Positions 1-64,000 of a stretch of DNA of 64,000 nucleotides are shown here, in pieces. Each line of letters opens with the position of its first letter. Position 1 is the stretch's first letter. The DNA is from Paraburkholderia sp. (lineage in GTDB: Bacteria; Pseudomonadota; Gammaproteobacteria; Burkholderiales; Burkholderiaceae). The notes under the pieces are model-generated. The model did no database searches, was not told the origin of the DNA, and was given only the letters and a program-made list of their open reading frames with translations. The position numbers were made by a program, and so were the translations under genes. Where the stretch lies: positions 53,098 to 117,097 of the forward strand of contig NZ_JAMXLH010000058.1 in assembly GCF_024281035.1 (NCBI RefSeq), read 5' to 3'.

Positions 1-799
1 AGACGACGACCTCGAGACTGGACAGATCAGCCCCGGTTCGCCGCACATGGTCGACCAGGCGGTTAAGGATGGTCGGCGCGGCAAAAAAGCCCGGATGCCT
101 GTGCGCCGCGATGAGACCGGCCAGCTCGGCTGCGTCGAAGCCGCCCGAGAGCGGAATGACCTGGCTTGCACCGCCAGCGAGGTAAGGGATGACATAGAGT
201 CCCGAGCCATGGGACATCGGCGCCACGTGGATCAGGCTGTCGCCCGGCGTGATGCGGGCGACAGCGCCGGAATACGCCCGCGACATGGCGGCCAGGTTGC
301 CGTGCGAGAGCATGACGCCTTTAGGCTTGCCCGTCGTTCCACTGGTGTAAAAGAGCCATGCCATGGCATCGCCGTCGACGGTGGCCAACGGCATGCCCGG
401 CGTCGCAAACAGGCTGCGGTATTCCGTTGAGCCAACAACAATGGTCAGGGTGTCGGGGACGTTCTGGTCGCCGGTGACGAAACAGACGCGGGCGCCGCTA
501 TCCGCCACGATGTGGCGGATTTCGCTCTCGTGCAGCTTTGCATTGACCGGCACGGCGCAGAGACCGGCGTGCCAGATTGCGTACAGCAGTTCGACGTATT
601 GAGGGCAGTTCTTCATGACCAGCGCAACCCGGTCGCCGGCATTGAGCCCGAGTTGCTCGCGCAGGCCGTGGGCGCCACGTGCGGTGCGGTCGGCGAGTTC
701 GGCGAAGGTGGCGAACGCGTCGGCGCCGTGAAAGATTGCAACCCGGTCGGGGCTGGCCTTGGCCGCGAGAACGAGCGTGTGTGCGAGGTTGGGGTTCAT
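1..799 (-). CDS. AMP-dependent acyl-CoA synthetase/ligase, N-terminal part (runs off the window start)
   Basis: Minus-strand reading from CAT at 797-799: MNPNLAHTLVLAAKASPDRVAIFHG...WLFYTSGTTGKPKGVMLSHGNLAAM, containing the AMP-binding P-loop YTSGTTGKPKG. Absent from the ORF track because it is open at the edge. Confidence 0.9.
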   Translation of the reverse strand, partial: MNPNLAHTLVLAAKASPDRVAIFHGADAFATFAELADRTARGAHGLREQLGLNAGDRVALVMKNCPQYVELLYAIWHAGLCAVPVNAKLHESEIRHIVADSGARVCFVTGDQNVPDTLTIVVGSTEYRSLFATPGMPLATVDGDAMAWLFYTSGTTGKPKGVMLSHGNLAAMSRAYSGAVARITPGDSLIHVAPMSHGSGLYVIPYLAGGASQVIPLSGGFDAAELAGLIAAHRHPGFFAAPTILNRLVDHVRRTGADLSSLEVVV

Positions 800-935
800 G
801 TCCGGTCTTGTTTCGTGCGAGGAGCGTTCGGTGCACGCGGGCGGCAACATGCGGGCAAGCGTCGAGGTGCGCAAATCGCCGACGTCTTCGTCGCAACAGG
901 GGGCAGGCAACGCCCGCCCCCTCGCGCACGCGGCG

Positions 936-1445
936 CTAGTCCGCGGCCCGCTCCGGCACCGGCAGATTGACCCATTCCTTGTAGAACGCATCGATGTCCG
1001 GCTCGAAGTCATGAATCACCGGATACCACGGCGTCGGCGCCTCGACGTCGTGCATGACGCCGCACTGCGGGCAATAGTACTCACGATACACCTGCCACTG
1101 GGTGTCCGGGGCCATCAGCTTCGGATAGACCTCGGTCATGGACTCTTCCGTGTCGCGCACGTAGATGGCGGCATGCAGCTTCCAGTTCTCACGGTAGTCG
1201 CAGAAGGCGTGTCCGCAATCGCACTGCGTTACCCACTGCTTCGTTTTGGCCGACTGCACGATGTACAGATGCGGCCCGAGCGGCAGCACGATGCGGTCTG
1301 GAAAGCCGACCTTGGCCTGCAGCGCCGCGAGGTACTGCTCGAAGCGGCTGTCGTCCTTGGGCATCGACAGCATGCGGAAGGTGGTTTCCCAGTCCAGCGT
1401 GCCTTCGACGAGGTGGGCGACCTGTTCGTTGGTGTAGGTAGACAT
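936..1445 (-). CDS. acxC: Acetone carboxylase gamma subunit
   Basis: MSTYTNEQVAHLVEGTLDWETTFRMLSMPKDDSRFEQYLAALQ...CDCGHAFCDYRENWKLHA...YYCPQCGVMHDVEAPTPWYPVIHDFEPDIDAFYKEW; small subunit in conserved order after acxA and acxB. Confidence 0.9.
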   Translation of the reverse strand: MSTYTNEQVAHLVEGTLDWETTFRMLSMPKDDSRFEQYLAALQAKVGFPDRIVLPLGPHLYIVQSAKTKQWVTQCDCGHAFCDYRENWKLHAAIYVRDTEESMTEVYPKLMAPDTQWQVYREYYCPQCGVMHDVEAPTPWYPVIHDFEPDIDAFYKEWVNLPVPERAAD

Positions 1446-1468
1446 GTTTCGATTCCTCGATTCGGTGA

Positions 1469-3793
1469 TTACTCTTCGACCTGGACGACGGTGGTGACGT
1501 CGGGCAGAAGCGACAGGTCCATGCGGTGTTTCGAGCCATACGACGGCACGCCGAGTTCTTCCTCCAGCAGTTGCCAGTCGTCGGGCAAGCTCCAGAACGC
1601 CTTGAACTCGCGGGTGAATTTTTCGGACAGCGCGAAGCTCGTGGCGAACATGTGCTGCACCGGGAGGGCGGCATGCTTGCTCAGGATGCGTTCGCGTTCC
1701 TCTTTCATCCATTCGCGCGTCGGCAGCGAGCGGGCGAGGCGCTCCACGCGCATCTTGCCGCGGCGGTCCGCAGTCTTCGCGGCATCCACGGTGAACACGC
1801 CTTTCTCATCCTGTTCGAAGACGGCGCCATAGACCTTTTGCGCGTATTCCGGCAGCAGGAATTTCTGGTTGAGATCCGCCTCGATGGCCTTGGGATCGCG
1901 GTCGATCGGGTCGCCGAAGCCGGGGCCGCCGCGCAGATAGTTGAGGTAGAGGTCGTGATTGGCATAGCAGTCCTCAGTGGTGATGCACTGCTTGTCGCGC
2001 TTGATCTGCGCAGTGGCGTCTATGTGGCGCTCGTAATCGGGGTTGCCCGGATCGACGTCGCCGCCGAGCGGCAGGGAATCGCCGATCGCGATGCGCTCGG
2101 CGAGCCCCGTCTGGTGCGCCTCGAAGCGATAGCCGGTCGCGGACGGGTAGCCGCCCATCAGGCCCCAGTCGCTGTTCATGAAGCCGTTGCCCATGAAGAA
2201 CATGGTCCAGTCCTGCGCGTTCCAGACCATGCGCAGCGTCTCGAAGCCGCAGCCGCCGCGGTATTTGCCGTAGCCGCCGGAGTTGGACTTGACGTTGCGG
2301 CCGAGGTAGAGCAGCGGCTCGGCCATCTCCCAGATTTCGATGTCGCCCATGTCGCCTTCCGGATTCCAGATCGCGGCGGCGTGGTTGAGGCCGTCCTTGA
2401 TCGCGCAGGCGCCGGTACCGCAGGAGCTGGCCTCGAAGCTGTTGACCGCGTGGATCTCGCCGTCCTGGTTGATGCCGCCGCCTTGCAGCCAGTTCGACGT
2501 GTTGGCGTTGCCCGCGTTGACTTCTTCGAGGTAGCCGCGGCTGAAGTACGCCTGCGAGAGGCCGCGCCACAGCGCCGCCCAGCCGGAGACGAGGAAGTGC
2601 CAGGCATAGGCGTGGCCCGTGCGGCGATCGTCAGGGTTGCACCAGGTGCCCTTGGGAAGACGGAACTCGGTGGCGTAGTAGGCGCCGTCGTTGATGCGCT
2701 GCGTCGGCACGAGGGTCTGCGACATCATCACCCAGATGCCGGATGTGAAGGCCACCTGGTGCGCATTGAACGTGTGCCAGCCCCAGCGGCTCGCACCCTC
2801 GAAGTCGAGACGCCATTTGCCGTCCGGGCGGATGGTCATCTCGCACGGCGAGTGCATGATCGAGTCGAGCTTGGCGAAGGCGTTCGAGACCTGCACGTCC
2901 GGGTGCTTGTAGGGCACGTCGACGAAGGAGACCTTGCGATACTTGCCCGGCATGGTCATGGCCTTGATGCGGCTGACGAGGCCGCGGCGTCCCTCTTCGA
3001 TGACTTCGAACGCGAACTTCTCGTAAGCCTCGATGCCGTCGGCGCGGATCACGTCCTCCACGAGTTCGCGGATCATGTGGCAGCCGGCGATGCGGGTCTT
3101 TTCGTCGAGAATCCAGTACTTCGGCGTGCGAACGGAACGCTGCGACTCGTGCAGCCAGTCGCGCAGCGGTTCGTCGTTCACGCCGGTCTTGCGGCAGGTG
3201 ATCATGTAGCCGTCGCCGAAGCGCTGGGTCTGTCCGGTGGACATCGAGCCCGGCGTCACCGAGCCCGTGTCGATGACGTGCGTGACCCCGCCGACCCAGC
3301 CGATCAACCGGTCTTCCCAGAAAATCGGCACGATGGTGGCGATGTCGCAGGGGTGAACGTTGCCGATGGCGCAGTCGTTGGTCGTGAACATGTCGCCGGG
3401 GTTGATGCCGGGGTTGGCTTCCCAGTTGTTCTCGATCATGTACTTGATCGCCGCGCCCATCGTGCCGACGTGGATGATGATCCCCGTCGACGTGAGCACG
3501 CAGTCGCCCGCGGCGTTGTACAGCGTGAAGCAGAGTTCGCCCTCCTGCTCGACGATCGGGCTCGCGGCGATCTTCTTGGCGGTTTCGCGGGCATGCACGA
3601 GGCCGCCGCGCAGCTTCGAGAACAGCTTTTCGTAGCCGATCGGGTCGCTGTCGCGGAATGCCAGTTTGTCGAGGCCGTTGTAGTGTCCGGTGGCCTTCGT
3701 GCGCTCGATGATGCCGTCGCGATACTGCTTGAGCGTCTGGCCCGTCTTCAGCAGGTCGGCAAGACCGAGCTCCTTGTTGCTCAATACGTTCAT
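1469..3793 (-). CDS. acxB: Acetone carboxylase alpha subunit (hydantoinase B/oxoprolinase family)
   Basis: 774 aa HyuB-family protein (GELCFTLYNAAGDCVLTSTGIIIHVGTMGAAIKYMIENN...GDMFTTNDCAIGNVHPCDIATI), between the beta and gamma subunit genes. Confidence 0.93.
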   Translation of the reverse strand: MNVLSNKELGLADLLKTGQTLKQYRDGIIERTKATGHYNGLDKLAFRDSDPIGYEKLFSKLRGGLVHARETAKKIAASPIVEQEGELCFTLYNAAGDCVLTSTGIIIHVGTMGAAIKYMIENNWEANPGINPGDMFTTNDCAIGNVHPCDIATIVPIFWEDRLIGWVGGVTHVIDTGSVTPGSMSTGQTQRFGDGYMITCRKTGVNDEPLRDWLHESQRSVRTPKYWILDEKTRIAGCHMIRELVEDVIRADGIEAYEKFAFEVIEEGRRGLVSRIKAMTMPGKYRKVSFVDVPYKHPDVQVSNAFAKLDSIMHSPCEMTIRPDGKWRLDFEGASRWGWHTFNAHQVAFTSGIWVMMSQTLVPTQRINDGAYYATEFRLPKGTWCNPDDRRTGHAYAWHFLVSGWAALWRGLSQAYFSRGYLEEVNAGNANTSNWLQGGGINQDGEIHAVNSFEASSCGTGACAIKDGLNHAAAIWNPEGDMGDIEIWEMAEPLLYLGRNVKSNSGGYGKYRGGCGFETLRMVWNAQDWTMFFMGNGFMNSDWGLMGGYPSATGYRFEAHQTGLAERIAIGDSLPLGGDVDPGNPDYERHIDATAQIKRDKQCITTEDCYANHDLYLNYLRGGPGFGDPIDRDPKAIEADLNQKFLLPEYAQKVYGAVFEQDEKGVFTVDAAKTADRRGKMRVERLARSLPTREWMKEERERILSKHAALPVQHMFATSFALSEKFTREFKAFWSLPDDWQLLEEELGVPSYGSKHRMDLSLLPDVTTVVQVEE

Positions 3794-3804
3794 GGCTTGT
3801 CTCC

Positions 3805-5949
3805 TTACTTCGCTTCTTTAAGGTGGAACAGGCGGTGCTTGTCGACCGTCGTCTCGAAACCGTCCGGCACCACGAAGGTCGTGGCGTCCGATTCGATGAT
3901 GGCGGGGCCGACGATGTGGTTGCCTGCCTTCAGCGCCTCCATCTTCCAGAGCGCGGCATCGACCCACCGCTTGTGGCGATAGAAAGGACGGGTGCCGAGG
4001 AAGGCCTCCTTCGGCGGCGTCGGACCGGCGTCCGGATCTTCGGGCAGCACCGGCTTCTGGGTCACGACGGTGCCGCGCAGGATCGCGCCGGTGATCGAGA
4101 AGCCCAGTTCCGGCGAGCGGGCGGAGCTGGCATAAACCCGGCCGTAGGTGTTCTCGAACGCCTCGACGATCTGGTCCCAGTCGGCGGCGCTGGCGGCGCG
4201 GGTGACCGGCGAGACGATTTCGAGGTCGTTGAGCTGACCCATGTACTGCATCTTGTAGCCCGGGATCAGCAGCACGTCTTCGGCCTTGTAGCCGTTGAGG
4301 ACGAACTCGTCGATGACCTTGACGGCCAGTTCGCCCCACGCTTCCTGCAGGGTCTTGCAGGCGGTTTCCTTGTCCGCGGCCGGAGCGTGCTGGGCGACGC
4401 CGAGATCCACCGACTTGTCGTAGCGGTACTCGAAGTCGGCGCAGGCGCAGCCGAAGGCCGAGAAACCGGCTGCCCAGGCGGGCACGACGACGTCCTTGAA
4501 GCCGACGCCCCCGGTATAGCCGTAGGTGTGAACCGGGCCCGCGCCGCCGTATGAAAAGCAGGTGAACTCGGCCGGGTTGTAGCCTTTGGCGCTGATGTTG
4601 GCGCGCAGGTACTCGGACAGCGTCAGGTCGAGCAGTTCGATGACGCCCGCTGCGGCATCCTCGACGGACAGGCCGAGCGGATCGGCGATCTGCGCCTTGA
4701 TGTGCTGGCGCGCGCGTTCGACGTCGAGCTTGATCGCGCCGCCGAGGAAGTTCTGCGGGTTCAGATAGCCGAGCACGACGTGGCAATCGGACACGGAAAC
4801 CGTGTCGAGGCCGCTCTCCGGCCAGCAGGTGCCCACGCGGTAGCCCGCGCTGTCCGGGCCCAGCTTGATCGATTTGCTGTAGGGGTCGAGGCGGACGAAG
4901 CTGCCGGCGCCGGCGCCGACGGAATCCATCGCCACGAGCGGCAGCGAGAGCACGAGGCGGGCCATGTCGGGATCGGACTTGATCGCGAAGTTGCCCTTCG
5001 TGATCAGGGCCACGTCGAAGCTCGTGCCGCCGATGTCGGAGCAGGCGATGTTCTCGTCGCCGAGCGCCTCGCCCAGCAGCTTCGAGCCGATCACGCCGCC
5101 GATCGGGCCGGAGACGATGGTGCGCGCCAGCTCCTTGGCTTTCCAGCTGATCGTGCCGCCGTGCGTCGCCATCACGCGCAGGTCGAACCTTGCGCCGTGT
5201 TTCTTGAAGCGGTCGCTGACCTTTTTCAGCGTCTGACGCGAGGGCTCGGCGCCGTAGGCTTCGAGGATGGTGGTGTTCATGCGGTGGCTTTCCTTGCGCG
5301 ACGGGTAGTAGTCGACCGACGCGAAAACGGGGATGTCCACCTTCAGCTTCTTCAGTTCGTCCTTGACGACGTCGCGGGCGCGCAGCTCGCTCGCCTCGTT
5401 CTTGTGCGATTGCAGCAGGCAGATGACGATCGCCTGGGAGCCGGCCTCCACCAGTTCGCGCGTGACCGCGCGCACCTCGTCTTCGCGCAGCGGGATGACG
5501 ACCTTGCCCTGCACGTCGGTGCGCTCGGTGACGCCGCGCGTGCGCGAGACCGGCACGAGGGGTTCGTCGTAACGGTGCGTATTGAGGTGAATGCGGTCTT
5601 CGAGGGCGTAGCCGAGATAGCTTTGCAGCGCGCGGCCCATCGAATGGATCTGCTCGAAGCCGCGATTGCAGATCAGGCCGACGTCGAGGCCCTTGCGCAT
5701 CAGGATGCGGTTGAGCATGGCGGTGCCGGAATAGACGCAGGTCGCCAGTTCGGGGTAGACGTCGTCGACGGTCCGGCCCCAGTGGGTGAGGGCGTCCTGC
5801 GACGAGTTGAAGATGGCGAGCGATTCGTCGCCGGGATTGCTCTGCGCCTTGCCGACCACGAAACGGCCGTCCGAGCGGACGAAGAAGGTGTCGGTCATCG
5901 TGCCGCCGGCATCGATGCCCATCACCTGTACGGTGGATTGCTGCTGCAT
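3805..5949 (-). CDS. acxA: Acetone carboxylase beta subunit (hydantoinase A/oxoprolinase family)
   Basis: MQQQSTVQVMGIDAGGTMTDTFFVRSDGRFVVGKAQSNPGDESLAI... HyuA family. Start chosen at 5949 (AGGAGG-N5-ATG on the minus strand) rather than the ORF-track start at 6000, which would overlap a sigma-54 promoter. Confidence 0.9.
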   Translation of the reverse strand: MQQQSTVQVMGIDAGGTMTDTFFVRSDGRFVVGKAQSNPGDESLAIFNSSQDALTHWGRTVDDVYPELATCVYSGTAMLNRILMRKGLDVGLICNRGFEQIHSMGRALQSYLGYALEDRIHLNTHRYDEPLVPVSRTRGVTERTDVQGKVVIPLREDEVRAVTRELVEAGSQAIVICLLQSHKNEASELRARDVVKDELKKLKVDIPVFASVDYYPSRKESHRMNTTILEAYGAEPSRQTLKKVSDRFKKHGARFDLRVMATHGGTISWKAKELARTIVSGPIGGVIGSKLLGEALGDENIACSDIGGTSFDVALITKGNFAIKSDPDMARLVLSLPLVAMDSVGAGAGSFVRLDPYSKSIKLGPDSAGYRVGTCWPESGLDTVSVSDCHVVLGYLNPQNFLGGAIKLDVERARQHIKAQIADPLGLSVEDAAAGVIELLDLTLSEYLRANISAKGYNPAEFTCFSYGGAGPVHTYGYTGGVGFKDVVVPAWAAGFSAFGCACADFEYRYDKSVDLGVAQHAPAADKETACKTLQEAWGELAVKVIDEFVLNGYKAEDVLLIPGYKMQYMGQLNDLEIVSPVTRAASAADWDQIVEAFENTYGRVYASSARSPELGFSITGAILRGTVVTQKPVLPEDPDAGPTPPKEAFLGTRPFYRHKRWVDAALWKMEALKAGNHIVGPAIIESDATTFVVPDGFETTVDKHRLFHLKEAK

Positions 5950-6002
5950 ATTGCCTCCTGTCATTGCTCTGGTCATGGTGGGGTGTCCCACGTCTGACAT
6001 AG

Positions 6003-6018
6003 GGCAATGGGCATGCCA
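6003..6018 (-). promoter_or_regulatory. Sigma-54 -24/-12 promoter for acxABC
   Basis: Minus strand TGGCATG-CCCA-TTGCC, GG-N10-GC spacing; close to consensus TGGCACG-N4-TTGCW. Predicted TSS about 5993, just upstream of the AGGAGG/ATG start at 5949. Confidence 0.75.
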
Positions 6019-6145
6019 GGACGGGCCGGCGCTGGCGGGAGGACTTGATACGCGATTCGAATCAACGGGTTAGGGGGCAGTCCTGGACGCGCCGCCGGTC
6101 GCGCGCGGTTCGCCGTCGCCGTCCGGATTCCAGACGCTCACGCGC

Positions 6146-6168
6146 ACGTGTCCGGAAACCGGACACGT
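6146..6168. promoter_or_regulatory. Perfect 23-bp palindrome, candidate enhancer/UAS for the divergent sigma-54 activator
   Basis: ACGTGTCCGG-AAA-CCGGACACGT, perfect 10-bp arms, about 130-150 bp upstream of the sigma-54 promoter. Confidence 0.6.
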
Positions 6169-6577
6169 CCCGGCCTGGCTGCAGAGCCGCGCCCACGCCC
6201 ATCGCGCCTTGGCTGGGTATGGTTGCCCCTGGGGCAATCCGGCGAATTTTCGCGTTAGAGTTAGCGGTGCCGCGGCAGCCCGGAGACAGGCAGCGGTAGC
6301 GGTCGGGGAGGGACGGCAGCGCATGTCCGCAAGCATCCGCCGCAATACGTCAGGCATGCTATTGAAGCCGCGATGCGAGCTTGAAACCGCTCGCGGCGCG
6401 GTTGTTCTCTCCCATCGGTCTAGTCACGGATGCTGCGTTCGAACCCGTTCGATCCTTCCGGCGGTGACGTTGGCCGGTTTTCAGACTGCACGGCGCAAGC
6501 CGTTCATGTAAACGAGATTGGCTGCTTGATGATGATGCGACGCTCCAGTCGCCTCATCATTTGAGGATGGTCGTCCC

Positions 6578-8593
6578 ATGCGGTTTTCTCATTGCGACTC
6601 TCTGATTCCCAACATCGGCGACGAACCCGTCGTGGCGTCGGCGTGGGAGCGCTTTGTGCAGGACAAGCCGCTCGCCGCGGGCGGTGTGCGCAAAGTCGTC
6701 CTTGCGTCCTGGCAGCGATGCCGTTCCGACGCTGTCGATCCGGGCACGCACTTCGCCCCCGGGGCCGCTGCCGAATATGTCCACCAGTTGCAGCGGCAAA
6801 ACCAGGATCTCTGCGATGCGGCCCGTCCCGCACTCGAAGATCTACGCGACATCCTGCGCGAATGCGGCACGCTCATCATGCTCGGCGACCGGGGCGGCAC
6901 GATACTTCAGCTCAACGGCGAAACCCGGGTGCGCAGCGTCGGCGAGGAGATCAACCTGGCCACCGGGGGCTGCTGGAACGAGGAAGTCATCGGCACCAAT
7001 GCCATCGGCACCGCCATCGCGATGGCGGCTCCGGTTCAGATCCATGCCAATGAGCACTTCTGCCTGGACGTCAAGCGCTGGACCTGCGCCGCAGCGCCCG
7101 TTTTCGATCCTTTTGACCGCACCTTGCTGGGCGTCGTGGATGTCTCCGGCGTCAAGGAAACGCTTCATGGGCACACGCTAGGCCTCGTGATGGCCGCCGC
7201 GAGGCAGATCGAGTGCGAACTGAGTCGCCGCGATACTGCGCTCCACGAGCGGCTTCTGACCCGGGCGATCGACAATTTCATCCGTTACGCCAGCGACTAC
7301 GTCGTGCTGGTCGACAGCCGGGGCCGCGTCGTGCGCATCAACGGCGATGCGCAGGCGATGCGCGATCTGTATGGCGTGCGATTGCCCGTACAGGTCGGCA
7401 GTCCATTGCCGGGGCTCGACCTTGCCCTGCCGGAGCTGAATCGGCGCAGCCAGTATCCGGCCTGGCTCCGCGCCGAATGGCTGCACCCGGTAACGGATCA
7501 CGACGGCATGCTGGGGACGATGCTCGTGATTCCGCTCGGAGCTGGCGGCAACAGGCGGACGGCGATCTCGCTGCCCCCGGCGGCGGTGACGATGCCCGCA
7601 GGCGACGATGCGTTTGGCAACATCATCGGCGAGAGCGAGGCGCTGGAGGCGACCAAGGCGCGCGCGCGCCGCATCGCCCGTCTGGATCTGCCCGTCCTGC
7701 TGCTCGGCGAAACCGGCGCCGGGAAGGAGCTTTTCGCGCGCGCTTTGCATCGGGCGGGGCATCGCGACGAAGGCCCGTTCATCGCCGTCAATTGCGGGGC
7801 GCTGACACGGGAACTGCTGGCCAGCGAACTGTTCGGTTATGCCGAAGGGGCGTTCACGGGCGCTCGCCGGGGCGGTCTGCCGGGCAAGTTCGAACAGGCG
7901 GACCGCGGCACCCTGTTTCTCGATGAAATCGGAGAAATGCCGCTGGATATGCAGCCTCATCTGCTGCGCGTTCTACAGGATGGCGTCGTGGTCCGCCTTG
8001 GCGATACGCGTGAGCGGCGCGTGTCGGTGCGTCTGATCGCAGCGACGAACCGGGATCTCGGCAAGGAAGTCGCGGCGGGACGTTTTCGTGAAGATCTGTA
8101 CCACCGTCTTTGCGTCGTCAGCCTGCAACTGCCGTCCCTGCGCGAGCGTCCTGCGGACATCGGGCCGATCATCGATCACCTGAACCGTGAGATGGCGCGC
8201 AAGTACGGCTGCGAGCCCAAGCGGCTCGATCCCGATGCGCGCGAGGCGCTTTTCGGCTATAGCTGGCCCGGCAACGTGCGCGAACTGCGCAACGTCTTCG
8301 AGGTGATGTTCGCGCTGACCGAAGGCAGCGTCATCGATACGTCGCTGCTCCCCCCGGCCATCGCGCAGACAGCCCACCTGTCGACCTCGACCGCCCTGCC
8401 CATTTCATCTGGAAACCTGAAGGAAATGGAGCGGCAGGCGATACGCGATGCGATCGCGAATGCTCATGGGAATATGTCCATGGCCGCCCGGGCGCTGGGG
8501 ATTTCGAGGAGCACGCTGTACGTCAAGCTTGCCGCGCTGCGTGCTCAACCTGAATCGCTGCTGAAAAACGAAAACCGCGACAGGGCGATCTGA
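6578..8593 (+). CDS. acxR: Sigma-54-dependent transcriptional activator, AcoR/AcxR type (GAF-like sensor, AAA+, Fis HTH)
   Basis: GETGAGKELFARALH (Walker A), ELFGYAEGAFTGARRGG (GAFTGA), GTLFLDEIGEMP (Walker B), C-terminal AIANAHGNMSMAARALGISRSTLYVKL HTH; divergent from acxABC. Confidence 0.9.
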   Translation: MRFSHCDSLIPNIGDEPVVASAWERFVQDKPLAAGGVRKVVLASWQRCRSDAVDPGTHFAPGAAAEYVHQLQRQNQDLCDAARPALEDLRDILRECGTLIMLGDRGGTILQLNGETRVRSVGEEINLATGGCWNEEVIGTNAIGTAIAMAAPVQIHANEHFCLDVKRWTCAAAPVFDPFDRTLLGVVDVSGVKETLHGHTLGLVMAAARQIECELSRRDTALHERLLTRAIDNFIRYASDYVVLVDSRGRVVRINGDAQAMRDLYGVRLPVQVGSPLPGLDLALPELNRRSQYPAWLRAEWLHPVTDHDGMLGTMLVIPLGAGGNRRTAISLPPAAVTMPAGDDAFGNIIGESEALEATKARARRIARLDLPVLLLGETGAGKELFARALHRAGHRDEGPFIAVNCGALTRELLASELFGYAEGAFTGARRGGLPGKFEQADRGTLFLDEIGEMPLDMQPHLLRVLQDGVVVRLGDTRERRVSVRLIAATNRDLGKEVAAGRFREDLYHRLCVVSLQLPSLRERPADIGPIIDHLNREMARKYGCEPKRLDPDAREALFGYSWPGNVRELRNVFEVMFALTEGSVIDTSLLPPAIAQTAHLSTSTALPISSGNLKEMERQAIRDAIANAHGNMSMAARALGISRSTLYVKLAALRAQPESLLKNENRDRAI

Positions 8594-8655
8594 TCCTCTT
8601 CGTGCCTGCATTTGACTGCGCACTCAACTTGACACTGCCCTTCCGGCTGGTTTCC

Positions 8656-8677
8656 CATTTGCGCTCCAGTGCGAATG
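8656..8677. promoter_or_regulatory. Imperfect inverted repeat, candidate DctD-type UAS
   Basis: CATTTGCG-CTCCAG-TGCGAATG, about 175 bp upstream of the sigma-54 promoter at 8852. Confidence 0.35.
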
Positions 8678-8851
8678 GCAAGCCGGCCGTGTCATGCCGG
8701 GGAGCCGCGACGGGTCGTTGGCTGAAATCTCAGCCTGCGCCCTGCGCCAATTCTGAGTTTTCGGAGCGGTGAAAAATTTTCGTTCGGCGTTTCACAACTG
8801 AAATGTCGATAAATCAAGGGGTTGATCCGGTTTTCTCGGGTGCTCGAACGC

Positions 8852-8867
8852 TGGCACGATTGCTGCT
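8852..8867 (+). promoter_or_regulatory. Sigma-54 promoter of the 2HCT transporter gene
   Basis: TGGCACG-ATTG-CTGCT; exact -24 element, GG-N10-GC spacing; about 95 bp upstream of the start codon. Confidence 0.7.
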
Positions 8868-8959
8868 AAGTAAGGCCCAGCGACTTTTTGGTCGCGCTGT
8901 TATTAAAAGCGCGCCGGAGACACGAAGCAATCCGGTAGCGAAAACGAAGGAGACATCCC

Positions 8960-10339
8960 GTGCAGAACAGCGTATCCGCCTCCGCGGCAGCCCCCATCCC
9001 GTCCCAGGCAAACCCCGAGCCGTCCTCGACGCAGCAGACCCGCTTCTGGCCGGAAGGCTGGTGGAAGCTGATGGAAATCCGCATCGGCATCATTCCGTTG
9101 CCGATCTACGTGATCCTGTTCGCGCTGATCAGCGGCTTCGCTGTCACGGGCAAGGTGCCGGGTGAAATCTCGATGGCGATCGCGGTGCTCGCATTCTGCG
9201 GCTTCACGTGCGCCGAACTCGGCAAGCGCCTGCCGCTCCTGCGCAATATCGGCGCAGCCGCGATTCTCGCGACTTTCGTGCCTTCGGCGCTCGTGTACTA
9301 CCACGTGTTGCCCACGCCCGTGAAGCACCTCACCGTCGAGTTCACGAAGCAAACCAACTTCCTTTATCTCTTCATCGCGTCGATCATCGTCGGCAGCATT
9401 CTCAGCATGGACCGGCGCGTGCTGATTCAGGGCTTTCTGAAGATCTTCATCCCGCTTGCCGCGGGCACGGTTGCCGCGATGATCGTGGGCACCGCGGTCG
9501 GCGCGGCGCTCGGCCTCGGCGTCAAGCACACGCTGCTCTATATCGTCGTGCCGATCATGGCGGGCGGCGTGGGCGAAGGTGCGATTCCGCTCTCGGTCGG
9601 CTATTCGGAAATCATGCATGTGGCGCAGGGCGACCTGTTCGCGCAGGTGTTGCCGCCGGTGATGCTCGGCAGTCTCATCGCGATCCTTCTCTCCGGCATG
9701 CTCGACATGCTCGGCAAGCGCCTCCCGCACCTGACCGGCAATGGCCGCCTGCAAGTGGGCGCCACCGATGAACTGACCGCGTCGAACGACGAAATCCGCG
9801 GACACGTGGACGTCAGTCACATCGCCGCAGCCGGCATCACGGCAATCACGCTGTACCTGATCGGCTTGATGGCGAACAAGTTGTTCGGTCTTCCCGCGCC
9901 GGTTGCCATGCTGTTCCTCGCCGTGCTCGTGAAGCTTGCGCGTGCGGTTTCGCCGCCGCTGCAGGAAGGCGCGTTCGTCGTCTACAAATTCTTCTCGACC
10001 GCGGTGACTTACCCGCTGCTGTTCGCAATCGGCGTGGCGATGACACCGTGGGACAAGCTCATGGCCGCGTTCACGCTCGCCAACGTCGTGACCATCGCCG
10101 CGACCGTCGTGACGCTCATGGGCACGGGGTTCGTGGTGGGCCGCCTGATGAAGATGTACCCTGTCGACGTCGCAATCGTGAATGCCTGCCATAGCGGCCA
10201 GGGCGGCACGGGCGACGTGGCGATCCTCACCGCGGCGAACCGTATGCAACTGATGCCGTTCGCGCAGATCGCCACGCGCATTGGCGGGGCGATTGTCGTG
10301 ACCGTGACGCTGATCGTGCTCGCGCACTTCGGCGCATGA
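8960..10339 (+). CDS. 2-hydroxycarboxylate transporter (2HCT/CitS family) citrate/malate:cation symporter
   Basis: EIRIGIIPLPIYVILFALISGF...CGFTCAELGKRLPLLRNIGAAAILATFVPSALVYY...PIMAGGVGEGAIPLSVGYSEIM...NACHSGQGGTGDVAILTAANRMQLMPFAQIATRIGGA; GTG start with GGAG SD. Confidence 0.88.
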   Translation: MQNSVSASAAAPIPSQANPEPSSTQQTRFWPEGWWKLMEIRIGIIPLPIYVILFALISGFAVTGKVPGEISMAIAVLAFCGFTCAELGKRLPLLRNIGAAAILATFVPSALVYYHVLPTPVKHLTVEFTKQTNFLYLFIASIIVGSILSMDRRVLIQGFLKIFIPLAAGTVAAMIVGTAVGAALGLGVKHTLLYIVVPIMAGGVGEGAIPLSVGYSEIMHVAQGDLFAQVLPPVMLGSLIAILLSGMLDMLGKRLPHLTGNGRLQVGATDELTASNDEIRGHVDVSHIAAAGITAITLYLIGLMANKLFGLPAPVAMLFLAVLVKLARAVSPPLQEGAFVVYKFFSTAVTYPLLFAIGVAMTPWDKLMAAFTLANVVTIAATVVTLMGTGFVVGRLMKMYPVDVAIVNACHSGQGGTGDVAILTAANRMQLMPFAQIATRIGGAIVVTVTLIVLAHFGA

Positions 10340-10430
10340 TGTGCGTCGCCCGCCCCCTTGCGGCGGCGCATTCCACGTGAGACTTGCGCGTATCCCGCCG
10401 CCAGGCGGCGGACCATCGACGAGGGCGAAC

Positions 10431-12302
10431 GTGCACCAGCGTTACAAAGGCATTCCATGGTGGGGATGGGCGGCGGCGGCCGTGCTGTATGTCGTCGCGG
10501 CCGCCGTCGCAGTGGAGTTCGCGTGGAGCCGCGCGATCGACGTACTGGCCGACGTCGGCGCGCATCGGCTCGATTTCTACGCGGCGAGCCTGACGAGCGA
10601 GTTGGGACGCTTCGAGATGGTGCCCGCGCTCGTGGCGCGGCAGGGCAGCGTACGTGCTTTGCTGAAAGCGTCGCCCGGCGAAGCGCGCGCCTTGTTGCCC
10701 ACCGTCAATGCCTATCTCGAAGCGGTGAACCGTGACGTCGGCAGCGGCGCCGTGGACGTGATCGACGCGCACGGCACGGTGATCGCGGCGAGCAACTGGA
10801 ACCAGCCGCTCAGTTTTATCGGCACCAACGTGTCGTATCGCCCGTATTTCAAGGATGCGCTCGCGCAGGGGCGCGGCCGCTTCTTTGGCATCGGCACGAA
10901 CACCGGCATTCCAGGGCTGTACTTTGCGCATGCGATTAATGATGGCGACACGGCGATGGGGGCGGCGGCCGTGAAGGTCAGCGTCGACGCGCTCGAATCG
11001 GCGTGGCGCACGCCAGGCGAGGTCGCGCTCGTCGTGGATGGCAACGGCGTGATCGTGATCTCGACCGAGCGCCAATGGAAATTCACCGCCATGCGTGCGA
11101 TGACCGCGCAGCAACAGCGCGAGATCCAGGCGTCGCGACAGTACGCGGGCCGCGTCGTCGAGGCGCTGCCGTACCGGCATGGTGGCGACTGGAACGACGC
11201 CGCGTGGTTCGGCGTCTTTCCCGATCTGCGTCGCGCGGGCCGCACGGTCCGCTTTCTTGTGATGTCGCGTCCGGCGCCGCAGGGACACGACACGATCATG
11301 GTGCTGCTCGATACCGTCGGCGCGCGGCGGCAGCAGCGCATCGCGTTCGCATTCGTGACGGGCGTGTTCCTGATCGCCGCGCTCTATGCGTTGTACGCGG
11401 CACAGCGCCGCCGCGTGATCGTCGAGAAGCTCAAGGCGCAGGAGGCGCTGCGCCGCGCGAACGATCGACTGGAAACCACGGTTGCGCAGCGCACCGCCGC
11501 GCTCACGCAAGCAAACGCGCAAATGCAGCGCGAGATTGCCGAGCGCGAGCGCACCGAGCAGCGCCTGCGCGCAACGCAGCAGGAAGTCGTGCATGCGGGC
11601 AAGCTCGCGGTGATCGGTCAGATGGCGGCCGCGCTCACGCACGAGCTGAATCAGCCGCTCGTCGCGATCCGCACGCTCTGCGACAATGCCCGCACGTTCT
11701 TCGAGCGCGGCCAGAGCGCGCAGGCGAATGCCAATCTCGAGCGCGTAGGGCGCCTCGTGGACAGCATGGCCGTGCTGACCAGCGAGCTGAAGGCGTTCGC
11801 GCGCAAGCCGGACGTCGAGCTCGTGGCGGTGTCGCTCGGCGAGGCTGTTGCGCACGCACGGGTCATCTACGAATCCCGTATCCGCGACGAGGCGGTGCGC
11901 CTCGACGTTCGAATTGCGCCCGGCACGACCGTCTACGCGGAATCGAGCCAGCTGCAGCAGGTGATCGTCAACGTGCTGGGCAATGCGCTCGACGCCGTGT
12001 GCGGCGCCACCACACGCGTGATCGCAATGGAGGCGAGCGAGCCCGATGCGCAAGGCCGCCTGCGTTTTACGATCGACGACAGCGGCCCTGGCATCGCCCC
12101 GGACGTACTCGCCCACCTGTTCGAGCCGTTCGTTACGACAAAGCCCCGTGGGCAAGGTCTCGGACTGGGTCTCGCAATCACGTCGCGCATTGTCGAAGGC
12201 TTCGGCGCGAGGATTGCCGCCGCCAACCGCGAAGAAGGCGGGGCGCGCTTCACGATCGATTTCGCGGCTGCCGAGCCGCCAGGAACAGAGCATGAAAGAT
12301 GA
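10431..12302 (+). CDS. dctB: DctB-type C4-dicarboxylate sensor histidine kinase
   Basis: Periplasmic double-PAS region (LTSELGRFEMVPALVARQGSVRALL...PYFKDALAQGRGRFFGIGTNTGIPGLYFAHAI), coiled-coil, H-box ALTHELNQPLVAIR, N/G boxes; followed by dctD. GTG start proposed at 10431. Confidence 0.85.
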   Translation: MHQRYKGIPWWGWAAAAVLYVVAAAVAVEFAWSRAIDVLADVGAHRLDFYAASLTSELGRFEMVPALVARQGSVRALLKASPGEARALLPTVNAYLEAVNRDVGSGAVDVIDAHGTVIAASNWNQPLSFIGTNVSYRPYFKDALAQGRGRFFGIGTNTGIPGLYFAHAINDGDTAMGAAAVKVSVDALESAWRTPGEVALVVDGNGVIVISTERQWKFTAMRAMTAQQQREIQASRQYAGRVVEALPYRHGGDWNDAAWFGVFPDLRRAGRTVRFLVMSRPAPQGHDTIMVLLDTVGARRQQRIAFAFVTGVFLIAALYALYAAQRRRVIVEKLKAQEALRRANDRLETTVAQRTAALTQANAQMQREIAERERTEQRLRATQQEVVHAGKLAVIGQMAAALTHELNQPLVAIRTLCDNARTFFERGQSAQANANLERVGRLVDSMAVLTSELKAFARKPDVELVAVSLGEAVAHARVIYESRIRDEAVRLDVRIAPGTTVYAESSQLQQVIVNVLGNALDAVCGATTRVIAMEASEPDAQGRLRFTIDDSGPGIAPDVLAHLFEPFVTTKPRGQGLGLGLAITSRIVEGFGARIAAANREEGGARFTIDFAAAEPPGTEHER

Positions 12303-13665
12303 AGTTCGGGTGCTGGTTGTCGAGGACGACGAAAACGTCCGCATTGGCGTGGAGCAGGCGGTCGCGCTGGCCGGCTTTCCGGTGAGCGCGTACGCTTTCG
12401 CCGCCGATGCCTATGCCGAAGTCGCGCCCGGCGCGCCGGTCGTGATCGTCTCGGACGTGCGCATGCCGGGCATCGACGGCCTGCAACTGCTCGACCACGT
12501 GATGTCCGTCGACGCGCAGATTCCGGTATTGCTGATCAGCGGCCACGCGGACATCTCCATGGCGGTCGGCGCGATGCGCGTCGGCGCCTACGATTTCATC
12601 GAAAAACCGTTTTCGTCCGACGTGATTGCGGGCCGCGTCGCCCGCGCAGTTGAAAAACGCCGCCTCACGCTCGAAGTGGAGGGGCTGCGCGCGTCGCTGC
12701 ACAACTGGCGGGGGATCGAGGCGCTGGTGCTCGGCAACTCGCCCGCGATGGCGGAAGTCCGCAAGAAAATCCTGCGCCTCGCAGACACTTCCGTGTCGGT
12801 GCTCATCACCGGCGAGACGGGCACGGGCAAGGAACTGATCGCACGCAGCCTGCACGATTTCAGCGCCCGGCGCGACGCGCATTTCGTTGCGCTGAACTGC
12901 GGCGGCCTCCCGGAGCAGGTGTTCGAGAGCGAGCTGTTCGGTCACGAGGCGGGCGCATTCACGGGCGCGATCAAAAAGCGCGTCGGCAAGATCGAGTGGG
13001 CGAATGGCGGCACGCTTTTTCTCGACGAAATCGAGACGATGTCGATCCCGCTTCAGGTCAAGATGCTGCGCGTGTTGCAGGAGCGCGTGGTCGAGCGGCT
13101 GGGCGCAAACGAGTTGATTCCCGTGGACTGCCGGTTCGTTGCCGCATCGAAGGCCGATCTCGTCGATCTGTCCGCCAAAGGCGGCTTCCGGGCCGACCTG
13201 CTGTATCGCCTGAACGTTGCGCAGATCGAGCTGCCGCCGCTGCGCGAGCGTCGCGAGGACGTGCCGCTGTTGTTCGAGCACTTCGTGCTCGCGGCCGCGC
13301 GCCGCTTTGGCACGGCTGCGCCAGTCGTGACTGCCGCGCAGATATCCGAACTGATGACGCACCCGTGGCCCGGCAACGTGCGCGAGTTGCAAAATGTCGC
13401 CGATCGCTTCGTGCTTGGGCTAACCGGCGACAGCCTGTTCTCCGCGCGCGCCATCTCGGCGGGAGGGGACACGCTTGCGGAGCAGCTTGCACACTTCGAG
13501 CAGATGCTGATCGAGACGACGCTGCAGCGCCATCACGGCAACGTCGCGGATGCGAGCGCCGAACTCGGGATGCCGCGAAAGACCCTTTACCACAAGCTGC
13601 GCCAGTTGAAGATCGCGGCCCGCGATTCGCATGGCGAAGAGAAGGACGGCGACAAAGAGGTCTGA
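12292..13665 (+). CDS. dctD: DctD-type sigma-54 response regulator
   Basis: Receiver domain (VLVVEDDENVRIG...VSDVRMPGIDGLQLL), AAA+ with GETGTGKELIARSLH and GAFTGAIKKRVGKIE, C-terminal Fis HTH; overlaps the dctB stop by 11 nt. Confidence 0.88.
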   Translation: MKDEVRVLVVEDDENVRIGVEQAVALAGFPVSAYAFAADAYAEVAPGAPVVIVSDVRMPGIDGLQLLDHVMSVDAQIPVLLISGHADISMAVGAMRVGAYDFIEKPFSSDVIAGRVARAVEKRRLTLEVEGLRASLHNWRGIEALVLGNSPAMAEVRKKILRLADTSVSVLITGETGTGKELIARSLHDFSARRDAHFVALNCGGLPEQVFESELFGHEAGAFTGAIKKRVGKIEWANGGTLFLDEIETMSIPLQVKMLRVLQERVVERLGANELIPVDCRFVAASKADLVDLSAKGGFRADLLYRLNVAQIELPPLRERREDVPLLFEHFVLAAARRFGTAAPVVTAAQISELMTHPWPGNVRELQNVADRFVLGLTGDSLFSARAISAGGDTLAEQLAHFEQMLIETTLQRHHGNVADASAELGMPRKTLYHKLRQLKIAARDSHGEEKDGDKEV

Positions 13666-14058
13666 GCACGCAAGCGGCGGATAGGGCTTCAGATGGGACC
13701 GGCGCGACCGGCCCTGCCTGGCGTCCCTTGAAAACCCGAATATCTGTTCGTGCCAGAAGAATCGTAGCTGATCGGGCCATTCGTATTGCGGTGAATGGTG
13801 ATCGATTAGGACGACAAAAAGTTATTTGGAAACCACGCTGTTTAGGGCGATCCGGGCAGCGCAAATGTCTGCCACAAGCGGTGCTGTTTCACCTGTGGCG
13901 CGTGCTGCCGGTCGTCATCACGCCGTTCGCCCGATCAGGGAAATCCCGCGTGCAAGAGGATTCCTCGTGAAAGCGGGGAGAAGGATTCGCACTTCTAGAA
14001 TCCTTCCATTAATACAGACGGGCGGCATTCTTCCGCCCCAACAGAAAGGAGACAATCG

Positions 14059-15072
14059 ATGCGACTGACCTTCCATACGCTGCGCCATATCACGCTCGCT
14101 TCCAGTCTGCTGTTCGGTATTGCGTCGCAGCACGCGATGGCCGATGAGGGCGGCAAGATCACGATCATGGTCGGCGGAATTACCAAACTCATTTATTTGC
14201 CGGCACGCCTGACCGAGCAGCTCGGCTATTTCAAGGACGAAGGGCTCGACGTCGAACTGCTGTCGCAGCCCGCTGGCGTCGATGCCGAAAATGAGTTGCT
14301 GGCCGGTGCGGTCCAGGCTGTTGTCGGTTTCTACGACCACACCATCGATCTGCAGACCAAGGGCAAGGAAGTGAAGGCGATTGTCGTGTTCGGGCAGGTG
14401 CCGGGCGAAGTCGAGATGGTCTCGACCAAAGCGGCCGACTCGATCAAGTCGATGGCCGACGTCAAGGGCAAAACGCTCGGGGTGACGGGTCTCGGCTCGT
14501 CGACGAGCTTTCTCACGCAATACCTTGCCGGTCAGCATGGCATTGCGTCGACGCAATATACGATGCTGCCGGTCGGTGCGGACGCAAGCTTTATTGCGGC
14601 GATCAAGCAAAGCCGCATCGACGCGGGCATGACGACCGAGCCCACCGTTTCCGCGCTAGAAAAGTCGGGCGAAGCGAAAGTGCTTGTCGACATGCGCTCC
14701 GTCGAAGGCACCCGTGCCGCGCTCGGCGGCACCTATCCGGCCTCGAGTCTCTACGTTCAGACGGCGTGGGCCGACACGCACAAGGCCGAGGCGGCCAGGC
14801 TCGCGCACGCATTTGCCCGCACGATGCAGTTTATCCACACGCATAGCGCGGAAGAAATCGCGGCGAAGATGCCCAACGACTATCAGAAAGACAAGACGCT
14901 CTACGTGAGCGCGCTGAAGGCTTCGCTGCCGATGTACACGTCGGACGGCAAGATGCCTGCGGACGGCCCGGCGACGGTGCTCAAGGTGTTGTCGTCGTTC
15001 AATCCGTCCGTCAAGGGCAAGCACGTCGATCTGTCCAGGACCTACACGAACGAATTCGTCAGCCCGAAATAA
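14059..15072 (+). CDS. ABC transporter substrate-binding protein, NitT/TauT (SsuA-like) family
   Basis: Signal peptide then GKITIMVGGITKLIYLPARLTEQLGYFKDEGLDVELLSQPAGVDAENELLAGAVQAVVGFYDHTI. Confidence 0.85.
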   Translation: MRLTFHTLRHITLASSLLFGIASQHAMADEGGKITIMVGGITKLIYLPARLTEQLGYFKDEGLDVELLSQPAGVDAENELLAGAVQAVVGFYDHTIDLQTKGKEVKAIVVFGQVPGEVEMVSTKAADSIKSMADVKGKTLGVTGLGSSTSFLTQYLAGQHGIASTQYTMLPVGADASFIAAIKQSRIDAGMTTEPTVSALEKSGEAKVLVDMRSVEGTRAALGGTYPASSLYVQTAWADTHKAEAARLAHAFARTMQFIHTHSAEEIAAKMPNDYQKDKTLYVSALKASLPMYTSDGKMPADGPATVLKVLSSFNPSVKGKHVDLSRTYTNEFVSPK

Positions 15073-15177
15073 AACGGCCTGAGCCGGTCGCGCCAGCGTG
15101 GCCGGCGTTGCCATACGTTTTGTCATGCTTCATGTGTTGCGTTTTGCGGCATCGATCATCTAACGGAAGTGCCTCCA

Positions 15178-15975
15178 ATGAACCATGTTTCTTCTCAAGG
15201 CGCGCCGGCCATCGAGTTCCGCTCGGTGTCGTGTCGCTTCATTTCTCCCGACGGCAAGCCGACCGTTGCATTGCGCGATTTCAGCATGTCGGTCGCCCGC
15301 GGCGAATTCATCGCGATCGTCGGCCCCACGGGCTGCGGAAAGTCCACCACGCTCAGCATGATCACCGGGCTCCTCAAGCCCACGGCGGGCGAGGTGCGCG
15401 TGATGGGCGCGCCCGTAAGCGGCATTGATCCGCGCATCGGCTTCGTATTTCAGGCGGACGCGGTGTTTCCGTGGCGCTCGGTGCTCGACAACGTCGCAGC
15501 GGGGCCGCTGTTTCGGGGACGCTCGAAGTCGGCAGCCTACGACGAGGCACAAGGGTGGCTGCGTCGCGTGGGCCTGGAGAAATTCGGCAAGCACTATCCG
15601 CATCAGCTCTCGGGCGGCATGCGCAAGCGCGTGGCGCTCGCGCAGACCTTCATCAACAAGCCCGAAATTCTGCTGATGGACGAACCGTTTTCCGCGCTCG
15701 ACATGCAGACGCGCACGCTGATGCAGGACGAACTGCTGCAACTGTGGTCGGGCAATGCGGGCTCGGTGGTATTCGTCACGCACGATCTCGAGGAGGCGGT
15801 TGCGCTCGCGGACAGGGTGTTCGTGCTGACGGCGAGACCCGCAACGCTCAAGAAGGTTTACGAGATCGACCTGCCACGTCCGCGGATTACTTCCGAGGTG
15901 CGCTATGACCCGCACTTCATCGAGATCTCGCGCGATATCTGGCACGACCTGCGTGAGGAGGTCCAAATTGCCTAA
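15178..15975 (+). CDS. ABC transporter ATP-binding protein, NitT/TauT family
   Basis: Walker A GPTGCGKSTTL, signature LSGGMRKRVALAQ, Walker B ILLMDEPFSALD. ATG 15178 or GTG 15169. Confidence 0.9.
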   Translation: MNHVSSQGAPAIEFRSVSCRFISPDGKPTVALRDFSMSVARGEFIAIVGPTGCGKSTTLSMITGLLKPTAGEVRVMGAPVSGIDPRIGFVFQADAVFPWRSVLDNVAAGPLFRGRSKSAAYDEAQGWLRRVGLEKFGKHYPHQLSGGMRKRVALAQTFINKPEILLMDEPFSALDMQTRTLMQDELLQLWSGNAGSVVFVTHDLEEAVALADRVFVLTARPATLKKVYEIDLPRPRITSEVRYDPHFIEISRDIWHDLREEVQIA

Positions 15976-16861
15976 CTCGACAGTACAACGGAATACGCTC
16001 ATGGCCTCCCGGGAAAGCGCTTTGAACATGAATCTCGACTCCGCCTCGGAGAAGCAGATCGAACGGATGGCCCAACGCCGCCTGCGGCAACGGCGTGCGC
16101 TGATCATCGGCTTGCGGATTCTCGTGCTGGTCGTCGTGCTGGGCGGCTGGGAAATCTCCGGCCGCCTTAAATGGATCGATCCGTTCTTTTTCTCGATGCC
16201 GTCGCTGATTTTTCTGCAGATCGTCGACTGGTTCCAGAATGGCACGTCGCAAGGCCCGTTACTCGTGCAGGTCTGGGTGACGCTCGAAGAGACGCTGCTC
16301 GGTTTCCTGATCGGTTCGGTCGCCGGGGTGGTCTGCGGTGTCGTGCTCGGGCGCAACAAGTTGCTCGCGGACGTGTTCGACATCTACATCAAGATTGCCA
16401 ACTCGATTCCGCGCGTGGTGCTCGGCTCGGTGTTCGTGATCGCGCTCGGTCTTGGCATGGCCTCGAAGGTCGCGCTCGCGGTGGTCATGGTGTTTTTTGT
16501 CGTATTCGGCAATGCCTTTCAGGGCGTGCGTGAAGCCGACCGCTACATGATCGCGAATGCGCAGATTCTCGGCGCCTCGAAACGTCAGCTGACGACGTCA
16601 GTGGTCATCCCGTCCGCGCTCTCCTGGATTCTCGCCAGCTTGCACGTGAGCTTTGGCTTTGCGCTGGTCGGCGCAGTCGTCGGTGAATTCCTCGGTTCGA
16701 AGCAGGGCATCGGCCTGTTGATTTCGACGGCGCAGGGCGCTTTCAACGCAAGCGGTGTATTCGCGGCGATGATTGTCCTTGCCGTCGTCGCACTCACTAC
16801 CGATTATCTTCTGACCGCACTTGAAAAGCGCTTGCTGCGATGGAAGCCGGCGGCGTTCTAG
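15968..16861 (+). CDS. ABC transporter permease, NitT/TauT family
   Basis: BPD_transp_1 features (NSIPRVVLGSVFVIALGLGMASKVALAVVMVFFVVFGNAFQGVREADRYMIANAQILGASKRQL). TTG start with strong SD GAGGAGGT preferred; ATG 16001 possible. Confidence 0.85.
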   Translation: MPNSTVQRNTLMASRESALNMNLDSASEKQIERMAQRRLRQRRALIIGLRILVLVVVLGGWEISGRLKWIDPFFFSMPSLIFLQIVDWFQNGTSQGPLLVQVWVTLEETLLGFLIGSVAGVVCGVVLGRNKLLADVFDIYIKIANSIPRVVLGSVFVIALGLGMASKVALAVVMVFFVVFGNAFQGVREADRYMIANAQILGASKRQLTTSVVIPSALSWILASLHVSFGFALVGAVVGEFLGSKQGIGLLISTAQGAFNASGVFAAMIVLAVVALTTDYLLTALEKRLLRWKPAAF

Positions 16862-16882
16862 GGTATCCGGAACCGAAGATAA

Positions 16883-16910
16883 AACGTCTTTGCCCGCGGG
16901 CAAGGACGTT
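16883..16910. repeat. 28-bp near-perfect palindrome between permease and kinase genes
   Basis: AACGTCTTTGCCCG/CGGGCAAGGACGTT, one mismatch that would be a G-U pair in RNA. Confidence 0.7.
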
Positions 16911-16936
16911 GTCGCATACATGTCGGAGAGCATGCA

Positions 16937-18307
16937 ATGTTGCTTAGCCTGCGCGCGCGCCTGCTCTTGTGGCTGCTTCTGCCGCTGGTGCTGTTTGTCC
17001 TCGTGACCGGCTGGATGTCCTACGATGCGGCGCGAGCGACAGCCGACCTGCTGCAGAACAATGCACTGCTGTCCTCCGCACGGACCATCATCGAAGATGT
17101 CGAGTGGACGAACGGCGCATTGACGGCGGACATTCCGCCGGCGGCTCTGGAGATTTTCGAGTCCCCGTATCGGGATCAGGTGTTCTACAAAGTCGTCGCC
17201 GACCGCGACAGGCTGCTGAGCGGCAATCCCGAACTGCCGGTGCCCGAGGGCCGCCGCCACTTTCCGGTGTTCTACGACACCTCGCTTGGCGGCGTGCCGA
17301 TTCGCGCCGTCGCTTACCAGCGCGAGCTTTACGATTCCGGCCGTGCGGAGCGGGTCACCGTGATCGTGGGCAAGACGCAGGCGTCGCGCCAAGCCATGCT
17401 GGAAGATCTCTGGCATCCGCAATTGATCCGCCAGTGGCTGATGCTGGTTCTCGTCATGGTGCTCGTGCCGTTCGGACTCACCGTGGAGTTGCGCCCGCTC
17501 ATGAAGCTAAAGGAAGATGTGGCCGATCGTGAGCCGATGGAACTCGAGCCGATCCGGGTGGATCATTTGCAATCCGAGCTGCGGCCCATTGTCGATGCGA
17601 TCAACCAATGCATCGCACGTCTGAAGGTACACGCGACGACCCAGCGCCAGTTCATTGCCGATGCCGCACATCAGTTGCGCACGCCACTGACGCTGCTCGA
17701 CACTCAGGTTCATTGCGCGAGCCAATGCGAATGCGACGATTCAGCGCTAACCGAAGCGTTGAGCGGCATCCGTCGCACCAGCAAGACCATGGCCGACATG
17801 ACGAACCAGCTGCTGCTGCTCGCCCAGGCGGAGTCCGTCTCGCTGTCGCGCAAGCGGGCCAAAGTCGATCTTTCCGCCGTGGTCTCGGGCGTGTTCGAGG
17901 AGCTTGTGGTCGCAGCGCTGCAACGTCAGATGGATCTTGGCGCGGAGCTTGGCGAGGGCATGTATGTCGAGGGCAACGAAAGTCTGCTCGGTGCGCTCGT
18001 GGCGAACCTCGTCGATAACGCTATCCGCTATACGCAGGAAGGGGGGCGCGTGACGGTGATTTGTCTTCACGAGGGCGACGATGTCGTGATGCGGGTGGTG
18101 GACAACGGCCCCGGCATACCGGCCGAAGCCTGCGCGCACGTATTCGAGCGTTTTTACCGTGTGTCCGACGATGCGGAGGGTTCGGGTCTCGGCCTCGCGA
18201 TCGTTCACCAGATCGCACATGGACACGGCGGCGCGGTTGCGATCATGCCGGGTCCCGGACGGGCGGGGCTCGTCGTCACGGTTCGCTTGCCCGCATGGCA
18301 CGACTGA
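16937..18307 (+). CDS. Sensor histidine kinase, TctE/QseC-like
   Basis: DUF-like periplasmic region (TADLLQNNALLSSARTIIEDVEWTNGALTADIPPAALEIFESPYRDQVFYKV), H-box FIADAAHQLRTPLTLLDTQ, ATPase DNGPGIP; followed by an OmpR-family regulator. Confidence 0.87.
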   Translation: MLLSLRARLLLWLLLPLVLFVLVTGWMSYDAARATADLLQNNALLSSARTIIEDVEWTNGALTADIPPAALEIFESPYRDQVFYKVVADRDRLLSGNPELPVPEGRRHFPVFYDTSLGGVPIRAVAYQRELYDSGRAERVTVIVGKTQASRQAMLEDLWHPQLIRQWLMLVLVMVLVPFGLTVELRPLMKLKEDVADREPMELEPIRVDHLQSELRPIVDAINQCIARLKVHATTQRQFIADAAHQLRTPLTLLDTQVHCASQCECDDSALTEALSGIRRTSKTMADMTNQLLLLAQAESVSLSRKRAKVDLSAVVSGVFEELVVAALQRQMDLGAELGEGMYVEGNESLLGALVANLVDNAIRYTQEGGRVTVICLHEGDDVVMRVVDNGPGIPAEACAHVFERFYRVSDDAEGSGLGLAIVHQIAHGHGGAVAIMPGPGRAGLVVTVRLPAWHD

Positions 18308-18316
18308 GGTAACGCA

Positions 18317-18991
18317 ATGAAGCTTTTGCTTGTCGAAGACAACATTGAACTCGCGCACTGGGTCGTCAACCTGCTGCGAGCCGAGAATTTTGCCGTTGAT
18401 TGCATGCCGGACGGCGAATCGGCGGACCTGGTGCTCAGCACGCAACGTTACGACGTCGTGCTGCTCGACATGCGCTTGCCGCGCATGAGCGGCAAGGACG
18501 TGCTGGCACGCTTGCGGCGGCGCCGCGATAACGTGCCCGTGCTGATGTTGACTGCGCACGGCTCGATCGATGACAAGGTCGATTGCTTCAGCGCGGGGGC
18601 CGACGATTACGTCGTCAAGCCATTCGACGGCCGCGAACTGGTCGCGCGCATCAAGGCGCTGATCCGCAGACAGTTGAGCGACAAGTCAGGCTGGCTCATG
18701 TGCGGCGATCTGCAATACATCTGCGACACGCGGGAATTTCACTGCAATGACGTACCGCTGAGCTTGCGTCGCCGCGAGCACGCCATCCTCGAGGCGCTGA
18801 TGCTCAAGCAAGGAAAAACGGTGTCGAAGAATACCCTCATGGATAGCGTGTTCGGATTGGACGAGGAGCCGAGCGCGGACGCCATCGACATCTACATCCA
18901 CCGTCTGCGCAAGCACCTTGCGGCGTCGAGCGCGCAGATCATGACGCTGCGCGGTCTTGGCTACATCCTGCGCGACAGGGGCGCAGCATAG
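18317..18991 (+). CDS. Response regulator, OmpR family, TctD-like
   Basis: MKLLLVEDNIELAHWVVNLLRAENF...DVVLLDMRLPRMSGKDVLARL and winged-helix C-terminus (RRREHAILEALMLKQGKTVSKNTLMDSVF). Confidence 0.88.
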   Translation: MKLLLVEDNIELAHWVVNLLRAENFAVDCMPDGESADLVLSTQRYDVVLLDMRLPRMSGKDVLARLRRRRDNVPVLMLTAHGSIDDKVDCFSAGADDYVVKPFDGRELVARIKALIRRQLSDKSGWLMCGDLQYICDTREFHCNDVPLSLRRREHAILEALMLKQGKTVSKNTLMDSVFGLDEEPSADAIDIYIHRLRKHLAASSAQIMTLRGLGYILRDRGAA

Positions 18992-19142
18992 CGACGAGGC
19001 GCTTTCAATCGGCCGAGTAAGTGATATCACTTAGTTGTGCGTATATGACGCGAAAGGAGCGTGAAGGATTGAGGTAACTAGCATTCATCTCATCCGTTTT
19101 GGCAGCGGACAAATCAGAAATTAAACGTAGCCTTCTGAGGAG

Positions 19143-20279
19143 ATGAACTTGAAACAGAAATACCTCGCGCTCGCTGTTGCCGCTGGCGCGTTCTCGGCAA
19201 GTGGCGCACACGCGCAATCGAGCGTCCAGCTTTATGGCCTTATCGATCTTTCCGCCGTCGCGTACACGACTAACGCCGACGCAGCCGGCAATCACGTGAT
19301 CGGCATGGGCCACGAAGGTGAGCCGTGGTTCAGCGGCAGCCGTTGGGGCTTGCGCGGCAAGGAGGATATCGGCGGCGGCTCGAAGATCGTCTTCGACCTG
19401 GAAAGCGAATTCGTCGCCGCGAACGGCGCTTCGGAAGATCCCGGTCAGATTTTCGACCGTGATGCCTGGGTCGGTATAGAGAACGCAACGATCGGCCAGT
19501 TGTCGGCCGGCTTCCGGGACACGATAGCGAAGGACTTTTCAGGTCTCTATGGCGATCCGTACACCAGCATGAGATTCTCGCCAGGAGAAGGTGCGTATAC
19601 GAACTCCAACAATTTCAAGCAACTGATTTTTTACTCGGCCGGCCCGACGGGTACGCGTAACGAGAACGGTATCCAGTGGCGCAAGCTTTTCAGCAACGGC
19701 ATCTATGCGGCCGCCGGCTATCAATTCAGCAACTCGACGCAGTTCGCCAACGGCTCGGGTTATCAGGGCGCGCTTGGCTGGAACGTCGGACCGGCCTCCA
19801 TCGGCGGTTTCTACAATCACACGAACAACGATGGTTTTACCGGTCAGACGTATTCGGTGGGCGGCACGTATCGCTTCGGCATGAGCCGCGTCAACGCCGG
19901 TTACTTCCATTACACGGGCAAACAAGGTGCGCTGCCGGAGCGCCAGGACAACGCATGGACGGTGTCGTTCAGGCTCGCGCCGCATGGCCCGCTGGACTAT
20001 GAACTCGGTTATCAACAGATGCATGTAAAGAATGCCGCCTACGACAGCGACGGCAACATTCCGAACGCCAACTCCGGCTTGTTCGATCCGGCGGCTACGA
20101 CGGTTCACAACGGCTATAAGGAAACGCTCTACGCCTCGACGTTCTATCACCTCACCAAACGCACCGAGGTGTATCTGGCAGCCGACTATATGAGGCTGCA
20201 CGGCGGTTATACGGTAGCCGGAACCTTTGGCCACAACAACCAGTTTGAGGTGGCGACGGGTATCCGCACGCGCTTCTGA
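19143..20279 (+). CDS. Gram-negative porin
   Basis: MNLKQKYLALAVAAGAFSASGAHAQSSVQLYGLIDLSAVAYTTNADAAGN...SGSRWGLRGKEDIGGGSKIVFDLESEF...TGIRTRF; typical betaproteobacterial porin with terminal F. Confidence 0.93.
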   Translation: MNLKQKYLALAVAAGAFSASGAHAQSSVQLYGLIDLSAVAYTTNADAAGNHVIGMGHEGEPWFSGSRWGLRGKEDIGGGSKIVFDLESEFVAANGASEDPGQIFDRDAWVGIENATIGQLSAGFRDTIAKDFSGLYGDPYTSMRFSPGEGAYTNSNNFKQLIFYSAGPTGTRNENGIQWRKLFSNGIYAAAGYQFSNSTQFANGSGYQGALGWNVGPASIGGFYNHTNNDGFTGQTYSVGGTYRFGMSRVNAGYFHYTGKQGALPERQDNAWTVSFRLAPHGPLDYELGYQQMHVKNAAYDSDGNIPNANSGLFDPAATTVHNGYKETLYASTFYHLTKRTEVYLAADYMRLHGGYTVAGTFGHNNQFEVATGIRTRF

Positions 20280-20545
20280 TTTACCGGTTCCCTATTTCCG
20301 CGTAGCCCCGCCTTCGCCTGACGTTCTCCCGCTTTGCGGCGGCGGATTTGCCCGCTCGCCGCTTTTTTCCCAGCGATGCATTATCCGATAACCGGCAGGT
20401 TGCGTCGGAAATGTGAAACGGTAGTGCGGTCAATGGGGTTATTCTTTCAATCTTGCACGAACCATACGACAATAGGCCGCCAAGAACGAGTAGCAGTTAA
20501 TTTATTTTTTATCGCAGCAGTTGCTGCGTGCGTGGATCCACGCCA

Positions 20546-22012
20546 ATGACGCGTTACAAAACCCTCGCACAAACGATGGCCAAGGAAATCCGCTCCGGGA
20601 ACATTCCGGCCGGAGCAAGGATGCCATCGTTGCGTCACGTGATTGCCCAGCACGGTGTGAGCCAGTCGACTGCGTCGCATGCGTATTACCTGTTGGAAGA
20701 GTGGGGGCTTGTGCGCGCTCAGGAACGCTCCGGCTACTACGTTACGCAGGGCGCGGGGATTGCGGTCGATGTCAAGCGCAAAGTGCGGCCAGATTTCGAA
20801 TCAGGAAAGTTCGAAATCAGTAATCACATTTTCTCGGTACTCGAAGCGGCGAAGCACCCGGGCATCGTGCCGCTGGGATCTGCATTTCCTTCGCCACATC
20901 TGTTCCCATTGCGGCGGCTCGCCAAATCACTTGCGCAGTCCACGAAACTGATCAGCCCGTGGAGCACCGTTGTGGACCTGCCTCCGGGCAATGAGCAGCT
21001 GCGGCGGCAAATCGCGCTCCGCTACATGGGAATTGGCATTGCCCAGCCAATGGATGAGATCGTTGTCACGAACGGCGCGCTCGAAGCGCTGAACCTGTGC
21101 CTGATGGCGGTGACGCGGCCCGGCGACGTCGTTGCGGTGGAAGCACCGGGTTTTTATGCCGCGTTGCAGGCGATCGAACGGCTCGATTTGCGTGCCGTGG
21201 AAATTCCAGTCGATCCTGTCACCGGTCTCGATCTCGATGCACTGGCGCGTGCGCTTGATACCCATCCGATCAAGGCGTGCTGGTTCATGACGAACTTTCA
21301 GAATCCGACTGGCGTCACGCTGTCGACGGAAAAGAAGAAGGCGCTGGTCGAGCTGCTTGCGCGCAACGACGTGCCCCTGATTGAAGACGACGTGTATGGG
21401 GAACTGCACTATCAGGCGGACTATCCGCTGCCGGCTCGGGCATTCGACCGTCACGGCCTGGTGATGCATTGCAGCTCGTTCTCCAAGACGCTTGCGCCGG
21501 GGTACCGGATCGGCTGGGCGGCAACCGGGCGATACACGCAGGAGGTCCAGCGGCTCAAGCTGATGACGACCCTCTCCGCGAGCATCCCTGCCCAGGCGGG
21601 CATTGCCGACTATCTGCAGCACGGCGGGTACGACCGCCATCTGCGCAAGGTACGCAGTGCCCTGAGCACGCAGCGCGATTTGATCCTGATCGCGATCCGT
21701 CGCTGGCTACCACAGGCGGTCGTGCGTTCGTATCCGGACGGCGGATACTTCGTGTGGCTGGAGTTCCCGGATGAAATTGATGCGATGACGTTGCACAGGC
21801 TCGCGATCGCCAAAGGAATCAGCATTACGCCTGGCGCCATCTTCTCGGCGAGCCGTGCTTTTCGCAACTGCATCCGGCTCAACTACGGTCATCCGTGGTC
21901 GACGCGGATCGAGGCGGCGATCCGCGAACTGGGCGAGCTTGTGCCCGCAGCCAGCGGGTCTGCCGCGACGATGCGGTCTGACAATGGCGCTCCCAACATC
22001 GACTCGAACTGA
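20546..22012 (+). CDS. MocR-type GntR-HTH/PLP aminotransferase-fold regulator
   Basis: GntR N-terminus (LAQTMAKEIRSGNIPAGARMPSLRHVIAQHGVSQSTASHAYYLLEEWGLVRAQERSGYYV) fused to an aminotransferase domain (SSFSKTLAPGYRIGW). GTG 20528 is an alternative start. Confidence 0.87.
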   Translation: MTRYKTLAQTMAKEIRSGNIPAGARMPSLRHVIAQHGVSQSTASHAYYLLEEWGLVRAQERSGYYVTQGAGIAVDVKRKVRPDFESGKFEISNHIFSVLEAAKHPGIVPLGSAFPSPHLFPLRRLAKSLAQSTKLISPWSTVVDLPPGNEQLRRQIALRYMGIGIAQPMDEIVVTNGALEALNLCLMAVTRPGDVVAVEAPGFYAALQAIERLDLRAVEIPVDPVTGLDLDALARALDTHPIKACWFMTNFQNPTGVTLSTEKKKALVELLARNDVPLIEDDVYGELHYQADYPLPARAFDRHGLVMHCSSFSKTLAPGYRIGWAATGRYTQEVQRLKLMTTLSASIPAQAGIADYLQHGGYDRHLRKVRSALSTQRDLILIAIRRWLPQAVVRSYPDGGYFVWLEFPDEIDAMTLHRLAIAKGISITPGAIFSASRAFRNCIRLNYGHPWSTRIEAAIRELGELVPAASGSAATMRSDNGAPNIDSN

Positions 22013-22071
22013 CGGCTGCGGCGGCTCATTTTTTCGTAAAGGCATAAAGCGCCGCGCCGTCGTTAACCTCG

Positions 22072-23475
22072 CTAGACGAGGATCCGCTGGTGGGCCAGAG
22101 AAGGCTGCGCAAGCAGTGCGGAAAGCCTTTTCAAAGCCGTGCCGAGCTGTGATCGGTCCGCACTGCCGCCAAGGGATATACGGACCGCATTGGGCGGATT
22201 CGCCCCACGGTGGAAGGCAGTCGATGGCGCAACGACGAGGCCTGCTTCCCTCGCCGATGCTGCGAGATCGTTCGGGGTCCAGTAGCTGGGGAGGATTTGC
22301 CAGACGTGAATGCCACGGCAAGGGGACTCGCTCGCTCTTCCGGTCAGCAACAGTGCAGCGAGGTCCTGACGCGCCTGCGCCTCCGCCTTGACGCCTGCGA
22401 GCACTTGCGCGGCCGAGCCATCGTGCACCCACTGCGTGACGAGCGCGCTTGTCAAAGACGTCGACATTAGCGAAAACGAGCGCAGTACGGTCAGAAAACC
22501 ATCCGCATCCCGCGAGTCGGGCAACACAAGGAACGCTGTGCGCAAACCGGGTGTCAGGCATTTCGACATTGTCGACAGGTAATACACCAGATCGGGCATC
22601 AGCGATGCGAATGGCGGCGGCGGATCATCCGCAAAGAGCCAGTACGGATCATCCTCAATAAGCTTCAAGTCGCAGCGCGCGGCAACCGCCAGAAGCTCGT
22701 GCCGCCGAGCTTCGGGTATCGTCGCTGCGGCGGGGTTCTGAAGCGTCGGATTCAGGTAGACAAGCCTTGCGTCATGCTGGCGGCAAGCCGCTTCCAGGGC
22801 GTCGGGACGCATGCCGTGCGTGTCCGCCGCGACAACTTCGACGCGGCGCCCCAGTTGTTCGGCGGCGAGTGGTAGACCCGGATAAACAAGTGGTTCGGTC
22901 AGGATCGCATCGCCTGGCTGGGTCAACGCGAGAATCAGTGCGGCCAGTGCTGCCTGCGTACCGGGACACGAGACGACGCGAGCACTGTCGACACACCCCA
23001 GCATCGGTTTCAGCCACTCTGCGCCGGCCTCGCGGTCCGCCTGGCTTCCGCCGCCGAGATGATAGGTCATCAGCAGATCGGTGTCGCTGCGCATCATGAC
23101 CTGTGAAATTCCGTTGCGCAGGAGACTTTTCAGATCCACGCCGGCAGGTGGCGGCGGAATGTTCATGCTCAAATCGATTCGTTGCGCAAACTCGGCCTTC
23201 GGCATTGCGATGAAGGTGCCCAGCGCGCCGCGCGCTTCGATCAAATGGCGTCGTCGCGCTTCATTGAAGCTTCGGGTGATGGTGGTGAGGTCGACGCCGA
23301 GCTGCGTCGCGAGTTGCCGCTGGGGTGGCAGGCGGTCCCCCGAATTCAGCATGCCGGCGCTGATTGCACGCTCCAGAAAACCGACGATTTGCAGATAGCG
23401 TGGACCATCGGCGTCCAGGAACGGTGACGCCCAGGAAGGAGGGGAGTCGGCGGGCACTTTATGGAGATTACGCAT
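22072..23475 (-). CDS. MocR-type GntR-HTH/PLP aminotransferase-fold regulator
   Basis: YLQIVGFLERAISAGMLNSGDRLPPQRQLATQLGVDLTTITRSFNEARRRHLIEARGALGTFI plus aminotransferase domain (STMSKCLTPGLRTAFLV). Start uncertain (23475 or 23496). Confidence 0.85.
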   Translation of the reverse strand: MRNLHKVPADSPPSWASPFLDADGPRYLQIVGFLERAISAGMLNSGDRLPPQRQLATQLGVDLTTITRSFNEARRRHLIEARGALGTFIAMPKAEFAQRIDLSMNIPPPPAGVDLKSLLRNGISQVMMRSDTDLLMTYHLGGGSQADREAGAEWLKPMLGCVDSARVVSCPGTQAALAALILALTQPGDAILTEPLVYPGLPLAAEQLGRRVEVVAADTHGMRPDALEAACRQHDARLVYLNPTLQNPAAATIPEARRHELLAVAARCDLKLIEDDPYWLFADDPPPPFASLMPDLVYYLSTMSKCLTPGLRTAFLVLPDSRDADGFLTVLRSFSLMSTSLTSALVTQWVHDGSAAQVLAGVKAEAQARQDLAALLLTGRASESPCRGIHVWQILPSYWTPNDLAASAREAGLVVAPSTAFHRGANPPNAVRISLGGSADRSQLGTALKRLSALLAQPSLAHQRILV

Positions 23476-23487
23476 CGTTCTTGATTG

Positions 23488-23550
23488 CACAGGCAATGCC
23501 GCACTTTAGCACGCGTACTTAAGAGAAGTGGATGCGTACATATGGCGCTA
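23488..23550. repeat. 63-bp imperfect direct repeat, copy A
   Basis: GCACAGGCAATGCCGCACTTTAGCACGCGTACTTAAGAGAAGTGGATGCGTACATATGGCGCT; shares ACTTAA-N14-TACATATGGCGC with copy B. Confidence 0.65.
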
Positions 23551-23609
23551 TTTCGAACCAGACTACGATGCGGCGAGATGACGCGCAAAAAGGGGGTATT
23601 GATGGCCTT

Positions 23610-23672
23610 GTATGGGCGATGTCTTACCTTAGCATTTGCACTTAATAAATGCGGGTACTTACATATGGCGCC
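23610..23672. repeat. 63-bp imperfect direct repeat, copy B
   Basis: GTATGGGCGATGTCTTACCTTAGCATTTGCACTTAATAAATGCGGGTACTTACATATGGCGCC; same spacing and core as copy A, offset 122 bp. Confidence 0.65.
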
Positions 23673-24029
23673 CTGCGTGCGGGTCATTCCGGCCGCAGGC
23701 TTGAAAAAAATCGCGGCTGCTTTCTGGTCGCACATCGGTTAATAGACAAGGCGTTCAAATCGTCAATGCGAGCATCGGTGTTTAGTAGTCCGATGGCAAA
23801 CCGTCTGGCCATGTGCAGGGTTTTTCATTCAAATCGCGAGGAAGCCATCAAAACAAAGCTTCAAACACCGAAGGGGTCGCCAAGCGGGATATTTTTTGCG
23901 ATGCAGCCGGAGTTTGTGAATTGACTCCGCAGTGCGGCGAGTTGCCTCGCAAGCGCGAGATATTTTTCTGATGCCGGAAGAAAACTGACGGTTGCGTGGC
24001 GTTGAAATGAATTGGTGAGTGAGATTGTC

Positions 24030-25985
24030 ATGACGAATGCAAAAGTAAAAACTGAAGAAACCGTAGTCCCGGGCCGTCGCCGGTTCCTGGCGTCGTCCGC
24101 TGTGGCGGGTCTCGCGGGCGCGAGCCTGTCGCTGGGCCTGGCCGGTTGCAACAAGAGCAGCGATGCTGCTTCCACGGCATCAGGTGCCGCGAGCGCGGCA
24201 AGCGGTGCGGATCCGCAGGCGAGCATCAACTGGGAAAAGTATGAAGTGCATCCCGGCAAGCTCGACGCGTACTACGGCATTTCGAGCGGTGGCCACTCCG
24301 GCGACGTGCGCATTCACGGCGTGCCGTCCGGCCGTGAAATCCGCCGTATCCCGGTGTTCAACGTCGACTGCATGTCCGGCTGGGGCATCACGAACGAATC
24401 GCGCGCGATCATCGGCACGAAGCCGAATGGCCAGCTGAACTACACCAATGGCGATAGCCATCACGTCCACGGCTCGTACACGGACGGCGTCTATGACGGC
24501 AAGTACATCTTCGTCAATGACAAGCTCAATGCCCGTATTGCGCGCGTGAGGCTCGACACGATGGAGTGCGACGCGATCACGCAACTGCCGAACGTGCAGG
24601 GGTACCATGGCAATTTCCCGGACAAGCGCGACCCGGTCGACGAGAAGATCAACTACACGACCCGCGTGTTCTGCGGCATGGAATTCCATATTCCGCAGCC
24701 GAACGACGGCCGCGATTTGAACGATCCGTCGAAGTACTTCTGCCTGTTTACCTGCGTCGACACGCAGACGATGCAGACGCGCTGGCAGATCAAGATCGAC
24801 GGCAACATCGACCTCGTCGCGACCTCGTACGACGGCAAGCTCGCGTGCTCGAACCAGTACAACACCGAGAACGGCGTCCACTATGAAGAGATGATGGCCG
24901 CCGAGCGCGATGCGTGCGTGTTCTTCAACATTGCGCGTATCGAAGAAGCCGTGAAGGCAGGCAAGTTCATCCACATCGGCGACTCGAAGGTGCCGGTCGT
25001 CGACGGCACGAAGGCCGGCAACACCGACCCGAAGACGGCGCTCGTCCTGTACGTGCCCGTTCCGAAGAACCCGCACGGCGTGAACGTTACGCCGGACGGC
25101 AAGTACTACGCGTGCTCCGGCAAGCTGTCGCCGACCGCCACCGTGATCCAGCACGATCTGGTGCTGAAGTGGTTCGAGGGTGGTCTGAAAGACCCGCGCG
25201 ACACGGTCGTCGCCGAGCCGGAGATCGGTCTTGGGCCGCTCCACACGGCCTTCGACGGCAAGGGCTTCATCTACACCACGCTCTTCCTTGACAGCCAGAT
25301 CGTCAAGTGGGATCTCGAAGCCGCGAAGAAGGCGTACCAGGGCGACAAGAACGCGAAGGTCGTGATCGACCGCATCGACGTTCACTACCAGCCGGGCCAC
25401 GGCTTCACGTCGATGGGCGAGACGAACCAGCCGGACGGTCAGTTTTTCCTCTCGGACAACAAGTTCTCGAAGGACCGCTACCTGCCCGTCGGCCCGCTGC
25501 ACCCGGACAGTTCGCAGCTGATCGACATCACCGGCGAGAAGATGGTGCTTGTCGCCGATCACCCGCTCTATCCGGAGCCGCACGATTCGATCATCGTTCG
25601 CCGCGACATCATCAAGACCCGGCAGATCTACAACCTGGACGACTTCCCGCTCGCGACGAAGAGCGTGAAGGACAACCGCATCGAGCGTAACGGCAAGAAG
25701 GTCACGATCCATCTGACCTCGCAGGCGCCGGCGTACGGTCTGCGTGAATGGACGGTGAAGAAAGGCGATGAGGTCACCATCATTCTCACGAACCTGGACA
25801 AGGTCGAAGATCTGACGCACGGTTTCGGGATCCCTTTCTACAACATCTCCTTCGTCGTGCATCCGCAGCAGACCCAGTCTGTCACGTTCATCGCTGACAA
25901 GCCGGGCGTGTACTGGTGTTACTGCCTGAACTTCTGCCACGCGCTGCACCTGGAAATGCGTTCCCGGATGATTGTCGAAAAGTAA
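24030..25985 (+). CDS. nosZ: Nitrous-oxide reductase, with Tat-type signal and lipobox
   Basis: Tat/lipobox N-terminus RRRFLASSAVAGLAGASLSLGLAGC; CuZ motifs GDSHHVHGSYTDG and EPHDSIIVRRD; CuA region DLTHGF...CLNFCHALHLEM. Confidence 0.92.
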   Translation: MTNAKVKTEETVVPGRRRFLASSAVAGLAGASLSLGLAGCNKSSDAASTASGAASAASGADPQASINWEKYEVHPGKLDAYYGISSGGHSGDVRIHGVPSGREIRRIPVFNVDCMSGWGITNESRAIIGTKPNGQLNYTNGDSHHVHGSYTDGVYDGKYIFVNDKLNARIARVRLDTMECDAITQLPNVQGYHGNFPDKRDPVDEKINYTTRVFCGMEFHIPQPNDGRDLNDPSKYFCLFTCVDTQTMQTRWQIKIDGNIDLVATSYDGKLACSNQYNTENGVHYEEMMAAERDACVFFNIARIEEAVKAGKFIHIGDSKVPVVDGTKAGNTDPKTALVLYVPVPKNPHGVNVTPDGKYYACSGKLSPTATVIQHDLVLKWFEGGLKDPRDTVVAEPEIGLGPLHTAFDGKGFIYTTLFLDSQIVKWDLEAAKKAYQGDKNAKVVIDRIDVHYQPGHGFTSMGETNQPDGQFFLSDNKFSKDRYLPVGPLHPDSSQLIDITGEKMVLVADHPLYPEPHDSIIVRRDIIKTRQIYNLDDFPLATKSVKDNRIERNGKKVTIHLTSQAPAYGLREWTVKKGDEVTIILTNLDKVEDLTHGFGIPFYNISFVVHPQQTQSVTFIADKPGVYWCYCLNFCHALHLEMRSRMIVEK

Positions 25986-26167
25986 CGCGTCAACGTGCAT
26001 ATCGTGCGAAGCAGGCTACGTGATCGGCGCCGAACCGTGGCGTAACGTCGCACGCTGATCGAACGGTTGCTTGTGCAACCGTTGCGGGGCTGGACGCCTT
26101 CGTTTGCACCGCTACCCCGAGGGCGCGCAAACGGACGCATCTTGAAGATTATTAATGTGGGAGGACC

Positions 26168-26665
26168 ATGAAAACCCGTAACCTGATGCTTGTTGGACTT
26201 GGATTCGCACTGACCCTCGGTCTCTCGGCCTGCGGCAAGAGTGACGATGCTTCGCAATCGGCCAGCGCTGCTTCGGCCGCGGCGCCTGTCGCTTCCGTCG
26301 CGGTCGAGGCGTCCGCGTCGGCCGCAGCGCCCGCAGCGCCCGAAGCGGCAGCCGCCAGCGACGCGGCACCCGCTGCAGCTGTGGCGACTGCCGCAGCCGG
26401 TGGCGACGACGCGGCGGTTGGCGAGAAGACGTTCAAGGGCACCTGCTTTATGTGCCACCAGACCGGCGCTGCCGGCGCGCCGCTCTTCGGCAACAAGGCC
26501 GACTGGGCACCGCGTATCGCGAAGGGCAAGGACACGCTGTACAAGCACGCGCTGGAAGGCTTCACCGGCAACAACGGCACGATGCCCGCGCACGGCGGCA
26601 ACCCGAGCCTGAAGGACGATGAAGTCAAGGCGGCCGTCGATTACATGGTTGCGAAGGCGCAGTAA
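26168..26665 (+). CDS. Lipoprotein c-type cytochrome (one CxxCH) with Ala/Ser-rich linker
   Basis: MKTRNLMLVGLGFALTLGLSAC-GKSDD lipobox, long A/S/P linker, GEKTFKGTCFMCHQTGAAGAPLFGNKADWAPRIAKGKDTLYKHALEGFTG...MPAHGGNPSLKDDEVKAAVDYMV. Confidence 0.88.
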   Translation: MKTRNLMLVGLGFALTLGLSACGKSDDASQSASAASAAAPVASVAVEASASAAAPAAPEAAAASDAAPAAAVATAAAGGDDAAVGEKTFKGTCFMCHQTGAAGAPLFGNKADWAPRIAKGKDTLYKHALEGFTGNNGTMPAHGGNPSLKDDEVKAAVDYMVAKAQ

Positions 26666-26873
26666 AACCGGCCACAGCACCGCGTTTCTGATCGGCTGGC
26701 GTACGACCAGGATGGGAAGGACGCGATGCAGTTGCGGGTCTCTGAAGAATCGAGAAAGCGCAAACGTCGGGTTATTCGATGAAAGGAGCCGTTCGCTAGC
26801 AGGGCGCAGCGTTCAGGGAAGGCCCGGCACAATGCGGTTTGATTTTGCGCATGTCCGACCGGTCCTGAACGTC

Positions 26874-26937
26874 AATCTGCTGCGGTGAACTTCTCATCGC
26901 CTGCTTCTAGACGCCATCTCGGCAAGGGCGGATCATA
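26874..26937. repeat. 64-bp direct repeat, copy 1
   Basis: AATCTGCTGCGGTGAACTTCTCATCGCCTGCTTCTAGACGCCATCTCGGCAAGGGCGGATCATA; 58/64 identical to 27150-27213 by eye. Confidence 0.85.
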
Positions 26938-27079
26938 AAGCCTATGAGTATTGACTTCCGGGGTTCTTTCGCCGGAATGCTGCGGGATGACTGGGCGAGT
27001 GCCTGAATGGCCCCCCAGGCCCGCAGTGGTTGAAATTCTCACTCGTCCGTAGCGGCCTGTCCGTAAAACGGCAAGCCTT

Positions 27080-27114
27080 CGGCCCCGACACGCAAGCGTC
27101 GGGGCCGTTTTTTT
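27080..27114 (+). terminator. Rho-independent terminator with no ORF immediately upstream
   Basis: CGGCCCCGAC-ACGCAAGC-GTCGGGGCCG followed by TTTTTTT; 10-bp perfect stem. Confidence 0.8.
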
Positions 27115-27149
27115 ACGGCCGTAGCAAGAACGCCGGAGCCGTGGCTTTT

Positions 27150-27213
27150 AATCTGCTGCGGTGAATTTCTCATCGCCTGCTTCTAGACGCCGACTCGTCA
27201 AGAGCGGACCATA
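27150..27213. repeat. 64-bp direct repeat, copy 2
   Basis: AATCTGCTGCGGTGAATTTCTCATCGCCTGCTTCTAGACGCCGACTCGTCAAGAGCGGACCATA. Confidence 0.85.
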
Positions 27214-27449
27214 CCGGGGGTGCTCGCTGAAAAGCCGGGCTACCGTCAATCGTCCGTTATCCATCAACGCACCTCGATTTGCGACACGCTCGAGGCCCGA
27301 TTCAAGCAGCGGGCTGGCGCACAAAGAAACGCGTGCGGACGTACGCAAATAGTCTACTCGCTCGACTTCTGCCAGAGTCAGCCAAGGTGATACGTATTTA
27401 TCGTTATCCGGTTTATTAGTTTGCTTTTTTATAAAAAAGGAGAGGCTTC

Positions 27450-29425
<1,976 letters not shown>

Positions 29426-29632
29426 ACAGATGCGCTGATTCCGTGAGGAAAGGTGCCGGAGCCTGCGCAAGCGGGCTCCGTCGTCCGGTGCATTTCGATG
29501 CACTTCCTTTCCTGATTTTTCCTCTTCAAGGAATCCCTTCACGCTGCCGTGTTACCCGGGTTGGGTGGAGAAATTTCTTCGGATTTTCCGATCATCAACC
29601 CGGACGGCAGCGCTAGCCTGATCCGTCAAACC

Positions 29633-30358
29633 ATGAGTTCCGCCGAGCGTTTTACTGCATCTTCCGATGCTGTTGCATCCGCATCCATCTCCGCCCAGGA
29701 TGCGCCTTCCGTGACAGCATCCGCCATTCCCGAAGCTACGCCGGATGACCGGTACTTGCCAGGCGATGTGGCCATGTGGTTCTTCATCGTGGCGGAACTG
29801 CTGGTATTCGCCTGCTTTTTCATTGCATATGGCTGGCATCGGGCGAGTGAGCCATCTGTGTTCACGCGCGGACAGGCGCAGTTGCACATCGGACTGGGCG
29901 CGTTCAATACCGTCGTGCTGATCCTCGGTGGGCTGTGCGCCGCCACGGCTGCGCAGCAGGCGCGTGCGGCGATTGCCGTGGCCGGCAACGGCACGCAAGC
30001 CACGGCGCGGGCACTCCGTCTGGCGCGGCGCGGCTTGCTGGCGGCATGTGCCTTTGGGCTGGTGTTCGTCGTGTGCAAGCTCACGGACTTCGGCCTGCTC
30101 TTCAAGGCGGGGCACGATGTGGACAGCGACGACTTCTGGATGTTCTATTTCTCGCTGACCTTCTTCCACTTCATGCACGTGCTGCTGGGCATGGTGATCC
30201 TGCTCTACGTGTACTGGCCATTGCGCAAGTTGACAGGCAAGGACGGCGCAGGCTGTACGGTTGAACAGGCACACGCCGTCGAATCGGGTGCTTCCTACTG
30301 GCACATGGTGGACATGGTGTGGCTGGTGCTGTTCGCGCTGGTGTACATCGCACGCTAG
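29633..30358 (+). CDS. norE: NorE-like cytochrome c oxidase subunit III family protein
   Basis: YLPGDVAMWFFIVAELLVFACFFIAYGWHR...DSDDFWMFYFSLTFFHFMHVLLGMVIL; downstream of norB. Confidence 0.87.
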   Translation: MSSAERFTASSDAVASASISAQDAPSVTASAIPEATPDDRYLPGDVAMWFFIVAELLVFACFFIAYGWHRASEPSVFTRGQAQLHIGLGAFNTVVLILGGLCAATAAQQARAAIAVAGNGTQATARALRLARRGLLAACAFGLVFVVCKLTDFGLLFKAGHDVDSDDFWMFYFSLTFFHFMHVLLGMVILLYVYWPLRKLTGKDGAGCTVEQAHAVESGASYWHMVDMVWLVLFALVYIAR

Positions 30359-30398
30359 GCATCGCACGCCAGGCATCGCATTCGATTTGAGGACTTGC

Positions 30399-30677
30399 AT
30401 GATGGATACCCCGATTCAATCCCGCACGTTTCATACGCTGCTCAAAGTAACGGGCGTGCTGCTGCTGTTGACGGTGGCGATGGCGTGGCTGACGGCACAC
30501 CCGGCAGTCGCCGGCCGCTGGCTGGGCGTGGGGGCGTTGGCGCTGGCGTGGGGCAAGTGTGTGCTGGTTGCCGACCACTTCATGGAACTGCGTCATGCAC
30601 CGATGCTGCCCCGGCTGGTGGTGCTGGGCTGGGCCACACTGGTGTGCGGCGGGCTGGCACTGAGCCTCCTGACATGA
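30399..30677 (+). CDS. norF: NorF-like small membrane protein (cytochrome c oxidase subunit IV family)
   Basis: MMDTPIQSRTFHTLLKVTGVLLLLTVAMAWLTAHPAVAGRWLGVGALALAWGKCVLVADHFMELRHAPMLPRLVVLGW; start set at 30399, not at the ORF-track start. Confidence 0.75.
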   Translation: MMDTPIQSRTFHTLLKVTGVLLLLTVAMAWLTAHPAVAGRWLGVGALALAWGKCVLVADHFMELRHAPMLPRLVVLGWATLVCGGLALSLLT

Positions 30678-30840
30678 CGTTCCGGGAAAATCGAGGAGCC
30701 GCCTCTTTGCGATTTTTGCTGTGGTTCGGTTGCAGAGGGCCGTTTTTGCTGACCTTGAAATTGCCCGGCTGCAACGGATGAAGATTCACCTGTACTGACT
30801 TGTACTGATTGGGCGTGAAAAACGAGCAGGAAAGCAAAGC

Positions 30841-31674
30841 ATGAGAACCGAATACAGTTTTGCCTCTGGCGGAGGCGTGCAGGCCGGCGCCGATAGAAAA
30901 GTCCCGTACTACCAGCCTCAAGGGCAGGAGCGCGAGCTTTTCACGCAAGCCTGGCAGCAACAGCTGCCCGTGCTGATCAAAGGCCCCACCGGTTGCGGCA
31001 AGACCCGCTTTGTGGCGCATATGGCTGCGAGGCTGGGTGTGCCGCTCTTTACCGTGAGCTGCCACGACGACCTGACCGCCGCCGACCTGATCGGCCGCCA
31101 CCTCATCACCGCGGGCAGCACGGTGTGGGTGGATGGGCCGCTGACGCAGGCCGTGCGCGCAGGCGGCATCTGCTATCTCGACGAGGTTGTCGAGGCCCGC
31201 AAGGACACGACTGTCGTGCTGCATCCGCTGACCGACGATCGCCGCATCCTGCCGATCGAGCGCACGGGTGAGGTGTTGCAGGCCCCGCCCGGATTCATGC
31301 TGGTCGTCTCGTATAACCCGGGCTACCAGCACGTGCTCAAAACGCTGAAGCCCAGCACGCGCCAGCGTTTTGTGGCGATGACGTTCGATTTTCCGCGCCC
31401 CGAGGTGGAAGCCCCCGTGGTGGTGAACGAAAGCGGCGTGGCCTCCGGGATGGCCGAGCGCCTGGTGGGGCTGGCCAGCAGCATCCGTCGCCTGGCGGGC
31501 GTGGATCTGGACGAAGCCGTCAGCACGCGTCTGCTCGTCTACGCAGCCAAGCTTATTGCTGCCGGCATGGACCCGCGCGTGGCCTGCCGTTCGGCCGTCG
31601 TGGAGCCGCTATCGGACGAACCCGGGACGATCGCCGCGCTGATGGCGGTGGTGGATACGCAGTTCCCGGCGTAA
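30841..31674 (+). CDS. norQ: NorQ/NirQ/CbbQ-family MoxR AAA+ ATPase
   Basis: LPVLIKGPTGCGKTRFVAHMAARLG...CYLDEVVEARKDTTVVLHPLTDDRR. Confidence 0.92.
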   Translation: MRTEYSFASGGGVQAGADRKVPYYQPQGQERELFTQAWQQQLPVLIKGPTGCGKTRFVAHMAARLGVPLFTVSCHDDLTAADLIGRHLITAGSTVWVDGPLTQAVRAGGICYLDEVVEARKDTTVVLHPLTDDRRILPIERTGEVLQAPPGFMLVVSYNPGYQHVLKTLKPSTRQRFVAMTFDFPRPEVEAPVVVNESGVASGMAERLVGLASSIRRLAGVDLDEAVSTRLLVYAAKLIAAGMDPRVACRSAVVEPLSDEPGTIAALMAVVDTQFPA

Positions 31675-31708
31675 GCCAGGCGCAATATCGCACGAAAGAA
31701 AGCACTTC

Positions 31709-33646
31709 ATGGAAGATACCGTAGGCGGCTGGTGGGACGTGCTGATCCGCAAGGCGGCGTATCGCGGGCATCCGCGGGCTGCCGTGCAGCTGGCGGACAT
31801 CGACAAGCTCGCGCCCGTGTTTTTCCGCGCGATGGGCGGTGCGGCGGGCCTGGGGCTGCGTAGTACGGTTGGAACGGAGCACGCAGGCCGGCGCAGCCTG
31901 CTGGAGCGGATAGCGGGCACCAACACCACGCTGGAACTGACGTGGAGCGATGCCAGGTCCCTCTACTTGCCGGAGAAGATCGACCTCTTCCCGGACAAGG
32001 AGCGCAACAAACAACTCTATTTCTGGCTGCTGGCGTTGAGCGCCGAATACGCCACGCTATTTGCCGATGCGGAATTTGCCCAGGCCGACTGGCTCGAGCG
32101 CAACCGGATCGCCACCGTGCGCTGCCTGCGGGCGATGCCGGGGTTAGGGGAGATATACGCCCTGCTGGTGCGTGACTACATTCCGCTGCGCGGTGCGCTC
32201 TGGGATTTGTCGGCGCAGGAGCAGCAGATAGAAAAACACATCCGGCAAACGCTGCAGAACCCTGAAAACCCCGCCGCTGCGGAGATGACGGATGTGGTGG
32301 AAACGGCTGTGCAGGCCGGCTCATGCAGCAAGACACGCAGCAAGACACGCAAAAAGAGCGTCGGCATCACGCCCGTTCATCTCTGGATGCACCCCACACC
32401 GCCTGCGCATGCAGGGCAGGCCGCATCCGACGACGGTAGCGGGCGAGATGGCGAAAACGACCAGCACCGGTCCGAAGAGACCCGCAAGCGTCGCCGCTAC
32501 CGTGCGCAGAAGGCCGCGCCTGACGAGCGGCAAAACGGCCCGCTGATTGTCTTTCGCGCGGAATCCATCTTTACCTGGGATAACTATCTAAAGGTCAATC
32601 GCAGCGACGAAGACGACGGCGACAACGACACTCGCCCGGCGGACGACATGGACACGCTGAGCGTGGCGCGCGACACCAAAAAGCGGTCGTCGCGGCTGCG
32701 TTTCGATCTGGATCTGCCGGGTGCGGAGGCAGACGGCACGCCCATCGGGCCCGGCATCCTGGTACCGGAGTGGGATTTTCGCCAGCAGGTGCTCCTGCCG
32801 GACTACTGCGTGATCAAACCGATGCTGCCGCACGATGCGCGACCCTGCGAGATTCCGCAACACCTGATCCGGGCGACGCACCGCTTGCGGCGACAATTCC
32901 AGGCGCTGATGCCCCAGCGCAGCCGCCGTTTCGGGCAGGTGGACGGGCAGGATCTGGATCTGGATCGCGTAGTGCGCTTCTTTACGGACGTAAAGGCGGG
33001 TCAGGCGGAATCGAATGGCGGCCTGTACGTCGATCGGCCCCGTAGCGAGCGCAGTCTGGCGTGCCTGTTGCTGGCCGATGTGTCGCTCTCCACCGAGGCG
33101 TGGGTGGGCCGGGGCGAGCAGGCCAGCAGCGTCATCAACGTGATCCGCGACAGCCTGATGTTGTTTGCCGAAGCACTGCAGGCATCGGGCGACAGCTTTG
33201 GTCTGTACGGCTTCTCATCGCTGCGGCGCAAGGAAGTGCGGTTCCTGCTGCTCAAGGACTTCAGCGAACCGTACGATGCGACCACGCGGGGCCGCATTGC
33301 GGCGCTGCGCCCAGGCTTCTACACCCGCATCGGGGCGGCTATCCGCCACTCGACCCGTATCCTCAAGGAACAGCCCGCGCACAAGCGCCTGCTGCTGCTG
33401 GTGACGGACGGCAAGCCCAACGACCTGGATCACTACGAAGGCCGGTATGGTGTGGAAGACACCCGACAGGCCGTGATCGAGGCGCGCCAGGCGGGGTTGG
33501 TGCCGTTTTGCGTCACCATCGACCGCGAGGCGGGCGACTACCTGCCACACCTCTTTGGCAGCCACAACTACGTGGTCGTCCATGACGCAACGCGCCTGCC
33601 GCATGTGTTGACCAGACTTTATGCGGCGCTGTCGCAGAACGGGTGA
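31709..33646 (+). CDS. norD: NorD, VWA-domain nitric oxide reductase activation protein
   Basis: C-terminal VWA MIDAS region CLLLADVSLSTEAWVG...KRLLLLVTDGKPNDLDHYEGRYGVEDTRQAVIEARQ; adjacent to norQ. Confidence 0.92.
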   Translation: MEDTVGGWWDVLIRKAAYRGHPRAAVQLADIDKLAPVFFRAMGGAAGLGLRSTVGTEHAGRRSLLERIAGTNTTLELTWSDARSLYLPEKIDLFPDKERNKQLYFWLLALSAEYATLFADAEFAQADWLERNRIATVRCLRAMPGLGEIYALLVRDYIPLRGALWDLSAQEQQIEKHIRQTLQNPENPAAAEMTDVVETAVQAGSCSKTRSKTRKKSVGITPVHLWMHPTPPAHAGQAASDDGSGRDGENDQHRSEETRKRRRYRAQKAAPDERQNGPLIVFRAESIFTWDNYLKVNRSDEDDGDNDTRPADDMDTLSVARDTKKRSSRLRFDLDLPGAEADGTPIGPGILVPEWDFRQQVLLPDYCVIKPMLPHDARPCEIPQHLIRATHRLRRQFQALMPQRSRRFGQVDGQDLDLDRVVRFFTDVKAGQAESNGGLYVDRPRSERSLACLLLADVSLSTEAWVGRGEQASSVINVIRDSLMLFAEALQASGDSFGLYGFSSLRRKEVRFLLLKDFSEPYDATTRGRIAALRPGFYTRIGAAIRHSTRILKEQPAHKRLLLLVTDGKPNDLDHYEGRYGVEDTRQAVIEARQAGLVPFCVTIDREAGDYLPHLFGSHNYVVVHDATRLPHVLTRLYAALSQNG

Positions 33647-33705
33647 GGCGGCGGGTTTCGGGGTAGGAGCGGGGCGCAGGGGCGCACTTGATGGCGCTGC
33701 CGGAC

Positions 33706-34050
33706 TCGATTGCAATCGAATGGCATTGTCGCGACGATGCTAGTTGAACAGAAATTTGCCTTTACGTTCGGATTGGCACCGTCGAGATAAAGCATCTCCG
33801 GACTGGACACCATATCGGTCACGTAGTTCAGGAATGCATGATCGCGCAATTCCGAACTTTTCTCCGGGACGCGATGCCGTTCCAGGTATCCCGGCGTGCC
33901 GTACCGCCGAAGCTGATACGGTTGCAGGCCGACTACGCGGCTCTCGGCTTGATCTGCTGCGCGACGACAAAGACAGGTTTGAGAATCTGCCTGCCATGCA
34001 ACGTCGCGGGCGTGCCGATGTCTGCCATAGATCGGACGTCGCGGCTCCTG
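33706..34050 (-). pseudogene. LysR-family regulator remnant (effector-binding domain fragment)
   Basis: Minus strand RYGTPGYLERHRVPEKSSELRDHAFLNYVTDMVSSPEMLYLDGANPNVKANFCSTSIVATMP resembles the LTTR effector domain; no HTH and frame broken upstream. Boundaries approximate. Confidence 0.55.
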
Positions 34051-34236
34051 TTCGCCTGTGATATCTGGCCGCCAGGCAGCGTGCCGGCTTCACGGGATTC
34101 GGGCATCCTCTTGCGCCTGCCGCGCAAGCGCTCGGGACATGCCGTTGCGCTCTTTCCCGTGAACTCACCCATTGCATCATAATGTGATATAAAGTGCGGA
34201 AGGGCGCCATCGTCTTCTCGCCCGGCAAGAGGAATC

Positions 34237-36051
34237 ATGAGCGATCACAAGGGCGATTTCGCTACCGATGTCCGGCTACTGCGCATTAGCGCCATCGCGG
34301 CCGCTGGCGGCGCGCTCAGCACCGTTGCGGCCGACTTCCTCCTGCACCTCATCCGCTTCTTCACGAACCTCTTTTTCTTCCAGACGCTATCCACGGCGAA
34401 TCGTTCTCCTGCGGAGAACGCGCTTGGCGTATTCGTCGTCGCGGCTCCCGTGATAGGTGGTCTGCTCGTGGGGTTGATCGCCCGGTTCGGCTCGGAACAG
34501 ATTCGCGGCCACGGCATACCCGAAGCCATCGAGGCCATTCTGTTCGGCAAGAGCCGGATGTCGCCGAAGGTTGCCGTGCTCAAGCCGCTTGCTTCTGCTA
34601 TCGCGATTGGCAGCGGCGGCCCGTTTGGAGCGGAAGGCCCAATCATCATGACGGGCGGCGCGATCGGCTCGCTCATCGCGCAGTTCTTTCATCTCTCGGG
34701 TGCGGAACGCAAGGCGCTGCTGGTGGCGGGCGCGGTAGCGGGCATGACCGCCGTGTTCGGCACGCCGGTCGCCGCCGTGCTGCTCGCCATCGAGCTGCTG
34801 CTGTTCGAATTGCGGCCGCGCAGCCTGTTGCCGGTCGCCATTGCCTGTGCCGTGGCAGGGTTCACGCGTCCGCTGCTACTGGGCAGTGGCCCGTTATTTC
34901 CGCTGCAAACCATGCCGCTCGGGACGGTCGGCATGGTGTCGTCGTGCATCGCGGGGTTGATCGCGGGTGCGTTGTCGTGGGGCCTCTCCACATGGCTCTA
35001 CAAGGTCGAAGACCTGTTCGGCAAGCTGCCGGTTCACTGGATGTGGTGGCCCGCGCTGGGCGCTATCGCAGTGGGCATAGGCGGGTATTTTCAGCCGCGC
35101 ACGCTCGGCGTCGGCTACGACGTGATCGGCGACCTCCTGCACGATCACCTCGCCATGCAGGTAGTTATCGGCATCGTCGTCGTCAAGGCCATCATCTGGG
35201 TGATTGCGCTGGCTTCGGGCACCTCGGGCGGCGTGCTGGCGCCGTTGCTGATGATGGGCGCCGGCGTGGGTGCGCTTGTCGGCCCGTACATGCCAGGCAG
35301 CGAGCCCGCGGTGTGGCCGCTCATCTTCATGGCGGCCGCGCTGGGCGGCATGATGCGCGCGCCGATCATGGCCGCAGTGTTTGCGTTCGAATTGACGGGC
35401 GACGTCAACGCCTTGCTTCCGTTGCTGGCCTCGGCTGCGGTCGCGTACGGCTTTACGGTGCTGCTCATGCGCCGCTCGATCCTGACCGAGAAAATTGCCC
35501 GCCACGGCTATCACATCTACCGCGAATACAGTATCGACCCGCTCGAGCGTCACTACGTCGAAGAGGTGATGACGAAAGGCGTTCAGACGATTGACGCACG
35601 CGTGACGGTGGGCGACGTGCTGCGCAGCCATTTCGGCACGCAGCAGAAGTTCCGCGCGTTTCCGGTCGTCGCCGACGGCGTGCTCGTGGGCATGGTCGAC
35701 CGGGCGTTGCTTGACAGCACGCCTTCGGGGAACGCCGATACGCCCGTCGGCGAGTTGTTCACGCAGGCGCGGCCCGAGATCGCACTGCCCGGCGAGACCT
35801 GCCGGAATGTGGCCGCGCGTCTTGCCATTACGGGCCTCGATCGCGTTCCCGTGGTCGACGACGAAAAGACCCGGCGCCTGCTCGGTATCGTTTCGCGGCA
35901 CGACCTGGTCAAGCCGTCGTTGTCGGTGTTCACAGAGGAGCGCGAGCGCGAACAGTTCCGGCGCGTGTGGGTTCCGCGCAGTACGCGCTACGCCCCGACC
36001 GGCAAGCAGCCGGGCACGACAACGGACGAGCCCGCCGACACAAAGCGCTGA
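34237..36051 (+). CDS. ClC-family chloride channel/antiporter with C-terminal CBS domains
   Basis: GSGGPFGAEGPIIMTGG, GMTAVFGTPVAAVLLAIELLLFE, SGTSGGVLAPLLMMGAGVG ClC motifs; tandem CBS near the C-terminus. Confidence 0.9.
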   Translation: MSDHKGDFATDVRLLRISAIAAAGGALSTVAADFLLHLIRFFTNLFFFQTLSTANRSPAENALGVFVVAAPVIGGLLVGLIARFGSEQIRGHGIPEAIEAILFGKSRMSPKVAVLKPLASAIAIGSGGPFGAEGPIIMTGGAIGSLIAQFFHLSGAERKALLVAGAVAGMTAVFGTPVAAVLLAIELLLFELRPRSLLPVAIACAVAGFTRPLLLGSGPLFPLQTMPLGTVGMVSSCIAGLIAGALSWGLSTWLYKVEDLFGKLPVHWMWWPALGAIAVGIGGYFQPRTLGVGYDVIGDLLHDHLAMQVVIGIVVVKAIIWVIALASGTSGGVLAPLLMMGAGVGALVGPYMPGSEPAVWPLIFMAAALGGMMRAPIMAAVFAFELTGDVNALLPLLASAAVAYGFTVLLMRRSILTEKIARHGYHIYREYSIDPLERHYVEEVMTKGVQTIDARVTVGDVLRSHFGTQQKFRAFPVVADGVLVGMVDRALLDSTPSGNADTPVGELFTQARPEIALPGETCRNVAARLAITGLDRVPVVDDEKTRRLLGIVSRHDLVKPSLSVFTEEREREQFRRVWVPRSTRYAPTGKQPGTTTDEPADTKR

Positions 36052-36098
36052 AGGAAGCGTTGAACAACGCGCGCATATGGCCCGCAACGGAGAGATAG

Positions 36099-37061
36099 AT
36101 GCCTGAAAAGGAAAAGGCGCAGGGAAAAGCGAAACGCGGTATCGGCTCTTTCTTGAAATCGGTTGCGGCGAACGTGCTTTCCGAGCGTGACACGCATCTG
36201 GGCGGCGTGCCGAACGAATACTACGCCATGTGGCTGGACCCCAGAATGGTCTATTCGTGCGCATGGTTCGAAAGCGGCGAAGAAGACCTCGCTACCGCGC
36301 AGCTCAGGAAAATCGACCACGTACTCGCGAAAATCGGACTCCAGCCTGGTCACAGCCTGCTCGATGTCGACTGCGGGTGGGGCGCGCTGGTCATTCGGGC
36401 TGCTGAAAAATTCGGCGCACGTTGCGTGGGCATTACGATGTCGAAGAATCAGCTCGAATGGGCCAACGAGTGCGTGACGGCGGCGGGCCTTGCCGACCGT
36501 GTCGAAATCCGCTTGCAGACCTATGCCGATGTCGAAGGCCGTTTCGACCGGATCACGAGTCTCGGTATGTTCGAATGCGATGGCCGCAACGATCTGCAGG
36601 ACTACGTCACGGTATTGCAGCAGCACCTTGCGGCGGACGGCGTGCTAGTGACGCACGGGATCGTGTCCACGGCACCGGGCGGCATCGACTCGCGCTTCGG
36701 GCTGGACAATGGTGGGTACCTGGCGCGTTATCTCTTTCCCGACGACGACCTTCCGGACCTCGGCTACGCATTGACCGCCATGCGTGAAGGCGGGATCGAA
36801 GTGTCGAACATCCAGAACCTGCGGCGGCATTGCGTGAGGACGCTGCACTTGTGGGAGGCGAACTTCCGCACGAAGGAAGTCGCATTGCGGAAACTCGTGG
36901 ACGATCGCAAGTATCAAACCTGGTGCAAATATCTGCGCGACTGGGCTACTGCGTTCGAGCGCGACGAGGTGTCGATCTACGAGATCGTCGGGCGCAAAGT
37001 GGGCGCACGCGCGAGCGCGCTGCCCTGGCCCGGCGTGGGCAGTGTTCTGTCCCAGGAATAA
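36099..37061 (+). CDS. Cyclopropane-fatty-acyl-phospholipid synthase-like SAM methyltransferase
   Basis: YYAMWLDPRMVYSCAWF...LLDVDCGWGALVIRAAEKFGARCVGITMSKNQLEWA...ITSLGMFECDGRNDLQDY. Confidence 0.82.
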   Translation: MPEKEKAQGKAKRGIGSFLKSVAANVLSERDTHLGGVPNEYYAMWLDPRMVYSCAWFESGEEDLATAQLRKIDHVLAKIGLQPGHSLLDVDCGWGALVIRAAEKFGARCVGITMSKNQLEWANECVTAAGLADRVEIRLQTYADVEGRFDRITSLGMFECDGRNDLQDYVTVLQQHLAADGVLVTHGIVSTAPGGIDSRFGLDNGGYLARYLFPDDDLPDLGYALTAMREGGIEVSNIQNLRRHCVRTLHLWEANFRTKEVALRKLVDDRKYQTWCKYLRDWATAFERDEVSIYEIVGRKVGARASALPWPGVGSVLSQE

Positions 37062-37190
37062 CTTTGCATAGAAGCCCGATATTCTCGATGATGGAATCGG
37101 CGGTCGCCGTCCACATGAACGGGCGTTTGTGCAGGTTGTACATAAGCATCCGAACGGGGCCGTAGTTCCGGACGTTGACGGGGGCGGCGA
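37050..37190 (-). pseudogene. Remnant of the C-terminus of an IS630-like transposase
   Basis: Minus strand VRMLMYNLHKRPFMWTATADSIIENIGLLCKVIPGTEH resembles the ...RPFVWTATADSIL.KI.RLC.RISGTEH end of IS630-family transposases (from memory). Confidence 0.45.
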
Positions 37191-37455
37191 GAACGGCTAT
37201 CGAATGGGCCTGGCTTTCGAGGCTGCCAGCAGGTGCGGAACCTCAAGTAAACCAGGGCTTTCGTTTTCGTTGCCCAATCTCTTTCTCTGGGCGTAATTGG
37301 ACATAATGTAATTTATCGTCAATTTGAGTGTTACGGCTTTTTTGAAATGTCCGGTTCTGGCGTGCCACTTGATACGAGCCCTTAACGTAGGCATCGCATT
37401 GCACGCAGCACGAAACGCCGACTTCGCCGGCGCAATGTGCGGGCGTGAAAGCCGG

Positions 37456-39105
37456 TTACGACGCTGAGCGTTTGAAAGACGGTGCAGGAATACCTTCGAT
37501 CATGATGTTCACGCATGCTGGCAGCTTCAAGCGCCGCGCGGCCTGCGCCTGTTCGATCGCGTCTTTCATGTCGTCTGCATGTTCGACAAACGCACCAGTT
37601 CCACCGAAAGCCTCCGTCACGCGATCATAGCGTACAGGTAGCAGTTCGCAGCCAATCAGCCGCTCTGGGCCATAACTTCGCAACTGGATCTGATACTCGG
37701 CGTTCCATCGCGCATCGTTGCCAACGACGGCCACGAAGGGTAATCCGTAGCGCACCGCGGTATCCATCTCCGCAGCATGAAATCCGAACGTCCCATCTCC
37801 CATCACGGCGACCACAGGCGAATCAGGGTGCGCTACGCGAGCCGCCAGCGCGAACGGAAGCGCGGCCCCGATCGCTCCTGCGACGCCATTGATCACGCGA
37901 TTGGGCGCCCGCAGGCAGGCTTGCGCCCACTGCCCGAATTCGCCGCCGTCCGCGACGAAAACCGCATCGGGATGGCTGTCGAGCAACGCCTGGAACGGCG
38001 CGAGCGCCTGCACAGGATGAACACGTTTTTCGAACGACGATGACGCCGTGCGCCATTGCTCGGGCCGCCATGCGATCGCTCTCTGCACATCGCGCGCCCA
38101 TCGTTCATCGAACCTGTGCACATTGCGGCAAGCGGTTGCGAGCATTTCGAGCGCAGGGAAGCTGTCTGCGACAGCGGTGCCGATCAGGCGCTCACCCACG
38201 GCGCGACGCGTCCGCGCGATTTCTTGCGGCTCCGGGTCGATCTGCAGGAAAGTGCAGCCGGGCGCGAAAGCGGGCGCTCTCCCGAATGCCAGCGTGAAAT
38301 CGAGCCGCTTGCCGAGCAGCATCACGCGGTCGGCCTGCGCGAGGACTTCGGCGAAAGCGCCGAGGCTCGGATCGTTGATGCCTCGCGGGCTCTCCATGCC
38401 AATGACCGGAACGCCAAGTGCCGCCGCAAGCGTATCTGTTCGTTTGCGTCCCGCGCGGGTCATGCACGCCGGCCCCGTGAGGATCAGCGGGCGCGACGCG
38501 TCGGCCAGGCTCGAGACCAGGCGCCTGAGCGTTGTATCGTCAAGCATTTGCCGCATCGGTAAAAAGCTCTCGGCATTGACTTCATCAGGCATGTGAGCGG
38601 AGCCTTCCAATACGTCCGTTGGAAGGCTCAGGTGTACAGGCCCGGGTCGCCCGGACTGCGCGACGCGCATCGCGTGGACGACCTCATCAACGAGGGTATG
38701 GGGATGCTGTGCCGTGGCCGCCATCTTGACCAATGGCGCGGCGACATCCGCCTGACGCATTTCCTGGAACGCACCCATGCCCAATTGATCGCGCGGACTA
38801 TGGCCCGATAGAAGCAGAACGGGCGATTCAGCCATTTGAGCGGTATACAGGGCCGAAACTGCGTTCGCGTGACCGGGACCGCCGGTCACCAACGCCACGC
38901 CGACCTGCCCTGTCAACCGCGCGTAGGCATCCGCCATATGCACGGCCGCAGCCTCATGACGCGTATGGAACAACGCAATTCCCGCGCCAATGCAAGCGTC
39001 GAACACCGGCATGATGTGGTTGCCCGACAGGGTGAAGATATGTTTCACCCCTGCCTTCGACAACGCCTTTACCAGCGCGTCAGCACCGCGGCATGCAATC
39101 GACAT
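37456..39105 (-). CDS. Thiamine-pyrophosphate-dependent enzyme, acetolactate synthase-like
   Basis: GVKHIFTLSGNHIMPVFDACIGAGIALFHTRHEAAAVHMADAYARLTGQVGVALVTGGPGHANAVSAL; C-terminal GDGTFGFHAAEMDTAVRYGLPFVAVVGNDARWNAE TPP motif. Confidence 0.85.
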   Translation of the reverse strand: MSIACRGADALVKALSKAGVKHIFTLSGNHIMPVFDACIGAGIALFHTRHEAAAVHMADAYARLTGQVGVALVTGGPGHANAVSALYTAQMAESPVLLLSGHSPRDQLGMGAFQEMRQADVAAPLVKMAATAQHPHTLVDEVVHAMRVAQSGRPGPVHLSLPTDVLEGSAHMPDEVNAESFLPMRQMLDDTTLRRLVSSLADASRPLILTGPACMTRAGRKRTDTLAAALGVPVIGMESPRGINDPSLGAFAEVLAQADRVMLLGKRLDFTLAFGRAPAFAPGCTFLQIDPEPQEIARTRRAVGERLIGTAVADSFPALEMLATACRNVHRFDERWARDVQRAIAWRPEQWRTASSSFEKRVHPVQALAPFQALLDSHPDAVFVADGGEFGQWAQACLRAPNRVINGVAGAIGAALPFALAARVAHPDSPVVAVMGDGTFGFHAAEMDTAVRYGLPFVAVVGNDARWNAEYQIQLRSYGPERLIGCELLPVRYDRVTEAFGGTGAFVEHADDMKDAIEQAQAARRLKLPACVNIMIEGIPAPSFKRSAS

Positions 39106-39298
39106 TGCGATATCTCCTCTTCAAGACGTTTTGATTCCCGCATTTCATTGGTGTCGAGTGGATTATTCGCGCCCTCTATCGCGGTGAAAAGTCAGTATTT
39201 CTTGAAGTCAACGAAAGGATCGCTTCTTCTCGCACTCGACAATGAGCTGACACCCATGTTTTCCCTGATGGTGTTTTTAAGGCTAACACACTACATTG

Positions 39299-39318
39299 CA
39301 ACTCATACATATGAGTTG
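39299..39318. promoter_or_regulatory. Perfect inverted repeat, candidate GntR-type operator
   Basis: CAACTCAT-ACAT-ATGAGTTG between the divergent TPP-enzyme and tctB genes. Confidence 0.5.
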
Positions 39319-39510
39319 TATGACCGTATCAGGCAGACAACGCTTTCTGCGGACCCCGCGTCCGCACCGGAGACACAGCGGGACGCGTTACGCACTGCTG
39401 TTTTTCCTCGACCACACACGGGCCGGGCAACGCTGTCGGCTCCCGATCTCCAGATTTCATAAGCCGGGCCGCACTGCGGATATCGATTGCCCGGATGGCG
39501 GAGGTGTGCA

Positions 39511-39984
39511 TTGAACCGCAGACTGGCTTTCAGCAAGGATTACTACTCTGGCGCACTGATGGTCGTGATTGGCCTGAGCGCCGCCTACGCCGGCACGACC
39601 TATGACGTTGGAACCCTGACGAACATGGGTGCGGGTTTCTTTCCCGTCGCTGTCGGCACGCTTCTGGCTTTTATCGGCATTTTGATTGCCATGTCGGCGA
39701 AAGATCTGCCCGCGCCTGCTCTCAGCACAACGGACGCGCATTCGCGCCTGCCTGACCTGCGTGGCGCCGTGTGCATTATCGCGGGCACGCTGGCCTTCAT
39801 CCTTCTCGGCAAATATGGCGGCCTGATTCCCGCTACGTTCGCGATCGTGTTCATTTCCGCGCTCGGTGACCGAACCAACACCCTGTTTCGCGCAGCCGCG
39901 TTGTCGATCGTCATGTGCGCGATCGCCCTCGTCGTTTTCTCATGGGCGCTAAAACTTCAGTTGGCGCCGTTTGCCTGGGGATAG
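39511..39984 (+). CDS. Tripartite tricarboxylate transporter small membrane subunit, TctB family
   Basis: DYYSGALMVVIGLSAAYAGTTYDVGTLTNMGAGFFPVAVGTLLAFIGILI. TTG start with CGGAGG SD proposed. Confidence 0.82.
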   Translation: MNRRLAFSKDYYSGALMVVIGLSAAYAGTTYDVGTLTNMGAGFFPVAVGTLLAFIGILIAMSAKDLPAPALSTTDAHSRLPDLRGAVCIIAGTLAFILLGKYGGLIPATFAIVFISALGDRTNTLFRAAALSIVMCAIALVVFSWALKLQLAPFAWG

Positions 39985-39992
39985 AGAGCAAC

Positions 39993-41552
39993 ATGATCCA
40001 ACAATCCTTGCACGACCTCTTTTACGGCTTCTCAGTTGCGCTTCAAGGCACCAACTTGATGTGGTCGTTTTTCGGTGTCCTCGTGGGCAACATGGTTGGC
40101 GTGTTGCCGGGCATGGGGGCGCTTTCGGCGATATCCATCCTGCTGCCGCTCACCTATGTCATGCACCCTGTCCCGGCAATTCTGATGCTCGCCGGCATTT
40201 TCTACGGATCGCAATACGGTGGTGCGATCGGCGCGATTCTGCTCAACCTTCCCTCTCACCCTCCCCATGCGATTACCTGCCTCGACGGGTATCCCATGGC
40301 GAAGGCAGGCCGAGGCGGCGCGGCACTCGGCATCACGATGTTGAGTTCGTTCTTCGCGGCATCGTTCGGCATCGTCCTGATGATTTTCGCTTCGCCATTG
40401 CTCACGGCGATGGCATTCAAATTCGGCCCGCCGGAAATTTTCTCGGTCATGTTGCTGGGTCTTCTCGCGGGCTCGACGATGTCGAGAGGCTCCGCGCTGA
40501 AAGGCATTGCCATGACGCTTTTCGGCCTGCTTTGCGGCATGGTTGGCACCGACGTCAATACGGGCACGTTTCGCTTCACGTTCGGCCTGACCGACATGAA
40601 CGACGGACTGGAACTGGTCGCTATCGCCATGGGGCTTTTTGGCGTCGCCGACTTTCTTTGCAACGTCAACAGAATGCAGGTATCAAACAAGTCGCTCAAC
40701 GTGCGCTTCAAGGATATGCGCCCGACGCGCGAAGAACTCAAAGCCACATTCTGGCCAATGACGCGCGGCACGGCCGTGGGTGCGCTGTTCGGCGCCATGC
40801 CGGGAACCGGCCCGACGATCACGACCTTCGTGGCCTACGCGCTTGAGCGCAAGCTCTCCAGAAATCCGCAGGCATTCGGAACGGGGGTGATTGCCGGCGT
40901 CGCGGCGCCCGAAGCGTCATCGCACTCGAAAACGCAAGTCGACTTCATCCCGACGATGAGCCTCGGCATCCCAGGCGACCCCGTCATGGCGTTAATTCTG
41001 GGCGCGCTCATTATTCAGGGCATTACACCCGGCCCACAGTTGATCTCTGAGCACCCCGATATCTTCTGGGGACTCATTGCGAGTTTCTGGATCGGGAATA
41101 TTCTGCTCGTTCTGCTGAATGTGCCGATGATAGGCGTGTGGATCAAATTGCTAAGGCTGCCGTACCGCTATCTCTTTCCTTCCGCGATGTTCTTTATTGC
41201 GGTCGGCGTGTTCAGCACCCAGAACAGCCTTTTCGAAGTGTGGCAGGTGCTCGCGTTTGGTCTCCTCGGTACCGTCTTCAATTACCTTGGTTTCTCGGTC
41301 GCGCCCATCCTGCTCGGGTTCGTCCTCGGGCCGATGATCGAAGAAAACTTTCGCCGCGCACTGCTCATTTCGCACGGGAATATATCGATTTTTATCAGTC
41401 ACCCCATCAGTTGCGGATTTCTCATCGCATCGCTATTGCTTCTGATATTCGTCACGCTGTCCGCACAACGAAACCGCCGTCGCGCGAACAAAACGGAACG
41501 CATGCACGAGGGCGGATCACGCGTCGAAATGCCGCGGACAAGCAGCGATTGA
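39993..41552 (+). CDS. Tripartite tricarboxylate transporter large membrane subunit, TctA family
   Basis: LVGNMVGVLPGMGALSAISILLPLTYVMHPVPAILMLAGIFYGSQYGGAIGAILLNLPSHP...GAMPGTGPTITTFVAYALERK. Confidence 0.92.
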   Translation: MIQQSLHDLFYGFSVALQGTNLMWSFFGVLVGNMVGVLPGMGALSAISILLPLTYVMHPVPAILMLAGIFYGSQYGGAIGAILLNLPSHPPHAITCLDGYPMAKAGRGGAALGITMLSSFFAASFGIVLMIFASPLLTAMAFKFGPPEIFSVMLLGLLAGSTMSRGSALKGIAMTLFGLLCGMVGTDVNTGTFRFTFGLTDMNDGLELVAIAMGLFGVADFLCNVNRMQVSNKSLNVRFKDMRPTREELKATFWPMTRGTAVGALFGAMPGTGPTITTFVAYALERKLSRNPQAFGTGVIAGVAAPEASSHSKTQVDFIPTMSLGIPGDPVMALILGALIIQGITPGPQLISEHPDIFWGLIASFWIGNILLVLLNVPMIGVWIKLLRLPYRYLFPSAMFFIAVGVFSTQNSLFEVWQVLAFGLLGTVFNYLGFSVAPILLGFVLGPMIEENFRRALLISHGNISIFISHPISCGFLIASLLLLIFVTLSAQRNRRRANKTERMHEGGSRVEMPRTSSD

Positions 41553-41746
41553 ACGGATACGCAATAGAGGACTCAACGCGCCCCAATTTTCTCAAGCACT
41601 ACGGACGTGAGAAGCTCAAAACGACGCGCATGTAGCCATGCTCATGCGCGTCGATGCATCTGGCGCATAACCGTCCAATAATCTGTTGCATGCAGGCCAT
41701 ATCCGGCACCGTTCGATTACCTGATCGCCGCAACGCGCGTACAATT

Positions 41747-41772
41747 CGGGTTATTACCTAACTGATAACCCG
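41747..41772. repeat. Inverted repeat upstream of a small ORF
   Basis: CGGGTTAT-TACCTAACTG-ATAACCCG, perfect 8-bp arms. Confidence 0.55.
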
Positions 41773-41779
41773 GTTGCTC

Positions 41780-41944
41780 GTGAATACCCCGTCCTCGCCC
41801 GTTCGCACTTCCTCCGATATCTTCCAACGAATTCAACGCCAGATCACCGCTGCAGCACGGTGGATCCTCGAGTTGCACGACGACGTCAGCGATCTGAAGA
41901 CCGCTGTTGATCGACGCTCGAATCGACGCTCGATCGCGTGCTAA
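41780..41944 (+). CDS. Hypothetical small protein (54 aa)
   Basis: GTG-initiated VNTPSSPVRTSSDIFQRIQRQITAAARWILELHDDVSDLKTAVDRRSNRRSIAC*; no recognised family; terminator follows. Confidence 0.3.
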   Translation: MNTPSSPVRTSSDIFQRIQRQITAAARWILELHDDVSDLKTAVDRRSNRRSIAC

Positions 41945-42000
41945 CTTCGGTTGGGCTGCCGCGAGAGTGATGCGGCGTTGAAGATCAGACGATGAATTGA

Positions 42001-42036
42001 AAAGCCCGCCGCGATATTGTGAACCGGGCGGGCTTT
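42001..42036. terminator. Bidirectional-type hairpin terminator
   Basis: AAAGCCCGCC...GGCGGGCTTT perfect 10-bp stem with A-rich and T-rich ends. Confidence 0.7.
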
Positions 42037-42107
42037 AAGAACGATCAGATCAGGCTGGCATTTCTTTCATATCGGCCCAGCCGCCGGCCTCGCACCGGCG
42101 CTGCATT

Positions 42108-43108
42108 TCAATTCGCGCTGATATGGCTTGTGTTCACAACTTTTTGCCATTTCGCCGATTCAGTGGCAATCCTGCTCTCAAGTTGTTGAGGCGTGTCGCC
42201 CACTGCATCCATACCCAGCACGGCGAGGCGCTGGCGAGTATCGGGCTGGGCGAGAACCTTCACGGTGTCTTGCTGAATCTTCTGGATGACGTTCGCAGGC
42301 GTGCCAGCCGGCGCCACGAGTGCGAACCAGCCCGTTACATTGAATCCGGGCAGCCCGGCTTCCTCCACGGTCGGAATATCGGGCCATGCGCTTGAGCGAT
42401 GGTCACCGGTCACGGCAAGCACCTTGATCGTTTTGCCCTTCATGAACGGCAGCGCTGCCGCGATGTTGGGCAATACAACCTGTACGCGGTCCGCCATCAA
42501 ATCGTTCAGTGCAAGCACCTCGCCCTTATAGGGCACGTGAACCATGGGAATGCCCGCTGCACCCGCGAAGGCTGCATCGGCCATGTGGACCTGACTCCCG
42601 ATGCCGGCGGAACCAAAATTCAGCTTTGGATGTTGCGTTTTCCCGTATGCGATCAGCTCTTTCACATTCGAAATCGGCAGAGTCGGCGCCACCGCGACAA
42701 CCATCGGGTTGCTCGCAACCGTGGTGATATAGGTGAAGTCCTTGGCCGTGTACGGAAGTTTTTTATAAATGTACTGGTTGACGGTGAACATGCTCCCCGA
42801 TGCCAGCATCAACGTGTAACCGTCCGGCGCGGACTTCGCCTCGACCTCGGCGCCGATCATGCCGCCCGCACCGGGCCGATTGTCGATCACCACGGACTGC
42901 TTCCATAGCGTCCCCAATCCCTGGCCAATCGTGCGTGCCAGCACATCAGTCGAACCGCCCGCTGTAAAAGGTACGATGATCCGGATCGGCTGAGAAGGCC
43001 AGGCGTCTTCTGCATGAGCGACCGACTGCGCCTGAAAAACAGCGGAAAGTGCGGCAGCGAGCACGAGCCCGCGTCTGAGCGTGCGAATGATATGGGAGGG
43101 CATTGCAT
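42108..43108 (-). CDS. Bug/TctC-family tripartite tricarboxylate transporter substrate-binding protein
   Basis: WPSQPIRIIVPFTAGGSTDVLARTIGQGLGTLWKQSVVIDNRPGAGGMIGAEVEAKSAPDGYTLML. Start uncertain (43108 approximate; ORF extends to 43205). Confidence 0.9.
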
Positions 43109-43213
43109 TGTCTCCGTTTAAAATAATGTGGATCGGCACGGGCGAAATTCCAGCTCGGCAGAAATGCAGTTTTCGGAAATGCGCGTGCAATGCGGCATCC
43201 CTCATTTAGCGAT

Positions 43214-44932
43214 CTACTCGCAAAGAATCGTCTCGCCCGGCCGTACCCGGCTAAACGTTACCGGCTCCTGTTTGATCTGAACTTCTCCTTCACTTTTGCG
43301 AATCGTCGTATAAGCCGACCTCTCCAGATCGCCGGCCTCGGGAAAATCCTCGCGGAAATGGGCTCCCCGCGAATTCTCGCGGGATATTGCCGCCTCGGTG
43401 ATGATCTGGCTAACCGAAATCAGGTTTTTCAAGTTGAGCCAGTCGTGCCACTGTGCGTTGAATGCGCGCGCGCCATCCACGACACCCGTCAACATCAGGC
43501 GATCGTTGAGTTCTCCCAGGACGTTCCGCGCCCGCAAGAGTCCATCGTGGTCGCGAATGATGCCGACATGCGTCCACATGCATTTGTAGAGCGACTCCCG
43601 AATCTCTTCGAGGTCTTTTCCGCTTTTTGAAAACGGTGATTCTGCAACCTCGATTGCGCCTTCGATGGCAAACGAATCGGGTTCTCGAAACTGGCCTTCC
43701 GCTTTCACCCACCTCGCCATGTTGTCGCCGGCAATTCCGCCGAATACCGTGGAATTCGCCACGCCGTTGCCACCCAGACGATTCGCGCCGTGCACGCCAC
43801 CCGTATCTTCGCCTGCGGCGAAGAGGCCATCCAGTTCGGTGCTGCAGTCGGTGCGAAACACGACACCGCCCATCATGTAGTGCGCGGTCGGCACCACTTC
43901 GACGAGCCCGCCCGCGAGATCGAACCCGCAGTCCGCGCAACGTTCCACCATGCCCTTGAACTGCTTTCTGACCTTGTCGGGACCGAGGTGGCCCATCTGG
44001 ATGTAAACGCCGCCATTGGGCGAGGTTCGCCCCGCGCGCATTTCGGAATAAATGCCGCGCGAAACGATATCGCGCGTTGCGCGCTCGCCGCGCTTGTCGT
44101 ATTTGTCCATGAACCGCTCTTTCGAGCCATTCAATAGATGCCCGCCCGCACCACGCAGCCCTTCTTCGAGCACGGTGCCGGTCATGCGTGTGTGACTGCC
44201 GGCAAGCAGCCCCGTGGGGTGAAACTGCACCATTTCCATATCGCGAAGCGTGAGTCCCGCGCGCAGCGCCATCGCGAGTCCGTCGCAGCTTTTATCCCCG
44301 GACGGCGTATGAAACTTGTACATCGTCGGGCCGCCGCCCGTCGCTAGCAGCACCGCCCTCGCCTGCACGAACACGAACTTGCCCGTCCGCATATCGATCA
44401 TCAAGACGCCCGCAATATGCTTGCCATCGGCTGTCTTGATCAGCTCGATCGCCCTGTGCTCTTCCAGGCGATGAATACCGCGACTCCACACCTGCTCGGC
44501 TAACCGGTTGATAATCTCGATTCCGGTCAGGTCGCCCTTGTGGACCGTCCGGTCGAACGTCTGGCCCGCGAACGCTTTCTGATGAATCGATCCGTCCGGA
44601 TTACGGTCAAAAAAACAGCCAAGCTCGTTTTCAAGCTCGCGTACGCGCTCGACGGCCGTACTCACGAGCGCCCACGCGAGATCCTGGTTGGACAGCCATT
44701 TACTTCCTTCAATCGTGTCCATGAAGTGACGTTCGACCGAATCGCCGGGAGCCAGCGCGACGTTATAGCCGCCCTGTACCATGCGCGTGCAGCCACATTT
44801 CCCCAGCAGCCCTTTCACTGCAACGGTGATCGAAAGATCCGGCGCCTGCTTGTGCGCGTGAAGCGCGGCAAACAGACCGGCGCCACCCGATCCGAGAATC
44901 AGGATATCCGTCTTGACGCGCCCAATATTCAT
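43214..44932 (-). CDS. Fumarate reductase/succinate dehydrogenase-like flavoprotein subunit
   Basis: MNIGRVKTDILILGSGGAGLFAALHAHK (FAD dinucleotide fold), QFHPTG, RDIVSRGIYSEM, HYMMGGVVF, GGVHGANRLGGNGVANSTVFG. Flavinylation His position is Cys. Confidence 0.88.
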   Translation of the reverse strand: MNIGRVKTDILILGSGGAGLFAALHAHKQAPDLSITVAVKGLLGKCGCTRMVQGGYNVALAPGDSVERHFMDTIEGSKWLSNQDLAWALVSTAVERVRELENELGCFFDRNPDGSIHQKAFAGQTFDRTVHKGDLTGIEIINRLAEQVWSRGIHRLEEHRAIELIKTADGKHIAGVLMIDMRTGKFVFVQARAVLLATGGGPTMYKFHTPSGDKSCDGLAMALRAGLTLRDMEMVQFHPTGLLAGSHTRMTGTVLEEGLRGAGGHLLNGSKERFMDKYDKRGERATRDIVSRGIYSEMRAGRTSPNGGVYIQMGHLGPDKVRKQFKGMVERCADCGFDLAGGLVEVVPTAHYMMGGVVFRTDCSTELDGLFAAGEDTGGVHGANRLGGNGVANSTVFGGIAGDNMARWVKAEGQFREPDSFAIEGAIEVAESPFSKSGKDLEEIRESLYKCMWTHVGIIRDHDGLLRARNVLGELNDRLMLTGVVDGARAFNAQWHDWLNLKNLISVSQIITEAAISRENSRGAHFREDFPEAGDLERSAYTTIRKSEGEVQIKQEPVTFSRVRPGETILCE

Positions 44933-45543
44933 CTTGTTTGCACTCCCATACTTTTCAGAACATCGTCGCGCCGCGAGGCTGTGTCGCTCTTGACTTCGTC
45001 GTACAGGCTGCCACCGCAACTGTCCATAGCCACTAGCAGCGGACCGAAGCCCTTGATCCTGAATTTCCATAGCGACTCGGGATTGAGGTCGTCGAGATCG
45101 ACGGCTTCGATTTTCTCGATCCAGGTCGTTTCGAGCGCAGCCGTTCCGCCGATGATCGCCAGATATGCGCCGCCCAGATCCTGAAACGCCGCCTTCGATG
45201 CTTCGCGCAAGCCGCCCTTTCCAACGATCATGCGCACGCCATACTGTTCCATCAGCGGCCGCGTGAAGCGCTCCATGCGGTCCGATGTGGTTGTGCCAAT
45301 GCAGACCGGTTGATATCCCGCCGGGAATTCGTCGCTCGGCGCGACCTTGCGCACGTTGGGCGCCGTGTGAATGACCGCGTGCCCCCGAAGGTCGAATTCC
45401 GTCGTGCGCCCCTTGTCGAACAGATGAATCTGCGTCGCATCGCGGATACCGAAAAGCGTTTGATGCAATGTCACCGTATCGTTCACCCGCAGCTTGCGGA
45501 TCTGCGACTCGTCGACAGGTGTGAAAAGGTCATAGTGAGCCAT
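44929..45543 (-). CDS. Class I fumarate hydratase / L-tartrate dehydratase beta subunit
   Basis: MAHYDLFTPVDESQIRKLRVNDTVTLHQTLFGIRDATQIHLFD...GPTTSDRME-like region GTTTSDRMERF...VGKGGLREASKAAFQDLGGAYLAIIGGTAAL. Confidence 0.88.
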   Translation of the reverse strand: MAHYDLFTPVDESQIRKLRVNDTVTLHQTLFGIRDATQIHLFDKGRTTEFDLRGHAVIHTAPNVRKVAPSDEFPAGYQPVCIGTTTSDRMERFTRPLMEQYGVRMIVGKGGLREASKAAFQDLGGAYLAIIGGTAALETTWIEKIEAVDLDDLNPESLWKFRIKGFGPLLVAMDSCGGSLYDEVKSDTASRRDDVLKSMGVQTR

Positions 45544-45544
45544 T

Positions 45545-46420
45545 TCAGAATCCGTAAGTGAGACCGTCTGTGGTAAGCCGAGCCTTCGCACGTCGCGCGG
45601 AATGACATTGCATGTTGACCGCGATGGGATTCATCGTGATGTGCGTCGACGCCAGTTCGATATGCACCGCAAACGCCGTGCTATCTCCGCCTAACCCTTG
45701 CGGTCCGACGCCGAGGCGATTCACCGCCTCAGTGAGTTCGCGTTCGAGGTCGGCGCCCGCAGCGTCCGTGCAGGTGGTGCCAAGCGCGCGCGTAGCGGCA
45801 CGCTTGGCCAGCGCAATCGACAGATCGGACGTGCCGCCAAGGCCGACGCCCACGATAGTCGGCGGACAAGTCTTGCCGCCGGCGGAGATAACGCAATCGA
45901 CGACAAACATCTTGATCGCATCAATGCCCTCGGCCGGAACGGCCATCTTCAGAAATGAATTGTTCTCCGAGCCGCTTCCTTTCGGCACCATCTCGATGGT
46001 CGCGGTCTCGTTTTCGTCGGTGAAGTCGACGTGAATAACCGGAACCTCGATGCCGCACGACGTGTGGTTGTTCTTGCGTGTAAGCGGATGCACGACAGAC
46101 GAACGCAGCGGGTGCTCCCTCGTGGCGCGCTCACACCCTTTGCGGATGGCGGCCTTCAACGCAAATCCGTCGAACTCGACATTCCGGCCAAGCACAACGT
46201 TGTAAATGGGGATGCCCGTATCCTGGCAAAGCAGGTTTTCCGTATTTTCCGCCACGCGAATATTGGTCCGCATCGTCTCCAGGACCCGCTGCGCTACCGG
46301 TGACGTTTCGGTAGCCGAAAGTCTTTCAATGCCGTCTTTCACGTCGGGCGGAAGCAACTTGAGGGCGCGAATATACAGCTCTTTCGAGGCTTCCTCGACG
46401 ACGTCAAGGTCTAGTTTCAT
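45545..46420 (-). CDS. Class I fumarate hydratase / L-tartrate dehydratase alpha subunit
   Basis: NTENLLCQDTGIPIYNVVLG...HPLTRKNNHTSCGIEVPVIHVDF...GKTCPPTIVGVGLGGTSDLSIALAKRAA; 4Fe-4S cysteines present. Confidence 0.88.
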   Translation of the reverse strand: MKLDLDVVEEASKELYIRALKLLPPDVKDGIERLSATETSPVAQRVLETMRTNIRVAENTENLLCQDTGIPIYNVVLGRNVEFDGFALKAAIRKGCERATREHPLRSSVVHPLTRKNNHTSCGIEVPVIHVDFTDENETATIEMVPKGSGSENNSFLKMAVPAEGIDAIKMFVVDCVISAGGKTCPPTIVGVGLGGTSDLSIALAKRAATRALGTTCTDAAGADLERELTEAVNRLGVGPQGLGGDSTAFAVHIELASTHITMNPIAVNMQCHSARRAKARLTTDGLTYGF

Positions 46421-46490
46421 GGCCGTCTCTTTCCGAATGGCAAAACAGATTGTGAGTTTATGGCGTAGCCTGAATTCCCAAGGTGCGGTC

Positions 46491-46844
46491 CTAATGGATG
46501 AGCGCCAGCAGGAACGCGAGGCCCGTGCACGTGCTCGCCCCCAAACCGAAGGCGAGCCAGTTTTTTCTCAAGCCCGTCCACGGGAGGAATTCGATCAGCA
46601 AAAGACGAATGCCCCCCATCATGTGAAGCGAGAGCAGCACCACGAGTCCCCATTCGGCAAACCGGAAAAGCGGTTGGTCGGTCAAACGTAGAAAGCCATC
46701 GAGAGAAGCCTCTCCGTGAATGGCGCGCCCGAGCGCCCAGAAGTGAACCGGCAGAAACAAAGCCAGTGCGAGACCGGAAAGACGATGCACAAGAAAGGCC
46801 CACCAGGCAGGATGAGTACGGGCGCGATAGTCGTTCTTTCGCAT
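46491..46844 (-). CDS. SdhD/FrdD-like membrane anchor
   Basis: TM protein HPAWWAFLVHRLSGLALALFLPVHFWALGRAI...LLSLHMMGGIRLLLIEFLPW; between fumarase and other Sdh-like subunits. Confidence 0.75.
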   Translation of the reverse strand: MRKNDYRARTHPAWWAFLVHRLSGLALALFLPVHFWALGRAIHGEASLDGFLRLTDQPLFRFAEWGLVVLLSLHMMGGIRLLLIEFLPWTGLRKNWLAFGLGASTCTGLAFLLALIH

Positions 46845-47191
46845 CACGAGAAGACTCCATAGACAGCCCGCAGGCCCATCAGTGCGAGGGCGGCGGAAAA
46901 AGCCAGGAAAACGGCATGCGCGGACCTTCCCCGCCAGTGCAACCATTCCTCCGCGATTCTGAGTAGCCCAACAGGCACATGTATCGCGCACGCAATCACG
47001 AAGACGGCATAAAAGGCGCCAAACGGCAGATTGCCGCGCGTGCGGCCGAGAATGGCCGATGCGCTCAAGCCGCTATGGACCGCGTAGATAATGACGCCCA
47101 GATGAACGAACACGCAGAGCGCGAGCACAGTCGCGCTCACGCGCTGCCAGTACCAGAGACGAGCCTGAGTGCGAAGAGACATGGCTTGCAT
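46844..47191 (-). CDS. SdhC/FrdC-like membrane anchor
   Basis: RTQARLWYWQRVSATVLALCVFVHLGVIIYAVHSGLSASAILGRTRGNLPFGAFYAVFVIACAIHVPVGLLRIAEEW. Confidence 0.75.
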   Translation of the reverse strand: MQAMSLRTQARLWYWQRVSATVLALCVFVHLGVIIYAVHSGLSASAILGRTRGNLPFGAFYAVFVIACAIHVPVGLLRIAEEWLHWRGRSAHAVFLAFSAALALMGLRAVYGVFS

Positions 47192-47907
47192 TACAGGCCT
47201 CCTTCGCGCGCGGCTTTTATCGTCATCCGCTTGAGGCCGGCAATACCTGCCGTCGGCGAAAGATGCTTGGGACAACGTTCGGCACACGCCCCCTGGGTGT
47301 GGCACGAGTGACAACCCGCATCGCCCGCGACCGCCCGCAGGCGTTCGAGCGTTTGCGTGTCGCGTTCGTCGTTGACGAGCGTCCATGCGCGGTTCAGCGC
47401 GGCGGGACCCAGATAGTCGGGGCGCCAGGTCACCACGTCGCATGAGGAATAACACACGCCGCAACCGATACACTCGATCCCCGCGTCGACCGCCTTGCGT
47501 TGGACGCTATCGGGACTCACCCTGGCGAAGTCATCCTGACGTGTACGGCTTCCCGAGAACTGCCCCTTTGCCTGGCTCCACTTGTCGAAGAACGGGCTCA
47601 TGTCGGTCACGAGATCCTTGATGACCGGGAGGTTCGACAGCGGGGCAATTTCCAGCTCGTTGTTCAGCGCGACTTTCGATACGTGCGTGCGACACGTCCA
47701 GCGCGCCTTGCCGTTGACGTTCATCGCACAGGATCCGCACATGCCCACGCGGCACGCGAACCGGTATGCAAGGTCGGGCTGGAGTTGCCGCTGAATGAAA
47801 GTCACGACGTCCAACACCGTCTGACTCGCGTAACGCGGTACGTCATAGGTCGTGAGCCCCTCGGTAGCGCTTCTCCAGACTTTTACTCGAAGTTTTTCGG
47901 TATCCAC
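47191..47907 (-). CDS. SdhB/FrdB-like iron-sulfur subunit
   Basis: 2Fe-2S CRVGMCGSC...C; CIGCGVCYSSCDVV; CHTQGACAERCPKHLSP. GTG start proposed at 47907 (ORF runs to 47958). Confidence 0.88.
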   Translation of the reverse strand: MDTEKLRVKVWRSATEGLTTYDVPRYASQTVLDVVTFIQRQLQPDLAYRFACRVGMCGSCAMNVNGKARWTCRTHVSKVALNNELEIAPLSNLPVIKDLVTDMSPFFDKWSQAKGQFSGSRTRQDDFARVSPDSVQRKAVDAGIECIGCGVCYSSCDVVTWRPDYLGPAALNRAWTLVNDERDTQTLERLRAVAGDAGCHSCHTQGACAERCPKHLSPTAGIAGLKRMTIKAAREGGL

Positions 47908-48021
47908 ATGGCCTCTCGAATAGCTGCTGAAACAGTACGATTGAACAGGTTGATACATCGATTGTTCAGCAATTCTTCAACAGGAAAAATCGAATAATTC
48001 TGGCGTTCAGGTAAAGTTTTC

Positions 48022-49296
48022 CTATGTCTCGGTGCGCACCCGCTCAAGCTTTAGTACGGTGGCCATCTGAGCGTTGTCGCGCTCTTTTTCGAGCCCCGAG
48101 ACAACGAGCGTGGCAACCGCATTCCCGATCATGTTCGTGACGGCCCGCACTTCGGAAATGAACCGGTCCACGCCGAGAATGAGCGCCGCGCCTTCAATTG
48201 GGATATGTTTGAACGCCGTGAGCGTGGCAAGCAGCGTGACGAATCCGGCGCCCGACACACCGGCCGCGCCTTTCGAGCTGATCATCGACAGCACCATCAG
48301 CGCGATCTGGTCTCCCCAGGACAGCGGCACGTTGTAGGCCTGGGCGATGAACATCGCACAGATGACCTGAGCGACACAGGTGCCGTCGAGATTGAAGGAG
48401 TAGCCCATCGGCATCACGATGCCGACAACCTGCTTCGGACACCCCATCCTTTCGAGCTTGCGGATCAATTGTGGGAATACGGATTCTGACGACGTCGTGG
48501 CGAGGACGAGAAGAATTTCCCCCTTCAAATGATTGAGTAATCGAAGCAGGCTAAAACCGCTCATGCGGCAAATGGTTCCCAGCACGACGACGAGAAAAAA
48601 GATCGTCGCCGCGTAGATCGTCACGAGCAGCATGCCGAGCGAATTCAACGCGGACAGCCCATATTTTCCGACCGCGAAGCCCATCGCCCCCAATGCGCCG
48701 AGTGGCGCGAGCTTCATGATGAAACCGACAATCTTGAACAGCACTTCCGACACCGACTCGAAGAACGTCAGGGCCGGCTGCCCCTTCTCGCCGACATAGG
48801 ACAATCCCACCGCGAACAGGCAGGCAATGACAACGATCTGAAGCATGTCGCCCGAGGCGAAGGGACTCAGGAAGCTCGAAGGAATGATGTTGAGAAGAAA
48901 CGCCGTGAGGCCGCCGCCGTGATGGATATCCGACTGATATTGCGCCAGCACATGAACGTCGACGTTGCCTGGCTGGATATTCATCCCGACACCCGGCCCG
49001 ATCAGGTTCACCATCAACATTCCGATGAGCAAGGCCAGCGTGGTCACCACCTCGAAATAGATGATGGTCTTGCCCGCGATGCGGCCCAACGTACGCATTT
49101 CGCCGATCTGCGAGGCGCCGCATACGATCGTGGTGAAGATCAACGGCGGCGTAATCATCTTGATCAGCCGGATGAACACGTCGGATAGCGGCTTCAGTGA
49201 TTGGGCGAACGCCGGAAAAAAGTGACCGGCGGCGACCCCGATCAGGATGGCAATCAGGACCTGAACATAAATGTGCTTGCAAAGGCAACGCAACAT
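48022..49296 (-). CDS. DctA-type dicarboxylate/amino acid:cation symporter (DAACS)
   Basis: HIYVQVLIAILIGVAAGHFFPAFAQSLKPLSDVFIRLIKMITPPLIFTTIVCG...GYSFNLDGTCV...SSKGAAGVSGAGFVTLLATL. Confidence 0.93.
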   Translation of the reverse strand: MLRCLCKHIYVQVLIAILIGVAAGHFFPAFAQSLKPLSDVFIRLIKMITPPLIFTTIVCGASQIGEMRTLGRIAGKTIIYFEVVTTLALLIGMLMVNLIGPGVGMNIQPGNVDVHVLAQYQSDIHHGGGLTAFLLNIIPSSFLSPFASGDMLQIVVIACLFAVGLSYVGEKGQPALTFFESVSEVLFKIVGFIMKLAPLGALGAMGFAVGKYGLSALNSLGMLLVTIYAATIFFLVVVLGTICRMSGFSLLRLLNHLKGEILLVLATTSSESVFPQLIRKLERMGCPKQVVGIVMPMGYSFNLDGTCVAQVICAMFIAQAYNVPLSWGDQIALMVLSMISSKGAAGVSGAGFVTLLATLTAFKHIPIEGAALILGVDRFISEVRAVTNMIGNAVATLVVSGLEKERDNAQMATVLKLERVRTET

Positions 49297-49379
49297 GGTG
49301 TCTCCCTATTCTCACCCCGCATCGCGTGCGTGCGACTTCGGTGAGTAAGCGGCTCCAGCAGGCTTTGCGACGAGATAGC

Positions 49380-50171
49380 CTAACCGAACAAAACAGGCAC
49401 TGAACGAATGATCAAGTTAGCCGCCGCGGCGATGAGTACGCTCCAGAGGAGCGTCAGGACACGCGGCGCCGAAATGACGCTGCGTAACCTCGCCCCCACG
49501 AACAACCCCATCGCGCCACAAGGCAACATAAAGCTGGCGAGCGGCAGGACAGCGGGGTTTTTATAGAGCCCGGAAGCGGTGAAGAGAATGAGCCGGGCGA
49601 CAGCCGTTGCGGTAAGCAGCGTGCTGATCGTGGCGCGTCTCTGGTCGGGATCGCGCAATCGGCCGGCCAGATAAATTGTATAGACGGGGCCGCCGGTGCC
49701 GAACACTGCAGTCAGGCATCCGCCAAAAAAACCCAACGGGAGCGCCCAGCGCCCGCCGATCTCGCGAAATTCGCCCCGGGAACTGACCCTCCAGAGCGAG
49801 TAGGTCAGCAGGCACACGCCCAGAAGGAGTTCGAGCGGTTTCTCCGGTACGGAAACCAGCACACTGACGCCCAGCAGTAGGCCAATGCACAACCATGGCC
49901 CGAGCCGTGTCAATTCCCGCATCTGAACAGACTTAAGGTTGCGCATGCCAACGAGCATTCCGGCTACGAGGTCCAGCACCAGCATCACCGGTGTCGCCGT
50001 GCGCAAAGGGACCAGTTGTGTCAGCAACGGGATGGCAACGATGGACGAACCGAAACCCGTCAGTCCGTACACCAGATACGCAATCGCCACGACGCCTCCC
50101 GCCACTGCGATCGAACTGACACCCATTCCAATCGCACAAGCAGCGATTTGCGCATTCAACCAGGCTGTCAT
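49380..50171 (-). CDS. TauE/SafE (DUF81) family exporter, candidate sulfite/sulfonate exporter
   Basis: IAVAGGVVAIAYLVYGLTGFGSSIVAIPLLTQLVPLRTATPVMLVLDLVAGMLVGMRNLK...GFFGGCLTAVFGTGGPVYTIYL. Start set at 50171. Confidence 0.87.
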   Translation of the reverse strand: MTAWLNAQIAACAIGMGVSSIAVAGGVVAIAYLVYGLTGFGSSIVAIPLLTQLVPLRTATPVMLVLDLVAGMLVGMRNLKSVQMRELTRLGPWLCIGLLLGVSVLVSVPEKPLELLLGVCLLTYSLWRVSSRGEFREIGGRWALPLGFFGGCLTAVFGTGGPVYTIYLAGRLRDPDQRRATISTLLTATAVARLILFTASGLYKNPAVLPLASFMLPCGAMGLFVGARLRSVISAPRVLTLLWSVLIAAAANLIIRSVPVLFG

Positions 50172-50305
50172 TGGGAAGGGCCTCGGTGCGACTTTCGGCG
50201 TTGTGGAGCGGTCGCGCGGCACGCCTGTTGCGCTGTCCCTGAATTTCGGCCGCACTGCCGCGTCCATTTTCGCGTGCGGCTTGATAAAGATAAACCCAAT
50301 AATGG

Positions 50306-50325
50306 TTTTCCTGACACCAGGAAAA
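50306..50325. promoter_or_regulatory. Perfect inverted repeat, candidate LysR operator
   Basis: TTTTCCTG-ACAC-CAGGAAAA in the divergent intergenic region between TauE/SafE and LysR genes. Confidence 0.55.
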
Positions 50326-50363
50326 ACTTTAAGTTGCGTATCATTTCGGGTATCGAATCGATC

Positions 50364-51266
50364 ATGCCTTCTCCGCAAACGCGAGCAATGCCGTCCATTC
50401 GCACCCTCAAAATATTTCTCTGCGTCGCTCAAAGCGGAACCTTTGCCGCCGCCGGCAACAAGGTCGGCCTCACCGCTGCCGCCATCGGCCTTCAGATCCG
50501 CTCGCTCGAATGCGACCTCAACGTTCAGCTTTTTGACCGCAACGCCAGAGCCGCCGTACTCAATCCGGTTGGCCGCGCGCTCATTCCGGAGATCGAAGAA
50601 ATCGTTCGCCGGTATGAGCTTCTGGAAAACGCCGTCGGCGGCGGCGAAATGTCCGGAACGGTCGTGACAGGCGCACTCGTTTCCGCGCTGATGGGTTCAT
50701 TCGCGGATGCCTTATGGTCGATACGCCGCCAGCATCCCCGCCTCGATGTACGTCTGCTTGCGGGCCTGTCCAGCGATTTCGCGCGCCAGGTCGAAGTCGG
50801 CGAACTCGATGCGGCGGTCGTCACGCAATCGCCGCACCCGTTGTCGTCCACGCTCCTTTGGACGCCGCTCTATTCAGAGCCGATGATCCTCATCATGCCC
50901 ACCGCCCCCCACTTCGATTTACCGCCGGTACAGGATGAAATACTCCGCGATGCGCCCTTCATGCGCTTCGACCGCAGCACGTGGACCGGTCATCTCGTGC
51001 AGAACGTGCTCGATCAATGCAAGATCGAAGTCAACGAGGCCATGGAACTGAACTCCGTCGAGGCAATCATCGCGCTCGTGCGTCAGGGTTTTGGCATTTC
51101 GATTGTGCCCAAACTCGCGAACGTCGATTTCGATAACGATCGCGCGATCAGCGTCATGCCCCTCGATGGCGTCGACGTGCGGCGCCACGTTGGGCTGCTC
51201 GAACGCGTCAGGCACAGCCGCACGGCGTTCACAGACGCGATCAAAAGCTACTTTGCCGCGGTGTAA
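50364..51266 (+). CDS. LysR-family transcriptional regulator
   Basis: MPSIRTLKIFLCVAQSGTFAAAGNKVGLTAAAIGLQIRSLECDLNVQLFDRNARAAVLNPVGRALIPEIEEIV plus effector domain. Confidence 0.9.
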   Translation: MPSPQTRAMPSIRTLKIFLCVAQSGTFAAAGNKVGLTAAAIGLQIRSLECDLNVQLFDRNARAAVLNPVGRALIPEIEEIVRRYELLENAVGGGEMSGTVVTGALVSALMGSFADALWSIRRQHPRLDVRLLAGLSSDFARQVEVGELDAAVVTQSPHPLSSTLLWTPLYSEPMILIMPTAPHFDLPPVQDEILRDAPFMRFDRSTWTGHLVQNVLDQCKIEVNEAMELNSVEAIIALVRQGFGISIVPKLANVDFDNDRAISVMPLDGVDVRRHVGLLERVRHSRTAFTDAIKSYFAAV

Positions 51267-51291
51267 CGCAACCGGCGTGCGCCGAACGCGG

Positions 51292-52293
51292 TCATCCCGC
51301 CAGCGCTCGCAACTGATTGAGCAAGGCGTCTGGAATGTCTATGCCGTCGCGCGCCGCAGCATCCGCGAGATCGAGCCGCCGCTGTCCAGGCAATCGCACG
51401 TCGGCGTCCTGCAGCATCGCTTCGATCAACGCCTCGACCCGCGAAAGATAGACGGCGTTACCCGCTAACGCACCCGGATCGATCGCCCAGAACAGGTGGC
51501 CCACGCGCGACTTTTCGCCCTCTTCGGTCAGGAACGAACCAGCCTCGTAGCCGAAGTTCGCTCCGGCCAGCGCCGCCGCCAGCAATTCGACCATCAGTGC
51601 GAGCATCGCCCCTTTAGCCCCGCCAAACGGCAGCATCATGCCTTCGAGCGCGGCCTTCGCATCGGTCGTCGGCCTGCCGTCGCGCGATGTCGCCCACCCC
51701 TCGGGAATCGGCTTGCCTTCACGAGCCGCCACCATGATCTTGCCGCGCGCGACGTTCGACAACGACAGGTCGATCATCAGCGGCTTGCCGTCGCGGCGCG
51801 GAAACACGGCCGCCACAGGATTGGTGCCGAAGACGGGATGCCGGCCACCCCACGCTGGCATCGCAGCGGGCGTATTGCTGAACGCGAGCCCCACCATTGC
51901 GGCCGCACCAACCGGCTCCAGATGCCAGGCGCCCGCGCCGAGGTGATGGCTGCGCTTCACGCTGACGACCGCGCTGCCGTGTTCGCGCGCGCGCTTCACG
52001 AGCGTCTCGATGGCGAGTTCGCAGGCGGGATACGCCATGCCGTCTCCCGCATCGATCAGGACGGCCGCGTTGCGCGACTCGACGATCACCGGTTTGGCCT
52101 TCGCATCGACACGGCCGTTGCGCAACTGCGCGATATACATCGGCAAGCGCGCGACACCGTGCGAAGACAAGCCGCGTTCGTCGGCATAGACGAGTGCGCG
52201 CGCAGTCGCCGCCGCCGTGTGCGACGTGGCGCCCGCGGCCAGCATCGTGCGTGTGGCGAGATCGTAAAGATCGCCGGACGAAATCCGCGTCAT
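51292..52293 (-). CDS. comC: Ldh-family oxidoreductase, candidate (R)-sulfolactate dehydrogenase
   Basis: Malate/L-lactate dehydrogenase family: YADERGLSSHGVARLPMYIAQLRNGRV...FGTNPVAAVFPR; ComC assignment rests on the neighbouring slcC and suyAB. Confidence 0.75.
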   Translation of the reverse strand: MTRISSGDLYDLATRTMLAAGATSHTAAATARALVYADERGLSSHGVARLPMYIAQLRNGRVDAKAKPVIVESRNAAVLIDAGDGMAYPACELAIETLVKRAREHGSAVVSVKRSHHLGAGAWHLEPVGAAAMVGLAFSNTPAAMPAWGGRHPVFGTNPVAAVFPRRDGKPLMIDLSLSNVARGKIMVAAREGKPIPEGWATSRDGRPTTDAKAALEGMMLPFGGAKGAMLALMVELLAAALAGANFGYEAGSFLTEEGEKSRVGHLFWAIDPGALAGNAVYLSRVEALIEAMLQDADVRLPGQRRLDLADAAARDGIDIPDALLNQLRALAG

Positions 52294-52294
52294 G

Positions 52295-53269
52295 TCAAAG
52301 TTGCCTCGTTGTCGTTGAGTCATGCTCGCCCGCGAGCAGCGCATCCATCACGCGCGACGCGACCAGCGTGCTGACGCGTTCGTTCGATTGCACGGTCAAG
52401 CCCGCTATATGCGGCGTGAGAATCAGGTTCGGCACGCCCGCAAGCGGCGAACCCGCTTTGAGCGGTTCGTCGGCGAACACATCGAGCGCGGCGCCGCCAA
52501 CGCGGCCCTGTTTCAGCGCATCGGCCAGTGCGCTTTCGTCGATCACGCCGCCTCGTGACGTATTGATCACGACGGCGTGCGGTTTGAGCAGCTTCAGTTG
52601 CGCCGGGCCCAGCAGATTGCGCGTGCTCTCGACGAGCGGCACGTGAACGGTCATGACGTCCGCCGCGCGCAGCGCGTCGTCGAACGACATGCCCCGTGCA
52701 CCCGTCTCCTGCCAGCAGTCCGCATCCGCGGGAATCTGCGGATCGTAGCCCACGATCTGCATGCCGATGCCGTGCGCGCGCTGCGCGACGAGCCGCCCGA
52801 TGCCGCCGAAGCCGATCACGGCCATCGTGCCGCCCGCCGCCTCGCGCCCGTTCGAGAGCGCCGTGCGCGGCCACTGCCCCTGCGCGACAGCCGCACTCGA
52901 CAGATAGGCGCCGCGCAGCAACATCAGCGACGTGGCAATCACATACTCGGCCACGGCCGCCGCGTTTGCGCCCGTTGCCGGAAACACCTGCACGCCGCGA
53001 TCCCTGCATGCGCCGAGCGCGATATTGTCCAGCCCGACACCGAGCCGCCCGACCACCGACAAACGCGGCGCGCCGTCCAGCAACGCAGCGGTGACCTGCG
53101 TGCGGTTGCGCACGATCAGCGCGTCGGCATCGGCCAGCAGTTCGTGCAGCCGGTCGGGTTCATCGACGAGCGACGCGTGCGCGTGCACGTCGAAATGACG
53201 CCGCAGGGAATCCACTGCCGCCGCGTCCATGAACTCGCTGATGACGATCTTCTTGCGGGCGGTTTTCAA
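52295..53269 (-). CDS. slcC: D-2-hydroxyacid dehydrogenase family, candidate (S)-sulfolactate dehydrogenase
   Basis: VIGFGGIGRLVAQRAHGIGMQIVGYDP NAD fold; VINTSRGGVIDESALADAL; PHIAG; context with suyAB and comC. Confidence 0.78.
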   Translation of the reverse strand: MKTARKKIVISEFMDAAAVDSLRRHFDVHAHASLVDEPDRLHELLADADALIVRNRTQVTAALLDGAPRLSVVGRLGVGLDNIALGACRDRGVQVFPATGANAAAVAEYVIATSLMLLRGAYLSSAAVAQGQWPRTALSNGREAAGGTMAVIGFGGIGRLVAQRAHGIGMQIVGYDPQIPADADCWQETGARGMSFDDALRAADVMTVHVPLVESTRNLLGPAQLKLLKPHAVVINTSRGGVIDESALADALKQGRVGGAALDVFADEPLKAGSPLAGVPNLILTPHIAGLTVQSNERVSTLVASRVMDALLAGEHDSTTTRQL

Positions 53270-54606
53270 TTCGGGCGTTCCTGTGCGTAAGCGGGCGGCG
53301 TTCTTGCATCGACGCTATCGACCGGTTCGGACATCGCATCGTTCACGGCACGACGATCGCGCGGCGCGGCCAGCACCTTGCGCGCCGCCTCGGCGTCGAA
53401 CGCACCTTCCCAGCGTGCGACGACGATCGTCGCCACGGCATTGCCGATCATGTTCACGATCGCGCGAACCTCGTTGAGCACGCGGTCGATGCCGATAATC
53501 AGCGTGATGCCCGCAACAGGAATGATGTTGTGCGTGGAGAGCGTGGCCGTGAGTGCGACCAGCGCCGCGCCCGCTACGCCCGCGCCGCCCTTCGATGTGA
53601 GCAGGAGAACCGCGAGCAGGCCGAGTTGTTGCAGCAAAGACAGATGCGTATTCGTGGCCTGCGCGATGAAGAGCGAAGTCATCGTGAGATAGATGGCCGC
53701 GCCGTCGAGATTGAACGAATAGCCGGTCGGCAGCACGAGACCGACGACGGGCTTCGGGCAGCCGAGGCGTTCGAGCTTGTCCATCAGGCGCGGCAGCACC
53801 GATTCCGTGGTCGACGTGCCGAGCACGATAAGCAGCTCCTCGCGCAGATATCTGAGCAGCGGCCACAGGCCGACACCGGCCCAGCGGCTGATCGTGCCGA
53901 GCACGAGGACGATGAACAGGATGCTGGTGAGGTAGAAACACACGATCAGCAAGCCGAGTTGCTGCAGTGTGCCGATGCCGTACTTGCCGACCGTGAACGC
54001 CATCGCACCGAATGCACCGAGCGGCGCAAGCCGCATGATCATCTCGACGATGCGCATGAGCGCCTCGCCGCTCTGCTCGATGACGCGCGACAGGAAGCGG
54101 CTGCGGCGAGACATGATCGACAAGGCCACGCCGAACAACACCGAAAACAGCAGCACCTGCAGCAGGTTGCCGTGCGCGAACGCACCGACCACCGAGTTCG
54201 GCACGATTTCTTCAAGGAAACTTTGCGACGCCGCCACATGCGCTTCGCTCACGTAGTGGCTGACGGCCTGCGTATCGAGCGTGGCCGGATCGATATTGAG
54301 CCCGTCGCCCGGACGCAGCACGTTCGCCACGACCAGACCGATCACGAGCGCGAGCGTCGTCACGGCTTCGAAATAGACGAGCGTTTTGACGCCCACGCGC
54401 CCGACATGCTTGAGACTTTCCATCCGTGCGATTCCCAGCGACACGGTGCAGAAAATCACCAGCGTAATGAGCATTTTGATCAGGCGAATGAACGTGTCGC
54501 CCAATGGTTTCATTTCCACGCCGAAGTGCGGCCAGAAATAACCAACGAAGATACCGGCCGCAAGTCCGATCAGGACCTGGGCATAAAGATGTCTGAGCAC
54601 GCGCAA
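53266..54606 (-). CDS. DctA-type (DAACS) symporter, candidate sulfolactate importer
   Basis: LRVLRHLYAQVLIGLAAGIFVGYFWPHFGVEMKPLGDTFIRLIKMLITLVIFCTV...GYSFNLDGAAIYLTMTSLFIAQA...SKGGAGVAGAALVAL. TTG start at 54606 with GGAG SD proposed; ORF-track start at 54762 unlikely. Confidence 0.88.
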   Translation of the reverse strand: MRVLRHLYAQVLIGLAAGIFVGYFWPHFGVEMKPLGDTFIRLIKMLITLVIFCTVSLGIARMESLKHVGRVGVKTLVYFEAVTTLALVIGLVVANVLRPGDGLNIDPATLDTQAVSHYVSEAHVAASQSFLEEIVPNSVVGAFAHGNLLQVLLFSVLFGVALSIMSRRSRFLSRVIEQSGEALMRIVEMIMRLAPLGAFGAMAFTVGKYGIGTLQQLGLLIVCFYLTSILFIVLVLGTISRWAGVGLWPLLRYLREELLIVLGTSTTESVLPRLMDKLERLGCPKPVVGLVLPTGYSFNLDGAAIYLTMTSLFIAQATNTHLSLLQQLGLLAVLLLTSKGGAGVAGAALVALTATLSTHNIIPVAGITLIIGIDRVLNEVRAIVNMIGNAVATIVVARWEGAFDAEAARKVLAAPRDRRAVNDAMSEPVDSVDARTPPAYAQERPN

Positions 54607-54792
54607 GATGGTGTCTCCTCCACTCGCTGCTGCCTGATGAGACAGCTTCGTGCTCCGCGGCGCGGTCTTCCTGGGCGCTGGTCTTGCGACCACGCCTGCA
54701 TGGCCTTTTGCGCAGCGGTGCGCGAAGCTGTAGCGAAACTGCGTTCGCAAAGCCCGCTGCACGAGCGGGCTTCCGGGGTAATACCTGCGCGA

Positions 54793-55968
54793 TCAGGCGC
54801 TTTCGAACAGACGCGTGAGCACGAACTCGCGATGGCCCAGCGTTTCCGCCGAGGTCCAGCGGCCGTTCGCCGTCGCGAGCATCGCTTCGAGCAGCTTGTC
54901 GCCCGCCTGGTCGAGGTTCTGCTCACGCTGCAGCAGGCCCGATACGTCGACATCGATATGCTCGCTCATCGTGCGCACCGTGCGCGGGTTCGCGCAGATC
55001 TTGATCACCGGCAGGATGGGATTGCCGATCACGTTGCCTTGCCCCGTCGGGAAGAGGTGCACGGCAAAACCCGAAGCCGCGCAAAGCGTCACCATCTCCG
55101 CTGCCGCGGACGACGAATCCATGAACCACAACCCTGAATGCGTCGGCTCCTCAGCCTTGTCGAGCACGCCGTCCACGCGGCATTTCTTGCCGATCTTCTG
55201 GATGTTGCCGAGCGCTTTCTCCTCGATCGTCGTCAGGCCGCCCGCGATGTTGCCCTTCGTCGGCTGCGACTCGCAGAGGTCATCGGTCTTCCAGCGGTTA
55301 ATCATGTCCTGATAGCGGCCGAACATGAACTCGAATCGCTCGCGCACCTGATCGTTTGCACAGCGCGCCGATACGAGCTGTTCACCCCCTGTCAACTCGG
55401 ACGTCTCGCCGAACACGAGCGTCGTGCCCAGCCCGTAGAGCTTGTCGAACGCATTGCCGACCGTCGGGTTCGAGCCGCATCCCGACGTCGTATCCGACTC
55501 GCCGCACTTGGTGGACACCCACAGGTCGGAGATCGGACACTCTTCGCGATCGAGCGTCGTCGCCCACTGCACCATTTCCTTCGCTGCCTTGGAGGCGCGC
55601 AGGATCGTGTCGTGGTCGCCATGCAGTTCGATGCCGAAGCCCATCACCGGCTTGCCCGACTTCGCAATGCCGTCCACCACGCGCTTCGTCCAGCCTTCCT
55701 CGATGCCGATGACGATCACGCCGGCGACGTTCGGATTGCACCCCGCGCCGATCAACGTGCGGAAATGCAAATCGAGGTCCGCGCCGAACTGGAGGCGGCC
55801 GTACGGATGCGGCAGCGCCATGGTGCCTTTAATGTTGTTCTCGACCGCCTGCGCGGCGGCATTCGAAAGATCGTCGACGGGAAGAATGATGACGTGGTTA
55901 CGCACGCCGACGCGGCCGTTCGAGCGGCGATAGCCGCGGAAAGTGGTGTTCTGGTCAATCACGCTCAT
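54793..55968 (-). CDS. suyB: (2R)-sulfolactate sulfo-lyase beta subunit (UxaA/altronate dehydratase family)
   Basis: [53 protein letters not shown]...[26 protein letters not shown]; adjacent suyA. Confidence 0.85.
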
Positions 55969-56075
55969 GATGTCTCTCTGATTGGAAGGAGTTCAACGGG
56001 CAAGCTCAATCGCCGCCGCCGGCACGACCCGGTGCGGGCTGGTTCGGGCCGGCGGTGACCGGTGCGGGCCAGGGC

Positions 56076-56426
56076 TTACCAGCGCTTCGTCTTGATGTTG
56101 TGAACGTGAGCGTGCTCACCGGCCCTGATCGGGACCACCACCTTGCCGATATCGACGCCGTACTTGTAGACGGTGTCGCCCACGGCCATGTCCTTGAGCG
56201 CCACCTTGTGACCGATGGGAATGTCCTGCTTCGCCGCGACGACCACGATTTCGTCTTCGTCCATGATCCACGCGTTCAATTGCGTGCCCGCCTTGATGCC
56301 CTCGACGACCGCGACACCAACTGTGTCCTTGGCCTCGTGCAGCACGATGTGGATCGTCCTGCCTGCCGGATCGGCATGGGCCGCCGTTGAATCAGCCTGC
56401 TGCGATGCTTGAGCTGCCTGGCTCAT
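56076..56426 (-). CDS. suyA: (2R)-sulfolactate sulfo-lyase alpha subunit (SAF domain)
   Basis: IHIVLHEAKDTVGVAVVEGIKAGTQLNAWIMDEDEIVVVAAKQDIPIGHKVALKDMAVGDTVYKYGVDIGKVVVPIRAGEHAHVHNIKTKRW; split UxaA N-terminus next to suyB. Confidence 0.85.
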   Translation of the reverse strand: MSQAAQASQQADSTAAHADPAGRTIHIVLHEAKDTVGVAVVEGIKAGTQLNAWIMDEDEIVVVAAKQDIPIGHKVALKDMAVGDTVYKYGVDIGKVVVPIRAGEHAHVHNIKTKRW

Positions 56427-56510
56427 TTGAGTGTCTCCAGTTTTGTTCACGGGGGGGCTGGCGCGTGGGCCATGTTGCGAATAATAGTGACCACATTCAT
56501 GCATGTCAAC

Positions 56511-56525
56511 CATATCATCTATATG
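56511..56525. promoter_or_regulatory. Inverted repeat, candidate GntR (SuyR) operator
   Basis: CATAT-CATCT-ATATG in the divergent suyA/regulator intergenic region. Confidence 0.4.
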
Positions 56526-56593
56526 TGTTAAACGAGCCAGATGAAGTAAGATCGTGACAAAGTCAGAAAAGCGCCGGAAAGGAGCACACCTCA

Positions 56594-57379
56594 ATGAACA
56601 CGTTGAAGAACGGCACGGCCCATGAAACGGGCGTCGCGGGCACGCCCATCATCGGGGGAACCCGATACAAGGAAGTGAAGAACGGGATCCTCGCCGCCCT
56701 GTCAGCGAAAGAATGGAAGGGCGGCGAAGCGATACCTTCCGAAAGGCGCTTGTCGGAACGCTTTGGCGTTTCCATCGGGACGCTGCGCAAGGCGATCGAC
56801 GAACTGGTGGCGGACAACATCCTCGTGCGCCATCAGGGACTCGGCACGTTTGTCGCGCAGCATCAGCGCGACCGGTACTTCTTCCGTTTCTTCCGGGTCG
56901 TGCGCCAGGACGGCGAGAAGACATATCCCACGGTGAGCCTCGTTTCTTTCATGAAAGGAAAGGCCTCGCGGGAAGTCGCGGCGATGCTTGGCATCGAGCC
57001 GCACGCGCGGGTTTACTCGTTCGTGAATCGCCTGGCGTTGCACGGCGAGCCCGTCATGATCGACAGCATCACGGTCGCCGAAGAGCGTTTTCCCGGGCTC
57101 AATGAAACGGCGCTGCGCGAGCGGCCCAGCACGCTTTACAACTTCTACCAGGACGCGTTCCACATCAATGTGGTCGAGACGGAAGAGCGATTGCGCGTCG
57201 CCGTGGCCAATGACGCAGAAAGTGCATTGCTCGAAGTGGCGCCGGGCACGCCGTTACTCGAAGTACGGCGCATTGCGTACTCTTATAACCAGGCGCCGGT
57301 CGAGGTGCGTATCTCGCGCGTGAATACTGCGCGCTATGAATACGTCGGCCCCTCTGCTTCGCATGAGGAGCCGATCTAG
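56594..57379 (+). CDS. suyR: GntR family (HutC/UTRA type) transcriptional regulator, candidate SuyR
   Basis: RYKEVKNGILAALSAKEWKGGEAIPSERRLSERFGVSIGTLRKAIDELVADNILVRHQGLGTFV plus UTRA-like domain; divergent from suyAB. Confidence 0.82.
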   Translation: MNTLKNGTAHETGVAGTPIIGGTRYKEVKNGILAALSAKEWKGGEAIPSERRLSERFGVSIGTLRKAIDELVADNILVRHQGLGTFVAQHQRDRYFFRFFRVVRQDGEKTYPTVSLVSFMKGKASREVAAMLGIEPHARVYSFVNRLALHGEPVMIDSITVAEERFPGLNETALRERPSTLYNFYQDAFHINVVETEERLRVAVANDAESALLEVAPGTPLLEVRRIAYSYNQAPVEVRISRVNTARYEYVGPSASHEEPI

Positions 57380-57464
57380 TCGCTATCGTTATTTTTTGTG
57401 TAGATCCCGACTAGGGATAGCGTGTCCTGGGCAGGTCGAGCGCCGGACCTGCATTGCTCACCAC

Positions 57465-58334
57465 TCATTCGTAGCGGTAGACGCCCTGACCCGTCTTGCG
57501 GCCGAGCCGGCCCGCCGCCACGAGTTCGCGCAGCAACGGACACGGACGATATTTCGCGTCGCCGAAGTCCTTCAGAAACACCTCCATCACGGACAGACAG
57601 ACGTCGAGCCCGACCAGGTCCGCGAGTGCGAGCGGGCCAATCGGGTGGTTCGCGCCGAGCTTCATGCCTGCGTCGATCTCCTCGGCGCTCGCCACGCCTT
57701 CGGCCAGCACGAAGAACGCCTCGTTGATCATCGGCACGAGGATCCGGTTAACGACGAATCCCGGCGAGTTCCGCACACCGATCGGCGACTTGTCGAAGCG
57801 TTGCGTGAGCGCGCGAATCACCTGGACGGTGGCGTCACTCGTTTGCAACCCGCGGATGATCTCCACGAGCGGCATGAGTGGCACCGGGTTGAAGAAATGC
57901 ATGCCGATGAAGCGCGATGCGTCGGCGAGCGTTGCCGCGAGGGCCGTGACCGAGATCGACGACGTGTTTGTCGCGATGATGGCATCGGGGCGGGCTACCG
58001 TCTCGATCTGCTTCAGGATCCGGTGCTTGAGTTCGACGTTTTCGGTCGCGGCTTCGATCACGAGATCGACGGCGGAAAGACGCTGATAGTCGGTCGAGGT
58101 CTCGATGCACGCGAGTGCGGCATTGCGCGTTGCTGCATCGAGTTTTTCCTTCGCCAACAACCGTCCGAGGCTAACTTCGATCGCCGCGACACCTTTCTTC
58201 AGTGCCGCGTCGGTCACATCGATCAGAACGACTTTCAGTCCGGCGACGGCGGCAGTCTGCGCAATCCCATTGCCCATCGTGCCCGCGCCGACGATCCCTA
58301 CCGTTTTAATTTCCATGTTCGCGTTTCGTTGCAA
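57465..58334 (-). CDS. 3-hydroxybutyryl-CoA dehydrogenase
   Basis: TVGIVGAGTMGNGIAQTAAVAGLKVVLIDVTDAALKKG...RFIGMHFFNPVPLMPLVEIIRG...GFVVNRILVPMINEA. Confidence 0.92.
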   Translation of the reverse strand: MQRNANMEIKTVGIVGAGTMGNGIAQTAAVAGLKVVLIDVTDAALKKGVAAIEVSLGRLLAKEKLDAATRNAALACIETSTDYQRLSAVDLVIEAATENVELKHRILKQIETVARPDAIIATNTSSISVTALAATLADASRFIGMHFFNPVPLMPLVEIIRGLQTSDATVQVIRALTQRFDKSPIGVRNSPGFVVNRILVPMINEAFFVLAEGVASAEEIDAGMKLGANHPIGPLALADLVGLDVCLSVMEVFLKDFGDAKYRPCPLLRELVAAGRLGRKTGQGVYRYE

Positions 58335-58353
58335 TCGCTATGTTGCGTGCCAC

Positions 58354-59541
58354 TTATTGAAGGTTTTCGAAGATCGCTGCGATGCCCTGTCCGCCGCCGA
58401 TGCACATTGTCACGAGCGCGTGGCGAGCGTGAATGCGCTGCAACTCTGCGAGCGCCTTCACGGTGATCAGCGCGCCAGTCGCGCCGATCGGATGGCCGAG
58501 CGAGATACCGGAGCCGTTCGGATTCACTTTGGCGGGATCGAGCCCCAGCTCCTGCGTTACCGCGCAGGCCTGCGCCGCGAATGCCTCATTCGCTTCGATC
58601 ACGTCGATGTCGCCGATCGCGAGCCCGGCACGTTCGAGCGCGATGCGCGTGGCGGGCACGGGACCGATGCCCATGTAGCGCGGATCGACGCCCGCATGCG
58701 CGTATGACACGAGCCGCGCGAGCGGCTTGAGCCCGCGCGCCTCAGCCGTCTTGCGTTCCATCAGCAGGACAGCCGCCGCCGCATCGTTGAGCCCGGATGC
58801 GTTGCCAGCCGTCACCGTGCCCTGCTCTTTCTGGAACACGGGGCGCATCCCCGCGAGTTCGGCCAGGGTGACGTCCGCGCGTACATGCTCATCGGTATCG
58901 AAGACGACTTCCTTCCCTTTCACCCTCCGGGTCAGCGGAACGATCTGCTCCTTGAAGCGGCCTTCGGCGATCGCACGCGCGGCACGACGGTGCGATTCGA
59001 TTGCGAGCGCATCCTGTTGCTCGCGCGTAATGCCGTATTTCTGCGCGACGTTCTCCGCCGTGACGCCCATGTGCATCGACTCGAACGGATCGTGCAGTGC
59101 GCCCAGCATCATGTCGATCAGGCGCGCGTCGCCCATGCGCGCGCCGAAGCGCGCATCGGGCGTGATGTACGGAGCCCGGCTCATGCTCTCCGCACCGGCG
59201 CCGATCGCAACATCGGCGTCGCCGAGCAGGATCGTCTGCGCGGCGGACACGATGGCCTGCAGGCCCGATCCGCAGAGCCGGTTCACATTGAAGGCCGGCG
59301 TCGCTTCGGGCACGCCGCCGTTCAGCGCGGCGACGCGGGACAGATAGAGATCTTTCGGTTCCGTTGCGATGACGTTGCCGAACACGACGTGACCGACTTC
59401 ATTACCCGCCACCTGCGCGCGCGCGAGCACTTCACGCACGACGATCGAGCCGAGTTCGGTCGGTGCGAAGTCCTTCAGGCTGCCGCCGAACTTTCCGATG
59501 GCGGTACGCACACCGCCGACTACAACGACTTCTCTCTGCAT
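58354..59541 (-). CDS. Acetyl-CoA acetyltransferase / beta-ketothiolase
   Basis: VVVVGGVRTAIGKFGGSLKDFAPTELGSIVVREVLARAQV...NVNRLCGSGLQAIVSAAQ...NEAFAAQACAV...GGGQGIAAIFE. Confidence 0.94.
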   Translation of the reverse strand: MQREVVVVGGVRTAIGKFGGSLKDFAPTELGSIVVREVLARAQVAGNEVGHVVFGNVIATEPKDLYLSRVAALNGGVPEATPAFNVNRLCGSGLQAIVSAAQTILLGDADVAIGAGAESMSRAPYITPDARFGARMGDARLIDMMLGALHDPFESMHMGVTAENVAQKYGITREQQDALAIESHRRAARAIAEGRFKEQIVPLTRRVKGKEVVFDTDEHVRADVTLAELAGMRPVFQKEQGTVTAGNASGLNDAAAAVLLMERKTAEARGLKPLARLVSYAHAGVDPRYMGIGPVPATRIALERAGLAIGDIDVIEANEAFAAQACAVTQELGLDPAKVNPNGSGISLGHPIGATGALITVKALAELQRIHARHALVTMCIGGGQGIAAIFENLQ

Positions 59542-59599
59542 GGTTTGTCCTTCGGTTGGTTGCCGGAGCGCCCTGATAACAGGCGCATGCTGCGGCGAA

Positions 59600-61273
59600 T
59601 TACATGTTCGGGTAGTTCGGACCGCCGCCGCCTTCGGGCGTGACCCATACGATGTTCTGCGTCGGGTCCTTGATATCGCAGGTCTTGCAGTGCACGCAGT
59701 TCTGCGCGTTGATCTGCAGACGGTCGCTGCCGTCGTCGTTCTTCACGAACTCGTACACCGCAGCCGGGCAGAAACGCGCCTCCGGGCCCGCATAGGTGCG
59801 CAGGTTCACGTTCACCGGCACGCCCGGGTCCTTCAACGTCAGGTGCGCGGGCTGGTTTTCCTCGTGGTTCGTATTGGAAATGAACACCGAGGACAGGCGG
59901 TCGAACGTGAGCTTGCCGTCGGGCTTCGGATACTCGATCGGCTTGCACTGCGACGCGGGCTTCAGCATCTCGTTGTCGCGATGCTGGTGATGCAGCGTCC
60001 AGGGCACCTTGCCGCCGAAGAGTTTCTGCTCGATACCGACCATCAGCGTGCCGAAATACAGGCCCTTGGCCATCCACTGCTTGAAGTTGCGCGCCTTGTA
60101 CAGCTCCTCGTGCAGCCACGACTGCCTGAACGCTTCGGGGTAAGCCGTGAGTTCGTCGTGCTGGCGGCCTGCCTGCACGGCTTCGAACGCCGCCTCGGCG
60201 GCCAGCATGCCGGTCTTGATCGCCGCGTGGCTGCCCTTGATGCGCGAGGCGTTCAGGAAGCCCGCATCGTCGCCCACCAGCGCGCCGCCGGGGAACGTGA
60301 GCTTCGGCAGCGACATCAGGCCGCCCGCCGTGAGTGCGCGCGCGCCGTACGAGACACGCTTGCCGCCTTCGAGGTACTTGCGGATCTTGGGGTGCGTCTT
60401 GTAGCGCTGGAACTCCTCGAACGGCGACAGGTACGGGTTCGTGTACGCGAGGCCGACGACAAAACCGACCATCACCTGGTTGTTGTCGATGTGATAGAGG
60501 AACGAGCCGCCATAGGTGTGGGCGTCGAGCGGCCAGCCTGCGGTGTGGACCACGAGTCCAGGCTGGTGCTTCGCCGGATCGATTTCCCACAGTTCCTTGA
60601 TGCCGATGCCGTAGACCTGCGGGTCCGCGTTCTCGCCGAGCTTGAGCTTTTCGGTGAGCTGCCGGCCCAGATGCCCGCGCGCGCCCTCGCAAAAGAGCGT
60701 GTACTTCGCGTGCAACTCCATGCCGAGCTGGAAGCTCCCGGTCGGCTCGCCATCCTTGCCGATGCCCATGTTGCCGGTGGCGACGCCCTTGACCGAGCCG
60801 TCTTCGTTGTAGAGGACTTCGGCGGCCGGGAAGCCCGGGAAGATTTCCACGCCGAGCGCCTCGGCCTGCTGGCCCAACCAGCGCGTGACGTTCGCGAGGC
60901 TGATGACGTAGTTGCCGTGGTTCTTGAAGTTGTCCGGCAATGCCCAGTTGGGCACCGCTTTCGCGCCGGTTTCCGATAGGAACAGGAAGCGGTCTTCCGT
61001 GACCTCGACGGTCACCGGCGCACCCTGTTCCTTCCAGTCGGGGATCAGTTCGCCGAGTGCGCGCGGGTCCATGACCGCGCCCGAGAGGATATGCGCCCCG
61101 ATTTCCGAGCCTTTTTCCAGGACGCACACGCCGATCTCGGCGCCTTTTTCCTGCGCCAGCTGCTTCAGGCGGATCGCTGCAGACAGGCCAGCCGGACCGC
61201 CGCCTACGATCACCACGTCGTATTCCATCGACTCGCGTGGGCCGTATTGCTCGATCAGATTTGTTGCAGTCAC
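59600..61273 (-). CDS. Electron transfer flavoprotein-ubiquinone oxidoreductase
   Basis: EYDVVIVGGGPAGLSAAIRLKQL...GSEIGAHILSGAVMDPRALGELIPDW...C-terminal 4Fe-4S INAQNCVHCKTCDIKDPTQNIVWVTPEGGGGPNY; GTG start at 61273. Confidence 0.94.
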   Translation of the reverse strand: MTATNLIEQYGPRESMEYDVVIVGGGPAGLSAAIRLKQLAQEKGAEIGVCVLEKGSEIGAHILSGAVMDPRALGELIPDWKEQGAPVTVEVTEDRFLFLSETGAKAVPNWALPDNFKNHGNYVISLANVTRWLGQQAEALGVEIFPGFPAAEVLYNEDGSVKGVATGNMGIGKDGEPTGSFQLGMELHAKYTLFCEGARGHLGRQLTEKLKLGENADPQVYGIGIKELWEIDPAKHQPGLVVHTAGWPLDAHTYGGSFLYHIDNNQVMVGFVVGLAYTNPYLSPFEEFQRYKTHPKIRKYLEGGKRVSYGARALTAGGLMSLPKLTFPGGALVGDDAGFLNASRIKGSHAAIKTGMLAAEAAFEAVQAGRQHDELTAYPEAFRQSWLHEELYKARNFKQWMAKGLYFGTLMVGIEQKLFGGKVPWTLHHQHRDNEMLKPASQCKPIEYPKPDGKLTFDRLSSVFISNTNHEENQPAHLTLKDPGVPVNVNLRTYAGPEARFCPAAVYEFVKNDDGSDRLQINAQNCVHCKTCDIKDPTQNIVWVTPEGGGGPNYPNM

Positions 61274-61289
61274 CGTGCCATCCCCTGCG

Positions 61290-61440
61290 TCAGAACTGGT
61301 CTTCGATCGGGGCCAGTGCGCCCTTGTTGTCATGTGCTGCGCCGAGGACTGATTCGAACGCGCCTGCACACGGCAGGATCTGCGTCGCGAAGCAATGCGC
61401 CATCGCCGCCAACCAAACGAGAACGATGGTAGCTGCGATC
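61290..61440 (-). pseudogene. Possible acyl-CoA dehydrogenase C-terminal remnant
   Basis: Minus strand LAAMAHCFATQILPCAGAFESVLGAAHDNKGALAPIEDQF resembles C-termini of FadE-like acyl-CoA dehydrogenases; weak. Boundaries approximate. Confidence 0.3.
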
Positions 61441-61614
61441 GATCCAGATTCCCGTGGCGAAACCGGACCATCTAGTGACAATTTCGGCCACGCGATAAGG
61501 ATCGGGCAACGGACGTCGCCTCGGTTCCTGTGCGGCCGGAACGCGTCGCGTCCACCCCATCGTCGCCGCATTTTTCAATCCGTTGCTCGTGCAATTGATC
61601 AATGTCTACCTTCA

Positions 61615-63213
61615 CTACTGTTGCGCGAATACACCGTCCGTTCGCGAACGAACCTCGAATACGGCAATCGCATGCCGCTGGGCGGCCACCTGCTCCTTTA
61701 GCGAGGCTGCCGCTTCCGCAGCCTGCCGAACGACCGCCGCATTCCTGCGAATTGCCTGCCCCATGCGGCTCACCGCTTCGTTGACCTGCCCGATTCCCCC
61801 AAGCTGCTCTTCTGAAGCATCGAAGATGTTGCCGTTGATTTCGACCACACGTTTGATTGCCCCCCGGACCTCCGTCATGGCCTGCACGACGCGGTCTGCA
61901 TTCTCCGCCCCACCTAAAACGGCGTCAGACGAGGTTCGGATCAGAACCTTGATCTCCTTCGCCGCGATAGCTGCACGCTGTGCGAGGCTGCGGACTTCTC
62001 CGGCGACAACCGCGAAACCCCACCCGTGCTCGCCTGCACGCGCTGCCTCGACGGCTGCATTCAGCGCCAGAATGTTGGTCTGAAAAGCGATTCCTTCGAT
62101 AAGCGCCGTAATTTCCACGATCTTGTCCGAGCTTGCGAAGATGTCGTCCATCGTGACTCTCATCTGCTCGACCTCCGCCATGCTGGTATCGGCCGCGAGC
62201 GACGTCGTATTCGCAAACTCCGCTGCGCGGCGAACATGATCCGAATTGCGTTGAACCGACAAGATCAGTTCGCCCATGCTTGACGCTGTTTCTTCGAGCG
62301 ATGCAGTCTGCCGTGCCGCGCCAGCCGAGAGGTCGACACTGCCATCGGCGATCCGGCTCGATGCGTTCAAAATCGCGTCGCTCGAACCCTTGATGGTCTG
62401 AACCGTCCTGGCAAGATGTCTATCCATAACCTGTAGCGCCTGGAGCAACTGCCCGAACTCGCCTCGCAAGCTGATCCCCTCGGCTTCACCGAGCCGGCCT
62501 TCGGCGATTTTCCGGGCGACGCCAAGTGCAGCCTTCAACGGCGTCGTAATCGCCCATAGCAGCCAGGCGGACGCCGCGAATGCCACAGCAATGCCAAGAA
62601 CAATTGCGCCAAGCACCGTCCATCGCAATGTATTGAATGTCGCATTGCCACGTTCGGCCAACTGTCGCGCCTGCATTGCGCTCGACGCGACGTCGCGATC
62701 GATTGCGCGGGACACCGCATCGCCGGTCTCTGTGAGTTCATCGATCGAGAAGGCCGCCATATCTGAATTTCCGACACGAAGCACCGAAACGATATCGTCC
62801 GACTGGGTCCGGAAAATCGCGAGTTCTTTCGCTACCTGATCGGCAAGCCGGCGCTCGTCGGGCGCGGTAATTTTCGCGGGGTAATAGTCATGCCAGGCGA
62901 GATCGAGCTTCCGCTGTTCTTCGCCGATGCTTTCAACGAGTTCCGCAGCATTGTCCTGCCCATGCAGTGCCTGGATGTAACGCATCTGAAGACGGATCTT
63001 TAGAGCCGCCGCCTGCACGGCCGTTAGATCCTCGATTGGCACTGTGCTCGACGAATACATGCTGCCCATATCCGCACTGAGCCGGGCGAGGCCACGAAGG
63101 CCCATCAGACCAATAGATGCCATCAGTGCGACGCAAACACCAAGCGCCAGCATGATCTTGAACCGGATCGTGCCCGTAAATGCGCTCACTCTGCCATTAC
63201 GTATAAATTCCAT
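61615..63213 (-). CDS. Methyl-accepting chemotaxis protein (4HB sensor, HAMP, MCP signal domain)
   Basis: Two TM segments, HAMP, and signalling tip [59 protein letters not shown]. Confidence 0.94.
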
Positions 63214-63419
63214 ACGGAGCTTTCACCTTGTCGACAGGCGTCCTGGCTATCCGTTGATTTCACCGATGGCGTCCACGCTATTTAGCGTGAACACGGCTCG
63301 CCCTCGCCGGGAATGGACGGGGCCAGCGCAGTCCGGGAGAACGCGCGCCGACGGCAGCCATCGCCCACCCGACGAGGGTTTTAGACACACTTCAACGGCT
63401 GTTTCAAACCGGCCGCAGT

Positions 63420-64000
63420 CTAGTCGCTCAGTGCATCGACAAGCGCCGGGACCGTTGAGAACAGATCGCCCACGAGGCCGTAATCGGCGACGCTGAAAAT
63501 CGGCGCTTCTTCGTCCTTGTTGATCGCAACGATGACCTTCGAGTCCTTCATGCCCGCGAGGTGCTGGATCGCACCCGAGATGCCCACCGCGATATACAGC
63601 TGCGGCGCGACGATCTTGCCGGTCTGGCCGACCTGGTAGTCGTTCGGCACGTAGCCCGCATCCACCGCCGCACGTGAAGCGCCCAGTGCTGCGCTGAGCT
63701 TGTCCGCCAGCGGCTCGAGTACCTTCGTGTAGTTCTCGCCGCTGCCCAGACCGCGGCCGCCCGAGACGATGATCTTTGCGTTGGTCAGTTCCGGACGGTC
63801 GAGCTTCGTGACTTCACGGCTCACGAACTGCGACAGGCCGCTATCGGCTGCTGCATCGATTTTCTCGACCGCCGCGCTGCCGCCTTCTGCAGCAACGGCG
63901 TCGAACGCCGTCATGCGAACCGTGATGACCTTGATGGGATCGGCCGACTGAACCGTTGCGATTGCATTGCCCGCGTAGATCGGGCGCTCGAACGTGTCGG
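63420..64000 (-). CDS. etfA: Electron transfer flavoprotein alpha subunit (C-terminal part; continues beyond window)
   Basis: [93 protein letters not shown]. Confidence 0.93.

Follow-up and report, generated by a model that had tools for sequence, protein, structure and literature searches.

A complex II-like operon beside sulfolactate genes in Paraburkholderia sp. and its probable role in the entry of 3-sulfopropanoate into sulfolactate catabolism

Introduction

3-Sulfopropanoate is an isostere of succinate in which one carboxylate is replaced by a sulfonate. It originates from sulfoquinovose or DHPS in anaerobes and from homotaurine in aerobes. Its formation by the HpfXYZ pathway has been described in Enterococcus gilvus, in which a TauE protein was called the probable 3-sulfopropanoate exporter, and Bilophila wadsworthia uses 3-sulfopropanoate by an unknown route (PMC11489063). 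Degradation of 3-hydroxypropanesulfonate and 3-sulfopropanoate was stated in 2024 to be unreported apart from a thesis, which is cited there for the use of homotaurine by Roseovarius nubinhibens ISM via 3-sulfopropanoate, sulfoacrylate and sulfolactate (PMC11489063). A 2026 review still considers bacterial 3-sulfopropanoate degradation mechanistically unclear (PMC12890257). In the open-access literature we found no description of the genes analyzed here, and nothing relevant on sulfosuccinate operons or on sulfolactate in combination with fumarate reductase or fumarase.

Parts of the locus resemble described systems. The window (the whole stretch of DNA that was analyzed, 64,000 nucleotides from a Paraburkholderia sp. 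contig) contains an operon with the four-subunit layout, the FAD and Fe-S subunits and the catalytic Arg and His positions of succinate:quinone oxidoreductase/fumarate reductase (complex II; PDB 1nek, 1kf6), but its flavoprotein belongs to a separate clade that is about 35% identical to true SdhA and differs in its substrate site. The operon also encodes a hydratase which, like the two-subunit class I fumarase/L-tartrate dehydratase (7xky, TtdAB), has an alpha and a beta subunit, three Fe-S cysteines and the catalytic Lys, Arg and Thr. In contrast to 7xky/TtdAB, the HAGP and GPTTS motifs are changed to HTAP and GTTTS, the beta subunit scores under the family cut-off, and the enzyme shares its operon with a complex II paralogue. 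The (R)-sulfolactate sulfo-lyase pathway (SuyAB, SlcC, ComC) is represented by a complete adjoining cluster with an ordinary SuyB; the known pathway begins at sulfolactate, whereas here a two-step module appears to be added upstream.

Results

Organization of the operon

Eight genes, all on the minus strand, are present at 43214-50171. The original prediction had their order and strand right, as borne out by open reading frames and family matches, but had counted seven. The operon and the genes around it are:

37456..39105, minus strand: ThDP-dependent enzyme, recurring with the module
39915..41552, plus strand: TctA-like permease, with 93-95% identical copies beside the orthologous operons L033, L034 and L085
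42108..43103, minus strand: TctC-type solute-binding protein, adjoining the operon (reading frame)
43214..44932, minus strand: FrdA/SdhA-like flavoprotein of a separate clade
44929..45543, minus strand: beta subunit of the Fum1-type hydratase (TtdB/FumA C-terminal family, score under the cut-off; matches 7xky_B)
45545..46420, minus strand: alpha subunit of the Fum1-type hydratase (above cut-off for TIGR00722 and NF004885; matches 7xky_A)
46491..46844, minus strand: SdhC-like membrane anchor (reading frame)
46844..47191, minus strand: SdhD-like membrane anchor (models of SDH anchors and of fumarate reductase cytochrome b match weakly, below cut-off)
47191..47958, minus strand: FrdB/SdhB-like iron-sulfur subunit (NCBIfam TIGR00384 above cut-off)
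48022..49296, minus strand: DctA-type C4-dicarboxylate carrier (NCBIfam NF002461 above cut-off, 540 bits)
49380..50171, minus strand: TauE/SafE-family exporter (reading frame and neighborhood)
50388..51266, plus strand: LysR-family regulator, divergent from the operon (LysR models)

FrdB through FrdA form a tight unit in which neighboring genes overlap or nearly abut, and the flavoprotein, Fe-S subunit and membrane anchors of a complex II are thus encoded together. The DctA-type carrier is a candidate 3-sulfopropanoate importer, and the TctA-like permease is the likely uptake partner of TctC. The TauE/SafE protein is probably a sulfite exporter or, alternatively, a 3-sulfopropanoate transporter. 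A promoter scan gave no signal above chance.

The FrdA-like protein belongs to a separate clade with an altered substrate site

The FrdA-like protein scored under the NCBIfam cut-offs of all SdhA, FrdA and TfrA models, with TfrA and SdhA/FrdA as the nearest, and its relatives of solved structure are SdhA, FrdA and NadB. In a tree the FrdA clade was monophyletic (support 100/100) and stood apart from SdhA and NadB. Two further relatives in the window genome (33-34% identity) are, according to their motifs, its SdhA and NadB. The gene was found in 37 of 300 Burkholderiaceae genomes, including its own, the other copies being 68-94% identical. Hosts of the clade include beta-, alpha- and gammaproteobacteria from several Pseudomonadota families, Rhodococcus and haloarchaea, and plasmid-borne copies occur in Methylobacterium, Paracoccus, Sulfitobacter, Pseudomonas, Pseudorhizobium, Rhodococcus and haloarchaea.

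The substrate residues of E. coli SdhA (His242, Thr254, Arg286, His354 and Arg399) are only partly kept in the FrdA clade. The His, Arg, His and Arg equivalents are retained, among them the catalytic Arg as well as the His and Arg at one carboxylate site. The Thr in the 'TEG' motif of SdhA, which contacts the other carboxylate of succinate, is replaced by Glu in all 47 sampled members. Immediately ahead of the replaced residue these carry an inserted segment with T-(R/K)-M-T (47/47), and GEGG is usually GAGG. Judged by these residues, FrdA is a complex II paralogue and not a succinate dehydrogenase, and the substrate of the clade is probably not plain succinate. The changes are what would be expected for a substrate that shares one carboxylate end with succinate and differs at the other. 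We know of no FrdA-clade enzyme with an assayed substrate.

Family annotations would fit a conventional operon for growth on succinate, fumarate, tartrate, mesaconate or itaconate, the proximity of sulfonate genes being coincidental. This is very improbable, since every sampled clade member differs from SdhA at the same substrate residue and linkage to SuyAB, ComC, SlcC and TauE is strong across families and in archaea. The tartrate, plain succinate or mesaconate use that had been listed as alternatives in the original prediction is unlikely.

Two types of hydratase accompany the FrdA clade

For the alpha subunit, the score exceeds the cut-off of one fumarate hydratase model (NF004885, 301.5 against a cut-off of 276) and is under that of TtdA, and the beta subunit is below the cut-offs of all TtdB/Fum models. 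Between them, the subunits carry the residues of a class I fumarase/tartrate dehydratase (three 4Fe-4S cysteines and the catalytic Thr, Arg, Lys and His): the alpha subunit retains the three cysteines and a GSGSEN motif, and the beta subunit retains the Arg, Thr, Arg and Lys positions, with HAGP changed to HTAP. Among 118 loci two hydratase types were distinguished, Fum1 (the type of the window, n = 27) and Fum2 (n = 91), the latter without the GSGSEN motif. The Fum2-type FrdA sequences lie on one side of a single tree branch (92/94). The partners of the two types differ: SuyB is present in 21, ComC in 22, SlcC in 17 and TauE in 21 of the Fum1 loci, and MmsA, a homologue of malonate/methylmalonate-semialdehyde dehydrogenase, in none of these; the Fum2 loci have SuyB in 2, ComC in 3, TauE in 56 and MmsA in 6.

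Gene order is conserved in 120 loci

Gene calling and clustering over 120 FrdA-clade loci revealed that the operon gene order is kept far above chance expectation. FrdB is present in 117 loci, the hydratase alpha subunit in 116, the beta subunit in 115, SdhD in 114 and SdhC in 112. Less frequent neighbors are LysR (85), TctC (49), ThDP enzymes (28), ComC (24), SuyB (24), SuyA (23) and SlcC (19). Some Fum2 clusters hold little except Tct, Frd, hydratase, LysR and TauE. CoA-transferase and nitroreductase genes lie near some related clusters elsewhere.

Some related clusters, including Fum2 clusters, are flanked by semialdehyde-type aldehyde dehydrogenase genes together with zinc ADH or HIBADH-type genes. 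Such genes would be expected if an isostere of succinic semialdehyde feeds the acid, with entry from 3-hydroxypropanesulfonate or 3-sulfopropanal.

The operon is linked to an ordinary sulfolactate sulfo-lyase cluster

The sulfolactate genes that had been predicted to adjoin the operon are indeed present at 51292-57379, where SuyA, SuyB, SlcC-like and ComC-like genes, the gene set of the sulfolactate sulfo-lyase pathway, form one cluster:

51292..52293, minus strand: ComC-like sulfolactate dehydrogenase (best NCBIfam match NF040650, L-sulfolactate dehydrogenase, 220 bits, under the 500-bit cut-off)
52295..53269, minus strand: SlcC-like hydroxyacid dehydrogenase (phosphoglycerate-dehydrogenase family)
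53266..54606, minus strand: second DctA carrier, belonging to the plain suy cluster (NF002461 above cut-off; 8 of the 12 suy clusters that lack a linked Frd have one)
54793..55968, minus strand: SuyB, (R)-sulfolactate sulfo-lyase large subunit (in a group of 60-92% identity, against about 39% for UxaA-family relatives; tree)
56076..56426, minus strand: SuyA, small subunit (reading frame)
56594..57379, plus strand: GntR-family regulator of the suy cluster (in 12 of 12 suy clusters without linked Frd)

SuyAB was identified in Cupriavidus pinatubonensis (PMC12890257). The SuyB of the window is 84.7% identical to a copy from this species, and its release of sulfite from (R)-sulfolactate is putative.

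SuyB was found in all 28 Burkholderiaceae genomes with a Fum1-type operon, within 15 kb in 26 and on another contig in two, and in 7 of 9 Fum2-type Burkholderiaceae genomes, linked in one. Overall, 35 of 37 genomes with FrdA carry SuyB, compared to 26 of 263 without (Fisher p about 1e-26). This test ignores relatedness; more weight lies on how close the genes are and on their occurrence in many genera of two domains. SuyB was not called in six Fum1 loci, of which three end before the suy genes would be reached and one has a SuyB fragment at the contig end. In Rhodococcus RHA1 SuyB lies about 19 kb away, and in one Fum1 locus (L042) no SuyB was found in its 20 kb.

Twelve suy clusters without linked frd genes served for comparison. 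Besides GntR, these hold SuyA, SuyB and DctA or TctC, with ComC and/or SlcC in 11 of 12, and neither an FrdA-clade gene nor TauE was detected within about 10 kb. One of these clusters (L238) belongs to a genome (G309) in which a Fum2-type operon is present but unlinked. The content of these clusters marks frd-fum-TauE as an add-on module. In 77 of 118 loci TauE occurs together with Frd and hydratase, and it was not found near the 12 clusters without linked Frd; it therefore tracks the frd module. The assignment of TauE to the operon is supported, and the alternative that it serves only the suy genes is not. In the SuyB tree, sequences from Frd-linked and unlinked clusters interleave (5 label changes). 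The lyase therefore looks ordinary and unspecialized. Provided that sulfolactate is still the substrate of SuyAB, it should also be the product of the module.

Related clusters in other lineages

In Methylobacterium oryzae, a single stretch contains Frd, hydratase, ThDP enzyme, TauE, SuyAB, DctA, SlcC-/ComC-like genes, a molybdopterin oxidoreductase and a putative sulfate exporter. Plasmids of Haloarcula and Natribaculum carry FrdA-FrdB together with TauE, two UxaA-family (SuyAB-like) genes and a Lyase_1/argininosuccinate-lyase-family gene. No class I hydratase was found near FrdA-FrdB on these two plasmids, and the Lyase_1-family gene is a possible non-homologous replacement of the hydratase in haloarchaea. 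R. nubinhibens ISM carries an FrdA-clade cluster (L171) with a Fum2-type hydratase, and no SuyB was detected in a search of this single genome, which is weak evidence alone; the strain is therefore no direct test of the Fum1 type.

Discussion

From the gene content, conserved linkage, clade identity and active-site changes described here, we infer that the operon probably serves the entry of 3-sulfopropanoate into sulfolactate catabolism. If the product is sulfolactate, undoing a hydration and then a dehydrogenation gives 3-sulfoacrylate and 3-sulfopropanoate as the simplest precursors. In the proposed pathway, 3-sulfopropanoate would be taken up via DctA and/or a Tct system and oxidized by the FrdA-FrdB-SdhD-SdhC complex to 3-sulfoacrylate, the fumarate isostere, with electrons passing on to quinone. 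Addition of water onto C2 of 3-sulfoacrylate by the two-subunit Fe-S hydratase would give 3-sulfolactate, the malate isostere. SlcC and ComC would interconvert the sulfolactate enantiomers through sulfopyruvate, SuyAB would cleave (R)-sulfolactate to pyruvate and sulfite, and TauE would move sulfite out of the cell. This reading draws on the presence of SuyB with Fum1 operons, the ordinary SuyB, the add-on nature of the module, the haloarchaeal pairing, the semialdehyde dehydrogenases, the R. nubinhibens cluster and the FrdA site changes.

The original prediction that the operon is catabolic, acts on a sulfonated acid resembling a dicarboxylate and is distinct from a housekeeping sdh operon is supported, and so is its link to sulfonates; it probably fails for the substrate and chemistry. 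It had proposed sulfosuccinate, which Frd would dehydrogenate to sulfofumarate; the hydratase would then give oxaloacetate and sulfite. In a variant of this reading the hydratase would give 3-sulfomalate for SuyAB or ComC/SlcC. The same enzyme classes and a sulfite exporter would serve, sulfosuccinate as a trianion suits Tct transporters, and the minimal Fum2 clusters suit an oxaloacetate-like product. However, addition of water onto the sulfonate-bearing carbon would make SuyAB needless and leave its presence in all 28 Fum1-type genomes unexplained, and for this reason the direct route to oxaloacetate was dropped as first choice. The SuyB beside the operon also forms no distinct lineage, and the semialdehyde-type dehydrogenases near related clusters would have no role. 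Sulfosuccinate is therefore disfavored as less parsimonious than 3-sulfopropanoate, and we consider it unlikely.

Another C3/C4 sulfonate, such as a substituted 3-sulfopropanoate, might be converted to sulfolactate or sulfite. The remodeled carboxylate site shows no more than that plain succinate is probably not the substrate, and the ThDP, CoA-transferase and nitroreductase genes hint at additional chemistry. Such a substrate would require extra steps to sulfolactate, whereas 3-sulfopropanoate requires none, and we regard it as quite improbable. Some points speak against 3-sulfopropanoate itself: the recurrent ThDP enzyme, CoA-transferase and nitroreductase genes have no explained place, Tct systems also suit a trianion such as sulfosuccinate, and the R. 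nubinhibens route is known second-hand, from a cited thesis.

SuyB is rare in the Fum2 loci, TauE occurs in 56 of 91, MmsA is confined to this type (6 vs. 0) and GSGSEN is missing. These differences lead to a tentative extension of the 3-sulfopropanoate reading, which on balance may well not hold: one family of complex II-like 3-sulfopropanoate dehydrogenases could feed two hydratases, Fum1 hydrating C2 to yield sulfolactate and needing SuyAB, and Fum2 hydrating the sulfonate-bearing C3, followed by spontaneous loss of sulfite and formation of malonate semialdehyde. The alpha-hydroxysulfonate chemistry of the original prediction may thus hold for the Fum2 type, which rarely has SuyAB nearby.

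Like HpfXYZ, the operon would represent succinate-pathway enzymes repurposed for a sulfonate isostere, TauE included; HpfXYZ makes and excretes 3-sulfopropanoate, whereas the operon would consume it. The predicted intermediates are identical to those of the R. nubinhibens homotaurine route as cited from the thesis, and that strain has an FrdA-clade cluster, but the account in PMC11489063 names no genes for these steps and the strain differs in its Fum2 hydratase and undetected SuyB. A concrete and widely distributed gene set, R. nubinhibens included, can now be named as a candidate for 3-sulfopropanoate degradation. The labels succinate dehydrogenase and fumarase, which these genes receive in automatic annotation, are apparently misleading. 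They are predicted to encode a respiratory complex II that oxidizes a sulfonate, in a pathway in which succinate, fumarate and malate would be replaced stepwise by their sulfonate isosteres.

Additional genes in the compared clusters

The genes below lie in or near the FrdA-clade (complex II flavoprotein paralogue) and suy (sulfolactate) clusters.

Window 37456-39105: ThDP-dependent enzyme
Window 58354-63213: BktB-like thiolase, FixC-like FAD protein and chemoreceptor, past the suy cluster
L236:15950-17361, strand opposite the suy cluster: pair of remote fumarase-like subunits (37% and 30%)
L138:9008-9835: nitroreductase-family gene, upstream of FrdB
L171:12702-13874 (Roseovarius nubinhibens): family III CoA-transferase gene, flanked by both hydratase genes
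L140:10284-11786 and L142:10218-11720 (haloarchaeal clusters): Lyase_1/argininosuccinate-lyase-family genes

The ThDP-dependent enzyme of the window matched NCBIfam models only under their cut-offs, the top ones including 2-hydroxyacyl-CoA lyase, acetolactate synthase and Xsc. Such an enzyme is present in 28 of the 120 FrdA-clade loci, with both hydratase types (Fum1, as in the window, and Fum2) represented. The window's chemoreceptor most closely resembles a citrate transducer, and L236 combines a suy cluster lacking FrdA with its remote fumarase-like pair.

Members of the cluster to which the Roseovarius CoA-transferase belongs were found in 11 loci. In Fum2-type clusters a nitroreductase-family gene is frequently located upstream of FrdB (L138 and 20 further Fum2 loci). 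The FrdA of L215, whose contig bears the title Oceanobacillus sp. HTM 045 (Bacillota), is 79% identical to FrdA from an alphaproteobacterium; the taxonomy of this contig may be wrong. In the two haloarchaeal clusters, the Lyase_1/argininosuccinate-lyase-family gene occupies the position that the class I hydratase has in bacteria.
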